Shown: piece after piece, positions 1 to 64,000 of the stretch
Numbering within the stretch: position 1 is the first letter of the stretch
Layout of the letters: each line of letters starts with the position of its first letter
Assembly (NCBI GenBank): GCA_025403435.1
Contig: CM046347.1
Span: 24,874,597 to 24,938,596, forward strand
Origin: Artocarpus heterophyllus
Taxonomy: Eukaryota; Streptophyta; Magnoliopsida; Rosales; Moraceae
Reading direction: 5' to 3'
Length of the DNA stretch: 64,000 nt
Made by a program: the position numbers and the translations under genes
Notes under the pieces: generated by a model
Databases searched by the model: none
Told to the model about the DNA's origin: nothing
The model's input: the letters and a program-made list of their open reading frames with translations, nothing else

Positions 1-239
1 GTAGAGTTGTACGTGTGAGCCCACACTCACTCCGGTTGTAGATAGAGAACAATAAAGAAGACCAGTTGGTTGAGACTCTTTTGGAACGTTACTTCTCTAC
101 ACAGGTTGCGGAGGTTCTTCGGCACACTGAGGTTAGTAAGATCTGTTTAATTTATACATATAACATGTCAAACTTGTGTTTTGGAAATTACTCTGATGAA
201 AAATTTTAAAAAATTCCGCTGCGCACTTTGTTTCCAACA
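1..239 (+). repeat. Copia-A 5' LTR, 3' end only
   Basis: These bases match the last ~239 bases of the LTR at 25086-25324, both ending in TTTCCAACA, with about 7-8 differences, all in the first ~90 bases. The rest of this LTR lies left of the window. Confidence 0.92.
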
Positions 240-241
240 AT

Positions 242-254
242 TGGCATCAGAGCC
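242..254 (+). other. Copia-A primer-binding site
   Basis: TGGCATCAGAGCC lies two bases after the LTR end. It differs by one base from TGGTATCAGAGCC, the plant initiator-Met tRNA primer site present in the other elements here. Confidence 0.85.
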
Positions 255-750
255 GAGGTTTTTACATAAATTTGCAAGTTTGTGATCATGTTATATGCAT
301 AAATTTTGTGATCTTAATCTCTCCTATGCTTGAATTGAATTTTATAGAGAGATGGCACTCTAGGTTTCTATATAATATATATGTTGTCATGGATTATGTG
401 GTGAATGTTTATTAATTAATTATGGTTGATTAAATCATTGTTTATTTATTTATAAATTAATTAATACCGGTTATGGTTCCATAGAGGTTAGAATGTGTAT
501 CTAGATTTTTCATGTAATTAGATGGCGTACTATCATCTCCGTCTATGAATTGTTATTTAATTTTTAATTTGTAAGAATTTTGTAATTAAATAATTATTCG
601 GATAAGACGAATCTAGAAGACGGATCTTGAAGATTGATGATGGCGCCTCCAGGTATTTTCTGAGTCTCTAATTTTATGTTTTTGAACTGTTGAAAATAAA
701 ATTGATGAATTGCATTAAAATTGTATTTTCTGGATTAAGGGTTTTCTGCT

Positions 751-1013
751 CGGTCGGCATGCCGGACGTCACAGTTCGGCAGGCCGAAGATCACGGATCG
801 GCAGGCCGAAGATCACGGAACGACAGGCCGGACGTATGGTCCGGCAGGCCGACAGTGGGGCATAAAATTTGGTGCTCTGCCGGCAGGCTGAAGTTTCAGT
901 TCGGCAGGCCAAACCTGCATAGATCGGCAGGCCGATGTTCTAGATCGGTAGGCCGATGAAGCAAGACCGGCAGGTCCATCACCCAGATCGCCCTGCCGAC
1001 CAAGAGCTGCCGA
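751..1013 (+). repeat. GC-rich near-palindromic minisatellite, TCGGCAGGCCGA type
   Basis: About eleven degenerate copies of TCGGCAGGCCGA are spaced every 20-30 bases in otherwise AT-rich DNA. The unit is almost self-complementary (arms TCGGC/GCCGA). The same unit recurs in the Copia-B leader, in the copia LTRs (as the reverse complement) and in the gypsy LTRs. Confidence 0.85.
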
Positions 1014-1565
1014 GTGTCTAGAAAAGGTGCAATTTTAATTTTATTTTTGAGACGATTCTGAGAAACATTAAATTTGGATATGACCAGAAATATGAAGTAT
1101 TCGATTCATACAGGATTGAAGACTTGAAGATGGATAATACATGAAGAAGGATACAGCTTGAGGATTCAAGGATGAAGAATCGATAAATGTCTTGATTATT
1201 CTCTTGTAATCTTAGTTTTTCTATTCTCTAGGGTGGAACCATAATATTACGGTTATTATTATTTTGCTTGTAGCTTTGCTTGATTGCTTTGCTTGATTGC
1301 TTTGCTTGTCTGCATTATAATATGATTTACCATGTATACTGATAACATGTCATATAGAATAGGGAGTGTCGCTTATATTAAAATTGTTCATGCATAATTT
1401 TAAAATAAAACCTTGACTTCAAAAGATTGAGTGGGAGAAGGTTTTCGAAGAGAGGACCTAAGGCCTCCATCGTTGGTCCATAGGAAGAACATGGTGGTCC
1501 CAACCCCTAGGAAGGGATTTCTATCATGTACCAGATTGGATCTCTAAAAGGATAAGGTATTTTAG

Positions 1566-1754
1566 CATGATTTATGGTTGCACACCCCTAGGTGGTGATT
1601 ATAAATCATGGATAAAATATTGAAACGATGGTTATACACTCACGTTATTTTTATTATTAACCTCCCCTAGGAGCTCTGTTAATAAAATTAATGGCCAAAG
1701 AAATGATTATTAGTATATGCTGGATCATACAGGTCCTGGATGGCATATATTAAT
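1566..1754 (+). other. Cluster of leader RNA hairpins
   Basis: Three strong inverted repeats lie in series. Positions 1566-1575 pair perfectly with 1601-1610, with an inner CACC/GGTG helix around a CCTA loop. TTATTAAC (1654-1661) pairs with GTTAATAA (1678-1685) around CTCC-CCTA-GGAG. Positions 1709-1720 pair with 1743-1754, with one G-U pair. All three are retained in Copia-B. The function is unknown; packaging, dimerisation or translational control are candidates by analogy. Confidence 0.65.
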
Positions 1755-1967
1755 CAGGAGGGGATCTGTGTTCCTGATTGAATTTGGCATGACTCCCCTA
1801 GGAGCTTGTTGAATTCTGAGTTGGGAATTATCGTTGTAAGGTTGTGATATTTTCAAGGTTTTGACACATAAACACATTTGTATGATTTTACATGATTGTG
1901 TTATCTTACTAAATTATTATATATGTTTGCTTATGTTTGGTATATGATTCTTTATTGTAGATTGAAA

Positions 1968-3564
1968 ATGTCTAAAAACGCTTTATCATCGATACTTGAC
2001 AAAAACCAATTAACCGGTGAGAATTATAACGATTGGAAACGAAACCTGGACATCGTCCTTTCCTTTGAGAAACTAAAATATGTACTGACAACTCCTTGTC
2101 CTCCCGAGCCTACGGGAGACTCAAGTAATGAGCAATTCCAAGCGTATGATCGCTGGAAAGATGCTAATGATCAGGCCCGCTGCTATGTTATGGCAAGCAT
2201 GAACAATGCAGGCTCAACATCAGGATTATGAGACTGCGAAGCAGATCTTGGATAATCTTGAGGATATGTTCGGAGGCCAAGCCATAACGAAGCGACAAGG
2301 GGCGCTTCGGAAACTCTTAAACTATAGACAGAGACCGGGGACATCTGTAAAGGAGCACATGATGTTGGTCATGGGTTACCTCGTTGAGGCTCAAACCAAT
2401 GGAGCCGACATCGATGCTGAAACTCAGATGACTATGGTCTTTGAGACTCTGTCTAAGGAATTTATTCCGTTTAGAGCTACTTTTAATTTAAGCAATAGAC
2501 AAGATATGACCTTAACAGAACTGATGAAACAGTCACAAGAGTTTGAACTGCTGATCAGGGAGTCTCCTGCTGGTGGTGAGGCCAATATGGTAGCTGCTTC
2601 TGGTTCCAATCTTAACTCTGGGAATGGAAAGAAGCAACGGGCCAAGAGTGGGAAGTCTTCTATTCCTCCTACAACCAAGAGCAAGAAGAAGAAGAAGAAG
2701 AACCCACAGAAGCTTAAGTGCTTCTTCTGTAGAAAGGTCGGGCATATAAAGAAGCATTGCAAGGACTTCCTTTCCAAGGGAGGTAGGTGTGATCTTCTAT
2801 ATTTAGAAACTTGTTTAGTTGAGGAATCCAGTGACATCTGGGTCATAGATTCCGGTGCAACTAATCATGTTTGTGTTTCTCTGCAGGGATTCAAAGAAAC
2901 GAGAAGTCAACTTCGTGAAGACTTAACGCTTCGGATGGGCGATGGATCCTTGGTCTCAGCGGAAGCAGTGGGAGATGTCCATCTTTATTTTGATATTTTA
3001 GGAATTTAATTTTGTGAGATTGTTTTTATGTTCCTAAATTTAAAAGGAATTTAATTTCTGTATCTTCTTTATTTAAAGACTCCTACATGGTATCTTTTAA
3101 TGAAAAATTGGTGATTCATAAAAACAAATCTTTTATCTGTTCTGGATGGATGCAAAATAATCTATATTTCATCAAACCTAAGATGGACTTATTGCTTAAT
3201 GCTGAGATAAATGATAATAACTCAAAAAGACCTAAAACTTCTCACTCTAATAAGACTTATCTTTGGCATTTGCGCCTTGGCCATATTAACCTGAATAGGA
3301 TTCAAAGGTTGGTAAGGGATGGACTTTTAAGTCACTTAAAGGTGGAATTGATACCTCAATATGAATCTTGTTTGGAGGGTAAAATGACCAAAAGACCATA
3401 CAGGTCTAATGGCAATAGGGCCGAAGGGGTTCTAGAACTTGTGCATAGTGATGTTTGTGGACCGATGAACATACGGGCACGAGGAGGGTATGAGTACTTT
3501 ATCACTTTTATTGACGATTACTCAAGATATGGGTATGTGTACCTAATGCACCACAAAAGTGAAC
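1968..3564 (+). pseudogene. Copia-A gag-pol, part 1 (gag, protease, start of integrase)
   Basis: The ATG at 1968 opens a copia gag (UBN2/DUF4219 type; GENYNDWKRNL near the N terminus). A Lys-rich tract precedes a CCHC zinc knuckle, CFFCRKVGHIKKHC, near 2720-2760. The aspartic protease motif VIDSGATNH is near 2845. The integrase N-terminal zinc region (WHLRLGHINL, then a Cys) is near 3262-3375, and the core begins with HSDVCGPM near 3445. The frame is broken near 2215 (shift within gag) and near 2995-3010 (small deletion and stop before integrase). The end is the LARD-1 insertion point; the last five bases, tgaac, are one copy of the target duplication. It is not expected to give a functional polyprotein. 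Confidence 0.9.
3560..3564 (+). other. LARD-1 target site duplication, left (tgaac)
   Basis: tgaac here is repeated at 11775-11779. Removing one copy and the element restores continuity with the homologous Copia-B sequence near 29893. Confidence 0.9.
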
Positions 3565-5538
3565 TGTGACACCCGTTATTCTCCTAACGGGTATTGAGGT
3601 AATTAAATTAATTTTTAATGTATAAAAAAAATTGCTTCATTTAAATTTATTTTATAATATTTATTTTTATCTATTTTTAAATTTTCTAAAATTCTCCTAT
3701 ATTTATTTAGTATGATTACTAAAAAGCCTTAGAACTTCTAATAAATCTCAAAAATGTCATATTGGCATTATGTGTGTTAAAGTCTTTAGATGAGACATAA
3801 GGATATCTTTTCCAACTACTCTTGACCCTCATTTTCTTTATTTCCTCCGTGACATGCTTCAACATGTCTCCTCTATAATTGTTTCTATCACTTCTCTTCA
3901 AAGACTTCATCTTTTCTTCCTTTCTCTTCCACGGTTCCCACACTCTTCTTCTCATTTCTTTGCTGAAGCAAAATACTTAGAGAACTTCTTCAAGGCAGCC
4001 ATAAAAATCAGCCACCATCACCTCCATTTGAGCAAGAATTTCAGTCATACCGAAGTAAAGGAACCTGTTTTGAAGCCATTTCAAGCTTCCAACTAACCAT
4101 AATCCGAGGTTAGAATCTTATGAACAAATTTAGTCTTTCATTTATAAATTTTCTTTTATACAAAAGGATTATTCAAATTTGCGTTCTTAAACCTAAGTAT
4201 ATGTTTGTTGCTATTTTGGAGCATATGTATGAAGTCTAAGTGTATATGCCCTAGACAGAAAATTTATATTGTTAAACTTTATAATACCTCTATGGGCAGT
4301 GGTTATTTCTTGAAATTCTAAGATTAAATTAAAATAAATTTTATGAATGTAGTTGTATGTTGTGCTTTAGTTTTAATTGTCCTTATGCACGCCTTAGGAT
4401 CAAGGGAGTATGGAGCTAACGTTAATTGATTCCAGGATTAAGAGACTGTTGATAAGCTTAAAAGGTAGGGATTCTATTACTCATCTTTTGTGAGGTTTTT
4501 ATAGAATTAAAATTGATTGTTTTGCCGCAATATATATATATCTATGTTGAACTGATATTATATGATTATCACATATGAAACTATGACATGGACTCGTCTT
4601 GTATTGTACGGCGAGGAACATAATGAATTTGCACATGTTATAAATTGAGAAGCATGGTTAGGAAAACTAACTCTATTTAATAATGATTCAATATAGAGAA
4701 ATTGTAAGACATGAAGAGGGCGACGGTTACGTCCTTGGGCATGAATACCCTAAAAGGTAAAGTAGGGGGAAGGCGATGACGCTTCCTTGGGTTGAAAGTC
4801 CCAGAACACACTGTACAGGAATCGACTTGGTGAGGACTCGGGGCTTGATGTCCCCTCACCGGAACACCCTTGGAATGTTTATAGGGTGATCAAGTGCGCC
4901 CATTTGGGTTTCGATGAGTTGAGTGATACTCTATTTAACATGGATACCTAGGAACAATAATGATTGGTAATATTTGTATAAATGTGTAATTATGACACTT
5001 GGTAATGATTAACTACGGTATCCATAAGATGTGATCATAATAAACCTCATAATCTGGAATATGATGTAACTTATTAACCATGCAGGTTTTAATGTGGTAA
5101 TGATAAAAACCTAAAGGTGAGTAATGGCTTTCTCTACTGAGCATAGTGTCGCTCATTCCCTTATGTTTATATCTTTTCAGGACTCACTAAGTGTGAGGTG
5201 GCTACGAGAAATATAGTTGAGGAAGTGATGTAACTATATTACATTGGGACTGCTCAATTGTAAAGAATGTTCTTCATGATAATGTAAGCATCAATTGTTA
5301 CTTTCTGTGACTGTAATTATAATGTGTTGAGGGTTAAAATGATGATGACAACAGTTTATATTATTAAATTTAAGGTGCTACATTAAAACTGTGGTTTATT
5401 TATCGTTTATATTTTTATTTTTGAGTTGAGAGTTTTCATTTAAGTCCCGGGCAAATTTTATTTTTAAGGTTTTACTTTTATTATTTATTTTTATTTTATC
5501 TCATTAAAAACTGTTAACCCCCACATAGGGGCGTTACA
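3565..5538 (+). repeat. LARD-1 5' LTR
   Basis: The 1974-bp LTR starts TGTGACACCC and ends GGCGTTACA. A TATA-like stretch, TATAAAAAAA, is at 3621. Short reading frames inside it recur in all four LARD LTRs on both strands and show no protein features. It lacks a ~387-bp block present in the LARD-2 LTRs. Confidence 0.93.
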
Positions 5539-5545
5539 GAATTTT

Positions 5546-5558
5546 TGGTATCAGAGCC
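5546..5558 (+). other. LARD-1 primer-binding site
   Basis: TGGTATCAGAGCC, complementary to the 3' end of plant initiator-Met tRNA, begins 8 bases after the 5' LTR. Confidence 0.88.
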
Positions 5559-6783
5559 TAGGTTCGGTTAACCTAGGGAGTGTAGCACCACTTTAAAAAA
5601 ATATATTTTTGAGATGGTTTTGAAGCTGAATTTTCATTGTCATCATCAAAATGAACCTTCACATTGATTTATACAGTCTAGAAGGATGTAACATGGAAAG
5701 GCCATAGAATGAAAATATTAATAGTTATATGAGTACAATAATTATATAGAAGGAAAGTATTAATAGTTATGAGGGAATGATAATTATATGGAATGAGTTT
5801 ATAAGTAGAATGCTTATGAGAGATTCGTATAATATTAGGATCTATAAGCATATCTAATTCGTATAAACGATGAGAAATTCGTGTAGATACGAGGATTTAA
5901 GAGCCTTTTGTCTCGTGAAAAACAAAAAAAAAAGAAATATAAGGCTTGATTTATTGATTTTAAAGTTTGGCATAGAATGCCAAATTTTTCGTAATTGATT
6001 CAAACCTAAGTAATGATTATGTGTGGATTCGATGGAGCACATAAGTGTCAATGTCTTTTCTTAAAAGTTCTATATATTTGAGGAATATGATATAAGTTGA
6101 AAATCATGGTATTGAATCTTGAGAGAGATAAATGTTAGACTTTTGGTCTGTTGAGACTGTGTAAAGTCTAGAATGCATGAATCTCAAAATTGGAATATTT
6201 TGTTACGTACATTGTATTTAAGTGTATCAGTGAATCTTTTGGTTACCTACGGTTTTGTTATATGAGGAAATTCGATATGGTATAAGTAGAATTGTGGGGA
6301 TTGTAGATGTTCTTAAGTAGTAACATCAAGTGTCTTTGTTCATTGATATGGTCTACGTTGGAAGACGTAAATCGTATTGATTTCAAGGTTAGTCACATTC
6401 TAAACCCTTGGTAGCAATGATGATGAATCCATTGATAGATGTTAAGTATTATGAATAACATATGGGTGTATGCATTGTTCAATAAGGTTTTGATTAAAAC
6501 AAAATTATTTGAGTTGCTGGAAGATTATGTTGTTATGAAATGATTTTAAATATCATTCAGGAAGATCCTTGTTGTCGTTAAATTAGATTTGTTGTTCATA
6601 GTTAACTTTATCTATAGTGGGCTTTGAATTGGGTTTAAGATTCATACAAATTGGTTTTCAATTTTGTGTTTGTTATTTAACTCGTTCTAAATGTGTTAAG
6701 GCCCGAAACAACCTGACCATTTTCAACTAAGAACATTTGGGCCTAGTTCAAATCCTAAATCAGTTTGATTCACACTGTCTCTC
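5559..6783 (+). other. LARD-1 interior, 5' non-coding part
   Basis: This is AT-rich sequence with no credible reading frame. LARD-2 carries the same region (18900-20230, minus) with an extra ~131-bp block at 19423-19553, missing here. The missing block is flanked in LARD-2 by the direct repeat AAAGATTCAC, which fits a repeat-mediated deletion. Confidence 0.7.
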
Positions 6784-6805
6784 CCACGTGGTCTCTATAC
6801 GTGTC
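6784..6805 (+). promoter_or_regulatory. Paired ACGT-core (G-box/ABRE-like) sites upstream of the cargo genes
   Basis: A palindromic G-box, CCACGTGG (6784-6791), is followed by an ABRE-like ACGTGTC (6799-6805), about 230 bases before the first cargo ATG. A CT-rich, 5'UTR-like tract follows (6860-6960). Both sites are intact in LARD-2 near 18858-18880. They could belong to an internal promoter captured with the cargo. That is inference from motifs only. Confidence 0.4.
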
Positions 6806-7031
6806 ATATACAGTGGTTTAATCATTGTTTACATATACGTTTACTGTGCATAGGAGCTTATTTCTCCGAGTTCACTTTTTCTCTCTTAATTTGTTATTTT
6901 CTCTCTAAATCGCAAATCCTCTTCTTTTTCATTAAAAATTCTTCTTTTCCTCTAAAAGAAGAAGGAATTCTAGGATTTTGCAATTTACTATCTTAATTTT
7001 TCCTTTCTATTTACTCTTCTTTCATCTCATC

Positions 7032-7553
7032 ATGGACCCAAAGTACCAACACCTGAGAAAGTATTTCCCATCACACTCCCAAAAGATTCTCAGAAAGAAA
7101 TACAAGGCTAGAATTACTCGGTTGTGGATTCTTATGCGTTTTGGTATCACTTGTGATGTGAGAATGTTGATAGAGGGGAAAATCCGTCCGAGTGACTTTA
7201 GTTAAGATATCGGTTTACCAGGAACAGGTACCAGTCGTAGTGCAATGAAAAGAAGAGCTCGTGCCATCGTGGTCACTTGTAACAAATGTGGAAGACAAAA
7301 TTGTAACGGTAAATGTACTTCACCTGGTTATATGTCTACGAATAGAGAGGATAAAATAAGGTTTTGTAGGGATGGACTTTCAAAGGAGAACTTGGATAGC
7401 ATCCATCCTCCTCTCCATGGTCACCCTAGTGGATATGTTCAAGGAGCTATTTTTAAACTCTGGCCTAAATTTTATACAGAAAGACAACGCCTCAGGAATA
7501 TGGTATTTCTAGATCCTGTTTGCCAAGCCATAAGAAAACTGGATGGGGAATAA
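7032..7553 (+). pseudogene. Small basic Cys-rich protein, resembling plant-virus nucleic-acid-binding protein
   Basis: From the ATG at 7032 one frame runs to a TAA at 7551 and is broken by a single TAA at 7203-7205. The part after the stop is itself open from an ATG at 7245 (102 codons). Visible features are a Lys/Arg-rich N-terminal part, then GTSRSAMKRRARA, then a four-Cys cluster CNKCGRQNCNGKC and a polar tail. A basic Arg cluster directly before a Cys cluster is the layout of the small nucleic-acid-binding protein of carlaviruses and relatives; that link is by pattern only. LARD-2 has a Gln codon where this copy has the stop, but has other breaks. Alternative: a retroelement or host zinc-knuckle protein. 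It lies 641 bases upstream of the LOG-like ATG. Confidence 0.5.
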
Positions 7554-8194
7554 GTCATCGCACTATAAAGGTTATTTAGTCTTTGCTTATTTGAAGCAGT
7601 TTTAGCTGATGTTCAACAGTTTGTGTTTTTCTTTTACTCAGAATATTTGCTTTTGTGTTTGAAATAATTGTGATTATTAGATTGATACAGTAAGTGTTAA
7701 TATCTTATTTAATTTATGACTTTCTTAAATATATATAATAAAATATATTATCTTATTAGACACGTCACATACGGTACAGTAATATGTTTGAATTTTGAAA
7801 AGCTTATCCAGATATTTCAAGATTTGTGTCTCAAATTTCAAAAGTTCTACAGTATTTGTCGTTTATATTAAATTTCTAGACTTGGTGTATATTTGTCAAA
7901 AAGTCTACAGTTGTATCATGAGGGTCTTCTGTCGAATTGTTCTCAATTGTCAAAAGTTATACAATTAGAGTCTAATCTTTTTCAAAAAGTGAATCAGATT
8001 TTCTGTAAACTATCAATCACCTTATCTTACTTTCTTATCCGCACAAGATTTTGTTTAAATCTTTGGATTACCTTTTCATTACCTACTTGTCTATCTCTTT
8101 AGCCCTTTTTGTATATTTCTCATCTTTAAAATCTCATGTAGAACCCGAAGTCTAAGTGGAGCAGACATTAAGCAACCACTTCTATAAACCAAAT
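7554..8194 (+). other. Spacer between the two LARD-1 cargo reading frames
   Basis: About 640 bp of AT-rich sequence without a convincing reading frame. It is retained in LARD-2 with few differences. It could be an untranslated region or the promoter of the LOG-like gene; no clear motif decides. Confidence 0.5.
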
Positions 8195-8845
8195 ATGTAT
8201 ACCTCCCAGTCCACGAAGAAAATAAAGAATGTTTGTGTCTTTTGTGGTTCCAGCTTTGGAAAAGATAAAGCTTATTTAGAAGCTGCAAATCACTTAGGGC
8301 AAGTCCTAGCACACAAGAAGATTAACATAATCTATGGGGGTGGTAGTATAAAAATGATGGTAAATATGGCACTAGCAGCTAGGTCTAGCGACGCTACTGA
8401 TGTAAGAATTTGGCCTCATATTCCAGTTGAAGGAAACCTTTGTAAGGAAGCCATAGGTAAGGGAGAAGGAGTCAGGAGTATCCCTATAAATTTTAAAGAC
8501 ATAATCTATAATTCTGATGCTTTTATAGCATTACCTGGTGGTCTAGGTACTCTTGAGGAAATATTTATAGTTGCTTGTGGGCAATTGTTGGGCTTTTATT
8601 CCAAACCTTTGGGACTGCTGAACGTAAAGGGTTTTTATGACGGTCTTTTGAAATTTCTAGATTACGCTGTGGAAGAAAACATCACTACAGAATCGGAGAG
8701 ACAAATCTTTGTCACTGCTTCAACAGCTGAGGAATTGATAGATAAAATGCAAATCATACATCCAGAATCCGACACTGCAACATCCAAGCTTGAATGGGAA
8801 AGGGAAAGCCGGGAGCGGCCAATTGATTTGAATCTCCATCTGTAA
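8195..8845 (+). CDS. LOG: LOG-like cytokinin riboside 5'-monophosphate phosphoribohydrolase, retrotransposon-borne
   Basis: This 216-residue, uninterrupted frame starts at the ATG at 8195; an in-frame GTG at 8156 is not needed. LOG enzymes release active cytokinin bases from their nucleotides and usually have 210-230 residues. Visible motifs are CVFCGSS (14-20), YGGGSI (47-52), SDAFIALPGGLGTLEE (107-122, containing the family signature PGGxGTxxE) and KPLGLLNVKGFYDGLL (137-152). The frame has no introns, whereas plant LOG genes normally have several, so it looks derived from spliced RNA. Divergence is concentrated in 53-105. The Arg-Lys pair expected eight residues before SDAF is Asn99-Phe100, with Lys101 next to it, so catalysis is uncertain. 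The family call is firm; activity is unknown. Confidence 0.85.
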   Translation: MYTSQSTKKIKNVCVFCGSSFGKDKAYLEAANHLGQVLAHKKINIIYGGGSIKMMVNMALAARSSDATDVRIWPHIPVEGNLCKEAIGKGEGVRSIPINFKDIIYNSDAFIALPGGLGTLEEIFIVACGQLLGFYSKPLGLLNVKGFYDGLLKFLDYAVEENITTESERQIFVTASTAEELIDKMQIIHPESDTATSKLEWERESRERPIDLNLHL

Positions 8846-9786
8846 TCTTTTTGTTTTATCTTTGGCATGTAGGCATGTGTGTCTGTATTTCGTGTGTTAC
8901 GAATAACCGTTTGCCTTGTATTATGTGTTTCTTGTGGTACGTCGTTGTTAAATCTTTTAGATTCATTGAGCCTAATGCCGGGATGGCTGGATACGGAGTA
9001 CTTGATGCTCTCGAAACGCATCCTTCTTAAGGTCCGATCTTTTGTTTATCGATGTTTTTGTATCCTCTAAGCATGCATGATATGGATAGCTGGTATACGG
9101 AGTGCCTTGTACTCTCGAAACGTATCCGTATTATGTTTGTAATGTGTAATATTCTGTTAATATTATGTGGAAGTACCAGAGTCAGTTATGAGGATATTCC
9201 ATATGAAATATGAGTATAGTATTTGGGTTGAATGTTTGTGTCATGAGGATAGCTGTTTAATGAAAAATATGTCGGGTATGTTTGCAACTCTGAGATTCCG
9301 TTTAATATCTCTATGAGTAAGTTTAATGTATATTTTTGAATAAAAGTGTTTGTGATATATGTTTTATGATTATGTTCTAGTTTATTAGTTGAGGTATGAA
9401 ATCAAATATATTTGACTTTTCCTTACTCAAAAAGGAAAAGGAACCTAAAGATGAAGTATATAAAATTTCTCTGGCAATCTCCTTAAATGTGATTGTAAAT
9501 CACAGTCCATGGACAATGAAGGACTGGAATCATGGTATGGTCAATATGTATGCCTGATCAGATTCTTAGACTATTATACGGTGTTATAAGTTGAAACTTG
9601 TCAGAAATACTCTCATTGAGGGATTTAGGAGTAAGATTTATTATGCAAGTAAATAAGTGGAGATACGATAACTTAAATTTGGAGGACAAACAACATTAAC
9701 GGTTTAGACTCAGAATTGGAATCATAGTGGAATCATAATTTTTACTAGTATTGCTAGAATTGAAATTTCGAGGACGAAATTTCTTT
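8846..9786 (+). other. LARD-1 interior, 3' non-coding part
   Basis: AT-rich sequence downstream of the LOG-like gene without a credible gene. It contains two related inverted-repeat segments (8990-9024 and 9092-9127). It is shared with LARD-2, with visibly more differences than the coding part in the first ~100 bases. Confidence 0.6.
8990..9127 (+). repeat. Pair of related short hairpins 3' of the LOG-like gene
   Basis: Two similar units, each with a GGATACGGAGT-type left arm, a centre containing CTCTCGAAACG and a right arm ending in CATCC or TATCC, start about 100 bases apart. Arms such as ATACGGAGT and ACTCTCGAAACGTAT can partly pair. They are conserved in LARD-2 near 16520-16665. They might be 3' processing or packaging structures; there is no direct evidence. 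Confidence 0.45.
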
Positions 9787-9800
9787 AAGGGGGGTAGAGC
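9787..9800 (+). other. LARD-1 polypurine tract
   Basis: AAGGGGGGTAGAGC abuts the 3' LTR and follows GAGGACGAAATTTC. It is the plus-strand primer site expected of an LTR element. Confidence 0.85.
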
Positions 9801-11774
9801 TGTGACACCCGTTATTCTCCTAACGGGTATTGAGGTAATTAAATTAATTTTTAATGTATAAAAAAAATTGCTTCATTTAAATTTATTTTATAATATTTAT
9901 TTTTATCTATTTTTAAATTTTCTAAAATTCTCCTATATTTATTTAGTATGATTACTAAAAAGCCTTAGAACTTCTAATAAATCTCAAAAATGTCATATTG
10001 GCATTATGTGTGTTAAAGTCTTTAGATGAGACATAAGGATATCTTTTCCAACTACTCTTGACCCTCATTTTCTTTATTTCCTCCGTGACATGCTTCAACA
10101 TGTCTCCTCTATAATTGTTTCTATCACTTCTCTTCAAAGACTTCATCTTTTCTTCCTTTCTCTTCCACGGTTCCCACACTCTTCTTCTCATTTCTTTGCT
10201 GAAGCAAAATACTTAGAGAACTTCTTCAAGGCAGCCATAAAAATCAGCCACCATCACCTCCATTTGAGCAAGAATTTCAGTCATACCGAAGTAAAGGAAC
10301 CTGTTTTGAAGCCATTTCAAGCTTCCAACTAACCATAATCCGAGGTTAGAATCTTATGAACAAATTTAGTCTTTCATTTATAAATTTTCTTTTATACAAA
10401 AGGATTATTCAAATTTGCGTTCTTAAACCTAAGTATATGTTTGTTGCTATTTTGGAGCATATGTATGAAGTCTAAGTGTATATGCCCTAGACAGAAAATT
10501 TATATTGTTAAACTTTATAATACCTCTATGGGCAGTGGTTATTTCTTGAAATTCTAAGATTAAATTAAAATAAATTTTATGAATGTAGTTGTATGTTGTG
10601 CTTTAGTTTTAATTGTCCTTATGCACGCCTTAGGATCAAGGGAGTATGGAGCTAACGTTAATTGATTCCAGGATTAAGAGACTGTTGATAAGCTTAAAAG
10701 GTAGGGATTCTATTACTCATCTTTTGTGAGGTTTTTATAGAATTAAAATTGATTGTTTTGCCGCAATATATATATATCTATGTTGAACTGATATTATATG
10801 ATTATCACATATGAAACTATGACATGGACTCGTCTTGTATTGTACGGCGAGGAACATAATGAATTTGCACATGTTATAAATTGAGAAGCATGGTTAGGAA
10901 AACTAACTCTATTTAATAATGATTCAATATAGAGAAATTGTAAGACATGAAGAGGGCGACGGTTACGTCCTTGGGCATGAATACCCTAAAAGGTAAAGTA
11001 GGGGGAAGGCGATGACGCTTCCTTGGGTTGAAAGTCCCAGAACACACTGTACAGGAATCGACTTGGTGAGGACTCGGGGCTTGATGTCCCCTCACCGGAA
11101 CACCCTTGGAATGTTTATAGGGTGATCAAGTGCGCCCATTTGGGTTTCGATGAGTTGAGTGATACTCTATTTAACATGGATACCTAGGAACAATAATGAT
11201 TGGTAATATTTGTATAAATGTGTAATTATGACACTTGGTAATGATTAACTACGGTATCCATAAGATGTGATCATAATAAACCTCATAATCTGGAATATGA
11301 TGTAACTTATTAACCATGCAGGTTTTAATGTGGTAATGATAAAAACCTAAAGGTGAGTAATGGCTTTCTCTACTGAGCATAGTGTCGCTCATTCCCTTAT
11401 GTTTATATCTTTTCAGGACTCACTAAGTGTGAGGTGGCTACGAGAAATATAGTTGAGGAAGTGATGTAACTATATTACATTGGGACTGCTCAATTGTAAA
11501 GAATGTTCTTCATGATAATGTAAGCATCAATTGTTACTTTCTGTGACTGTAATTATAATGTGTTGAGGGTTAAAATGATGATGACAACAGTTTATATTAT
11601 TAAATTTAAGGTGCTACATTAAAACTGTGGTTTATTTATCGTTTATATTTTTATTTTTGAGTTGAGAGTTTTCATTTAAGTCCCGGGCAAATTTTATTTT
11701 TAAGGTTTTACTTTTATTATTTATTTTTATTTTATCTCATTAAAAACTGTTAACCCCCACATAGGGGCGTTACA
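9801..11774 (+). repeat. LARD-1 3' LTR
   Basis: 1974 bp, the same length as the 5' LTR and identical in every stretch I compared, at a constant offset of 6236. Confidence 0.93.
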
Positions 11775-11779
11775 TGAAC
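11775..11779 (+). other. LARD-1 target site duplication, right (tgaac)
   Basis: Matches 3560-3564 exactly. Confidence 0.9.
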
Positions 11780-13490
11780 TTATGATAAGTTCAGGGAGTT
11801 TCGGGCTGAAGTGGAAAAGCAATTGGGTAGACCCATAAAGGAACTTTGATCTGATCGAGGTGGGGAATACCTTTCTGATGAGTTCTTGGGACACTTGTTA
11901 GAGAATGAGATTTTATCCCATTTGACTACGCCGGGCACTCTGCAACAGAATGGCGTAGCGGAGAGAAGGAATAGGACTTTGTTGGACATGATTCAGTCCA
12001 AGATGAGTTATTCATCATTGCCTTTATCCCTTTGGGGATATACACTACAAACCGCATGTTATCTTTTGAACAATGTGCCTTCAAAATCGGTCCCTAAAAC
12101 TCCTCACGAGTTGTGGAAAAGACGGAAGACATCCTTAAACCATATTCGCATATGGGGATGTCCAGCTCATGTCCTGTTTAAGGATCCGAATAAGTTGGAA
12201 GCAAGTTCGAAAGTTTGCGTGTTTATAGGATATCCAAAAGGGACTAAAGGGGGTTATTTTTATAACCCAAAGGAGAATAAAGTCGTGGTTTTTACTAATG
12301 CAACTTTTCTTGAGGAGAGTTACATGGACGACTTTAAACCTCAAAGCAAAGTGGTGCTTGTGGAGTTAAGGGGTGATTCGTTCACTCCGGAGGTTCCGAA
12401 CGAAACCATTCCGATTGGTGTGGAAAAACCAAATGAACCTGAACAACAACCTCAGGGGCTTCGGCGTAGTGGGAGGATCAGGCGTCAACCTAAAAGGTAT
12501 ATGTTCACTGGCGAGGTCTTTTTGGCTGAACCGGATGAACATGATAGGGATCCTTATACTTACGCAGAAGCTATGGAGGATGTTGATTCAAGACTCTGGA
12601 CAGAGGCCATGAACATAGAGATGAAGTCTATGGTGACTAATCAGGTCTGGGAGCTTGTGGATCTTCCCGAAGGGGTAAAACCCATAGGGTGTAAGTGGAT
12701 CTACAAGAGGAAAAGAGGAGTGGATGGAAAGGTCAAAACCTTTAAGGCTAGACTGGTAGCTAAGGGTTATACGCAAAAGGAAGGAATCGATTATGAGGAA
12801 ACCTTTTCGGCTGTAGCCATGCTTAAGTCCATTCGGATTCTCTTGTCCATAGCTGCCGCTCTCGACTACGAGATTTAGCAGATGGATGTCAAGATGGCTT
12901 TTCTTAATGGCTATCTTGATGAGTCCATTTATATGGAACAACCAGACGGGTTCAAGGTCGCGGGTCAAGAGGGTAAGGTTTGTAAGCTGCTAAAGTCAAT
13001 TTATGGACTTAAGCAGGCTTCTTGTTCTTGGAACATAAGATTTGATCAAGTGATCAAGACTTATGGGTTCTCACAAAACGTGGATGAACTATGTGTTTAC
13101 AAACACATTAAGGATGGGAAGGTGGTTTTTCTACTGCTCTATGTAGATGACATTCTGCTAATTGGCAATGATGTTGGGGCGTTGTCATCGGTCCAATTAT
13201 GGTTGACCAAGCAGTTTGACATGAAGGACTTAGGTGAGGCTAATTTTGTTCTCGGTATCCAGATCATTCGGGATAGGAAGAACAAAATGATAGCTTTGTC
13301 ACAGGCCGGCTACATAGATAAAATTCTCAAGAGGTTTGTAATGCAGGATTCCAAGAAAGGTGGGCAACCATCCAGGTCTGGAATTACTCTTTCTAAGAAA
13401 GACTCTCCAAAGTCCCATGAAGAAAGAGAATACATGAAGAAGGTGCCTTATGCTTCGGCAGTGGGTAGTCTCATGTATGCCATGCTTTGC
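11780..13490 (+). pseudogene. Copia-A gag-pol, part 2 (integrase core to reverse transcriptase)
   Basis: This continues the frame cut at 3564. The integrase core has SDRGGEY near 11850 and the [17 protein letters not shown] motif near 11935-11985. Reverse transcriptase follows, from [11 protein letters not shown] near 12690 to LLLYVDDILLIGND near 13132-13172. TGA at 11847-11849 replaces the Arg expected before SDRGG. TAG at 12876-12878 replaces the Trp expected before QMDVKMAF. Both fit C-to-T decay. The segment ends at the LARD-2 insertion; its last five bases, tttgc, are duplicated at 22610. Confidence 0.9.
13486..13490 (+). other. LARD-2 target site duplication, left (tttgc)
   Basis: tttgc is repeated at 22610-22614. 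Joining across the element restores the sequence homologous to Copia-B near 31600. Confidence 0.9.
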
Positions 13491-15848
13491 TGTAACGCCC
13501 CTATATGGGGGTTAACAGTTTTTAATGAGATAAAATAAAAATAAATAATAAAAGTAAAACCTTAAAAATAAAATTTGCCCGGGACTTAAATGAAAACTCT
13601 CAACTCAAAAATAAAAATATAAACGATAAATAAACCACAGTTTTAATGTAGCACCTTAAATTTTATAATATAAACTGTTGTCATCATCATTTTAACCCTC
13701 AACACATTGTAATACAGTCACAGAAAGTAACAATTGATGCTTACATTATCATGAAGAACATTCTCAACAATTGAAGCAGTCCCAATGTAATATAGCTACA
13801 TCACTTCGTCAACTATATTTCTCGTAGCCACCTCACACTTAGTGAGTCTTGAAAAGATAAAAATATAAGGGAATGAGCGACACTATGCTCAGTAGAGAAA
13901 GCCATTACTCACCTTTAGGTTTTTATCATTACCACATTAAAACCTGCATGGTTAGTAAGTTACATCATATTCCAGATTATGAGGTTTATTATGATCACAT
14001 CTTATGGATACCGTAGTTAATCATTACCAAGTGTCATAATTACACATTTATACAAATATTACCAATCATCATTGTTCCTAGGTATCCATGTTAAATAGAG
14101 TATCACTCAACTCATCGAAACCCAAATGGACGCACTTGATCACCCTATAAACATTCCAAGGGTGTTCCGGTGAGGGGACATCAAGCCCCGAGTCCTCACC
14201 AAATCGATTCCTGTACAGTGTGTTCTGGGACTTTCAACCCAAGGAAGCGTCATCGCCTTCCCCCTATTTTACCTTTTAGGGTATTCATGCCCAAGGACGT
14301 AACCGTCGCCCTCTTCATGTCTCACAATTTCTCTATATTGAATCATTATTAATAGAGTTAGTTTTCCTAACCATGCTTCTCAATTTATAACATGTGTCAA
14401 TTCATTATGTTCCTCGCCGTACAATACAAGACGAGTCCATGTCATAGTTTCATATGTGATACTCATATAATATTAGTTCAACATAGATATATATATTGCG
14501 GCAAAACAATCAATTTTAATTCTATAAAAACCTCACAAAAGATGAGTAATAGAATCCCTACCTTTCAAGCTTATCAACAATCTTTTAATCTTGGAATCAA
14601 TTAACGTTAGCTCCATACTCCCTTGATCCTAAGGCGTGCATAAGGACAATTAAAACTAAAGCACAACATACAACTACATTCATAAATAAATCATGTGTAA
14701 ACCTATCTTACTAGTATGCCATTAAAGCTTTTATATAAATCTCTTTTGAATACCACAGTAAACAATTTTTGTCTTAACACAATATAAAATGTGAACAAGT
14801 AATCTATATGTTTTAGTCCCTAATAAGATTCATCAATCACTTAGGATAATATTGGAAAGGTTGCAAGACATTAAAGAATTAGGTGGTGAGCAAAGATGGG
14901 TTCTTGGTTCAGGTTAGCAGCTGATATACCATAACAAACTGGCAGATTTACTAGTTTCCAATACAAAAATTGAATAATTCTTAGAAAATAAAATACAACT
15001 CCGATTTAGGTTTATGATAGCTCGTTAGAAAGCCTAGGATGCTACTTTTCAAATATGCAAACCAATTCATAAAATTCATTTTAATTTAATCTTAGAATTT
15101 CAAGAAATAACCACTGCCCATAGAGGTATTACAAAGTTTAACAATATAAATTTTCTGTCTAGGGCATATACACTTAGACTTCATACATATGCTCCAAAAT
15201 AGCAACAAACATATACTTAGGTTTAAGAACGCAAATTTGAATAATCCTTTAGTATAAAAGAAAATTTATAAATGAAAGACTAAATTTGTTCATAAGATTC
15301 TAACCTCGGATTATGGTTAGTTGGAAGCTTGAAATGGCTTCAAAACAGGTTCCTTTACTTCGGTATGACTGAAATTCTTGCTCAAATGGAGGTGATGGTG
15401 GCTGATTTTTATGGCTGCCTTGAAGAAGTTCTCTAAGTATTTTGCTTCAGCAAAGAAATGAGAAGAAGAGTGTGGGAACCGTGGAAGAGAAAGGAAGAAA
15501 CGATGAAGTCTTTGAAGAGAAGTGATAGAAACAATTATAGAGGAGACATGTTGAAGCATGTCACGGAGGAAATAAAGAAAATGAGGGTCAAGAGTAGTTG
15601 GAAAAGATATCCTTATGTCTCATCTAAAGACTTTAACACACATAATGCCAATATGACATTTTTGAGATTTATTAGAAGTTCTAAGGCTTTTTGGTAATCA
15701 TACTAAATAAATATAGGAGAATTTTAGAAAATTTAAAAATAGATAAAAATAAATATTATAAAATAAATTTAAATGAAGCAATTTTTTTTATACACTAAAA
15801 ATTAATTTAATTTCCTCAATACCCGTTAGGAGAATAACGGGTGTCACA
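13491..15848 (-). repeat. LARD-2 3' LTR
   Basis: 2358 bp on the minus strand. Direct repeats ATTCATAAA at 14678-14686 and 15065-15073 bound the block absent from LARD-1 LTRs. Confidence 0.92.
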
Positions 15849-15863
15849 GCTCTACCCCCCTTA
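15849..15863 (-). other. LARD-2 polypurine tract
   Basis: The complement of GCTCTACCCCCCTTA lies next to the LTR and matches the LARD-1 tract. Confidence 0.82.
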
Positions 15864-16811
15864 AAGAAATTTCGTCCTCGAAATTTCAATTCTAGCAATA
15901 CTAGTAAAAATTTTAATTCCATTATGATTCCAATTACGAGTCTAAACTGTTAATGTTGTTTGTCCTCCAAATTTAAGTCATCGTATCTCCACTTATTTAC
16001 TTGCATAATAAATCTTACTCCTAAATCCCTCAATGAGAGTATTTCTGACAAGTTTCAACTTATAACACCGTATAATAGTCTAAGAATCTGATCAGGCATA
16101 CATATTGACCATATCATGATTTCAGTCCTTCATTGTCCATGGACTGTGATTTACAATCACATTTAAGGAGATTGCTAGAGAAATTTTATATACTTCATCT
16201 TTAGGTTCCTTTTCCTTTTTGAGTAAAGAAAAGTCAAATATATTTGATTTCATACCTCAACTAATAAACTAGAACATAATCATAAAACATATATCACAAA
16301 CACTTCTATTCAAAACCATACATTAAACTTATTCATAGAGATATTAAACGGAATCTCTGGTTGCAAACATACCCGACATATTTTTCATTAAACAGCTATC
16401 CTCATTAAACAAACATTCAACCCAAATAATATACTCATATTTCATATGGAATATCCCCATAACTGACTTTGGTACTTCCACATAATATTAACAGAATATT
16501 ACACATTACAAACATGATACGGATACGTTTCGAGAGTACAAGGCACTCCGTATACCAGCTATCCATATCATGCATGCTTAGAGGATACAAAAACATCGAT
16601 AAACAAAAGATCGGACCTTAAGAAGGATGCGTTTCGAGAGCATCAAGTACTCCGTATCCAGCCATCCCGGCATTAGGCTCAATGAATCTAAAAGATTTAA
16701 CAAGGACGTACCACAAAAAAAAAAAAAAACACAGAATACAAAGTAAACGGTTATTCGTAACACACGAAATGCGGACACACATGCCTACATGCCATAGATA
16801 AAACCAAAAGA
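15864..16811 (-). other. LARD-2 interior, 3' non-coding part
   Basis: Counterpart of 8846-9786. It contains the two related hairpin segments (about 16520-16665) and a 16-A run near 16715 (T run on the element strand) absent from LARD-1. No gene is seen. Confidence 0.6.
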
Positions 16812-17462
16812 TTACAGATGGAGATTCAAATCAATTGGCCGCTCCGGGCTTTCCCTTTCCCATTCAAGCTTGGATGTTGCAGTGTCGGATTCTGGATGTA
16901 TGATTTGCATTTTATCTATTAATTCCTCAGCTGTTGAAGCAGTAACAAAGATTTGTCTCTCCGATTCTGTAGTGATGTTTTCTTCCACAACGTAATCTAG
17001 AAATTTCAAAAGACCGTCATAAAAACCATTTACATTCAGCAGTCCCAAAGGTTTGGAATAAAAGCCCAACAATTGCCCGCAAGCAACTACGAATATTTCC
17101 TCAAGAGTACCTAGACCACCAAGTAATGCTATAAAAGCATCAGAATTATAGATTATGTCTTTAAAATTTCTAGGGATACTCCTGACTCCTTCTCCCTTAC
17201 CTATGGCTTCCTTATAAAGGTTTCCTTCAACTGGAATATGAGGCCAAATTCTTACAACAGTAGCGTCGCTAGACCTAGCTGCTAGTGCCATATTTTCCAT
17301 CATTTTTATACTACCACCCCCATAGATTATGTTAATCTTCTTGTGTGCTAGGACTTGTCCTAAGTGATTTGCAGCTTCTAAATAAGCTTTATCTTTTCCA
17401 AGGCTGGAACCACAAAAGACACAAACATTCTTTATTTTCTTCGTGGACTGGGAGGTAGACAT
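16812..17462 (-). CDS. LOG: LOG-like gene, LARD-2 copy
   Basis: A 216-residue intronless frame from the ATG at 17462 (complement), uninterrupted and the same length as the LARD-1 copy. By hand I count about 17 base differences between the copies, 11 changing an amino acid and 6 silent. Here the signature reads LLGGLGTLEE (Pro to Leu at residue 114) and residue 98 is Arg instead of Ile. Loss of the conserved Pro in the nucleotide-binding loop may impair function. The ratio of changes suggests weak constraint at most. The Cys-rich frame lies upstream, as in LARD-1. Confidence 0.82.
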   Translation of the reverse strand: MSTSQSTKKIKNVCVFCGSSLGKDKAYLEAANHLGQVLAHKKINIIYGGGSIKMMENMALAARSSDATVVRIWPHIPVEGNLYKEAIGKGEGVRSIPRNFKDIIYNSDAFIALLGGLGTLEEIFVVACGQLLGFYSKPLGLLNVNGFYDGLLKFLDYVVEENITTESERQIFVTASTAEELIDKMQIIHPESDTATSKLEWERESPERPIDLNLHL

Positions 17463-18109
17463 ATTTGGTTTATAGAAGTGGTTGCTTAATGTCTGCTCCA
17501 CTTAGACTTCGGGTTCTACATGAGATTTTAAAGATGAGAAATATACAAAAAGGGCTAAAGAGATAGACGAGTAGGTAATGAAAAGGTAATCCAAAGATTT
17601 AAACAAAATCTTGTGCGGATAAGAAAGTAAGATAAGGTGATTGATAGTTTACAGAAAATCTGATTCACTTTTTGAAAAAGATTAGACTCTAATTGTATAA
17701 CTTTTGACAATTGAGAACAATTTGACAGAAGACCCTCTTGACACAACTGTAGACTTTTTGACAAATATACACCAAGTCTAGAAATTTAATATAAACGACA
17801 AATACTGTAGAACTTTTGAAATTTGAGACACAAATCTTGAAATATCTGGATAAGCTTTTCAAAATTCAAACATATTACTGTACCGTATGTGACGTGTCTG
17901 ATAAGATAATATATTTTATTATATATATATATATTTAAGAAAATCATAAATTAAATAAGATATTAACACGTACTGTATCAATCTAATAATCACAATTATT
18001 TCAAACACAAAAGCAAATATTCTGAGTAAAAGAAAAACACAAACTGTTGAACATCAGCTAAAACTGCTTCAAATAAGTAAAGACTAAATAACCTTTATAG
18101 AGCGATGAC
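17463..18109 (-). other. Spacer between the two LARD-2 cargo frames
   Basis: Counterpart of 7554-8194, with few differences. A longer TA run lies near 17915-17932. No gene is seen. Confidence 0.5.
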
Positions 18110-18631
18110 TTATTCCCCATCCAGTTTTCTTATTGCTTGGCAAACAGGATCTAAAAATACCATATTCCTGAGGCGTTGTCTTTCTGCATAAAATTTGGGC
18201 CAGAGTTTAAAAATAGCTCCTTGAACATATCCACTAGGGTGACCATGAAGAGGAGGATGGATGCTATCCAAGTTCTCCTTTGAAAGTCCATCCCTACAAA
18301 ACCTTATTTTATCCTCTCTATTCGTAGACATATAACAAGGTGAAGTACATTTACCGTTACAATTTTGTCTTCCACATTTGTTACAAGCGACCACGATGGC
18401 ACGGGCTCTTCTTTTCATTGCACTACGACTGGTACCCGTTCCTGGTAAACCGACATCTTGACTAAAGTCACTCGGACGGATTTTCCCTCTATCAACATTC
18501 TCACATCACAAGGGATGCCAAAATGCATAAGAATCCACAACCGAGTAATTCTAGCCTTGTATTTCTTTCTGAGAATCTTTTGGGAGAGTGATGGGAAATA
18601 CTTTCTCAGGTGTTGGTACTTTGGGTCCGTG
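18110..18631 (-). pseudogene. Small basic Cys-rich protein, LARD-2 copy, broken at its 5' end
   Basis: The 102-codon downstream part (complement 18110-18418, ATG at 18418) is open and differs from LARD-1 at three residues (Thr to Ala, Gly to Cys, Thr to Ala); the four-Cys cluster is intact. The upstream part is damaged differently from LARD-1. The ATG equivalent to 7032 is ACG, and one G is missing in the run equivalent to 7176-7179. The codon that is TAA in LARD-1 is CAA here. The breaks are therefore independent, suggesting a longer intact frame in their common ancestor. Confidence 0.5.
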
Positions 18632-20232
18632 ATGAGATGAAAGAAGAGTAAATAGAAAGGAAAAATTAAGATAGTAAATTGCAGAATCCTAGAATTCCTT
18701 CTTCTTTTAGAGGAAAAGAAGAATTTCTAATGAAAAAGAAGAGGATTTGCGATTTAGAGAGAAAATAACAAATTAAGAGAGAAAAAGTGAACTCGGAGAA
18801 ATAAGCTCTTATGCACAGTAAACGTATATGTAAACAATAATTAAACCACTGTATATGACACGTATAGAGACCACGTGGGAGAGACAGTGTGAATCAAACT
18901 GATTTAAGATTTAAACTAGGCCCAAATGTTCTAAGTTGAAAATGGTCAGGTTGTTTCGGGCCTTAACACATTTGGAACGAGTTAAATAACAAACATAAAA
19001 TTGAAAACCAATTCGTATGAATCTTAAACCCAATTCAAAGCCCACTATAGATAAAGTTAACTATAAACAACAAATCTAATTTAACGACAACAAGGATCTT
19101 CCTGAATGATATTTAAAATCATTTCATAACAACATAATCTTCCAGCAACTCAAATAATTTTGTTTTAATCAAAACCTTATTGAACAATGCATACACCCAT
19201 ATGTTATTCCTAATACTCAACATCTATCAATGGATTCATCATCATTGCTACCAAGGGTTTAGAATGTGACTAACCTTGAAATCAATACGATTTACGTCTT
19301 TCAATGTAGACTATATCAACGAACAAAGACACTTGATGTTACTACTTAAGAACATCTACAATCCCCACAATTCTACTTATACAATATATAATTTCCTCAT
19401 ATAACAAAACCTTAAGTAACCAAAAGATTCACATCTAAACATCTAAAACTTAAACATTTTATCGTAATTATCCAAAATTATTATAAGTGCCTTAAGTATT
19501 ATGATTTACTTAAGGAAACTCCTATTGATCATTTTTCTATTGCATCTATATATAAAGATTCACTGATACACTTAAATACAATGTACGTAACAAAATATTC
19601 CAATTTTGAGATTCATGCATTCTAGACTTTACACAGCCTCAACAGACCAAAAGTCTAACATTTATCTCTCTCAAGATTCAATACCATGATTCCCAACTTA
19701 TATCATATTCCTCAAATAAATAGAACTTTTAAGAAAAGATATTGACACTTATGTGCTCCATCGAATCCACACATAATCATTACTTAGGTTTGAATCAATT
19801 ACGAAAATTTTGGCATATCTATGTCAAACTTTAAAATCAATAAATCAAGCCTTATATTTCTTATTGTTTTTCACGAGACAAAAGGCTTTTAAATCCTCTT
19901 ATTTATACGAATTTCTCATCGTTTATACGAATTAGATATGCTTATAGATCCAAATATTATACGAATCTCTCATAAGCAATCTACTTATAAACTCATTCCA
20001 TATAATTATCATTCCCTCATAACTATTAATACTTTCATTCTATATAATTATTGTACTCATATAACTATTAATATTTTCATTCTATGGCCTTTCCATGTTA
20101 CATCCTTCTAGACTGTATAAATCAATGTGAAGGTTCATTTTGATGATGACAATGAAAATTCAACTTCAAAACCATCTCAAAAATATTTTTTTTTTTAAAG
20201 TGATGCTACACTCCCTAGGTTAACCGAACCTA
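18632..20232 (-). other. LARD-2 interior, 5' non-coding part
   Basis: Counterpart of LARD-1 5559-7031, including the two ACGT-core sites (about 18858-18880). It has an extra block at 19423-19553 between AAAGATTCAC repeats. No gene is seen. Confidence 0.6.
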
Positions 20233-20245
20233 GGCTCTGATACCA
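20233..20245 (-). other. LARD-2 primer-binding site
   Basis: The complement of GGCTCTGATACCA gives TGGTATCAGAGCC, the initiator-Met tRNA site, next to the 5' LTR. Confidence 0.88.
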
Positions 20246-20252
20246 AAAATTC

Positions 20253-22609
20253 TGTAACGCCCCTATATGGGGGTTAACAGTTTTTAATGAGATAAAATAA
20301 AAATAAATAATAAAAGTAAAACCTTAAAAATAAAATTTGCCCAGGGACTTAAATGAAAACTCTCAACTCAAAAATAAAAATATAAACGATAAATAAACCA
20401 CAGTTTTAATGTAGCACCTTAAATTTTATAATATAAACTGTTGTCATCATCATTTTAACCCTCAACACATTGTAATACAGTCACAGAAAGTAACAATTGA
20501 TGCTTACATTATCATGAAGAACATTCTCAACAATTGAAGCAGTCCCAATGAAATATAGCTACATCACTTCGTCAACTATATTTCTCGTAGCCACCTCACA
20601 CTTAGTGAGTCCTGAAAAGATAAAAATATAAGGGAATGAGCGACACTATGCTCAATAGAGAAAGCCATTACTCACCTTTAGGTTTTTATCCTTACCACAT
20701 TAAAACCTGCATGGTTAGTAAGTTACATCATATTCCAGATTATGAGGTTTATTATGATCACATCTTATGGATACCGTAGTTAATCATTACCAAGTGTCAT
20801 AATTACACATTTATACAAATATTACCAATCATCATTGTTCCTAGGTATCCATGTTAAATAGAGTATCACTCAACTCATCGAAACCCAAATGGGCGCACTT
20901 GATCACCCTATAAACATTCCAAGGGTGTTCCGGTGAGGGAACATCAAGCCCGGAGTCCTCACCAAATCGATTCCTATACAGTGTGTTCTGGGACTTTCAA
21001 CCCAAGGAAGCGTCATCGCCTTCCCCCTATTTTACCTTTTAGGGTATTCATGCTCAAGGACGTAACCGTCGCCCTCTTCATGTCTCACAATTTCTCTATA
21101 TTGAATCATTATTAATAGAGTTAGTTTTCCTAACCATGCTTCTCAATTTATAACATGTGTCAATTCATTATGTTCCTCGCCGTACAATACAAGACGAGTC
21201 CATGTCATAGTTTCATATGTGATACTCATATAATATTAGTTCAACATAGATATATATATTGCGGCAAAACAATCAATTTTAATTCTATAAAAACCTCACA
21301 AAAGATGAGTAATAGAATCCCTCCCTTTCAAGCTTATCAACAATCTTTTAATCCTGGAATCAATTAACGTTAGCTCCATACTCCCTTGATCCTAAGGCGT
21401 GCATAAGGACAATTAAAACTAAAGCACAACATACAACTACATTCATAAATAAATCATGTGTAAACCTATCTTACTAGTATGCCATTAAAGCTTTTATATA
21501 AATCTCTTTTGAATACCACAGTAAACAATTTTTGTCTTAACACAATATAAAATGTGAACAAGTAATCTATATGTTTTAGACCCTAATAAGATTCATCAAT
21601 CACTTAGGATAATATTGGAAAGGTTGCAAGACATTAAAGAATTAGGTGGTGAGCAAAGATGGGTTCTTGGTTCAGGTTAGCAGCTGATATACCATAACAA
21701 ACTGGCAGATTTACTAGTTTCCAATACAAAAATTGAATAATTCTTAGAAAATAAAATACAACTCCGATTTAGGTTTATGATAGCTCGTTAGAAAGCCTAG
21801 GATGCTACTTTTCAAATATGCAAACCAATTCATAAAATTCATTTTAATTTAATCTTAGAATTTCAAGAAATAACCACTGCCCATTGAGGTATTACAAAGT
21901 TTAACAATATAAATTTTCTGTCTAGGGCATATACACTTAGACTTCATACATATGCTCCAAAATAGCAACAAACATATACTTAGGTTTAAGAACGCAAATT
22001 TGAATAATCCTTTAGTATAAAAGAAAATTTATAAATGAAAAACTAAATTTGTTCATAAGATTCTAACCTCGGATTATGATTAGTTGGAAGCTTGAAATGG
22101 CTTCAAAACAGGTTCCTTTACTTCGGTATGACTGAAATTCTTGCTCAAATGGAGGTGATGGTGGCTGATTTTTATGGCTGCCTTGAAGAAGTTCTCTAAG
22201 TATTTTGCTTCAGCAAAGAAATGAGAAGAAGAGTGTGGGAACCGTGGAAGAGAAAGGAAGAAAAGATGAAGTCTTTGAAGAGAAGTGATAGAAACAATTA
22301 TAGAGGAGACATGTTGAAGCATGTCACGGAGGAAATAAAGAAAATGAGGGTCAAGAGTAGTTGGAAAAGATATCCTTATGTCTCATCTAAAGACTTTAAC
22401 ACATAATGCCAATATGACATTTTTGAGATTTATTAGAAGTTCTAAGGCTTTTTAGTAATCATACTAAATAAATATAGGAGAATTTTAGAAAATTTAAAAA
22501 TAGATAAAAATAAATATTATAAAATAAATTTAAATGCAGCAATTTTTTTTATACACTAAAAATTAATTTAATTACCTCAATACCCGTTAGGAGAATAACG
22601 GGTGTCACA
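20253..22609 (-). repeat. LARD-2 5' LTR
   Basis: 2357 bp. It differs from the partner LTR by about 20 substitutions plus small indels (an extra A near 20343; a missing two-base unit near 22400). Confidence 0.92.
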
Positions 22610-22614
22610 TTTGC
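22610..22614 (+). other. LARD-2 target site duplication, right (tttgc)
   Basis: Matches 13486-13490 exactly. Confidence 0.9.
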
Positions 22615-23229
22615 ACTCGACCGGATATTAGCTATGCGGTCGGGATTGTAAGTCGATTTCAGGCGGATCTAGAACCGAACCATTGGGTTGCGGTAAAGCA
22701 TATTTTCAAGTACCTGAGAAGGACTCGAGGGTATATGCTTGTGTATTCGGGTGAGGACTTGACTCCTCTAGGATACACTGATTCAGATTTTCAATCCTGT
22801 CTGGATTCTAGGAAATCGACTTTGGGGTTTGTGTTTACTCTGGGTGGCGGTGCCATCAGTTGGAGAAGTGCGAAGCAAGATTGCACTTCGGATTCAACGA
22901 TGGAGGCCAAATATGTGGCGGCTAGTGATGCTTCGAAAGAAGCAGTGTGGCTCCGCAAGTTCCTTGGGGATCTTGAGGTAGTTCTTGGTATGGATAAGGT
23001 GGTATCACTGTACTGTGATAACAGTGCGGCGGTAGATAATGCTAAGGAACCAAGATTTCACAAGAAGAGTAAGCATATTGATCGGAAGTATCATGTGATA
23101 AAGGACTTCGTTGGGGGCGGGCATGTCACGGTGTGCAAGATTGCGTCAGAGGATAATTTAGCTGATCCATTTACGAAGACACTTACTGGGAGAGTCTTCG
23201 AGAGGCATGTGGAAGCTATGGGGATGTGA
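22615..23229 (+). pseudogene. Copia-A gag-pol, part 3 (end of RT and RNase H)
   Basis: The final part of pol after the LARD-2 insertion. It reads YTDSDFQSCLDSRKSTLGFV near 22770-22830 and carries the copia RNase H motifs (SWRSAKQDCTSDSTMEAKYV, then YCDNSAA near 23010, KSKHID near 23065). It ends at a TGA at 23227-23229. This part is open, but the polyprotein is already cut upstream. Confidence 0.88.
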
Positions 23230-23255
23230 AATTTGCTGTATTTACTCACTTAGTG

Positions 23256-23267
23256 CAAGTGGGAGAT
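23256..23267 (+). other. Copia-A polypurine tract
   Basis: A purine-rich AAGTGGGAGAT directly precedes the 3' LTR. The identical sequence precedes the Copia-B 3' LTR. Confidence 0.8.
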
Positions 23268-25324
23268 TGTTAGACATGTATGCCCTAAGGAGTAAAAATG
23301 TAATTCATTTTTTGGAGACATTTTTATCAATAAAGAATTTATTCATTTATATATATCAAATCTTGTCCTCTTTACGTTCATATTTGTTGAATGTATGATA
23401 AGCAAACAGTAGTCTGAGACTGTCAGTCTAAACCTTAAGAGTTGGGCATATGATGGACTGATTATGCGGAAGACACGATTCTTAAGGAGGTGGTCTAAAA
23501 CATATGATCCGCAATCGAGGGAATAAAGTTGGGCGCTTTATTCATGTAAAGATTGTTATGTTGTCTATATCCCTACTAGGAGATGATTTGTCTTGACCAT
23601 CGGAGTTGGACTCTGTGAATAGAAACATTGGCACGTTGTCATAGGTGACGATGTGTTGGATCGGGACATAAAGTGAATTGATTTAGATTAATAATTCTGT
23701 CTTGGCAAATTTATTCACTTTAGACAGTCATTTGTATTGTATCTTAATCCTGAGATGAATAGTAGGCCCGTTGTCTCGACTTGTGTCTTTTGATGTACCA
23801 ATGGGTGACTCCCACATCTCTATAGTGGTATGCATGCCGGTACGTTGGAGGCATGACTCTTGATAGTGTAGACTTGTTATTCATAGATATGGAATCCATA
23901 GCTCCTCTTTAGGAGTAATGATAACCTCTTATATGCGTTGTCCTGTAATTGGAAAATTGGAGCGCTCAACTATTTAGATACATAGGTGTAACCGAATGGT
24001 ATACTATCTTTGGATGGTAAGTTTTCTAATGGTGAGACAATGGAACGTAAGATAAAAATAATCGGGAAGGTAAGACAAAACTTGTCCTTAAGCCGATTAT
24101 GGATTATCATATGGGAACACGATACACTTTGATATGCCATGGAGACTTAGCTACACGAGCTTCGTAATTCTATAAAGTTCGAGAGTGCAGCTGTAAGCTT
24201 TTAGTGGAGTAGCGTTGGAGTTAATAATTGTGAAATGTATATCTGGGATATTGGGTTTCATAATTATCATGAGCTTGAACTTTATAGGTCCATTTTGGTC
24301 CCCTTTGCTAGCTCACAAAATCCTGTAACGACACGGCGTGCTTTTCCAATAATTGGTGACTTATGTCGGATTTATCAGATTGGTTTAAAATTTGTAAGAA
24401 TCAAATAATTTATGTCTGTTTATCGGTTGAATTAATTTTGTAAGAAATTAGTTCAAGATAAACTTGTTGAATTATTGCGATCAGATAATTCTTGTATGTT
24501 TTTCGGTTGTTTTAATTTTGGACAAATTAGAACAAGATAAACTTGTAGAATTATTGTGAATTGATTTATTTTCTTAGAGATTATCTTGATAAAGTTTGTT
24601 TTGATCAGATAACTTCTCTATTGGGTTATTTAAATCAAAACTGAGACTTTAACCTTTAGAATCTCGAGTGGAAAATAACAGATTCGAGAAGATTTTTTCT
24701 CGGGAGTTCGGCCTACCGGGTGACGTCTTCGGCCTGCCAAACTGGCCTGTTCGGCCTGCCGAACTGAATGTTCGGCCTGCCGAACTGAATGTTCGGCCTA
24801 CCGATCAACGGGAGATAAGATTACGCGTTTTCACACGAATCTTATCAGATACTGATCCAAACTTGATTCTGTTTCGAGTTTTTGAGACCTAATCTAATAT
24901 GGACTGACCCTAGGACCAATAGGTTTAAAAAGGGAGTGAGTCTCATGATTTACTCAGATCAATTTGAGAGATTAAGAGTGATACTCTTCTAGTGAGCATC
25001 TGAAAACTCTCTGAGAGCTTTTGTTCACAAATCACGAGCACTAGCTTTGGGTTCTCTCTGTTGGTTGGAAGGAGAGTCATCGGTGGAAGAGCTGTACGTG
25101 TGAGCCCACACTCACTCCGGTTGTGGATAGAGAATAGCAAACAAGACCAGTTGGTTGAGGCTCTTTTGGAACGTTACTTCTCTACACAGGTTGCGGAGGT
25201 TCTTCGGCACACTGAGGTTAGTAAGATCTGTTTAATTTATACATATAACATGTCAAACTTGTGTTTTGGAAATTACTCTGATGAAAAATTTTAAAAAATT
25301 CCGCTGCGCACTTTGTTTCCAACA
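23268..25324 (+). repeat. Copia-A 3' LTR
   Basis: 2057 bp, starting TGTTAGACATG and ending TTTCCAACA. A minisatellite of the reverse-complement unit (TTCGGCCTGCCGAA) is at 24706-24806. About 120 bases on there is a weak TATA-like TTTAAAAAG near 24925, so the repeat lies in U3 if that is the promoter. Confidence 0.92.
24706..24806 (+). repeat. Minisatellite TTCGGCCTGCCGAA in the copia U3
   Basis: Five degenerate units, in the orientation opposite to those in the leader at 751-1013. Confidence 0.8.
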
Positions 25325-26673
25325 GAGACATGACTCTTAATAGCGTAGACCTGTTATTCATAGATATAGAATCCATAGCTCCTCTTTAGGAGTAATGATA
25401 TCCTCTTATATGTGTTATCCTGTAATTGAAAAACTGAAGTGCTCAAACATTTGGATACATAGGTGTAACCAAATGGTATATTGTCTTTTGATGGTAAGTT
25501 TTCTGATTGTGAGATAATGGAACGTAAGATAAAAATAATCAAGAAGGTAAGACAGAACTTGTCCCTAAGCCGATTATGGATAATCTTATGGGGATGCGAT
25601 ACATTATGACTTAGCTATATAGGCTTCCTAATTCTATATAGTTCGAGCATGCAGCTCCAAGCTTTTAGTGGAGTAGCGTTGGAGTTGATAATTATGAAAT
25701 GTGTATTTGGGATATTGGGTTTCATAATTATCAGGAGCTTGAACTATATAGGTCCATCAGGTCTTCTTTGCTAGCTCACAAAAATCTTATAAGGATACGG
25801 TATGTTTTTTCAATAATTGGTGACTTATGTCAGATTTATCAAATTGGCTAAAATTTGGTAAAATTAGATAATTTATGTTTGTTTATAGATTGGATTAATT
25901 TTGAATTAATTCAAGATAAGCTTGTTGAATTATCAAGAATTCATTTATTTTCCTAGAGATTATCTACTTAAAGTTGTTTTAATTAGATAACTTCTCTATT
26001 GGGTTATTTGAGTTAAAATTGAGACTTTATCTTATAGAATATTGGGTGGAGAATAAAAGATTCGCTAGGATTTTAATCGCAGGTTTGGCATGCCAATCCT
26101 CAAGTTCGGCCTACCGATGGGGCATGTTCGGCATGCCAGTTAGACAGATTGACATGCCGACCACGCGATAAAAAGATCACGTGTTTTCTCGCGGATTTCA
26201 TCAGATATTGATCTGAATTTGATTCTGATTCAAATTTTTGAGGCCTTATCTAATAGGGACTGACTCCTAGGCCCAACCTCTATTAAAAGAAAGCGAGTCT
26301 CATTATTATTTACATCAGTTGAGAGATTAAAAGTGAAACTCTGCTAGTGAGATTTTGAAAACTCCTTAAGAGCTATTGTTCACAAACACGAACTATAGCT
26401 TTGGGTTCTCTCAATTGGTTGGAAGGAGAGTTACTTGAAGGAAAAGCTAAACGACGTGAGCCCATACTCACTCCGATCGTGGATAGAGAATAGCAAAGAA
26501 GGTCAGTTGGTTGAGGTCCTTTTGGAACATTACTTCTCTTTACTGATTGAGGTAGCTTTTCGACATATACAAGGTTAGTAAGATTTGGTTAATTTATGCA
26601 TATAGCGTGTCAAACTTGTGCTTTAAAAAATACTTTGATATTTAAAATTCTACTACGTATTATTTTTCTAATA
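25325..26673 (+). repeat. Copia-B 5' LTR, right part
   Basis: Aligns with 32844-34282 of the Copia-B 3' LTR. It includes diverged minisatellite units (about 26085-26165) and ends at the primer site. Confidence 0.9.
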
Positions 26674-26675
26674 AT

Positions 26676-26688
26676 TGGTATCAAAGCC
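26676..26688 (+). other. Copia-B primer-binding site
   Basis: TGGTATCAAAGCC has one change from the plant initiator-Met site, two bases after the LTR. Confidence 0.8.
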
Positions 26689-27189
26689 TAGTTTTTACGT
26701 AAACTTACGAGTTTGTGATCATGCTATATGTATAAATTATGTGATCTTTATCTCTCCTATCCTTGAATTTAATTTTATAGAGAGTTCGTACTCTAGGGTT
26801 TCTATATTTTTTATATGTTGTCATGGATTATATGGTAAATGTTTATTAATTAATTATGGTTGATTAAATTATTATTTAATTATTTATTAATTAATTAATT
26901 TATACCGGTTATGGTTCCTTAGAGGTTAGAATATGTATCTAGGTTTTTTATGTAATTAGATGGCAGACTATCATCTCTGTCTAGGAATTATTATTTAATT
27001 TTAAATTTGTAAGAATTTTGTAATTAAATAATCATTCGGAGATGACGGATTTAGAAGGCGGATCTAGAAGATAGATGATGGTGCTATCAAGTATTTCCTA
27101 AGTCTCTAATTTTATATTTTCGAATTGTTAAAAATTAAATTGATAAATTACATTAGAAAATGTATTTTTTAAAAAGGGTGGTTTTTGCT

Positions 27190-27425
27190 CGATTGGTATG
27201 CTGATCCTCCAGTTCGGCAAACTGATGATCGCTTGATCGGCAGGCTGGACTTTAGGTTTGACAAGCCTACAACGGGGCAGAAATCAAGTGGCTCTGGCAA
27301 CAAGCTGAACTTCTAGTTCGGCAGGCCGATTTGTCATGTATTGGCAAGCCGAGATATGAAGATCGGTTGGCCGGTGGGTCATGACTGGTAGGCTGATCAC
27401 CCAGATCGACTTGCCGGCAGAGAGC
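27190..27425 (+). repeat. Decayed TCGGCAGGCCGA minisatellite, Copia-B leader
   Basis: About nine units, many mutated at C and G positions as expected for methylated repeats, in the same place and orientation as 751-1013. Confidence 0.75.
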
Positions 27426-27986
27426 TACAAATTTTTCCAAAAAAGGTGTAGTTTTTCGTGCAGTTTTAATATTATTTTTGGGACAATTTTGAGAAACATT
27501 AAATTTGGATATGACTAGAAATATGGAGTATTCGATTCATATAGGATTGAAGACTTGAAGATAGACATTACATAAAGAAGGATACAGCTTGAGGATTCAA
27601 GGATGGCGAATTGATAATATATTTCGATTATTCTCTTGTAATCTTTATTTTCTATTCTCTTGGATGGAACCATAATATTATGGTTATTTATTATTATTTT
27701 GCTTTTAGCTTTGCTTGATTGCTTTGCTTGTCTGCATTATAATATGATTAGCCATATATATTGATAACATGCCATATAGAATAGGGAGCGCCGCCCAATT
27801 AAAAATTGTTCATGCATGTTTTTAAAATAAAACCTTGATTTTAAAAGATTGAGTAAGAGAAGGTTTTCGAAGAGAGGACCTAAGGCCTCCATCGTTGGTC
27901 CATAGGTAGCACATGTTGGTCCCGACCCCAAGGAAGGGATTTCATCATGTACTGGGTTGGATCTTTGAAAGGATAAGGTATTTTAG

Positions 27987-28031
27987 CATGGTTTATCATT
28001 GATCACCCTAAGGTGACGATAATAAACCATG
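27987..28031 (+). other. Leader hairpin conserved with Copia-A
   Basis: CATGGTTTAT pairs perfectly with ATAAACCATG; the inner helix is CACC/GGTG around CTAA. It is the same 45-base size as 1566-1610. One outer pair is G-C here and A-U in Copia-A, a compensatory change. Confidence 0.65.
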
Positions 28032-28389
28032 GATAAAATATTAAAATGATGGTTATACACTCAAGTTAATTTTATTATTAACCTACTCTAGGAGCTCTGT
28101 TAATAAAATTAATGGCCAAAGAAACGATTATTAATATATGTTGGATCATATGGGTCTTGGATGGCATATATTAATCAGGAGGGGATATGTGTTCCTAATT
28201 GAATTTGGCAAGTCTCCCCAAGACGGCTTGTTGAATTCTGAGTTGGGAATTATCGTTGTAACATTGTGATTTTTTCAAGGTTTTGACGCATAAACACATT
28301 TGTATGTTATACATAATTGTGTTATCTTACTAAATTATTATGGTATGTTTGCTTCTGTTTGGTATATGGTTCTTTATTGTAGATTAAAA

Positions 28390-31300
28390 ATGTCTCAAAA
28401 CGCTTTATCTTTAATACCTAATAAAAACCAATTAAATGGTGAGAATTTTAATGATTGGAAATGGAACCTAAATAGCATCCTATCCTTGAGAAACTAACTT
28501 TTGTACTAACCACACCGTGTCCTCCCAAACCTACTGGGGAATCCACTTATGAGCAAATCCAAGCGTATCATCACTGGAAAGTTGCTAACGATCAGGGTCG
28601 GTATTATGCTATGCTAGTATGAATAACATACTGTAGGCTCAACATGAAGATTATGAGACTGCAAAACAGATCTTGGATAATCTTAAAAACATATTTGACA
28701 GCCAAGCCATAACAAATCAGAAAAGGGCACTTCGAGAACTTTTGAACTACAAGCGAAAACCAGGGACATTTATAAAGGAGCATATGATGTTGGTCATGGG
28801 TTACCTTGTTGAGGCTCAAACCCATGGAGCCGATATCGATGCCGAGTCACAGATGACTATGGTTTTTTAGACTCTGTCAAAGGATTCCATCCTGTTTAGA
28901 GCTTATTTGAGCAATAGACAGGATGTGACCTTAACGGAGTTGATAAAATAGTTATAAGAGTTTGAAAAACTAATTAGGGAAACTCCTGCTAATGGAGAGG
29001 TTGACTTGGCGGTTGCATCCAGTTCCAATCCTAATCTAGGGAATGTAAGCAAGCAAAAGGCTGAGGATGGAAAGGTTAGGCACATAAAGAAGAATTGCAA
29101 GGACTTCCTTACTCAAGGAGTTAAGTGTGGTCTTCTGGTTTTAGAAACTTGTTTTGTTGAGGAATCTAGTGACACTTGGGTCATAGATTTTAGAGCAACT
29201 AATCATATTTGTATTTCTCTAGAAGGATTCTGGGAAACGAGAAGTTTACTTCGTAAAACTTCACATTTCAGATGGCCGATGGATCCTTGGTATTAGCTGT
29301 AGCAGTAGGAGATGTCCAATTTTATTATGATAAATATAGGAGTTTAGTTTTGCGAGATTGTTTTTATGTTCTTAAATTCAGAAGGAATTTGATATCCATA
29401 GCTTGTTTATTTAAAGATTCTTATTCAATTTCTTTTAATAATAAAGTGATGATTTGTAAAAACAAATCTCTTCTCTGTGATGGATGGATGCAAAACAATC
29501 TATATTTTATCAAACTTAAGATGGACTCACTGCTAAATACTAAGGTAAATGATAATAACACTAAAAGACTTAAGACTTCTCACTCTAATGATCTTTAGCA
29601 TTTACGATTAGGTCATATTAGCCTGAATAGGATTCAAAGGTTGGTAATGGATGGACCTTTAAGTCACTTAAAGGTGGAATCTATACCTCAATGTGAATCT
29701 TGTTTGGAGGGTAAAATGACCAAAAGACCATTCAGGTTTAAGGGCAATAGGGCCGAAAGGGTTCTAGAACTTGTGCATAGTGATGTTTGCGGACCAATGA
29801 ACATCCGAGCATGAGGAGAGTATGAGTACTTCGTCACTTTTATTCATGATTACTCAAGGTATGGGCATGTGTACCCAATGCACCACAAAAGCGAAACTTT
29901 TGACAAGTTCAAGGAGTTTCAGGCTAAAGTGGAAAAGCAATTAGGTAGACCTATAAAGGTACTGTGATCTGATCGAGGTGGAGAATGCCTTTCTGATGAG
30001 TTTTTAGGACACTTATTAGAGAATGAGATTCTATCCCAGTTGACTACGCTAGACACTCTGCAGTAGAATGGCATGGCAAAGAGAAGGATTAGGACTTTGT
30101 TATACATGGTTAGGTCCATGATGAGTTATTCATCATTGCCTTTATCCTTTTAGGGATATACGTTGTAAAGTATATGTTATCTTCTGAATGATATGCCTTC
30201 AAAATCGGTTCCTAAAACTCCTCACGAGTTATGGACGGGCAATAAGACATCCTTAAACCATATTCGTATATGGGATGTCTGGCTCATATGCTATTTAGGG
30301 ATGCGAATAAGTTAAAAGCATGTTCGGAAGTTTACGTGTTTGTGGGATATCCAAAAGGGACTAAAGGGGGTTATTTCTATAACCTCAAAAGTAAATAAAG
30401 TCGTGGTTTCAACTAATACAACTTTCCTTGAGGAGAGTTACATGGATGACTTTAAGCCTCGAAGCAAAGTGGTGCTTAAGGAGTTAAGGGATCTAACCAC
30501 TCTGAGGGTTCCGATAGAAACCACTCCAATCGGTGTTGAAAAACCAAAAGAACCCGAACAACAACCTAAGGGGCTTTAGCGTAGTGGGAGGATCGGGCGT
30601 CAACCCGAGAGATATATGTTCAATGGGGAGGCCTTTTTGGCTGAACCAAATAAACATGACAGGGATCCTTACACTTTCACAAAGGCTATGGAGGATGTTG
30701 ATTTAAAACTTTAGACAGAGGCCATGAATACAGAGATGAAGTATATGGAGACTAATCGGGTCTAGGAGCTTGTGGATCTTCCTAAAAGGGTAAAACCTAT
30801 AGGGTGTAAGTGAATCTACAAGAGGAAAATAGGAGTGGATGGAAAGGTCGAAACCTTTAGGGCTAGACTGGTAGCAAAGGGATACATGCAAAAGGAAGGA
30901 ATCGGTTACAAGGAAACCTTTTCGCCGGTAGCCATGCTTAAGTCCATCTGGATTCTCTTGTCCATAGCTGCCGCTCTTGACTATGAGATTTGGCAAATGG
31001 ATGTCAAGATGGCTTTTTTAAATGGCTATCTTGATGAGTCCATTTATATGGAACAACCAAATGGGTTCAAGGCTAAGGGTAAGGAGGGTAAGGTTTATAA
31101 ACTGCTAAAGTCAATTTATGGACTTAAGCAGGCTTCCTATTCCGAGGACATAAGATTTGATCAAGTGATCAAGACTTATAGGTTCTCATAAAATGTGGAT
31201 GAACCATGTGTGTATAAACACATTAAGGATAGGAAGGTGATTTTTCAACTACTCTATGTAAATGACATTCTGCTAATTGGCAATGACGTTGGGGCATTGT

Positions 31301-32220
31301 CATCGATCAAATTGTGGTTGACTAAGCAGTTTGACTTGAAGGACTTGGGTGAAGCTAATTTTATTCTCAGTATCTAGATTTTTTAGGATAGGAAGAATAA
31401 AATGATAGCTTTGTCACAAGCCGGCTACATAGATAAAATTCTTATGAGGTTTACAATGCAGGATTCCAAGAAAGGTGGGCAACCATCTAGGTCTGGAATT
31501 ACTCTTTCTAAGAAAGACTCTCCAAAGTCTCAGGAAGAAAGAGAATACATGAAGAAGGTGCCTTATGCTTTGGCAGTAGATAGTCTCATGTATGCCATGC
31601 TTTGCACACTACCAGATATTTGTTATACGGTGGGAATTGTAAGTCAATTTTGGGCAGATCCGGGACCAAACCATTGGGTTGCGGTAAAGCATATTTTCAA
31701 GTACCTGAGTACGACTCAAGGGTATATGCTTGTATATTCAGGTGCGAACTTAACTCCTCTAGGATATACTGATTTGGATTTCTAATTCTGTTTGGATTCG
31801 AGGAGATCGACTTCGGGTTTTGTGTTTACTTTGAGTAGCGGTGCCATTAGTTGGAGAAGTGTGAAGCAAGATTGCACTTTAGATTCGACGATGGAGGCCG
31901 AGTATGTGGCAGTTAGTGATGCTTCAAAAGAAGCAGTATGGCTCTGCAAGTTCTTTCGGGATCTTGAGGTAGTTCCTAGTATGGATAAGGCGGTATCACT
32001 GTACTGTGATAACAGTACGACGGTAGCTAATGCTAAGGAACCAAGATTTCACAAGAAGAGTAAACATATTGATGGGAAGTATCATGTGATAAAGGACTTT
32101 GTAAAGGGTGGGCATGTCACGGTTTGCAAAATCGTGTTAGAGAATAATTTAGCTGATCCACTTACGAAGACACTTACTGGGAGAGTCTTCGAGAGGCATG
32201 CGAAAGCTATGGAGATGTGA
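28390..32220 (+). pseudogene. Copia-B gag-pol, heavily degraded
   Basis: The ATG at 28390 opens a gag matching Copia-A (MSQNALSLIPNKNQ). Order and spacing then follow Copia-A through protease, integrase, RT and RNase H to a TGA at 32218. The protease Asp-Ser-Gly is changed to Asp-Phe-Arg (near 29187), the zinc knuckle is partly deleted (near 29070), and the RT motif YVDD reads YVND (near 31257). Stops include TAA or TAG near 28495, 28868, 28950, 29597, 30700 and 31188. TGA at 29965-29967 is at the same integrase position as the TGA in Copia-A. It is clearly inactive. Confidence 0.9.
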
Positions 32221-32258
32221 GATTTTTCATATTTACTCACTTAGTGCAAGTGGGAGAT
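32221..32258 (+). other. Copia-B polypurine region
   Basis: A short spacer ending in AAGTGGGAGAT, the plus-strand primer, identical to Copia-A. Confidence 0.75.
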
Positions 32259-34282
32259 TGTTAGATGTGTATGCCCTAAGGAATAAAAATGTGATTTTTT
32301 TGGACACATTTTTATCAATAAAGAATTTATTTATTATTTATATACCAAATCTTGTCATTTTTGCATTCATATTTGTTGAATATATGTTAAGCAAACAAAA
32401 GTCTAAGACTATCAGTCTAAACCTTTAAGAATTAGGCATATGATGGACAGATTATGCAAAAGACATGATTCTTAAGGTGACGGTCTAAATCATAAGATCC
32501 GCAATCAAGGGAATAAAGTTGGGCGCTTTATTCATGCAAAGATTGTTATGTTGTCTACATCCCTATTGGGAGATGGTTCATTTTGACCATCGGAGGTGGA
32601 CTCTGTGAATAGACACATTGGCACATTGTCATAGGTGACGATGTGTTAGATTGGGACATAAAGTGAATTGATTTGGATTAATAATTTTGTTCGGCAAATC
32701 AATTCATTTTAGACAATCATTTGTATTGTATCTTAATCTTGAGATGAATAGTGGGCCTGTTGTCTTGACTTGTGTCTTTTGATGTACCAAAAGGTGACAC
32801 CTATATTTTAATAGTGATACACATGCCGATACATTGAAGGCATGACTCTTGATAGCGTAAACCTATTATTCATAGATATGGAATCCATAGCTCCTCTTTA
32901 GGAGTAATGATATCCTCTCGTATGCGTTATCCTATAATTGAAAAACTGGAGCGCTCTACCATTTGGATATATAGGTGTAACCAAATTGTATACTGTCTTT
33001 GGATTGTAAGTTTTCCAATGGTAAGATAATGGAACGTAGGATAAAAATAATCGGGAAGATAAGACAGAACTTGTCCTTAAGCCGATTATGGATAATCCTA
33101 TAGGGATATAATACATTATGCTATGTCATGGAGACTTAGCTATACAGGCTTCCTAATTTTATATAGTTTGAGAGTGCAGCTCCAAGCTTTTAGTATAGTA
33201 GCGTTGGAGTTGCTAATTATGAAATGTATATCTAGGATATTGGGCTTCACAATTATCGGGAGCTTGAACTATATAGGTCCATCAGGTCCTCTTTGCTAGC
33301 TCACAAAAATCCTGTAACGATACGACATGCTTTTCTAATTATTGGTGACTTATGTCAGATTTATCAGATTGGTTGAAATTCAGTAAAATCAAATAATTCA
33401 TGTTTGTGTATCGGTTGAATTAATTTTGTGATAAAATTAATTTAAGATAAACTTGTTGAATTATCGGGAATGGATAATTCATGTCTGTTTATCGATTGGA
33501 CTAATTTTGAATTAATTCAAGATAAACTTGTTGAATTATCAAGAATTCATTTATTTTCCTAGAGATTATCTACATAAAGTTGTTTTAATTAGATAACTTC
33601 TCTATTGGGTTATTTGAATTAAAACTGAGATTTTATCCTATAGAATCTTCGATGGAGAATAAAAGATTTGCTGGGATTTTTATCACAGGTTCAGCATGCC
33701 GATCCTCAGGTTTGGCCTGCCGATGGGGCAAGTTCGACATGCTAGTTAGACAGATTGGCATGTCGACCGCGTGATAAAAAGATCACACGTTTTCACACGG
33801 ATTTCATCATATATTGATCTGAATTTGCTTCTGATTCAAATTTTTGAGGTCTTATCTGATAAGGACTAACTCCTAGGCCTAACCTCTATAAAAGGAGAGT
33901 GAGTCTCATTATTATTTAGATCAGTTAAGAGATTAAGAGTAAAACTCTGCTGGTGAGATTCTAAAAACTCCTTGAGAGCTATTGTTCACAAATCACGAAC
34001 TGTAGCTTTGGGTTCTCTCAATTAGTTGGAAGGAGAATTACCTAGAAGCTGAACGACGGAAGCACACACTCACTCTAATCATGGACAGAGAATGGCAAAA
34101 AGGTCAGTTGGTTGAGGTCTTTCTGGAATGTTACTTCTCTTCACTGATTGAGGTAGTTTTTCGACGTATACAAGGTTAGTAAGATTTGGTTAATTTATGC
34201 ATATAACGTGTCAAACTTGTGCTTTGAAAAATACTCTGATATAAAAAATTTTAAAAATCCACTGCGTACTATTTTTCCAACA
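32259..34282 (+). repeat. Copia-B 3' LTR
   Basis: 2024 bp, starting TGTTAGATGTG and ending TTTTTCCAACA. Reverse-orientation minisatellite units are at about 33690-33775. Confidence 0.9.
33887..33894 (+). promoter_or_regulatory. TATA box of the Copia-B LTR
   Basis: TATAAAAG follows AACCTC and precedes a purine-rich stretch. It is degraded in the other copia LTR copies. It puts the minisatellite in U3. Confidence 0.6.
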
Positions 34283-34480
34283 TTTTTTTAATCTCATAAC
34301 AGAACTTTAGTCATTTGGCAAAAGAGTGGGACCTAGAAATCATTTTCTTCGACTCATTTCTAGCCCAATCATCCTAAATACTTAGTAAGAGTTATTATTA
34401 AAGCTACTTTGTACTAACTTAGATGCTTCAGCCATGTCAACATCAACACCAGCGAATTAGAGACTTACACATGTGCAACC
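34283..34480 (+). other. Short non-coding interval
   Basis: Flank of Copia-B up to the hAT-like repeat. No gene or clear element is seen. Confidence 0.6.
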
Positions 34481-35076
34481 TAGAGGTGTCAATTGAGTTG
34501 GGCCGTCCCCAGCCCTCTATGGTACAGGGCCCAGCCTAACCCTAGCATGCCAAGGAGGCCTTGGCCCTTTAGATGTCTAAAGAGTACACCTATTTTGCCT
34601 TCCAAATGGTTTGAACCTTAAACTTTTTGGAGAAATAAGAGTCTGCCAACTACCAAGGTAGATACTTATTTTCGTAATTTTTTATTTTTGACTATATTTA
34701 TTATGCTCGTACACATATTATAAGTTTGAAATATAAACTTACATTAGTTTCGTATTGAAAAAGATAAGAACTTCTTTTTGAAAAAGATAATATTTAGAAT
34801 TTTTTTATACTTAGTAGTTCCATAATTCTATACTTGTTTATTTTGTTTTATTAAAACATCGAAAATAAATAAATAATTTTGAAATTTTAAATTATAGGGT
34901 CTCAGGCCAGGGCTTGGCGTGCCTCTTCAAATACTAGGGCCTGAGGGTTTTCACTCAGGCTTGGCCCAGGCACGACCCTCTACTATAGAGGGTTGAGCAT
35001 GGCATGAGCTAAGCCTTTCATGGGCCTAAGGTCAAAAGAGCTGGGCTAGTCCAATACGGCCTTTTTAACACATCTA
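34481..35076 (+). mobile_element. Non-autonomous hAT-like element
   Basis: About 596 bp. Terminal inverted repeats are TAGAGGTGTCAA at the left and the complement of TTAACACATCTA at the right. Flanking 8-mers, gtgcaacc and gttcaatc, match at 6 of 8, as for an old hAT duplication. The ends are rich in GGGCC/GGCCC and have no coding capacity. Confidence 0.65.
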
Positions 35077-35826
35077 GTTCAATCTCAACCCGTCACACAT
35101 TGTGGATCAACCGAACGCCAACAATTGATCATAGATGGGTAGTTTTTAAATTGTGAAAAACCTTCCCACAATAGGCATATTTACCAAACCATAAAGGAAT
35201 ATAATGAAATTAGAAAAGAAAGTAAACTAATCGGAATGCGGATCATTCATTATCTATACTATTTGATAGGGCAACATGAAACAATCATATTGTCTTTCTA
35301 GTGTTTAATACTTAGAAACTGCAATATTATCAATCTAATTACGAAAATACCCTTTATATAACTAAATAACCATTGAATGAAATTTGAATTCAAACTTCTA
35401 AGAAAATTTGACATTCATTTCTTTTAATGGGAATCCATACCAAGAGACTTGATATTCACTTTCCTCATTCCCTATATTTTGTGGAACCCATAAACTCTCA
35501 TTATTGATTTTATAAGTAAACATCTTATTACAAGGGAAAAGGGAATTACTTCTTATTTTCCTTTCCTTTTGATTGCAAAATAAACATGCCCTAAGAATTT
35601 GAGAACCTAAGTGTTCAAATTCTTCAAATAGAAACATAAATGTCAAAAATTATAAAATTTGGGGACTTATAGTACAAATGTTTTCTTTTTCTTTTTCTTT
35701 TTTTGGGTAGGGACTACATTATTACTTTGTTTCTGTAAATCTTTTGTGTGTCTAAAACGCAAGACTTTTAAGGTATGTATGTTTCAGTAGTTCAATGAGT
35801 TTGAACCCAAGTTTTGAGTTGCAGCT

Positions 35827-36152
35827 CATTTGGTTTGAAAAAATAAAGCCTAATCTCAAAGTTTAAAAAGACAAGTTGAGCAAAAAAAGTGGGATGGATT
35901 TAAATTCCACCCTTCTTAATTTCAAGGTTTTCCAATTTCATTTTTAGGTTAAGTTTTGAACCAATTTTTCTCACTACACCTAATATTTTTTCTTTTTTTT
36001 TTAATACACATCCAAACACAGTTTCAAATTTTATTTTCATTTCAAATCCAAAATGAACTTAACCCAAATGCTAGTCCAAAATGCAAATTGAAACCACACT
36101 TTTCAAACTAAAGAATTTGAGACCACCACATTTTGAAGCAACAAACCAAATG
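35827..36152 (+). mobile_element. Possible MITE
   Basis: An 11-base inverted repeat, CATTTGGTTTG and CAAACCAAATG, bounds 326 AT-rich bases. No target duplication is evident. Confidence 0.35.
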
Positions 36153-37142
36153 GACCATTTAGTATTTAGGATATAGATGCAAATGGCCTTTTTAAAGGCC
36201 TTTTCAAAATAAATACTCATACTTTTTCTCAATTAGGAAAATGACTCCTCCATATTAATTATAAAGTCAAAATGAAAAAATAACCTTCATTAATGATTTT
36301 GTTAGTGATAAACTTGAGTACATTAATGATAAATTTGAGTTTATTAATGATAAAAGGCCTAGTTTATTAGTGATAAACCTTAGTACATCATTGATAAACG
36401 CCCAAAATACATCAATGATAGAAACAAACCCCTAAAAAGACCCTAATACTTCAGTTCCCTCTCTTTTCTCCCTCCCTCCTCCTTGCTTCTGTCGCCGACC
36501 AATGCTGCATCAACACCACGTTGCCCACTATCGAAGAGTCGTCGCCACCGTCTTCGATGTCTCCTCATCAATCAAATCCAAGGCTCATGCAAAAGCCGTC
36601 GCCATGTCTGGCATCGCTTCCTCACAAATCTGGGACATTGTAGAAGCACCGCCGACGTTGCTTCCTCGCGAGGCAAGTTCGTAAGAAGCTTGTTGATCAA
36701 GTTGGTGTATCGACAAAATAAAGGAAGATATGGTGGCGAGAGGATGGTCGTCGGCAGCGGCATTCTCCATTTCAACGCTTTTCATCGACAGAGATGTGAA
36801 AGACAAGGGGAAAATCAATGGCAAGGGCTTGTCAATTTGGATGAGAGCAATGGAGAGAGCATAAGGAGCAAGAAGATGGGGACAAAATTAGAAAAGCATA
36901 AAAATATACAAATAGCTTAGAACTGAACCTACCATATCTCTAAATTTAGACAAATTAGGACAAAAATTTGTTTTTGGGTGAAAAAGGGGTGACTTGCAAA
37001 TTAATAGGGTGTTTGACAAGGTGGTTAGAACAGTTAGTTAGAACTGTTTTTGAGTTTCACATTGTAGTGATTTTTTTATTGTTATTATAACATATGTGAG
37101 CTTTACACTGTTTATAACTAACAAATAGTCTAGATCACGACC

Positions 37143-37405
37143 TGTCAAACACTCTTTAAGAATTGAAATTGGAGAATAATTTAACATAATTAACCTTTTT
37201 TCTTTTAATTCATCGGAATAAAAAACCCACACGTAAAAAGTAATTGCAAAATGTGAGAAATTGGAGAACAATTCAACGTAATTAAGAATTGAACTGCCAA
37301 ACACCATTTAAGAATTGAAATTGAAGAATAATGCAACGTAATTATCCTTTTTTCTTTTAATACATCGGAAGAAAAAACCCACACGCAAAAAGTAATTGCA
37401 AAATG
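37143..37405 (+). repeat. Tandem duplication, about 152-bp period
   Basis: The segment from CTGTCAAACACTC through AAGTAATTGCAAAATGTGA recurs 152 bases downstream with scattered changes. Confidence 0.7.
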
Positions 37406-37920
37406 TGAACTGAACAAATCCCTTCAACATATTGAACGAGACTTTTTGGTCCAGCTAGTCAGAAGAAGACCTTTATTTATTTATTTATTTGAAGGAATAG
37501 AAAAAAAAAAGCATAGAAAGCTAAATAAATATACATGAAGTGGAGGGTAAGTCAAGGAAAAGCGAATAAGAAATCGGGCAACGCATGAAATGGGGCGAGA
37601 AAAAGAAGGTAAAAGATAGGACGGACATGAGTTTGGGTTGGTGAGGACTATTAAAAAGAGTTTGAGACAAAATATATGACTTTATAATTAGAAAAACGTA
37701 TGAGTTCAATTTTTTTTTATCTTTATTTTTCTTGCTTAATTAAGTTTTAGGGGGTATTGCAACAAATTTAAAGATAGAATACTAGAAAAATGTAATAATT
37801 TGTCGAAAAAAAATCACTAAACCTTTTCATTTAAAGCAAAATAAAAATGGTGGCTGAACGTATAGGTCAAGGTAAATTTACCAGCCAATTGGACTTTACC
37901 AGCCAAGCGGTAGTTGCGTT

Positions 37921-38759
37921 GTTATTAATGTGAAAATGAAATGCATAAGAAGCCAAAAACCGTTTGCTTTGTTTGAGGGACCAACCGACTCTTCAAAGTC
38001 TCCCCCTTTAGTCAATCACACCTCTCTTTGCTCTCTCTTTCTTCTTTTCTGTTTCTCTCTCTATGGCTTTTTGTGGGTAATGCAGCTTGAAGCTTTCCTG
38101 TCCAAGAGTTCACTTCCAACATCTAAGCAGGTTTTGCTCCCCTTCTTTTCTGTTCTGCAGTTTCTGTTTTTATCCTCTCTCTCTCTCTCTTTGGCAATTT
38201 TAGCATATTCCAAAATTGTATAGCGTGGCTGGGAAACTATGCCCTTTAATTTTTAAGCAAGTATTGTGATCCTCTTAACTTGGCTTTTTTCTTTCTTATA
38301 ACTTTACCTTTACCTTTGCAATGAGATTATTATGTTTGTACAGTTGTATAATGCATGTGACTTTGGAGTTGGCGATTTGGATGTCCAAGCAACTGAAGAT
38401 AATTTACTCTTGCAGGCTTAATTTTTTTTTATCATTCTATGACATGCTGGTTTAGACTAACAAGACTGACAGTCCAAGACATTGGACCGTAATTTTTGTG
38501 TTAAAATTTTGTTTCTTTTTTAGTTTCTGTTAAAATTTTGTTTCTTTTTTAGTTTCTGTTTAAATTTTGGATTCAAATATTCAATTTTATCTTTCAAGGG
38601 GAAGACCAGTGAAGCCTTGGAGGCCAAATTTCTATCTGAAATGCACAAAACAAATTTTTTTTTTGGGTGACATTGTAGCCATTAATAGGCAGAAAATAGC
38701 AAATATTTACTTGAATACATCACTTTTTTCCCTTCTTTTTAAGGCCAATTTTATGAGAA
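37921..38759 (+). promoter_or_regulatory. Proximal promoter and 5'UTR (with likely intron) of the CNGC gene
   Basis: A CT-rich 5'UTR-like tract (38000-38065) is followed by ATCTAAGCAG|GTTTTG (donor at 38131). A T-rich stretch ends in TTTTTAAG|GCC (near 38740) just before the ATG. This fits a 5'UTR intron. AGTCAA near 38011 is a W-box core on the minus strand. All are motif-level inferences. Confidence 0.4.
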
Positions 38760-41368
38760 ATGGCTCGTGAAAGAGATGAGACGCCAATGTTACCGGATAG
38801 TCACCCTCGGTCACTTGACAAACATGGGGATTCACGCTTTAGAAGACCCCTCCAGTGGACTCGGAGTGCATCGCTTTCCATTGAAATGCCATCAATTGAA
38901 TCACATGAGCGAGAAACTAACCTTGTTGGCCACACTGGTCCCTTAATGAGTCAAAGAACTCCATTTGTAGCTATGAGCGGTCCATTATCTAGTAACCGCA
39001 GAGCAGATAACCTTGTTTTTCGACCGGGACTGAGTGGTCAGGTTGCGAAACCGCCAAAAGAAGGAGCACACAGGGTGGAAAAGTTTCCTTCCATTAATGG
39101 AATGAACCAGAATGATTGGCCTGATGGCAGGAAAACTGATCACCTAATGAGGTCTGGCCAATTGGGAATGTGTAATGATCCTTACTGTACAACTTGCCCA
39201 AGTTATTACCATTACAAGCCGATTCCGCCGAAGCACCCGAAATCTTCGGGTATTTTTGATCCGCAAGTATGTTTCTTCGGTGCAATTTTGTTTCTGATTT
39301 GCAACAGATAGATATTGTTACAACTGTTAATTCTTTTTTTTTTTTTTTTACTTAATACATTAAAATGCAGAATCTTGGTTATATAGCTTGTAGTTTCTGG
39401 ATACAATTCTGGTTATATAGCTTCTCTTGTGACATGATTAGCTCATTACAAGGTTTTCTATTTTCATTTACATGAAAGTATTCATTTTCCACTTATGAAG
39501 GAGGTAGTGGCTGAATAGAGGTAGGAAATAGAAAATGTGAAGTAAAGAATACCAGCCATCCATAAAGAAAAGGAAACAAAAAATCTTCCAAAGGCAAAAC
39601 TGACGGATGAGAAAATACAATTGTAGTTATGATCTTTAGTCCCAAATCATCACATTCAAGAGTATCAAGAAATTTTAATCGTCGCCAGATTTTATTAATT
39701 TGGTAGTGGTCCTTTATTAGATTTCCTCTGCATGTTGTAACCTTATTTTTGGAATGATGAATGCTGGTAAATAAATAGTTTAATCAATGTATGAAGGTTT
39801 TCTGAATTCTGACTCATTTGCAGTTCCATAATGCTCTCTATGGGGACGCTAAAGGTTGCGCAAGGAGATTTTTCTCTTTTCTGAGTCCGTATATTCCGGG
39901 GGTTATAAATCCCCATGCTAAAGTTGTACAACAATGGAACAAATTTTTCGTCATTTCTTGCTTGATATCAATTTTTGTGGATCCGTTGTTTTTCTTCTTG
40001 CTATCAGTACAAAAGGTAAATACTTTGTTTAGTTTTGTTAATCGTACTTAAAATTCTTAACTAAGCTTAAACTTTAAGCTGTTAATTACCTTAGTTTACA
40101 TTTGTAATCGAATTGTGTTAAAGACAAGGATCTTAGTCTTAAATAAAGGTGTGAGTTACAGAAAGATAAACAAGTGGTGTGCTTTCTAGAAGAGTGACGT
40201 ATGAAATGAGGACTTAATTATAATTGTTTTGTACCAGGAATCATGGAAATTTATTATTTCATAATCTTCCTTTTGAAAGCAATTTCTATATCCTTCTGGA
40301 TGCAGAATAATAAATGCATAGTCATCAATTGGCCCATGACCAAAACGCTTGTAGTGTTCAGAAGCTTGACTGATTTCATATATTTTGTACACATTCTTCT
40401 TCAGGTAATTACTCCTTTCGTTATTCTTCAATGAATTAATAGAATATTTCTATATTGAAGTAAAAAGGGAGATCCTTTTTTTTATAGAGTTGTAAGAGAG
40501 TGAATTACATATGTACCTGGAACGAAACTCTTTTACAACTAATGATTGAAATATTGAGAGTATTGGAAGATCTGGTCTGTTCACATTTAGGGGTGGAGGA
40601 AAAGATAATTCCCTAGTAGCACAAACATGTTGGTCATATTGGACAGCATTTTGAGTATCAACCACACATGACAAAATCCACTTCTTTTATCAATTCCTAT
40701 GGCAGAAAATACTGAAGCTACCATTTGAATAGGCCAATTAGGCTGCCAAATGGTTGAACTTAGTATATGCTTTGTTAGTTGGACTTGAATCTTCTTGGTG
40801 TTCATCCTTAAAGTATTATTATATTTCATGATGCCATTTCCTTTGCATTGTCCAAGTTCTATCAGCTACTTTCCTAATTCTCCCAAGAGCTTAAGCTATA
40901 AAGAGGTGGGCAGTACCAACAAAAGATCTTATATTCTGACACTATCATTTCACATTCCTTTTTCTTATAGGCACTTGACACTTTGTAATCCAGCCCATAT
41001 AGTGCACTGTACAGTTCCTTGTGTTTCGAAATACATTTATTGTCAAAAATTCTTTGAAAGGAATCATAATGGAAGGAAATTTAGAAGGAATCAATTTCTG
41101 ATTTAACGCTTTACTGGAAATTGATTTTTGGCACTAAATGCTGCTACCATTCTAGATTATCGTGTATCTATTGTATCTAATTTGTAAAAGTTTTAACATT
41201 TTTTTTTTCCTTTCCTTTGCTTGCAGTTTAGGTTGGCTTATGTCGCTCCTGAGTCTAGAGTGGTTGGTGCAGGAGAGTTAGTTGACCACCCCAGAAGAAT
41301 CGCTCTCAATTACCTTCAAGGATATTTTTTGATCGACTTTTTTGTTGTATTGCCGCTTCCTCAAGTAA

Positions 41369-41429
<61 letters not shown>

Positions 41430-44400
41430 AGAGACAGAGGATATTTGCTTACTTCTCTTCGGCGTTACATATCATACTAGACGTTATTTTGTATTTCCAG
41501 TGACCATTTTTGTTTGTAAATTTACCCTTTTGAGTAATAATGTGTTATGCGCATATGGTCCTTTGTTTGACCAAAGTTACTTGCATAAAAAGATTCTGTC
41601 ATTTTATGCATGCACAAAGTTTATTTATACATTGTTTAGAAGAGAATGATGCTAAGTGTTTGTTACTCATTGCACATCAAGGATAAATTCTTCACTTATT
41701 TGCAGATCATTATATTACTGGTTCTACCAAAACACTTGGGATCATCTGGAGCAAACTACGCTAAAAATCTTTTACGTGCTGCGATCCTTGTTCAGTATAT
41801 CCCAAGGTTGTATAGGTTCCTACCTTTGGTGATTGGTCAGTCTCCAAGTGGCTTCATATTTGAGTCAGCATGGGCGAATTTTATTATTAATCTTCTTACC
41901 TTTGTATTAACTGGCCATGTTGTTGGGTCAGGCTGGTATCTCTTTGGGTTACAGGTGGGTTTGAACTCCTTGAAACTAGTGTTTTTAAATAATTTTTTTC
42001 TTTTTTATCTCTTTCTATTTTCTGTCACAAGTACTCATGATAAACCATCATACATTTTTGCATTTGCTAGTAAGTAACACAAATATCATGAAACCCTTAA
42101 AAGTTAATGCTGCAAGATATATTAGAGTTGTCAAGACTTTGCAGTTCGTGTTCCATGATAAAATTCGGACTTTCTAAGGACTTCGATTTCTATCTTAAAA
42201 GGGCAAGTTATTAAGTGGAGTGACCTAATGTCCTTATAACTTGGCGTTTATTTTTATATTTTCATGATGTGGGATGTGGGATGTGGGTTTCTTTTACCCT
42301 TTTACAATCCCTTCCATTTGAGCTTTAGGCAGCAGAGTCGCTTCTAGTAGTTGCTGTTGTTGTTGGTTCTTTCTTTTTCTTTTTTTATTTTCATCTATCG
42401 AGGATTGCTTGTCTTCTTGTTATACTGTATTCTCCATGGACATAAACAATTAAATTGACAAACCAAGATTCTCCCGTGACCAATATAAACCTGAAATTTG
42501 GTAGACTATCATCCACTGACTCCCCTTGTTTCTTGTGCTAGAGGGTTAATCAATGTCTTCGAAATGCTTGTCATCACTCTGCAATCCAGCTGTGCAGATT
42601 CATAGATTGTGGACATGGTAATAATTACATTGGATCAGTTGAAGATGCAAAACAAAGATCAAAGTGGCTCAATGATAGTAATGCTGCTGCTTGCTTTAGG
42701 GAAGATGGTTTTCCTTATGGAATCTACGCAAAAGCTGTGAACCTTGCAACAGAAAGCAGTGTGATTACTAGATATGTATACTCACTATTTTGGGGGTTCC
42801 AGGTATTATTTGTTTTTTAACATATGCTTCATATCTGTTTGTAGTTGTCCATCTTTTCATGTTGGATACTACCTTTCACCTAAAAATCATAGAAAGTTCA
42901 ATTGGTGTTGTTTTGAACCATTTTTGGTTTGAAGTGGAAGTCCTAAACCAATGTTATTTAAACTGTAATCTAAAACTGGTGTTGGGAAATGTGTAGTGTG
43001 AACAGGAAGTAAAACATCACAAGTTGGTGTCTGGATAATGTGAGAATTGTGAGGGAATCAAATATAGACCCATGGTTCAATTCCATCAAACTGGGGGGTG
43101 GGGGTGTTGGTGGTGCGGGGTGGGGGGTTTGTTGCGTTAATTACACTTTTAGAGCTCATTATGTCCTTTTAGCTTGATCTCTATTTGCACTTCGTATGGC
43201 TGCCTTGGTCATGGCTGTTTTGTGCTTGTTCTGGTTGATGGCTTGTCGTCCTCCTTATAGTATGCTACATTACTTCTTTTGTATCATTTGAAGAAAATAT
43301 GCTTTATGATACTGATCATGGATCTATAATGTTCCTAGGATTTTAATTTGTAATTATCTATCCCTTGCATGGAAATGGCATGGCCATTTTTAGAATAGAT
43401 TTTCTTTTCCTCATTGTTGATCAGTTATGATTTAATCACACACTGATTATGCTAATCATGCATTCTACGAGTGTACATCACTCTACTGAAGAAACACTCT
43501 TGTCATGTGAACAATCTGATGAAGCAAATTAGTACTCTGGCTGGAAATCAATCTCCGAGCTACTTTGTTTGGGAAGTTCTTTTCACAATGGCTATTATTG
43601 GACTTGGCCTTTTGCTTTTCGCTCTCCTCATTGGAAACATGCAGAATTTTCTTCAAGCTCTCGGAAAGAGGTATTTGCCCAACTTCCTTAATTGCTAAAT
43701 CTTTCATGCAAAAAACTCATTTTAGAATATAGTTTCAATGGTCTAATGAATTATTTTAGGAGAAATAGACTTCTAAGCTAGATCCCCTTTCTGTTAATGT
43801 TTACTTGAACTTTGGTGGGCTAATTTGATCATGCCTTTATAGGAAGGGTTTTCATTTTTTTTTTCCTGGGGAGTCATGGATTGGAAATTCACACTTTTTT
43901 GCATAATATATGCTGCTATGCAGATAATTTAAAAAACAAAAAAACAAAAAAACAAAAAACAAAAAACTCACAAGTCCAAAGCTGTTTCTTAGAGAAAGAT
44001 ATGTTTCAATTTCAGCTTCTAAGTCAGAACGTACCACTCCTCTAACATAGGCTTCTTGAATATCTTTTGTGACTATCTGAGAGGAAAAATCCAAACATTT
44101 GGATTATCTAGAGGCAGACACAACATTTTTAACATCCACGATTACCTGAGAATCCCAGAATATCTTCATATATCTTCTATGTTTTTACCCTCTAGTTTAC
44201 CTTCATCTTGTTTTCAATCAGATGACAAAGTGGAAAAGGCTCAGAATACAAAACCCCACTAAATTCTGTATGTTAGGATACCTTGAAATTCAATTAACCC
44301 TGTAGAGAACTATAAATCAAGGCTATAATTTTGACATTATGGACAAGTGAGTAAACCTTGAAGCTTATTAAAATAGAAAAACTCCAGCCGAAAGTCCCAC

Positions 44401-47113
44401 AAAAGGGTGAGGGAAGCTATTGAAAAAGCAACTGTACCATATATTTTTTTAAAGAATTCTATGTTGAATATTTCACTTTTTTCTTGTCCACTCTGTAGGA
44501 GGCTAGAAATGTCGCTACGACGTCGAGATGTCGAGCAGTGGATGAGCCACCGGCGCTTGCCAAACGAACTTAGAAGGTATTATCATAAGGTCCTTGTCTT
44601 TTCTAGCTGTGTATTTTTGTTGTTACTTTTACATTTTTTGCTAATGAACTAACTGTATGATTTGCTTTAAGAACAAAATGTCCATCAAACATTATGGTTC
44701 CTTTTTCATTCTTGCATACCCCCATGACATTCAGGATTATGAAACCTAAAAACTTGTTGGTCTATTATGTAGGCGAGTACGGCAAGCAGAAAGGTATAAT
44801 TGGGCAGCCACCAGAGGCGTTAATGAGGAAATGCTTTTGGAGAATTTACCTGAAGACCTTCAGAGAGATATAAGACGCCATCTGTTTAAGTTCATCAAGA
44901 AGGTCTGCACCAAATTAACTAGACATCATATTATAACCACTTCTTGTTTTCCTATCTATACAATATAACAACTTTATCCGTATTCCCCTTGGGTAATTCC
45001 AGGTGTACCAATTTTTGGAAAAATGCTAGTTATCTCAAGTGATGATAGTCCCTAGGGCCGGTAATTTCGGACATGGCACGATGACACGATACGAAAACAA
45101 CACGAGATAAATGGATTTAGATCGCATGTTTATTAATTGGGGCACAAATGGGTTGGCACGAATAACACGAAAATAAACGGACTGGATTCGTGTTAGCATG
45201 TTTAACATGTTTAATCAAACGGACCGTAAACATGTTGACATGGAACGGCACGACCCGCCCATTTATAGCATGTTTAAACTTAAAATAACAATATTTGAAA
45301 TATTTGTAGCATGCTAGTATTAATTAGATATTGTGGCTTTGTTAATTTTCTTATTTTTTTCTTTTATTTTTTAAATTTTTAGTTAACTGGGTCATAAACG
45401 TGTCATATACGTGTTTTTATCATGTCAACCAATTTAGTAATCATGTTAATCGTGTCGTGTCATGTTATACGTGCTATAGGCGGTTCGTGTTCGTGTTTGC
45501 ACTTCAGGCACACTTATTAATCGTGTCGTATTTATGTTCAGCCTAATCGTGTCGTGGTATAATCGTGCTGACACGAACACGACATACAGACATGAATTGC
45601 TAGCCCTAGAGTCCCTATTGATTCTATAACTAGTCAAAGAATGACATAAAAGCCTATGTTGGACCCTTTTCTATATTTAGTGGATCACGTAGATAACATG
45701 TGATTTTGTAGTGATTGAAAATGTGCAGTGGTAATCACTAATGGTGTTCTATAGCATTTCTCCAACTTATCTTAGCATTTTGATACAAGTTCTCCTTTTA
45801 TTGGTAGACGTAATTTTGCAGTACCAATTAACACCTGCGAATAAAAGAATGACAACATGTATTACACATCAGTTTGTGTTCAAAATGTGGGATACAAGTT
45901 AGGACCCCTTGCATTATTAATTCCATTTAACTTGTAGATTAAAGACCAAAGTTATTCATGAATATTATACACGAAATTTATATCGGAACATGCGTCTTTA
46001 ACAATCATTGTAAGTGTATCATAACCTGTTGACTTCACATCAAGTCATTGTTCAGTTTAAAAAAAATGTTGTAGGTTTGGATATTTGCCCTTATGGATGA
46101 TCCTATCATAGACGCCATCTGCGAAAAACTAAGACAAAAGACATACATCAAAGGGAGCAAAATTTTATATCGAGGGGGTCTTATTGAGAAGATGACTTTT
46201 GTCGTGCGTGGGAAAATGGAGAGCATTGTAGAGAATGGGACTACGGATCCTTTATCTGAAGGTGATATTTGCGGCGAGGAGCTTCTCACTTGGTGTCTTG
46301 AGCATTCTTCCGTGAACAAAGGTATGAGTTGGATTAATAGCACCGATACAGGTGTCTTGTTTTGCCTGCAATTGTCTGCAAGTAAATGAACTGAACATCC
46401 AATAACACTGTTGTAATACAGGTGTCTTGTTTTGCCTGCAATTGTCTGCAAGTAAATGAACTGAATATCCAATAACACTGTTGTTGTTGTTGTGTGTTTT
46501 TTTAATATATATATATATATATATATCTATATATCATATGTAGATTCGAAAACGATCAGGATTCCAGCAAAGAGATTGCTAAGCAATAGGACAGTGGTGT
46601 GTCTGACGAATGTAGAAGCATTTTCACTCCGAGCCGCTGACCTTGAAGAGGTGACCAGCCTTTATTCGAGATTATTGCGAAACCCACGTGTTCAAGGAGC
46701 CATAAGGTGTTTTCTTGTTACATATAAAAACATGAGCTAAGTTTTTATTTCATCCAGTTCCAGTTTTACGTACTGAAATATTATCAAAGTACATGAATTA
46801 ATTCAGATTGGTTTTTATCTGCTATTTTAATTATTGGGGAAGCTTGCCACCATGTCTAATGCTTGGTTTGGAAAACACTTTTTCAATCCAACAAAATATG
46901 AATAATGACGCATGAAGTTTGTCATAAATTTATGTCGATGTAAGATGTGTGTGTCCCTTTGCCTGAAAATGATTGCATATTCTTCATTGCAGGTATGAAT
47001 CGCCTTACTGGAGAAATCTTGCAGCATCATGCATTCAAGTAGCATGGAGATACAGGAGAAAACGCTTGAGTCGCGTGGATACCTCTCAATCCGACCAATC
47101 ACCAAGCAAGTAG
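38760..47113 (+). CDS. CNGC20: Cyclic nucleotide-gated ion channel, CNGC19/20 type
   Basis: A Ca2+-permeable cation channel of plant membranes. Twelve coding exons have GT-AG borders and consistent phase: 38760-39266, 39824-40015, 40306-40404, 41227-41364, 41706-41954, 42542-42802, 43525-43670, 44499-44576, 44773-44902, 46075-46321, 46544-46706, 46993-47113. They sum to 2331 nt (776 residues, near the family length). The order is a long cytosolic N terminus with a Cys-containing stretch; transmembrane S1 (exon 2), S2 (exon 3), S3-S4 (exons 4-5) and S5 (end of exon 5); a pore with the AGN filter and S6 (exon 7); C-linker (exons 8-9); cyclic-nucleotide-binding domain (exons 10-11; VVRGKMESI, GDICGEELLTWCLE); then the IQ motif CIQVAWRYRRKR in the last exon. 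AGN is typical of group IVa. Homologues act in Ca2+ signalling and immunity. Borders are predicted without transcripts. Confidence 0.88.
41365..41430 (+). repeat. CT/CA compound microsatellite in a CNGC intron
   Basis: (CT)n runs into (CA)n immediately after the donor at 41365. It is a likely length polymorphism. Confidence 0.9.
45053..45608 (+). mobile_element. Non-autonomous hAT-like element in a CNGC intron
   Basis: About 556 bp with ends TAGGGCCGGTAATTTC and the complement of GAATTGCTAGCCCTA. Subterminal CACGA/TCGTG repeats are numerous. Possible 8-base flanks, tagtccct and gagtccct, overlap the ends by one base and match at 7 of 8. It lies in the intron between exons 9 and 10. Confidence 0.6.
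46346..46485 (+). repeat. 70-bp tandem duplication in a CNGC intron
   Basis: Two near-identical 70-base units (ATACAGGTGTCTTGTTTTG...) lie just after exon 10. Each contains CAG|GTGTC-like cryptic splice sequence. Confidence 0.85.
46502..46543 (+). repeat. TA microsatellite at the exon 11 acceptor
   Basis: A (TA)n tract occupies the place of the usual polypyrimidine tract, ending CATATGTAG at the acceptor. Confidence 0.75.
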
Positions 47114-48655
47114 GCTTGAATATTTTTGCTTTGTTTATAGTATAATACAATCCATGTACATTTGTGACAAACAGATGAAGCTAAAGAATTTTTCTTCATA
47201 TCGACGTAGTGAGTTCCCCTTAGCTCATATAGTGAAATGAAAGTTACTACCACGTTATAGAAATGTACTATATATATATATACACATATATATATGGTGA
47301 GCAAACATGATAAATTAGATTACTAACCTCAATTAGTTGTATAAATTCTTCATCTGAACTTTCTTCTTCTTCTCTTCTTCTTCTTCTTCTTGATCATGCA
47401 CTTTGATCATTTTGTTATGTTAACTTAAAGATTTAGTAATCGATTCATATCAATCGCATCCTTATGCTTACAAGAGTCTTTCTGTACTCTGCACATTTAC
47501 CCACTCATCTATCTCAATTTTCACTTTTATGAAGGATTAAGATGAAGATAGAGATGCCACTCAATGAAAAAGTATCATGATACACACACCCATATATATA
47601 TGATTCTACTTCCATCCATTTGGATGGAAGATTCATCCAAAGTATTAAGTGTGGTTAGATCCAATAATCTTAGATTATTTAGTGTTAGGTGTTCTAGGTG
47701 GCTTTATTAGAATTCTAGGATGGAAGTTTCATCCAAAGTATTAAGTGTGGTTAGATACAATAATCTAGTTTATTTAGCGTTAGGTGTTCGAGGTGGCTTT
47801 ATTAGAATTCTAGCTTATTTTAACTAATTGTTTCTCCTCTCACTTGGCATTGGTAGTTGACCTGGGCAAGTGGCAAATATAAACATGTTGGGGGTATTGG
47901 TGGCAATTAAAATGCATGGAATGCTAGGCAGAAACAACCACGTAACCCAGTGATATTGAAATGTAACTTTTATTGTTGTGATAGTAACTTTTGTTATCCT
48001 CTAGAAAAATAATTTTTTTATACTGTTTAAGTCTGGGTATTCTTGTCAATCAACATGTAGGGATAGATGGTGGGAAGGCCTACGTAGCCCAGTGATGTTA
48101 AAACATAACTTTCGTTGCCATCATATGTAACTTTTGCTGTCCCCTTACATCAATAGTAAAAAATTATTACTTTTTTGTGCTGTTTATGTGGAGAGTGATT
48201 GTTGTCCAATGTTAGACTTGAGTAATAATAAAAATGCAGCACATTGCACACAAATTGCAATGGTGAAGCAACATTTTTTTTTTTTGGTCACAAAAGATGG
48301 AGGATTTTTTTTCTTCTAAGCCGTCATTGTTCTTTTTTTTTTTTTCCTTTGTTTGTGGATGACATGAGACAAGTTGAGGGAGCAATAAGACCGACGATAC
48401 ATCTAATAAAGATTGTCATCATGAAGAGATTAAAGTCAGAGAAGTAGTCATACTATTGGTAGTTGTAGAAGCGATTGTCCGTCATAGAGTGACTAAGAGG
48501 CTTGTAAACACTCTCACCTTCATCCATCCGGTTGTTGTGTACCGATGTATTTAGTGTTTCTTGTTGGCTAGCCGGTGCGGTAGGTTGGGATCTTTGAATT
48601 GATGGGCTTAAGGCAAAGTTAATACTCTTAACCTTCCAATCTTTTTCAGGGCATG
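47114..48655 (+). other. CNGC 3' flank, no supported gene
   Basis: A 3'UTR presumably starts here. Contents are a TA tract (47263-47296), a CTT run (47360-47392), a ~96-bp tandem duplication (47620-47815) and imperfect repeats around TAACTTTTGTT (47930-48130). The last ~300 bases are less AT-rich and continue after the gypsy element at 57634. Confidence 0.6.
47620..47815 (+). repeat. Tandem duplication, about 96-bp period
   Basis: CATCCAAAGTATTAAGTGTG recurs at 47634 and 47730, each followed by TTTATTAGAATTCTAG. Confidence 0.8.
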
Positions 48656-50783
48656 TGTAATGCCCTGGAATTTATTTAATGTTATTGTAATATAAATGAT
48701 GAATTAGTGTGCCATAATTAATGTTTCAACATTAATTTGATTACTCGTTTTGTTAATTTGATGAATTTAAATGATTTCTTATTGTTTTAAAATGATGTTT
48801 TGAGTTTTAAAACACAACAATTTGTAAAATGTTAAAAATATTCCGTTTTACAAAACCGTGGGTGGCATTTGATTTTCGTACAGTAAAACCGCTCACAAAT
48901 TTCCTCTATTTATTTCCTTTTTCCCTTCCTCTCTCCTCACTCTCCTTGATCTCACTCTCTCTTCTCTCTCTCTCTCTCATCCGAGACTCTTGTTCTCTCT
49001 CAAACTCTCTCTAATTTTTGAATCAAATTCGAATCCAAGCTTCGGGCTAGCAAGGAGGAAGCTCGGGAACGTGATTTGGCAACCGAGAACGCGGATTGAA
49101 GCTTTGATTTGAGGTTAGTTTTGAAATTTCTAAACTTTTTCTAAAATTTTCAATTTTGTGCATTTTTGACATCTAGGTTTGCTTGAGCTTAGAAAACCTT
49201 TGATTTGAGTTAAATGAACTTAGAACAACTAGATTCTAAGCTTAGATTGAAGAAAAACGGATTGGATTTAAGATTTTTTATTTTTCTCCATATTTTCTCA
49301 ATTTCGGATGTTTGAGATTTTTGGGTCTAAATCTTGTTTAAATGAGTCCAAATGTGTTCTAGTATGTTTTTTTATCAAGTATGATTGTTTTCTATGCCTC
49401 GGATTTGAGAAAAACAGGTTAGAATCAAGATTTGTGTTTTGGGGATCGAGGAACCCGTGGCTGGATTTCTGGGTTTTCCCAGTTTGGCAGGCCGGATCAC
49501 GTGTTCGGCAGGCCGGAACAGGGATCGGTAGGCCGGTGTTCTTCCGTCCGGCAGGCCGAACCTGGGGAATGACCGGCCGACCGGACTTGGTTTCCGGCAG
49601 GCCGAACTGTGCAGTTCGACCGGCTGAAGCAAGGAGTTTGGCAGGCCGGCCGAGCATGGAGAATTTTGTGATTTTTCACCCGTTTTTACTATTTTGAACC
49701 CCAATTTAAATTCCAACCTTATAGAATGATTTTAAAGATATAAATGGCACACTAGAACATCATGAAATGGTTTAATAACATAGAATGTCTCGAACTAGAT
49801 ATTGATCGACTTAGTAGGTATCTAGGATCGTTCGTGGTTTCGCGGAGCTACCGTATAGCGGACCGGGATTACGGTGTGGGGTACCAGCACGAGTATTGAG
49901 GTAGGACTTCTACCCCATTCTTTGGTAGCCTAGTTTTAAAATGATTTGGCTTTGAAAAGGATTTCTATTAAAATGTTTTCAACGGTTGTTTAAAAATGAA
50001 TTTATCGGTTATATTTTAATATACCGTGAACTAAAATAGACTTCATAATAAATGTAAATGATAACACTCGGTAATTAGGTTTTGAATGATGATGATAATA
50101 AACATATAGGCATCATGCCATATCAGAGATCGGGTCGTGTAGCGATCGATCTTGGGGGCAGGTCCCGAAACCCAGCTGGGCCACTACGGTGGTTATATTA
50201 TTATGGTTTGCCTAGGAAAAGAAAATGATATTTCTGGTTGTCAAAGTAAACTATTCTGGGTAAGGACGGTTTTATTCAAATTTATTTATTTATTTATTCA
50301 AGGTTTCTTTTAAATAATCCCCGATTAGTGAAATGTTTCTTTAAATCAAATTATTTTATAAAAATATAGTCCTACTGAGCCTTTCGCTCACGTTTTATTT
50401 GTTTTAAATTTTCCCCCTTTCTAGGTGGTTTTCCATTTAGGTTTGGAGAGGACTCAACGGACAGGATCTAGGAGCAATAGAGGGACTAGTAAATTTATTT
50501 GTATTATTTAAATCAAGGTATGTAAGATTTTAACTTTATTTGTACTTGGACTGTGATTGTATTTATGATATTGTTAGTACTGTGTGTGTGCACAAGTTGT
50601 AGGTCTGTGGGACCCATACTAGCTATGTTTACTCTTAAATATTAATTTTTCATGCTATGGCTTTTTTAAAATTTTCACATTTTATATTTAACTCAAACCC
50701 TTAAACTCTTGATTTTAATTAAATTCTCCTTTAATTAATTTAAATAATCCGCTACGTCACCTCCCGTACTCCGGGGCGTGACA
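48656..50783 (+). repeat. Gypsy 5' LTR
   Basis: 2128 bp, starting TGTAATGCCC (the 3' copy has TGTAACGCCC) and ending GGGGCGTGACA. A CT-rich stretch lies at 48915-48985. The GGCAGGCC-type minisatellite is at 49484-49655. Confidence 0.93.
49484..49655 (+). repeat. TTCGGCAGGCCGAA minisatellite in the gypsy 5' LTR
   Basis: About eight units of the same near-palindrome seen in the copia elements. The long open frames here on both strands only read through the repeat. Confidence 0.85.
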
Positions 50784-50786
50784 GAA

Positions 50787-50798
50787 TGGTATCAGAGC
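50787..50798 (+). other. Gypsy primer-binding site
   Basis: TGGTATCAGAGC, the initiator-Met tRNA site, lies 3 bases after the LTR. Confidence 0.9.
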
Positions 50799-50888
50799 TT
50801 AAGGTTATGAACCTTGGGAATTGTGCACACATAGGTTTGACAATGAAATACCTATGATAGTCCAAATTTTGTTTTCAGAAGTGAGAGA

Positions 50889-53800
50889 ATGGTACCTAGA
50901 CGTCGTTCGACAGCTGACGTCGAGTTCGGAAATGATGAGGGCATGATGAGGTCTATGTTTGCGGCTTTCCGGCAGATGGCAGCCAGGGCTAGATCGGAAG
51001 ATTCTAATGTTGGTAGTCGGCATGCGTGTTTTAAGGAATTTCGACTTGCGTCTATTCTGACTTTTGATGGCAATGGGGATCCGCAGTTAGCAGAGTATTG
51101 GCTAGATTCGGTTTTGAAGCACTTGGATACCCTTGGTGTGCCTGATGAGTATCGTGTGGAGTTTGCTGCTTATAAGCTCGAGGGTGGCGCTAACACTTGG
51201 TGGAAACAAGCTAAGCGTTTGGAGCGCGGTGGTGATATCAGTTGGGACAGGTTCGAGGAGCTGTTCTATGATCGATATTTTCCGCAAGGGTATAGAGATC
51301 AGAAGGCAGTTGAGTTCTACAGGTTGCAGTAGGGTGAGTTGTTAGTTCGGGAATATGATGCAAAGTTTAATGAGTTGGCTAGGTTTGCTCCATCGACTGT
51401 GGCATCGGAGCGTGAAAAGTGTATTAAGTTTCAGGAAGGGCTCAAGGCTCCCATTCGACGACAGTTGGTTGCTTTGCGGCTTAGGAGTTTTGGAGAGCTT
51501 GTGTCGTCGGCGATATCTGTGGAAAATGATTATACACAGTATTGTGAGGACCGAGCCAAGGCTTTAGGAGGATCACAGAGGAGCGGCAGGAAGAGCACCA
51601 GTAGCCGTCCGACTCCGGGGAAGAGCAAGCAAGGTGGCGCAAACAGTGGTAGCAGCAGTTCGTCTGGTAGCGCGCGCAGCAATCCCTACAGCTTCCATTG
51701 TCATTTCTGTCAGCAACCCGGACACATCAAGAGGAATTGCCCAATCAGGAGTGCTCGCCTTGGATCTCAGATCGGGGAGGATGCCAGTCGTCAGTCTCAG
51801 CCTCAGACCCTACCTCCGCCTCAGCAGTACCCGCAGTTGCAGTATCCCCAGTTCTCTCCTCAGCAGTTCTCATATCCGGCACGAGGGCAGCAGCCGCAAC
51901 ATTTCCAGCACAGTGTCCCTTAGTATCGAGCGCCGAGTATAGCTAGCGTGCAGTCGTCTCCTTCTCAGCAGCAGCGGCAGAATAATCTAGGACCCAGCAA
52001 TGTTGGTAGAGGAAAAGGGAAGGCGTCAGTGCAGGTTTATGCAATGGCATCTGGAGGTTCAGATTCTCAGACTGGTAATGCGGTTGTGGATGGTACGATC
52101 TTGGTTTCTAGATCTTTAGCTCGCGTTTTATTTGATAGCGGTGCCTCTCATTCTCTCATTTCGAGTTCTTTTGTACATGCCTTGGGATTAGAGATAGAAG
52201 AGTTTAATGAACCCCTAGTTATAACTTCTCCCTTGGGACGGGTTTGTGTAAATTGTATATGTAAAGCTTGTAAAATAAAGATTGGGGATGAGACTTTGAA
52301 AAGTGATTTGATTATACTCCCCATGAGCTCCTATGATGTAATCCTAGGGATGGACTGGTTGTCCAGATACAGTGTAGTTGTAGACTGTCAGCTTAAAAAA
52401 GTGACCCTAGTATCTGATAGGGGGACGATGATCACTTACCAGGGTGGTGGTGATTGGTTAATGAGTGAGCGTCTCATGAAGTCGTGTCTAGGAGGGCGAA
52501 GGAATCTAGGTTGTGCTTTTCTTGCCAATCTAGATTTCGAGCCCTATGCTTTGAGAGGCAGTGTAGTGATTCCGGTGGTTGATGAGTTCAAGGATGTCTT
52601 CCCCGACGAGTTGCCAGGGTTACCACCGCATCGGGAAATCGAGTTTAGTATCGAGTTGTTTCCAGGGACAGCACCGATTTCTATGGCACCTTATCGGATG
52701 GCGCCGGTGGAAATGAAAGAATTGAGGAAGCAACTTCAAGAGCTTGCTGATAAAGGGTATATTCGAAATAGCACATCTCCGTGGGGAGCACCAGTTTTGT
52801 TTGCTAAGAAGCATGATGGGACTCTCAGGTTGTGTGTGGATTATCGGCAGCTGAATCGTGTCACGGTAAAGAACAAGTATCCCTTGCCTAGGATTGATGA
52901 GTTGTTTGATCAGTTGGGAGGTTCACGGTACGTCTCGAAGATTGATTTGCGGTCAGGTTATCATCAGCTCAGGATTAAGGAAGAGGATATTCCTAAGACA
53001 GCTTTTAGGACTCGGTATGGGCATTTTGAGTTCCTGGTTATGTCGTTTGGGTTGACGAATGCTCCGGCAGCTTTTATGGATTTGATGAACAAGATATTTA
53101 GGCCGTATCTCGATCCGTTCATGATCGTGTTCATCGATGATATTCTTGTGTATTCTAAGACTTGGGAGGAGCATGAGCAGCATCTGCGGATCGTGCTTCA
53201 GACTCTGCGGGAGCACCGGTTGTATGCTAAGAGGAAAAAGTGCGAGTTTTGGTTGACTGAGGTCAAGTTTCTGGGTCATGTCATCTCGGAGCATGGTATT
53301 TCCTGTGGATCCATCCAAGATTGAAGCCATAGTGGATTGGGAACGACCAATGAATGTAGTAGAGATTCACAGCTTCTTAGGTCTTGTTGGTTATTACAGG
53401 AAATTTGTAAAGGATTTTTCGAAGATTGTAGCTCCGTTGACGAGATTGATCAAGAAAAATGTCAGGTTTGAGTGGAACGAAGATTGTGAGCTTGCTTTTT
53501 AGGAATTGAAGAACCGGTTGACTTCAGCTCCAGTGTTAGTTATTCCCTGTAGTGACGAGCCGTATGAGGTTTATGCGGATGCTTCAGGGCACGGACTTGG
53601 ATGCGTGTTGATGCAGCATGGACGCGTGGTTGCGTACGGATCGAGACAGCTACGACCTCACGAGCGGAATTATCCTACTCACGATCTAGAGCTCGCGGCG
53701 GTGATTCACGCGCTGAAGATTTGGAGGTGTTACTTGTATGGAAAGTCGTTTCAGGTCTTCTCCGATCACAAAAGTTTGAGGTATTTGTTCACTCAGAGGG

Positions 53801-55472
53801 ATCTTAATCTGTGGCAGCGTAGATGGATAGAGTATATGGAGGACTATGATTTTGCGTTGCAGTATTATCCTGGGAAAGCTAATGTGGTCACGGACGCGCT
53901 TAGCAGGAAGTCTTCAGGGATTCTCGCTTGTTTGGCTTTTGAGGACTGGAGCAGGGATGCGACAGTGAGCGAGTATAGGCTACGGTATCATGAAGACTAT
54001 GATCGAGTTTCGGTATATCATGTGGAGACGACCCTAGCTCTTGTTCGGATGATGAAGCAAAGACAGTAGCAGGATCAGCATTTGCAGGGGATTTGGTCGC
54101 GGATTCAGAACGGGGAGCAGTTTAAAGAATGGAGCGTGCATGCAGATGGATTGTTGTACTTCCGGGAGTGTCTTGCAGTTCCAGCTATCGCCGAAGTGAC
54201 GAAAGCCGTTTTGGACGAAGCTCATAGGTCTCAGTTCGCTATTCATCCGGGGAGCACAAAGATGTATCGCGATTTGAAGAGGCAGTATTGGTGGAGAGGC
54301 ATGAAGAAAGATGTTCGAGAGTATGTGGCCAAGTGCACGACGTGTCTTCAGGTGAAAGCCGAGCATCAGAAGCCTGCAGGTCAGCTTCAGCCGCTTCCTA
54401 TTCCAGGGTGGAAATGGGAGCATGTGACGATGGATTTTCTCACAGGTTTGCCGAGGACGGAGCAGCGGCATGATGCAGTTTGGGTCGTGGTCGACATGTT
54501 GACGAAATCGATGCATTTCATTCCGTTTAGGTCGACGTATTCAAGGAAGGTTCTCGGGGATTTGTATCTGCAGAACATTGTGAGGTTGCATGGAGTTCCT
54601 TTGTCCATCACTTCTGATCGAGACACCAGGTTTAATGCTAAGTACTGGAGGAGTTTTCAGGAGGCTTTGGGTACGGATTTGAACTTCAGTACAGCGTTTC
54701 ATCCTCAGACTGATGGGCAGTCTGAGCGGGTTATTCAGATTCTCGAGGATATGTTGCATGCCTGTGCGTTGGACTTCGGCGGAAATTGGAAGCAATGTTT
54801 GCATCTGGCGAAGTTCGCATACAACAATAGCTATCAGGCGAGTATTGGTATGGCGTCGTTTGAGGCATTGTATGGGCGACCATGTCGGTCACCTGTGTGT
54901 TGGGCTGAGTCGGAAGATAGGGTTATTCTTGGGCCGGATGAAATCCGTGATAGCAACGAGAAAGTCGCGGTAATCGAGATCGATTGAGGGCAGCTCAGAG
55001 TCGACAAAAGAGTTACGCGGATAGGAGACGTAGACCCTTAGAGTTCGCGGTTGGAGATTTCGTTCTCTTGAGGGTATCGCCTCGTAAGGGAACTATGCGG
55101 TTCGGAGTGAGTGGGAAGCTCGCGCCGAGGTATATTGGGCCGTTCGAGATCACTTAGCGTGTTGGTGTGGCTACTTATCGGCTTGATCTTCCGCCCGAAC
55201 TTTCTCATGTTCACGATGTGTTTCATGTGTCGATGCTTAGGAAGTGTCCGCCTGAGCAGGGTAAGGTAGTTTCATTTCGCGATGTGCAGGTTAAGGAAGA
55301 TACGACGTACGAAGAAGTGCCGGTTCAGATCATCGACCGGAAAGTAATTAGTTTGCGTCGTCGTGAGATACTGTTGGTAAAGGTCGTGTGGCAGCATCAC
55401 GGGGTTGATGAAGCCACCTGGGAACTAGAGTCGAGTATGCAGAAATTGTATCCGCATTTGTTTTGTTTCTGA
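50889..55472 (+). pseudogene. Gypsy gag-pol with in-frame TAG codons and frameshifts
   Basis: The ATG at 50889 starts gag (retrotransposon gag domain; CHFCQQPGHIKRNC knuckle near 51700). Protease has [12 protein letters not shown] near 52130. RT spans 52600-53250 with FIDDILVYS. RNase H starts [15 protein letters not shown] near 53565 and ends DALSRK. Integrase has an HHCC region near 54230-54345 and the catalytic core to about 54850 (ITSDRDTRF; QTDGQSERV). A chromodomain-like VVWQHHGVDEATWELES ends it near 55430. TAG codons at 51330, 51921, 53500, 54067 and 55155, a one-base shift near 53303 and another near 54985 disable it. The first four TAGs stand where Gln is expected. Confidence 0.93.
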
Positions 55473-55496
55473 AATGAGATGTAAATTTCGAGGGCG

Positions 55497-55520
55497 AAAT
55501 TTCTTTTAGGAGTGGAGAGT
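55497..55520 (+). other. Gypsy polypurine tract
   Basis: TTAGGAGTGGAGAGT directly precedes the 3' LTR, after CGAGGGCGAAATTTC, the same context as in the LARD elements. Confidence 0.82.
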
Positions 55521-57633
55521 TGTAACGCCCTGGAATTTATTTAATGTTATTGTAATATAAATGATGAATTAGTGTGCCATAATTAATGTTTCAACATTAA
55601 TTTGATTACTTGTTTTGTTAATTTGATGAATTTAAATGATTTCTTATTGTTTTAAAATGATGTTTTGAGTTTTAAAACACAACAATTTGTAAAATGTTAA
55701 AAATATTCCGTTTTACAAAACCGTGGGTGGCATTTGGTTTTCGTACAGTAAAATCGCCCACAAATTTCCTCTATTTATTTCCTTTTTCCCCTCCTCTCTC
55801 CTCACTCTCCCTGATCTCACTCTCTCTTCTCTCTCTCTCTCTCTCTCGCCCGAGACTCTCTTGTTCTCTCTCAAATGCTCTCTCTAATTTTTGAATCAAA
55901 TTCGAATCCAAGCTTCGGGCTAGCAAGGAGGAAGCTCGGGAACGTGATTTGGCAACCGAGAACGCGGATTGAAGCTTTGATTCGAGGTTAGTTTTGAAAT
56001 TTCTAAACTTTTTCTAAAATTTTCAATTTTGTGCATTTTTGAAATCTAGGTTTGCTTGAGTTTAGAAAACCTTTGATTTGAGTTAAATGAACTTAGAACA
56101 ACTAGATTCTAAGCTTAGATTGAAGAAAAACGGATTGGATTCAAGATTTTTCATTTTTCTCCATATTTTCTCAATTTCGGATGTTTGAGATTTTTGGGTC
56201 TAAATTTTGTTTAAATGAGTCCAAATGTGTTCTAGTATGTTTTTCTATCAAGTATGATTGTTTTCTATGCCTCGGATTTGAGAAAAACAGGTTAGAATCA
56301 AGATTTGTGTTTTGGGGATCGAGGAACCTGTGGCTGGATTTCTGGGTTTTCCTAGTTCGGCAAGCCGAATCACGTGTTCGGTAGGCCGAAACAGGGATCG
56401 GCAGGCCGAACCTGGGGAATGACCGGCTGACCGGACTTCGTTTCCGGCAGGCCGAACTGTGCAGTTCGGCCGGCCGAAGCAGGGAGTCTGGCAGGCTGAC
56501 CGAGCATGGAGAATTTTGTGATTTTTCACCCGTTTTCACTGTTTTGAACCCCGATTTAAATTCCAACCTTATAGAATGATTTTAAAGATATAAATGGCAC
56601 ACTAGGACATCATGAAATGGTTTAGTAACATAGAATGTCTCGAACTAGATATTGATCGACTTAGTGTGTATCTAGGATCGTTCGTGGTTCCGCGGAGCTA
56701 ACGTCTAGCGGACCGGGATTACGGTGTGGGGCACCGGCACGAGTATTGAGGTAGGACTTCTACCCCATTCTTTGGTAGCCTAGTTTCAAAATGATTTGGC
56801 TTTGAAAAGGATTTCTATTAAAATGTTTTCAATGGTTGTTTAAAAATGAATTTATCGGTTATATTTTAATATTCCGTGAACTGAAATGGACTTCATAATA
56901 AATGTAAATGATAACACTCGGTAATTGGGCTTTGAATGATGATGATAATAAACATATAGGCAGGATGCCATATCAAAGATCGGGTCGTGTAGCGATCGAC
57001 CTTGGGGGTAGGTCCCGAAACCCAGCTGGGCCACTATGGTGGTGATATTATTATGGTTTGCCTAGGAAAAGAAAAATGATATTTCTGGTTGTCAGAGTCA
57101 ATTGTTCTGGGTAAGGACGGTTTTATTCAAATTTATTTATTTATCTATTCAAGGTTTCTTTTAAATAATCCCTGAATAGTGAAATATTTCTTTAAATCAA
57201 ATTATTTTATAAAAATATAGTCCTACTGAGCCTTTCGCTCACGTTTTATTTGTTTTAAATTTCCCCCCCTTCTAGGTGGTTTTCCATTTAGGTTTGGAGA
57301 GGACTCAACGGACAGGACCTAGGAGCAATAGAGAGACTAGTAAATTTATTTGTATTATTTAAATCAAGGCATGTAAGATTTTAACTTTATTTGTACTTGG
57401 ACTGTGATTGTATTTATGATATTGTCAGTACCATGTGTGTGCACAAGTTGTGGGTCTGTGGGACCCATACTAGCTATGTTTACTCTTTAATATTATTATT
57501 CATGCTATGGCTTTCTTTAAATTTTCACATTTTATATTTAACTCAAACCCTTAAACTCTTGATTTTAATTAAATTCTCCTTTAATTAATTTAAATAATCC
57601 GCAACGTCACCTCTCGTACTCCGGGGCGTGACA
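55521..57633 (+). repeat. Gypsy 3' LTR
   Basis: 2113 bp. Its minisatellite (56355-56510) lacks 23 bp relative to the 5' LTR, consistent with a deletion between repeat units. Confidence 0.92.
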
Positions 57634-58700
57634 ACATGTTTGCTTATTGTGCACTTTCCCTTGCAATGATTGCATCTCTTAACAATTTGCAGGTTGTAAT
57701 CCGCTTATTCTCGGGTTCTCTATTTGGCTAACAGTTTTCAGCGCCCTTATTTTGCACGACGATAGGGTCTCAATTTTTGTGCTTGAGCAGTCGTAGTATC
57801 TGCTTCACTTGCGTTGTTTGTCTCGATGCTAGCTCTATATTTTAGAAAAGGCTCTCAAATTTAGTGGTCAACCTTGAAATCTCCATCTTTGCCTCGGTGT
57901 AGAATTCTAGAACCTTGGTGGCATGAAGGACAACTTGTTCAAATATGTTGATATGGAGCCGTATCTAACCATTTGTCTAATCTCGTCAGACAATTCCATA
58001 AAAGGTCCCTCACCTTGATCGACTATGGATTTTACATTCAGCGTCTACCTATTCATGGAATTCCATACCTTGATGCATATTTTTTATTAGGCTTTTTTTT
58101 GGGAAATGAATTAGATATATTTATTCTAAGACTCGATTTATCTATGTAAGAAAACCAAATTTATTCTATACACAAGAATAAAAAAAAATAATGCAAGATT
58201 TAAGAAGCAATAATCAATAAGTAGACATAAATTAGTAAGAAATGGATAAAAAAAATGAGAAAAGTCAGATTTTAGAGACATCTAAAACTTTTGTTTATAA
58301 AAAGAGAAGACATATTGTGCAAAATACAAATACAAGGACGATTTTATAAATAAGAAGAGTTAAGGTCACTTTTATTTATTTTTCTTAAAAAAAGTAAACT
58401 TAGTGTTTTTAGTTTTGTTTTATTAATAATTGTTTGAGTCTTTTTTTTTAAACTACAATTGGGATTTTTTTTTTAATATTCTTTTTCCACTCATGAGTAA
58501 TGTTTATTATCCATATATATAAGAGGTGATTGAATCATAGGTAACTACCTAGAACATTAATTGGCTTTTGATTATAAAAATTAAAGAAAAAAAAACCCAA
58601 ATGATTGAAAGAAAATAGCTAGTGGGCTCTTAAAATTGGGGCTTTAAGCATCGACTTAAAATGCCTTATGGTTAATTCGATATTGGTTTGTGTGGAAATC
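57634..58700 (+). other. Interval without a supported gene
   Basis: The first ~450 bases are of mixed composition and are the right half of the locus split by the gypsy element. The rest is very AT-rich with A and T runs. No frame is recognisable. Confidence 0.55.
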
Positions 58701-58961
58701 CAGTTCTTGTCCCTATTCTTAGGGATCTTAATTGAAGAATATTTGTCTTTTAATGCAGATTATTCTAATTTTTGATTTTATAGTCAATCACCTGATTTAG
58801 CTCCCTAATCCTAGGAATTAGTTTTGATTCTACGCTGATGTAATTAGCTGATTTTTAGGCTGATGTAAATTAGCTGTTTCATAGGTCTAATCTCTATATA
58901 ATGTACACTCCTCTCATTATTGAATTGAAGAAAATTACACATTTCTCAACCATTTTCTTCA
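58700..58961 (+). repeat. Copia-C 5' LTR (left edge uncertain)
   Basis: Ends in TTCA at 58961 before the primer site. TATATAAT is at 58895-58902, followed by a short R/U5-like tract. The left boundary cannot be fixed because no second LTR is present. Confidence 0.5.
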
Positions 58962-58973
58962 TGGTACCAGAGC
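58962..58973 (+). other. Copia-C primer-binding site
   Basis: TGGTACCAGAGC has one change from the initiator-Met site, 28 bases before the gag ATG. Confidence 0.75.
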
Positions 58974-58989
58974 CTGGTTGATATCTTCC

Positions 58990-61900
58990 ATGGCCACTGA
59001 AATTCCTCCTTCCTCTTCTTCCACCTCTGATGTTATTCTTGTCCAGGAAATAGTTCCTTCTAGCAGCCACCCATTAACCGAAAATTCACCTATTACCTTG
59101 CATAAACTCACAGGCCAAAATTATATTCAATGGTCTCAGTTAGTTTTGATGTTTATATACGAAAAGGGAAAGGATGAATACATTTTCGGAGAGGTAGCCC
59201 CTCCAAAGAAGGAAGACCCTGGTTTCAGAAAATGGAATGCTGAAAATAACATTGTCATGTCATAGCTCATAAACTCCATGACCATTGACATTGGTGAGAA
59301 TTTCATGTTTTATGAAACAGCAAGGGAGATATGGAATGCAACAAAGGAAACCTACTCTGACAAGGAGAATACGTCAGAAATTTTTGAGATTGAAGGAGCT
59401 CTACATGAATTGCATCAAGGTGATATCTCTGTCACCCAATACTTCAACGCTCTCATTCGGAGATGGCAACAACTTGATCGGTTTGAGTCCTACGATTGGA
59501 CCTGCCCCACTGATGCAACGAAATACAAGGCAATCCTAGAAAAAAAGAGAACCTTCAAGTTCTTACTAGGGTTAGACAAAAGCCTTGATGAAGTCCATGG
59601 TCGAATCTTGGGAATGAAACCTCTTCCATCCATCCGAGAAGCCTTTTCTGAAGTCCGACGTGAAGAAAGCAGGAGAAAGGTAATGCTCGGCGCATCAACA
59701 ATTGAAGCTTCAGCGCTAGCTGTGTACAAGAATCCGAACTTCAACCAAGACAGAAAGGAAAGGCCTAAATGTGAACACTGCAGAAAGATGGGACATACAA
59801 AAGACAAGTGCTGGGATCTTCATGGCAAACTACCAAATTACAAACCCAAACCTAGGAGTGGAAATAGCGCTGGCACTTCAACTGAGAATCAGTCCACCAA
59901 AACCGAAGGCAGCCCATTCACTAAGGAACAATTAGAGGCTCTTCAGACTATCCTAGCCCAAGCCAACCTGTCTCAAAACTCAATCATAGGAACCAGTTCT
60001 CTTGCACAGAAAGGTAATGCACTAAAAGTCATTACATTTCACAAAGAACAATCTAGTTCTTGGATTATTGACTCAGGCACCTCTGACCACATGACAGGAG
60101 ATGCAAACTTACTTCAGAATTTTATTCCATGTTCACATACTATATCTGTCCAAATAGCTGATGGATCTCTATCAAAAGTTGCTCGCTTTGGATCAGTGCC
60201 TCTCACCAAAGAGATTGTTCTCGACTCTGTGCTTCTTGTGCCAAAACTTGATTGTAATCTTTTATCCATTAGCAAGCTAACTAAGGACCTAAAATATATT
60301 GCTAATTTTTCCTCTAAATCTTGCAAATTTCAGGACTTGGTTTTGGGGAGGATGATTGGCAATGCTGATGTATGTGACGGTCTCTACCTTCTCAAGAATA
60401 AAAGGAGTCATGAAGGGCTTCATCAACCAACCAATTGTGTCTCTAAAAGTATCGTGTCTACATCTGTCTCCAGTTTAAATAAAGATGATGCAATCATGTT
60501 ATGGCATTTTCGTTTGGGTCACCCAAATTTCATTTATCTTTCAAAACTGTTCCCATCATTGTTTGTTAATAAAAATCCAAAATTGCTGAATTGTGAAGTC
60601 TGTCAATTTTCAAAGCATGTTCGAAATTCATATCCAATTTCTCCATACATATCATCTAGACCATTTGCAACTATTCATAGTGATGTGTGGGGTCCCTCAA
60701 GGGTAAAAAACATAACCGGATCACGATGGCTTGTTTTATTTGTTGATGATCATACTCGAGCTACTTTGGTATTTCTAATGAAAGATAAATCAAAAGTAGG
60801 ACAAATATTCAAAAATTTTGCAAGAATGATCCAAACACAATTTAATTCAAAAATCCAAATCTTTAGAACAGATAATGCCAGGGAATACTTTGCATCACAT
60901 CTTGGGAATTACCTCCTTGACTTAGGGATAGTTCATCAAAGTTCTTGTGTAGATACACCCCAACAAAATGGAATCGCTGAGAGAAAAAACCGTCATCTAC
61001 TTGAAGTAGCTCGATCTCTCCTTTTCACATATAATGTGCCCAAGCATTTCTAGGGGGAAGCCGTGTTAACTGTAGCCTATCTTATTAACCGAATGCCTTC
61101 TAGAATATTGTCCTTTAAAACACCATGTGAAAAGCTCCTTGCGTCCTTTCCAACAACTCCTTTGATCTCAACAATTCCTATAAAAAATTTTGGGTGTTTA
61201 GCATTTGTACACATCTATCAAAACCATCAAAGTAAACTAGATCCAAAATCTAAAAAATGCATCTTTCTTGGTTATTCACAAACCCAAAAGGGTACAGATG
61301 TTTTTCCACTACAAAGGGACGATTCTACACCACTATGGATGTTACTTTTCATGAGGATCAACCATTTTTTCCAAAATCCACCATTTAGGGGGAGAATAAC
61401 CAAAGTGAATGGCAAATTTGGGAAACAAGTTTGAGTCCCAACCGAGTCTTCCAAGTCAACCAAGTCTTTCGAGTCCATCTTCCTTCGAGTCAAACTCACC
61501 TTCCATTCCTCAGCCAGTCTTAGATAATTTAGTCCCAATACCAACATCAGGTGAAGTCCGATCAGAAACTCCTCTTATTCACGAAGAAGAAGAACTGAAC
61601 ACACAACAGCTGCAAAGTCAAGAATCTGAACCTAATACCGAAGCCCGAAATGAGCCAAGTAATAGTAATATTGTTTCTGAACCTGATGTTTCGATTAATG
61701 ATCTTGGTTGGCCAATTGCTATACGGAAGGGGGTACGTTCATGCACTCAGCATCCTATATCTAAATATGTTTCTTATGCAAGTTTGTCCCCTAGTTTTTG
61801 GGCCTTTACTACTAATCTAGTAGCAGCTGAAATTCCCAAGGACATCCACGAAGCTTTGAAGCATCCAAAGTGTAAAGCTGTAGTTGAAGAAGAAGTTAAG

Positions 61901-63240
61901 GCCCTTGCAAAGAATGGCACATGGGAAATAATTAGCCTACCAAAGGATCGAAAAACGGTAGGATGTAAATGGATTTTCACCATCAAGTATCATGCAGATG
62001 GCAGTATAGATAGGTACAAAGCAAGACTTGTAGCAAAGGGATTCACACAATCCTATGGAATCGACTATTGAAAGACTTTTGCACCTGTAGCGAAGCTCAA
62101 CACTGTTAGAGTTCTTCTGTCTATTGCTGCCAACCTTGACAGGCCATTATACCAACTTGATGTCAAGAATGCTTTCCTTAATGGCAACCTAGAGGAAGAG
62201 GTCTACATGGAGGTACCTCCTGGTCTAATGATAGAGAATCAACCAGAAGCAGTCTGTAAACTCAAGAAGTCTCTCTATGGACTCAAACAATCCCCAAGGG
62301 CTTGGTTTGACAGATTTACTCGTGCAATGAAGAAGTTTGGATATTACCAATGTCAATCAGATCACACTATGTTCCAAAGAAACACTCCCGAAGGAAAAAA
62401 GGTAATCTTTACAGTGTATGTTGATGACATTATAGTAACAGGAGATGACAGAAAGGAGATACAAGAGCTAAAGAAGTTCCTAGCAAAGGAATTCGAGATC
62501 AAAGACTTGGGGTTTCTAAGATACTTTCTTGGGATGGAAGTGGCTCGTACCAGCAAAGGTGTTTGTGTCACTAAACATAAATATATAATGGATCTCCTCA
62601 AGGAAACAAGAATACTAGGATGCAAACCTATCGATACACCTATGGACTCTGTAAAGAAGTTGGGAATTGGGCAAGAATGACCTCCAGTGGATAAAGGGAG
62701 ATATTAACGTCTAGTTGGAAAGCTGATATTGCCTTTTCTGTGAGTGTTAGTTAATTTATGAACAATCCCAGAGAAGAACATCTTGAAGTCGTTCTTAGAA
62801 TTATCATATATTTGAAAATGACTCCAGGAAAGGGACTCTTCTTCAAAAGAAACAATGAAAGAAGTGTCAAGGTTTTCACTGATGCAGATTGGGCAGGTTC
62901 ACCAATTGATAGAAGATCAACCTCTGGATACTGCACGTATGTATGGGGAAACTTGGTAACTTGGAGGAGTAAAAAGCAGTCAGTTGTTGCTAGGAGTAGT
63001 GCTGAAGCAGAGTTTAGAGCTCTTGCACTTGGAATTTGTGAAGTTATGTGGATCCAACGACTACTTGCAGAACTAAACCTATCCAGAGAAGAACCACTGA
63101 AAGTGTTTTGTGATAATCAAGCAGCCATCGGTATTGCAAGGAATCCTGTCCACAATGATCGCACAAAACATATTGAGATTGATCGACATTTTATCAAAGA
63201 GAAGATTGAAACCAATGTCATCTCATTGTCCTACATACCT
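58990..63240 (+). pseudogene. Copia-C gag-pol, disabled and 3' truncated
   Basis: A different copia family from Copia-A and -B. Gag starts at the ATG at 58990 (ITLHKLTGQNYIQWSQL). The zinc knuckle CEHCRKMGHTKDKC is near 59770, protease WIIDSGTSDHMTGD near 60063, and the integrase zinc region and core span 60500-61060 (DTPQQNGIAERKNRHLL). RT starts near 61960, with YVDDIIVTGDD near 62417, and RNase H follows (DADWAGSPIDRRSTSGY near 62880; FCDNQAA near 63108). TAG at 59263 and 61051 replaces expected Trp. Frameshifts lie near 61290 and 62690-62740, the latter with loss of about seven codons, and TGA is at 62069. The end of pol, polypurine tract and 3' LTR are missing. Confidence 0.9.
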
Positions 63241-63420
63241 ACTCGCCTTCGAATAAGCATACTTCAGAACATTATTCTAGCTTTCTGGTCTTTTCTTTCA
63301 ACACATGTGCTGGACACCCCCATATACAGATTTGTCATATACTAGGTTTACGACCCTTCCATAACTCTAAGGGTGCTTTTAGAATAGACTTAGATTGAAC
63401 CATGTTTAGAATATATACTT
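63241..63420 (+). other. Junction between two copia remnants
   Basis: Unassigned AT-rich sequence between the truncated Copia-C RNase H and the antisense fragment. No LTR end is recognised. Confidence 0.5.
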
Positions 63421-64000
63421 CAGTTTATAGTGCATATATCCAGAATGAAGTGGGTAATGATGAGCAGCTGTGCATGGATCTCACCATATGAAACAACGTC
63501 CGATTTCTTCTCTCTGCAACACCATTTTGTTGTGGTGTTCCAAGTGCGGTGAGTTGTGATAGAATACCATGTTCTATCAAATAGTTTTTGAACTCAGCAT
63601 CAAGTTATTCTCTTCCTCAATCAAATCAAAGAGTTTTCACCAACTTTCATAATTGTTTTCAGCTTCTGCTTGGAATTATTTGAACTTTCCAAAAGTTTCA
63701 AATTTCCTTAGCATAATTTACATAATCCATACCTCGAACAATCGTCAATAAATGTGATGAAATATTCATAACCACCACGTGTTTGTACATTCAATGGACC
63801 GTAGTCATCTGAATGTATTAGCTCAAGTAGTTTCTTGGGCCTTTTGCCTTTTGTAGAGAAAGGCCTTTTAGTCATTTTACCTTCAAGATAAGATTCACAA
63901 ACTGGTAGAAAACTAACTTTTAATTCTCTTAAAGGACCATCCTTTAGTAGTCTTAATTACATGACCTAATGTAAGGTGCCATAGGTATGTTTCATCATCA
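63421..64000 (-). pseudogene. Antisense copia integrase remnant (Copia-D)
   Basis: On the complement, frames read YLEGKMTKRPFSTKG and GGYEYFITFIDDCSRYG (about 63730-63900), then [16 protein letters not shown] (about 63490-63540). These are the end of the integrase zinc region and the core of a copia element related to, but distinct from, Copia-A and -B. Several shifts and stops separate the pieces. It runs off the window end. Confidence 0.85.

Follow-up and report, generated by a model that had tools for sequence, protein, structure and literature searches.

Structure of the two elements in the window

The window analysed here is a 64,000 nucleotide stretch of the Artocarpus heterophyllus genome (contig CM046347.1), and all positions refer to it. 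It carries an LTR element of 8,210 bp (3565-11774; copy 1) and a second, inverted copy. Copy 1 has the paired LTRs with TG..CA ends, short target site duplication (TSD), primer-binding site (PBS), and polypurine tract (PPT) of an LTR retrotransposon. In this respect the initial annotation was accurate, the LTRs being identical over 1,974 bp with TGAAC on both sides. The features are as follows.

Copy 1
3560-3564, no strand: left TSD, TGAAC
3565-5538, + strand: 5' LTR, TG...CA, 1,974 bp, 100% identical to 9801-11774
5546-5558, + strand: PBS, TGGTATCAGAGCC, after the 5' LTR
7032-7553, + strand: Cys-rich frame resembling viral nucleic-acid-binding proteins (NABPs), 173 codons and stop, broken here at codon 58, which is a stop (7203-7205)
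8195-8845, + strand: LOG-family frame, 216 aa, intact, single and uninterrupted
8480-8494, + strand: LOG codons 96-100, I-P-I-N-F against the canonical M-H-x-R-K, catalytic Arg99 lost
8822-8842, + strand: EAR-like C-terminal tail of LOG, IDLNLHL (LxLxL)
9767-9800, + strand: PPT region, resembling the PPT of the Ty3/gypsy element at ~48.6-57.4 kb
9801-11774, + strand: 3' LTR, 1,974 bp, identical to the 5' LTR
11775-11779, no strand: right TSD, TGAAC

Copy 2, inverted relative to copy 1
13491-22609, - strand: whole copy, 9,119 bp, TSD TTTGC
16812-17462, - strand: LOG frame, 216 aa, with LGG in place of PGG
18110-18630, - strand: Cys-rich/NABP frame, frameshifted and with the start codon lost

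The PBS is presumably of the tRNA-Met type, and AAGGGGGGTAG lies directly upstream of the 3' LTR of copy 1. As had been proposed, copy 2 carries both frames, with a LOG frame of the same length; its LTRs differ at 19 of 2,356 positions (0.81%). The two copies split a copia host, whereas a related copia stretch (~29.6-30.2 and 31.6 kb) is uninterrupted at these points. With nine gag/pol pieces from the Ty3/gypsy and copia elements of the same window as queries, tblastn (E up to 1) found no gag or pol match inside the interior of either copy, in agreement with the initial annotation. Four matches of 13 residues at the LTR ends represent a copia frame that continues into the copy 2 LTR.

There are 38 ATGs in the leader ahead of the NABP frame, which makes its translation from a full-length RNA unlikely, so that an internal promoter or splicing has to be assumed. 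A scan for prokaryotic promoters and terminators was uninformative (19 against 18.3 in shuffled sequences).

Large retrotransposon derivatives (LARDs) have long LTRs, a PBS, and a PPT, and are devoid of gag and pol. Copy 1 agrees with these in its retained LTRs and priming sites and in the absence of gag and pol, but the interior of a LARD is non-coding, while this one has two protein frames. With neither gag nor pol in its interior it does not encode the reverse transcriptase and integrase of an autonomous Ty3/gypsy element. There is, however, a resemblance to the Ty3/gypsy element at ~48.6-57.4 kb, typed by its Pfam pol domains: 28 bp of 93% identity across the PPT of copy 1, similar LTR ends and PBS, and TGGTATCAGAGC after its 5' LTR as well. 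These likenesses, from a single element compared, would fit a derived non-autonomous Ty3/gypsy element and are a lead to descent, not proof of it.

The family in the host genome

In the 985 Mb host assembly there are 2,800 PPT/LTR junctions of this element family. Forty junctions were sampled in listing order, the stretches read at each being LOG and NABP only; within this narrow scope no autonomous partner of the family came to light. The LOG frame is present at 39 of the 40 and intact at 36; the NABP frame is likewise present at 39 and is intact at 34, always within LTR elements and at a fixed place ahead of LOG. In a separate sample, 47 of 51 copies have the NABP frame intact as 173 aa. The Cys-rich gene that had been annotated is thus broken in both copies in the window and intact in most of those sampled elsewhere. 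That a mobile element is spreading a LOG gene is borne out by these numbers, and two of the points that had been named as fatal to this idea, an occurrence in just two decaying copies and the lack of a coding pattern, do not fit the genome: the family is large and its frames are mostly intact.

The same two genes are found in the same order, fused, in two Citrus gene models, an arrangement that is new within the literature searched. The longest contig is 8,723 bases for both a LOG relative (P0054) and an NABP relative (P0136), which is only suggestive.

The NABP-like protein

The Cys-rich frame belongs to a large plant family that matches carlavirus NABPs (PF01623; also PF05515), a kinship overlooked in the initial annotation. 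The broken frames of the window score 17.1 and 16.1 bits against PF01623, below the Pfam cut-off of 20.9, which is exceeded by seven of the nine relatives scanned. The plant proteins share with the carlavirus NABPs a basic cluster (104 of 122 relatives) followed by a Cys-based finger, C-x2-C-x4-C-x2..4-C (108 of 122). They differ in their length of ~173-185 aa, in being carried here by LTR elements, and in a conserved C-terminal part outside the region matched by the viral profiles. The AlphaFold model of one relative, P0122, is poor (pLDDT 47.9). In viral contigs, none of 48 pattern matches to NABP relatives was confirmed.

NABP-related proteins of plant viruses can block gene silencing. Searches of the open-licence literature found no report of an NABP gene in retrotransposons; the part of PMC3136472 available to us describes an endogenous flexivirus replicase-like sequence and no NABP. 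The apparent viral kinship of this frame, together with selection on its shared variants, would therefore be new as far as these searches go. The NABP gene may have had a viral origin long ago.

The LOG-derived protein

The intact 216-residue LOG-family frame of the initial annotation is confirmed in copy 1, where the PF03641 score is 77.4 bits (cut-off 27) and the protein has the LOG fold. The motif PGGxGTxxE is present in copy 1 with both Glu residues; LGG is found in copy 2 and in one sampled copy (L065), and a Citrus relative (P0226) has PGDLATLEA. In CgLOG, according to the sections of PMC4979012 available, Arg99, Met96, and Lys100 serve catalysis and adenine binding, and Ala at AMP-binding and catalytic residues nearly abolishes activity. 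These three are Asn, Ile, and Phe in the element protein, and the glycine loop GLMG is KMMV. These replacements make cytokinin activation by the element LOG unlikely, and on the basis of its residues the protein is probably no cytokinin activator; the description of the frame as a hormone-activation gene is not supported. Unlike the plant LOG cytokinin riboside 5'-monophosphate phosphoribohydrolases, it is without the catalytic Arg and the adenine-site residues, is encoded by one uninterrupted frame, has an EAR-like tail, and sits on a long tree branch. It is 45-49% identical to Populus relatives over the full frame, with a core free of gaps.

The EAR motif is defined as LxLxL, to which the tail IDLNLHL conforms, and it may bind co-repressors. 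Such a tail is present in 89 of 107 LOG relatives, a count drawn from the best 120 of 5,210 matches plus the two window copies and including many near-copies; 13 of the 18 relatives without it end before the tail position. The shuffling control addresses composition only, and the three Leu columns of 20 representatives, picked for having the tail, prove nothing alone. The tail does recur in divergent LOG relatives. Both the tail and the loss of catalytic Arg99 are new within the literature searched.

A LOG-type domain in plant Ty3/gypsy elements is already published and is not new: YgdH (LOG) domains occur in Ty3/gypsy elements of Citrus sinensis and C. clementina, and with a laxer filter Populus trichocarpa, as given in the accessible portion of PMC9289625, which cites Steinbauerova et al. 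2011 on such elements. Those elements share with the present family a LOG-family extra domain. Their consensuses were built on reverse-transcriptase regions and therefore carry pol, unlike the present family, and in that portion their description includes no NABP partner, loss of catalytic residues, tail, or selection. The same source describes Phalaenopsis Ty3/gypsy elements with AlkB, an m6A demethylase in vitro; these are likewise LTR elements that carry an additional protein, one of a type found in some flexiviruses, differing in their 25 kbp length and in the domain carried. No mention of LOG in retrotransposons was found in PMC7264820.

Selection and age

Purifying selection is seen on NABP variants shared between copies, and this signal is clearer than that for LOG. 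In the junction sample (39 rows from 40 sites) omega is 0.23 for shared NABP variants and 0.84 for singletons. When three divergent or short rows are removed the contrast is weaker, 0.23 against 0.79 (Fisher p 0.036), and in a pooled set of 85 rows, in which some loci may occur twice, it is 0.21 against 0.78. Over two copy samples, shared variants have an omega of 0.20-0.23. For LOG in the junction sample, the values are 0.54 for shared variants (p 0.027) and 1.0 for singletons (Fisher p 0.16); without two divergent copies they are 0.57 (p 0.13) and 0.60 (Fisher p 1.0). Selection on the LOG frame inside the host genome is therefore weak. A shared omega of 0.32 in both versions of an analysis of 52 copies chosen by LOG score was biased and is superseded by the junction sample. 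LTR divergence is 0-0.81% in the six copies measured, and this youth by itself largely explains the intactness of the frames.

Interpretation and alternatives

The explanation we favour, at about even confidence, is that of a non-autonomous LTR family, young and present in very high copy number, in which two cargo genes replace gag and pol. The family would probably derive from a Ty3/gypsy element and depend on a Ty3/gypsy relative for mobilisation in trans. Its first gene, encoding the basic Cys-finger protein of the carlavirus kind, would bind small RNAs, or the RNA or DNA of the element, and make host silencing less effective against the copy that encodes it or the RNA of that copy. Instead of working as a hormone enzyme, the second, a LOG-fold protein missing residues of the cytokinin-releasing site and ending in LxLxL, may provide a scaffold or a decoy that TOPLESS-type co-repressors bind.

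The most serious competitor, which we consider rather unlikely, has the NABP as a nucleocapsid-like RNA chaperone that loads element RNA into partner particles, standing in for gag instead of opposing silencing, with LOG a weakly constrained passenger. The prevalent finger and basic cluster fit this, as does the weak selection on LOG, and selection on NABP in an element without gag suggests action in cis; however, LOG is kept beside NABP at 39 of 40 sites and in the two Citrus models, and divergent relatives have its tail too. That both frames are inert passengers, intact only because the element amplified recently, accords with the low LTR divergence and the neutral appearance of singletons. 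This is improbable given the low omega of shared NABP variants, the gap-free LOG core at 45-49% identity to Populus, and a gene order common to Citrus.

More doubtful still is an active LOG releasing cytokinin, from which the element would gain through more dividing, less silenced meristem cells. The fold, the PGGxGTxxE motif of copy 1, and the 36 intact frames speak for it, but the altered glycine loop and residues 96, 99, and 100, the near loss of CgLOG activity when AMP-binding and catalytic residues are made Ala (PMC4979012), and the changed PGG motifs of copy 2, L065, and P0226 speak against it. Finally, the PF01623/PF05515 similarity could be taken to mean that the frame is no retrotransposon gene but belongs to endogenous remnants of a carlavirus-like RNA virus. 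We regard this as extremely improbable: the frame's location refutes it, within LTR elements and before LOG at 39 of 40 junctions, and the conserved C-terminal part extends beyond the region matched by the viral profiles.

Significance

Non-autonomous LTR elements are usually viewed as passengers without coding function. That an element without gag and pol keeps a gene with purifying selection on its shared variants has to be explained by a benefit in cis, and with this family the question of what a transposon must encode for itself becomes testable. Plant RNA viruses and retrotransposons are linked through a common protein of the silencing-suppressor kind, and genes annotated as LOG in plants, the Populus 'LOGL10' models for example, may in some cases belong to elements and have ceased to make hormone.

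More speculatively, and on balance doubtfully, there may be a widespread class of plant LTR elements with a conserved anti-silencing cassette, in which a carlavirus-type NABP stands beside a non-catalytic, EAR-tailed LOG effector that acts against host transcriptional repression, and whose gag- and pol-less parasites keep only this cassette and reach thousands of copies. If so, defence against silencing, and not the enzymes of replication, would be the indispensable gene set of such parasites.

Structure of the element in the window

Features of the window
3565-11774: copy 1, an LTR element; LTRs of 1,974 bp with zero differences, perfect target site duplication (TSD) TGAAC, primer site TGGTATCAGAGCC, polypurine tract
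13491-22609, minus strand: copy 2, with its own TSD, TTTGC, and the same two frames as copy 1
22610-34282: duplicated stretches of families D1-D3, D11, D12, D14 and D18, many 7.5-9 kb apart
38757-39311: frame whose sequence, by eye, resembles the N-terminal region of cyclic-nucleotide-gated channels, presumably of the CNGC19/20 type
48656-57367: Ty3/gypsy element, split into several separate frames that hold pieces of gag, protease, RT, RNase H and integrase

The initial annotation of copy 1, with identical LTRs, perfect TSD, primer site and polypurine tract, is confirmed, and its interpretation is partly supported. The reported absence of gag and pol from the interior also holds, there being no match to nine gag/pol pieces from the window's own elements. 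In copy 2, the LTRs have 19 differences over 2,356 positions. Judged by its frames and an uninterrupted relative elsewhere, one copia element is interrupted by both copies. Both the LOG and Cys-rich frames recur in copy 2, as claimed, but the Cys-rich frame is disrupted in both copies.

Abundance and intactness of the family

A 34-base polypurine/LTR pattern, allowing at most 2 mismatches, matches the host assembly (985,004,640 bases, 334 contigs) 2,800 times, and its reversed control 0 times. A first look gave 6,098 LOG and 5,234 Cys-rich candidates, 150 being scored for each. The junction sample took perfect matches only, regardless of LOG, as the first 20 of contig 1 and the first 20 of contig 2 in listing order. 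LOG was found at 39 of these 40 sites (36 intact, 3 broken or cut), bearing out the spread of the element beyond the window, and the Cys-rich frame likewise at 39 (34 intact, 3 broken, 2 partial), with both intact at 33 in a combined tally. In the LOG-chosen sample (50 copies by LOG score plus the two window copies), LOG is intact in 51/52; the Cys-rich frame is present in 51 copies, and 47 of these have it intact.

LTR-LTR divergence is 0 to 0.81% in the six copies with both LTRs measured. One of these, L014, has identical LTRs but no matching TSD. Its left flank, AGAGC, is a sequence with which the polypurine stretch of the family also ends, and it is perhaps a tandem or recombined copy. There are two LTR length classes, ~1.97 kb (L013, L014, L016 and copy 1) versus ~2.35 kb (L009, L010, L012, L015, L018 and copy 2), differing by a ~380-bp block near LTR position 780.

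The Cys-rich gene

In single-sequence Pfam searches the window Cys-rich frames score weakly against Carla_C4 (17.1 and 16.1 bits, under the 20.9 cut-off), and kinship with the carlavirus nucleic-acid-binding protein (NABP, PF01623) is instead proposed because their relatives match. Eight relatives were found initially (best E 1.4e-76) and 848 by profile search, with precomputed PF01623 annotation in all 120 of those listed. Among nine rescanned, the best E was 4.5e-8 for PF05515 and 1.5e-6 for PF01623; seven passed the PF01623 cut-off, P0242 fell under it and P0177 had no PF01623 match at E 0.01. The finger C-x2-C-x4-C-x2..4-C is present in 108, a basic cluster in 104 and the string NREDKI in 103 of 122 proteins (P0121-P0242). 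Where hosts are named, they are rosids or the asterid Orobanche. NABP-like proteins of this parasite include P0125, P0126 and P0186, with no Orobanche LOG among the 120 LOG matches listed, so that NABP may occur without LOG.

Selection on the Cys-rich gene was gauged in the junction sample. Variants shared by at least two sampled copies, which barring recurrent mutation mostly predate insertion, comprise 16 synonymous and 9 non-synonymous changes (omega 0.23, p 0.0003), whereas singletons comprise 21 and 43 (omega 0.84, p 0.30); the contrast has a Fisher p of 0.009. Without three divergent or short rows the values are 0.23 versus 0.79 (Fisher p 0.036), and the LOG-chosen sample shows the same trend (0.20 versus 0.94). 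That a gag-less element has kept this gene suggests that it works in cis.

Proposed mechanism

The LTR ends, PBS and PPT are similar to those of the Ty3/gypsy element at ~48.6-57.4 kb, so that Ty3/gypsy machinery could mobilise this gag/pol-less element. The leader contains 38 ATGs, which would require expression of the frames from an internal promoter or by splicing. The hormone-activation role initially given to the LOG frame is unlikely; the LOG-derived protein may act via its C-terminal LxLxL tail, an EAR-like motif with putative TOPLESS binding. NABP might shield the element from silencing. Viral proteins of this kind are described as suppressors of RNA silencing or as acting on transcription (PMC12172455).

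Origin of the gene pair

LOG in gypsy elements has already been described. A limited search of open-licence literature found no description of a NABP relative in retrotransposons, of the NABP-LOG pair or of the lost LOG catalytic site. The survey by Neumann et al. (PMC6317226) tallied extra frames of at least 250 codons only, whereas the Cys-rich and LOG frames here are both under 250 codons. The Populus 'LOGL10' models P0008, P0016 and P0040 are of the tail-bearing, Lys-less LOG type, and these annotated genes may be element genes.

Two Citrus x changshan-huyou gene models fuse NABP and LOG sequence in the same order, and both terminate in LDLTLRL; one, P0226, has PGDLATLEA where the PGG motif is expected. 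Citrus elements with a LOG (YgdH) domain were assembled from reverse-transcriptase-containing regions (PMC9289625). Together these point to an autonomous ancestor with both genes, of which the family in the window is likely a derivative without gag and pol.
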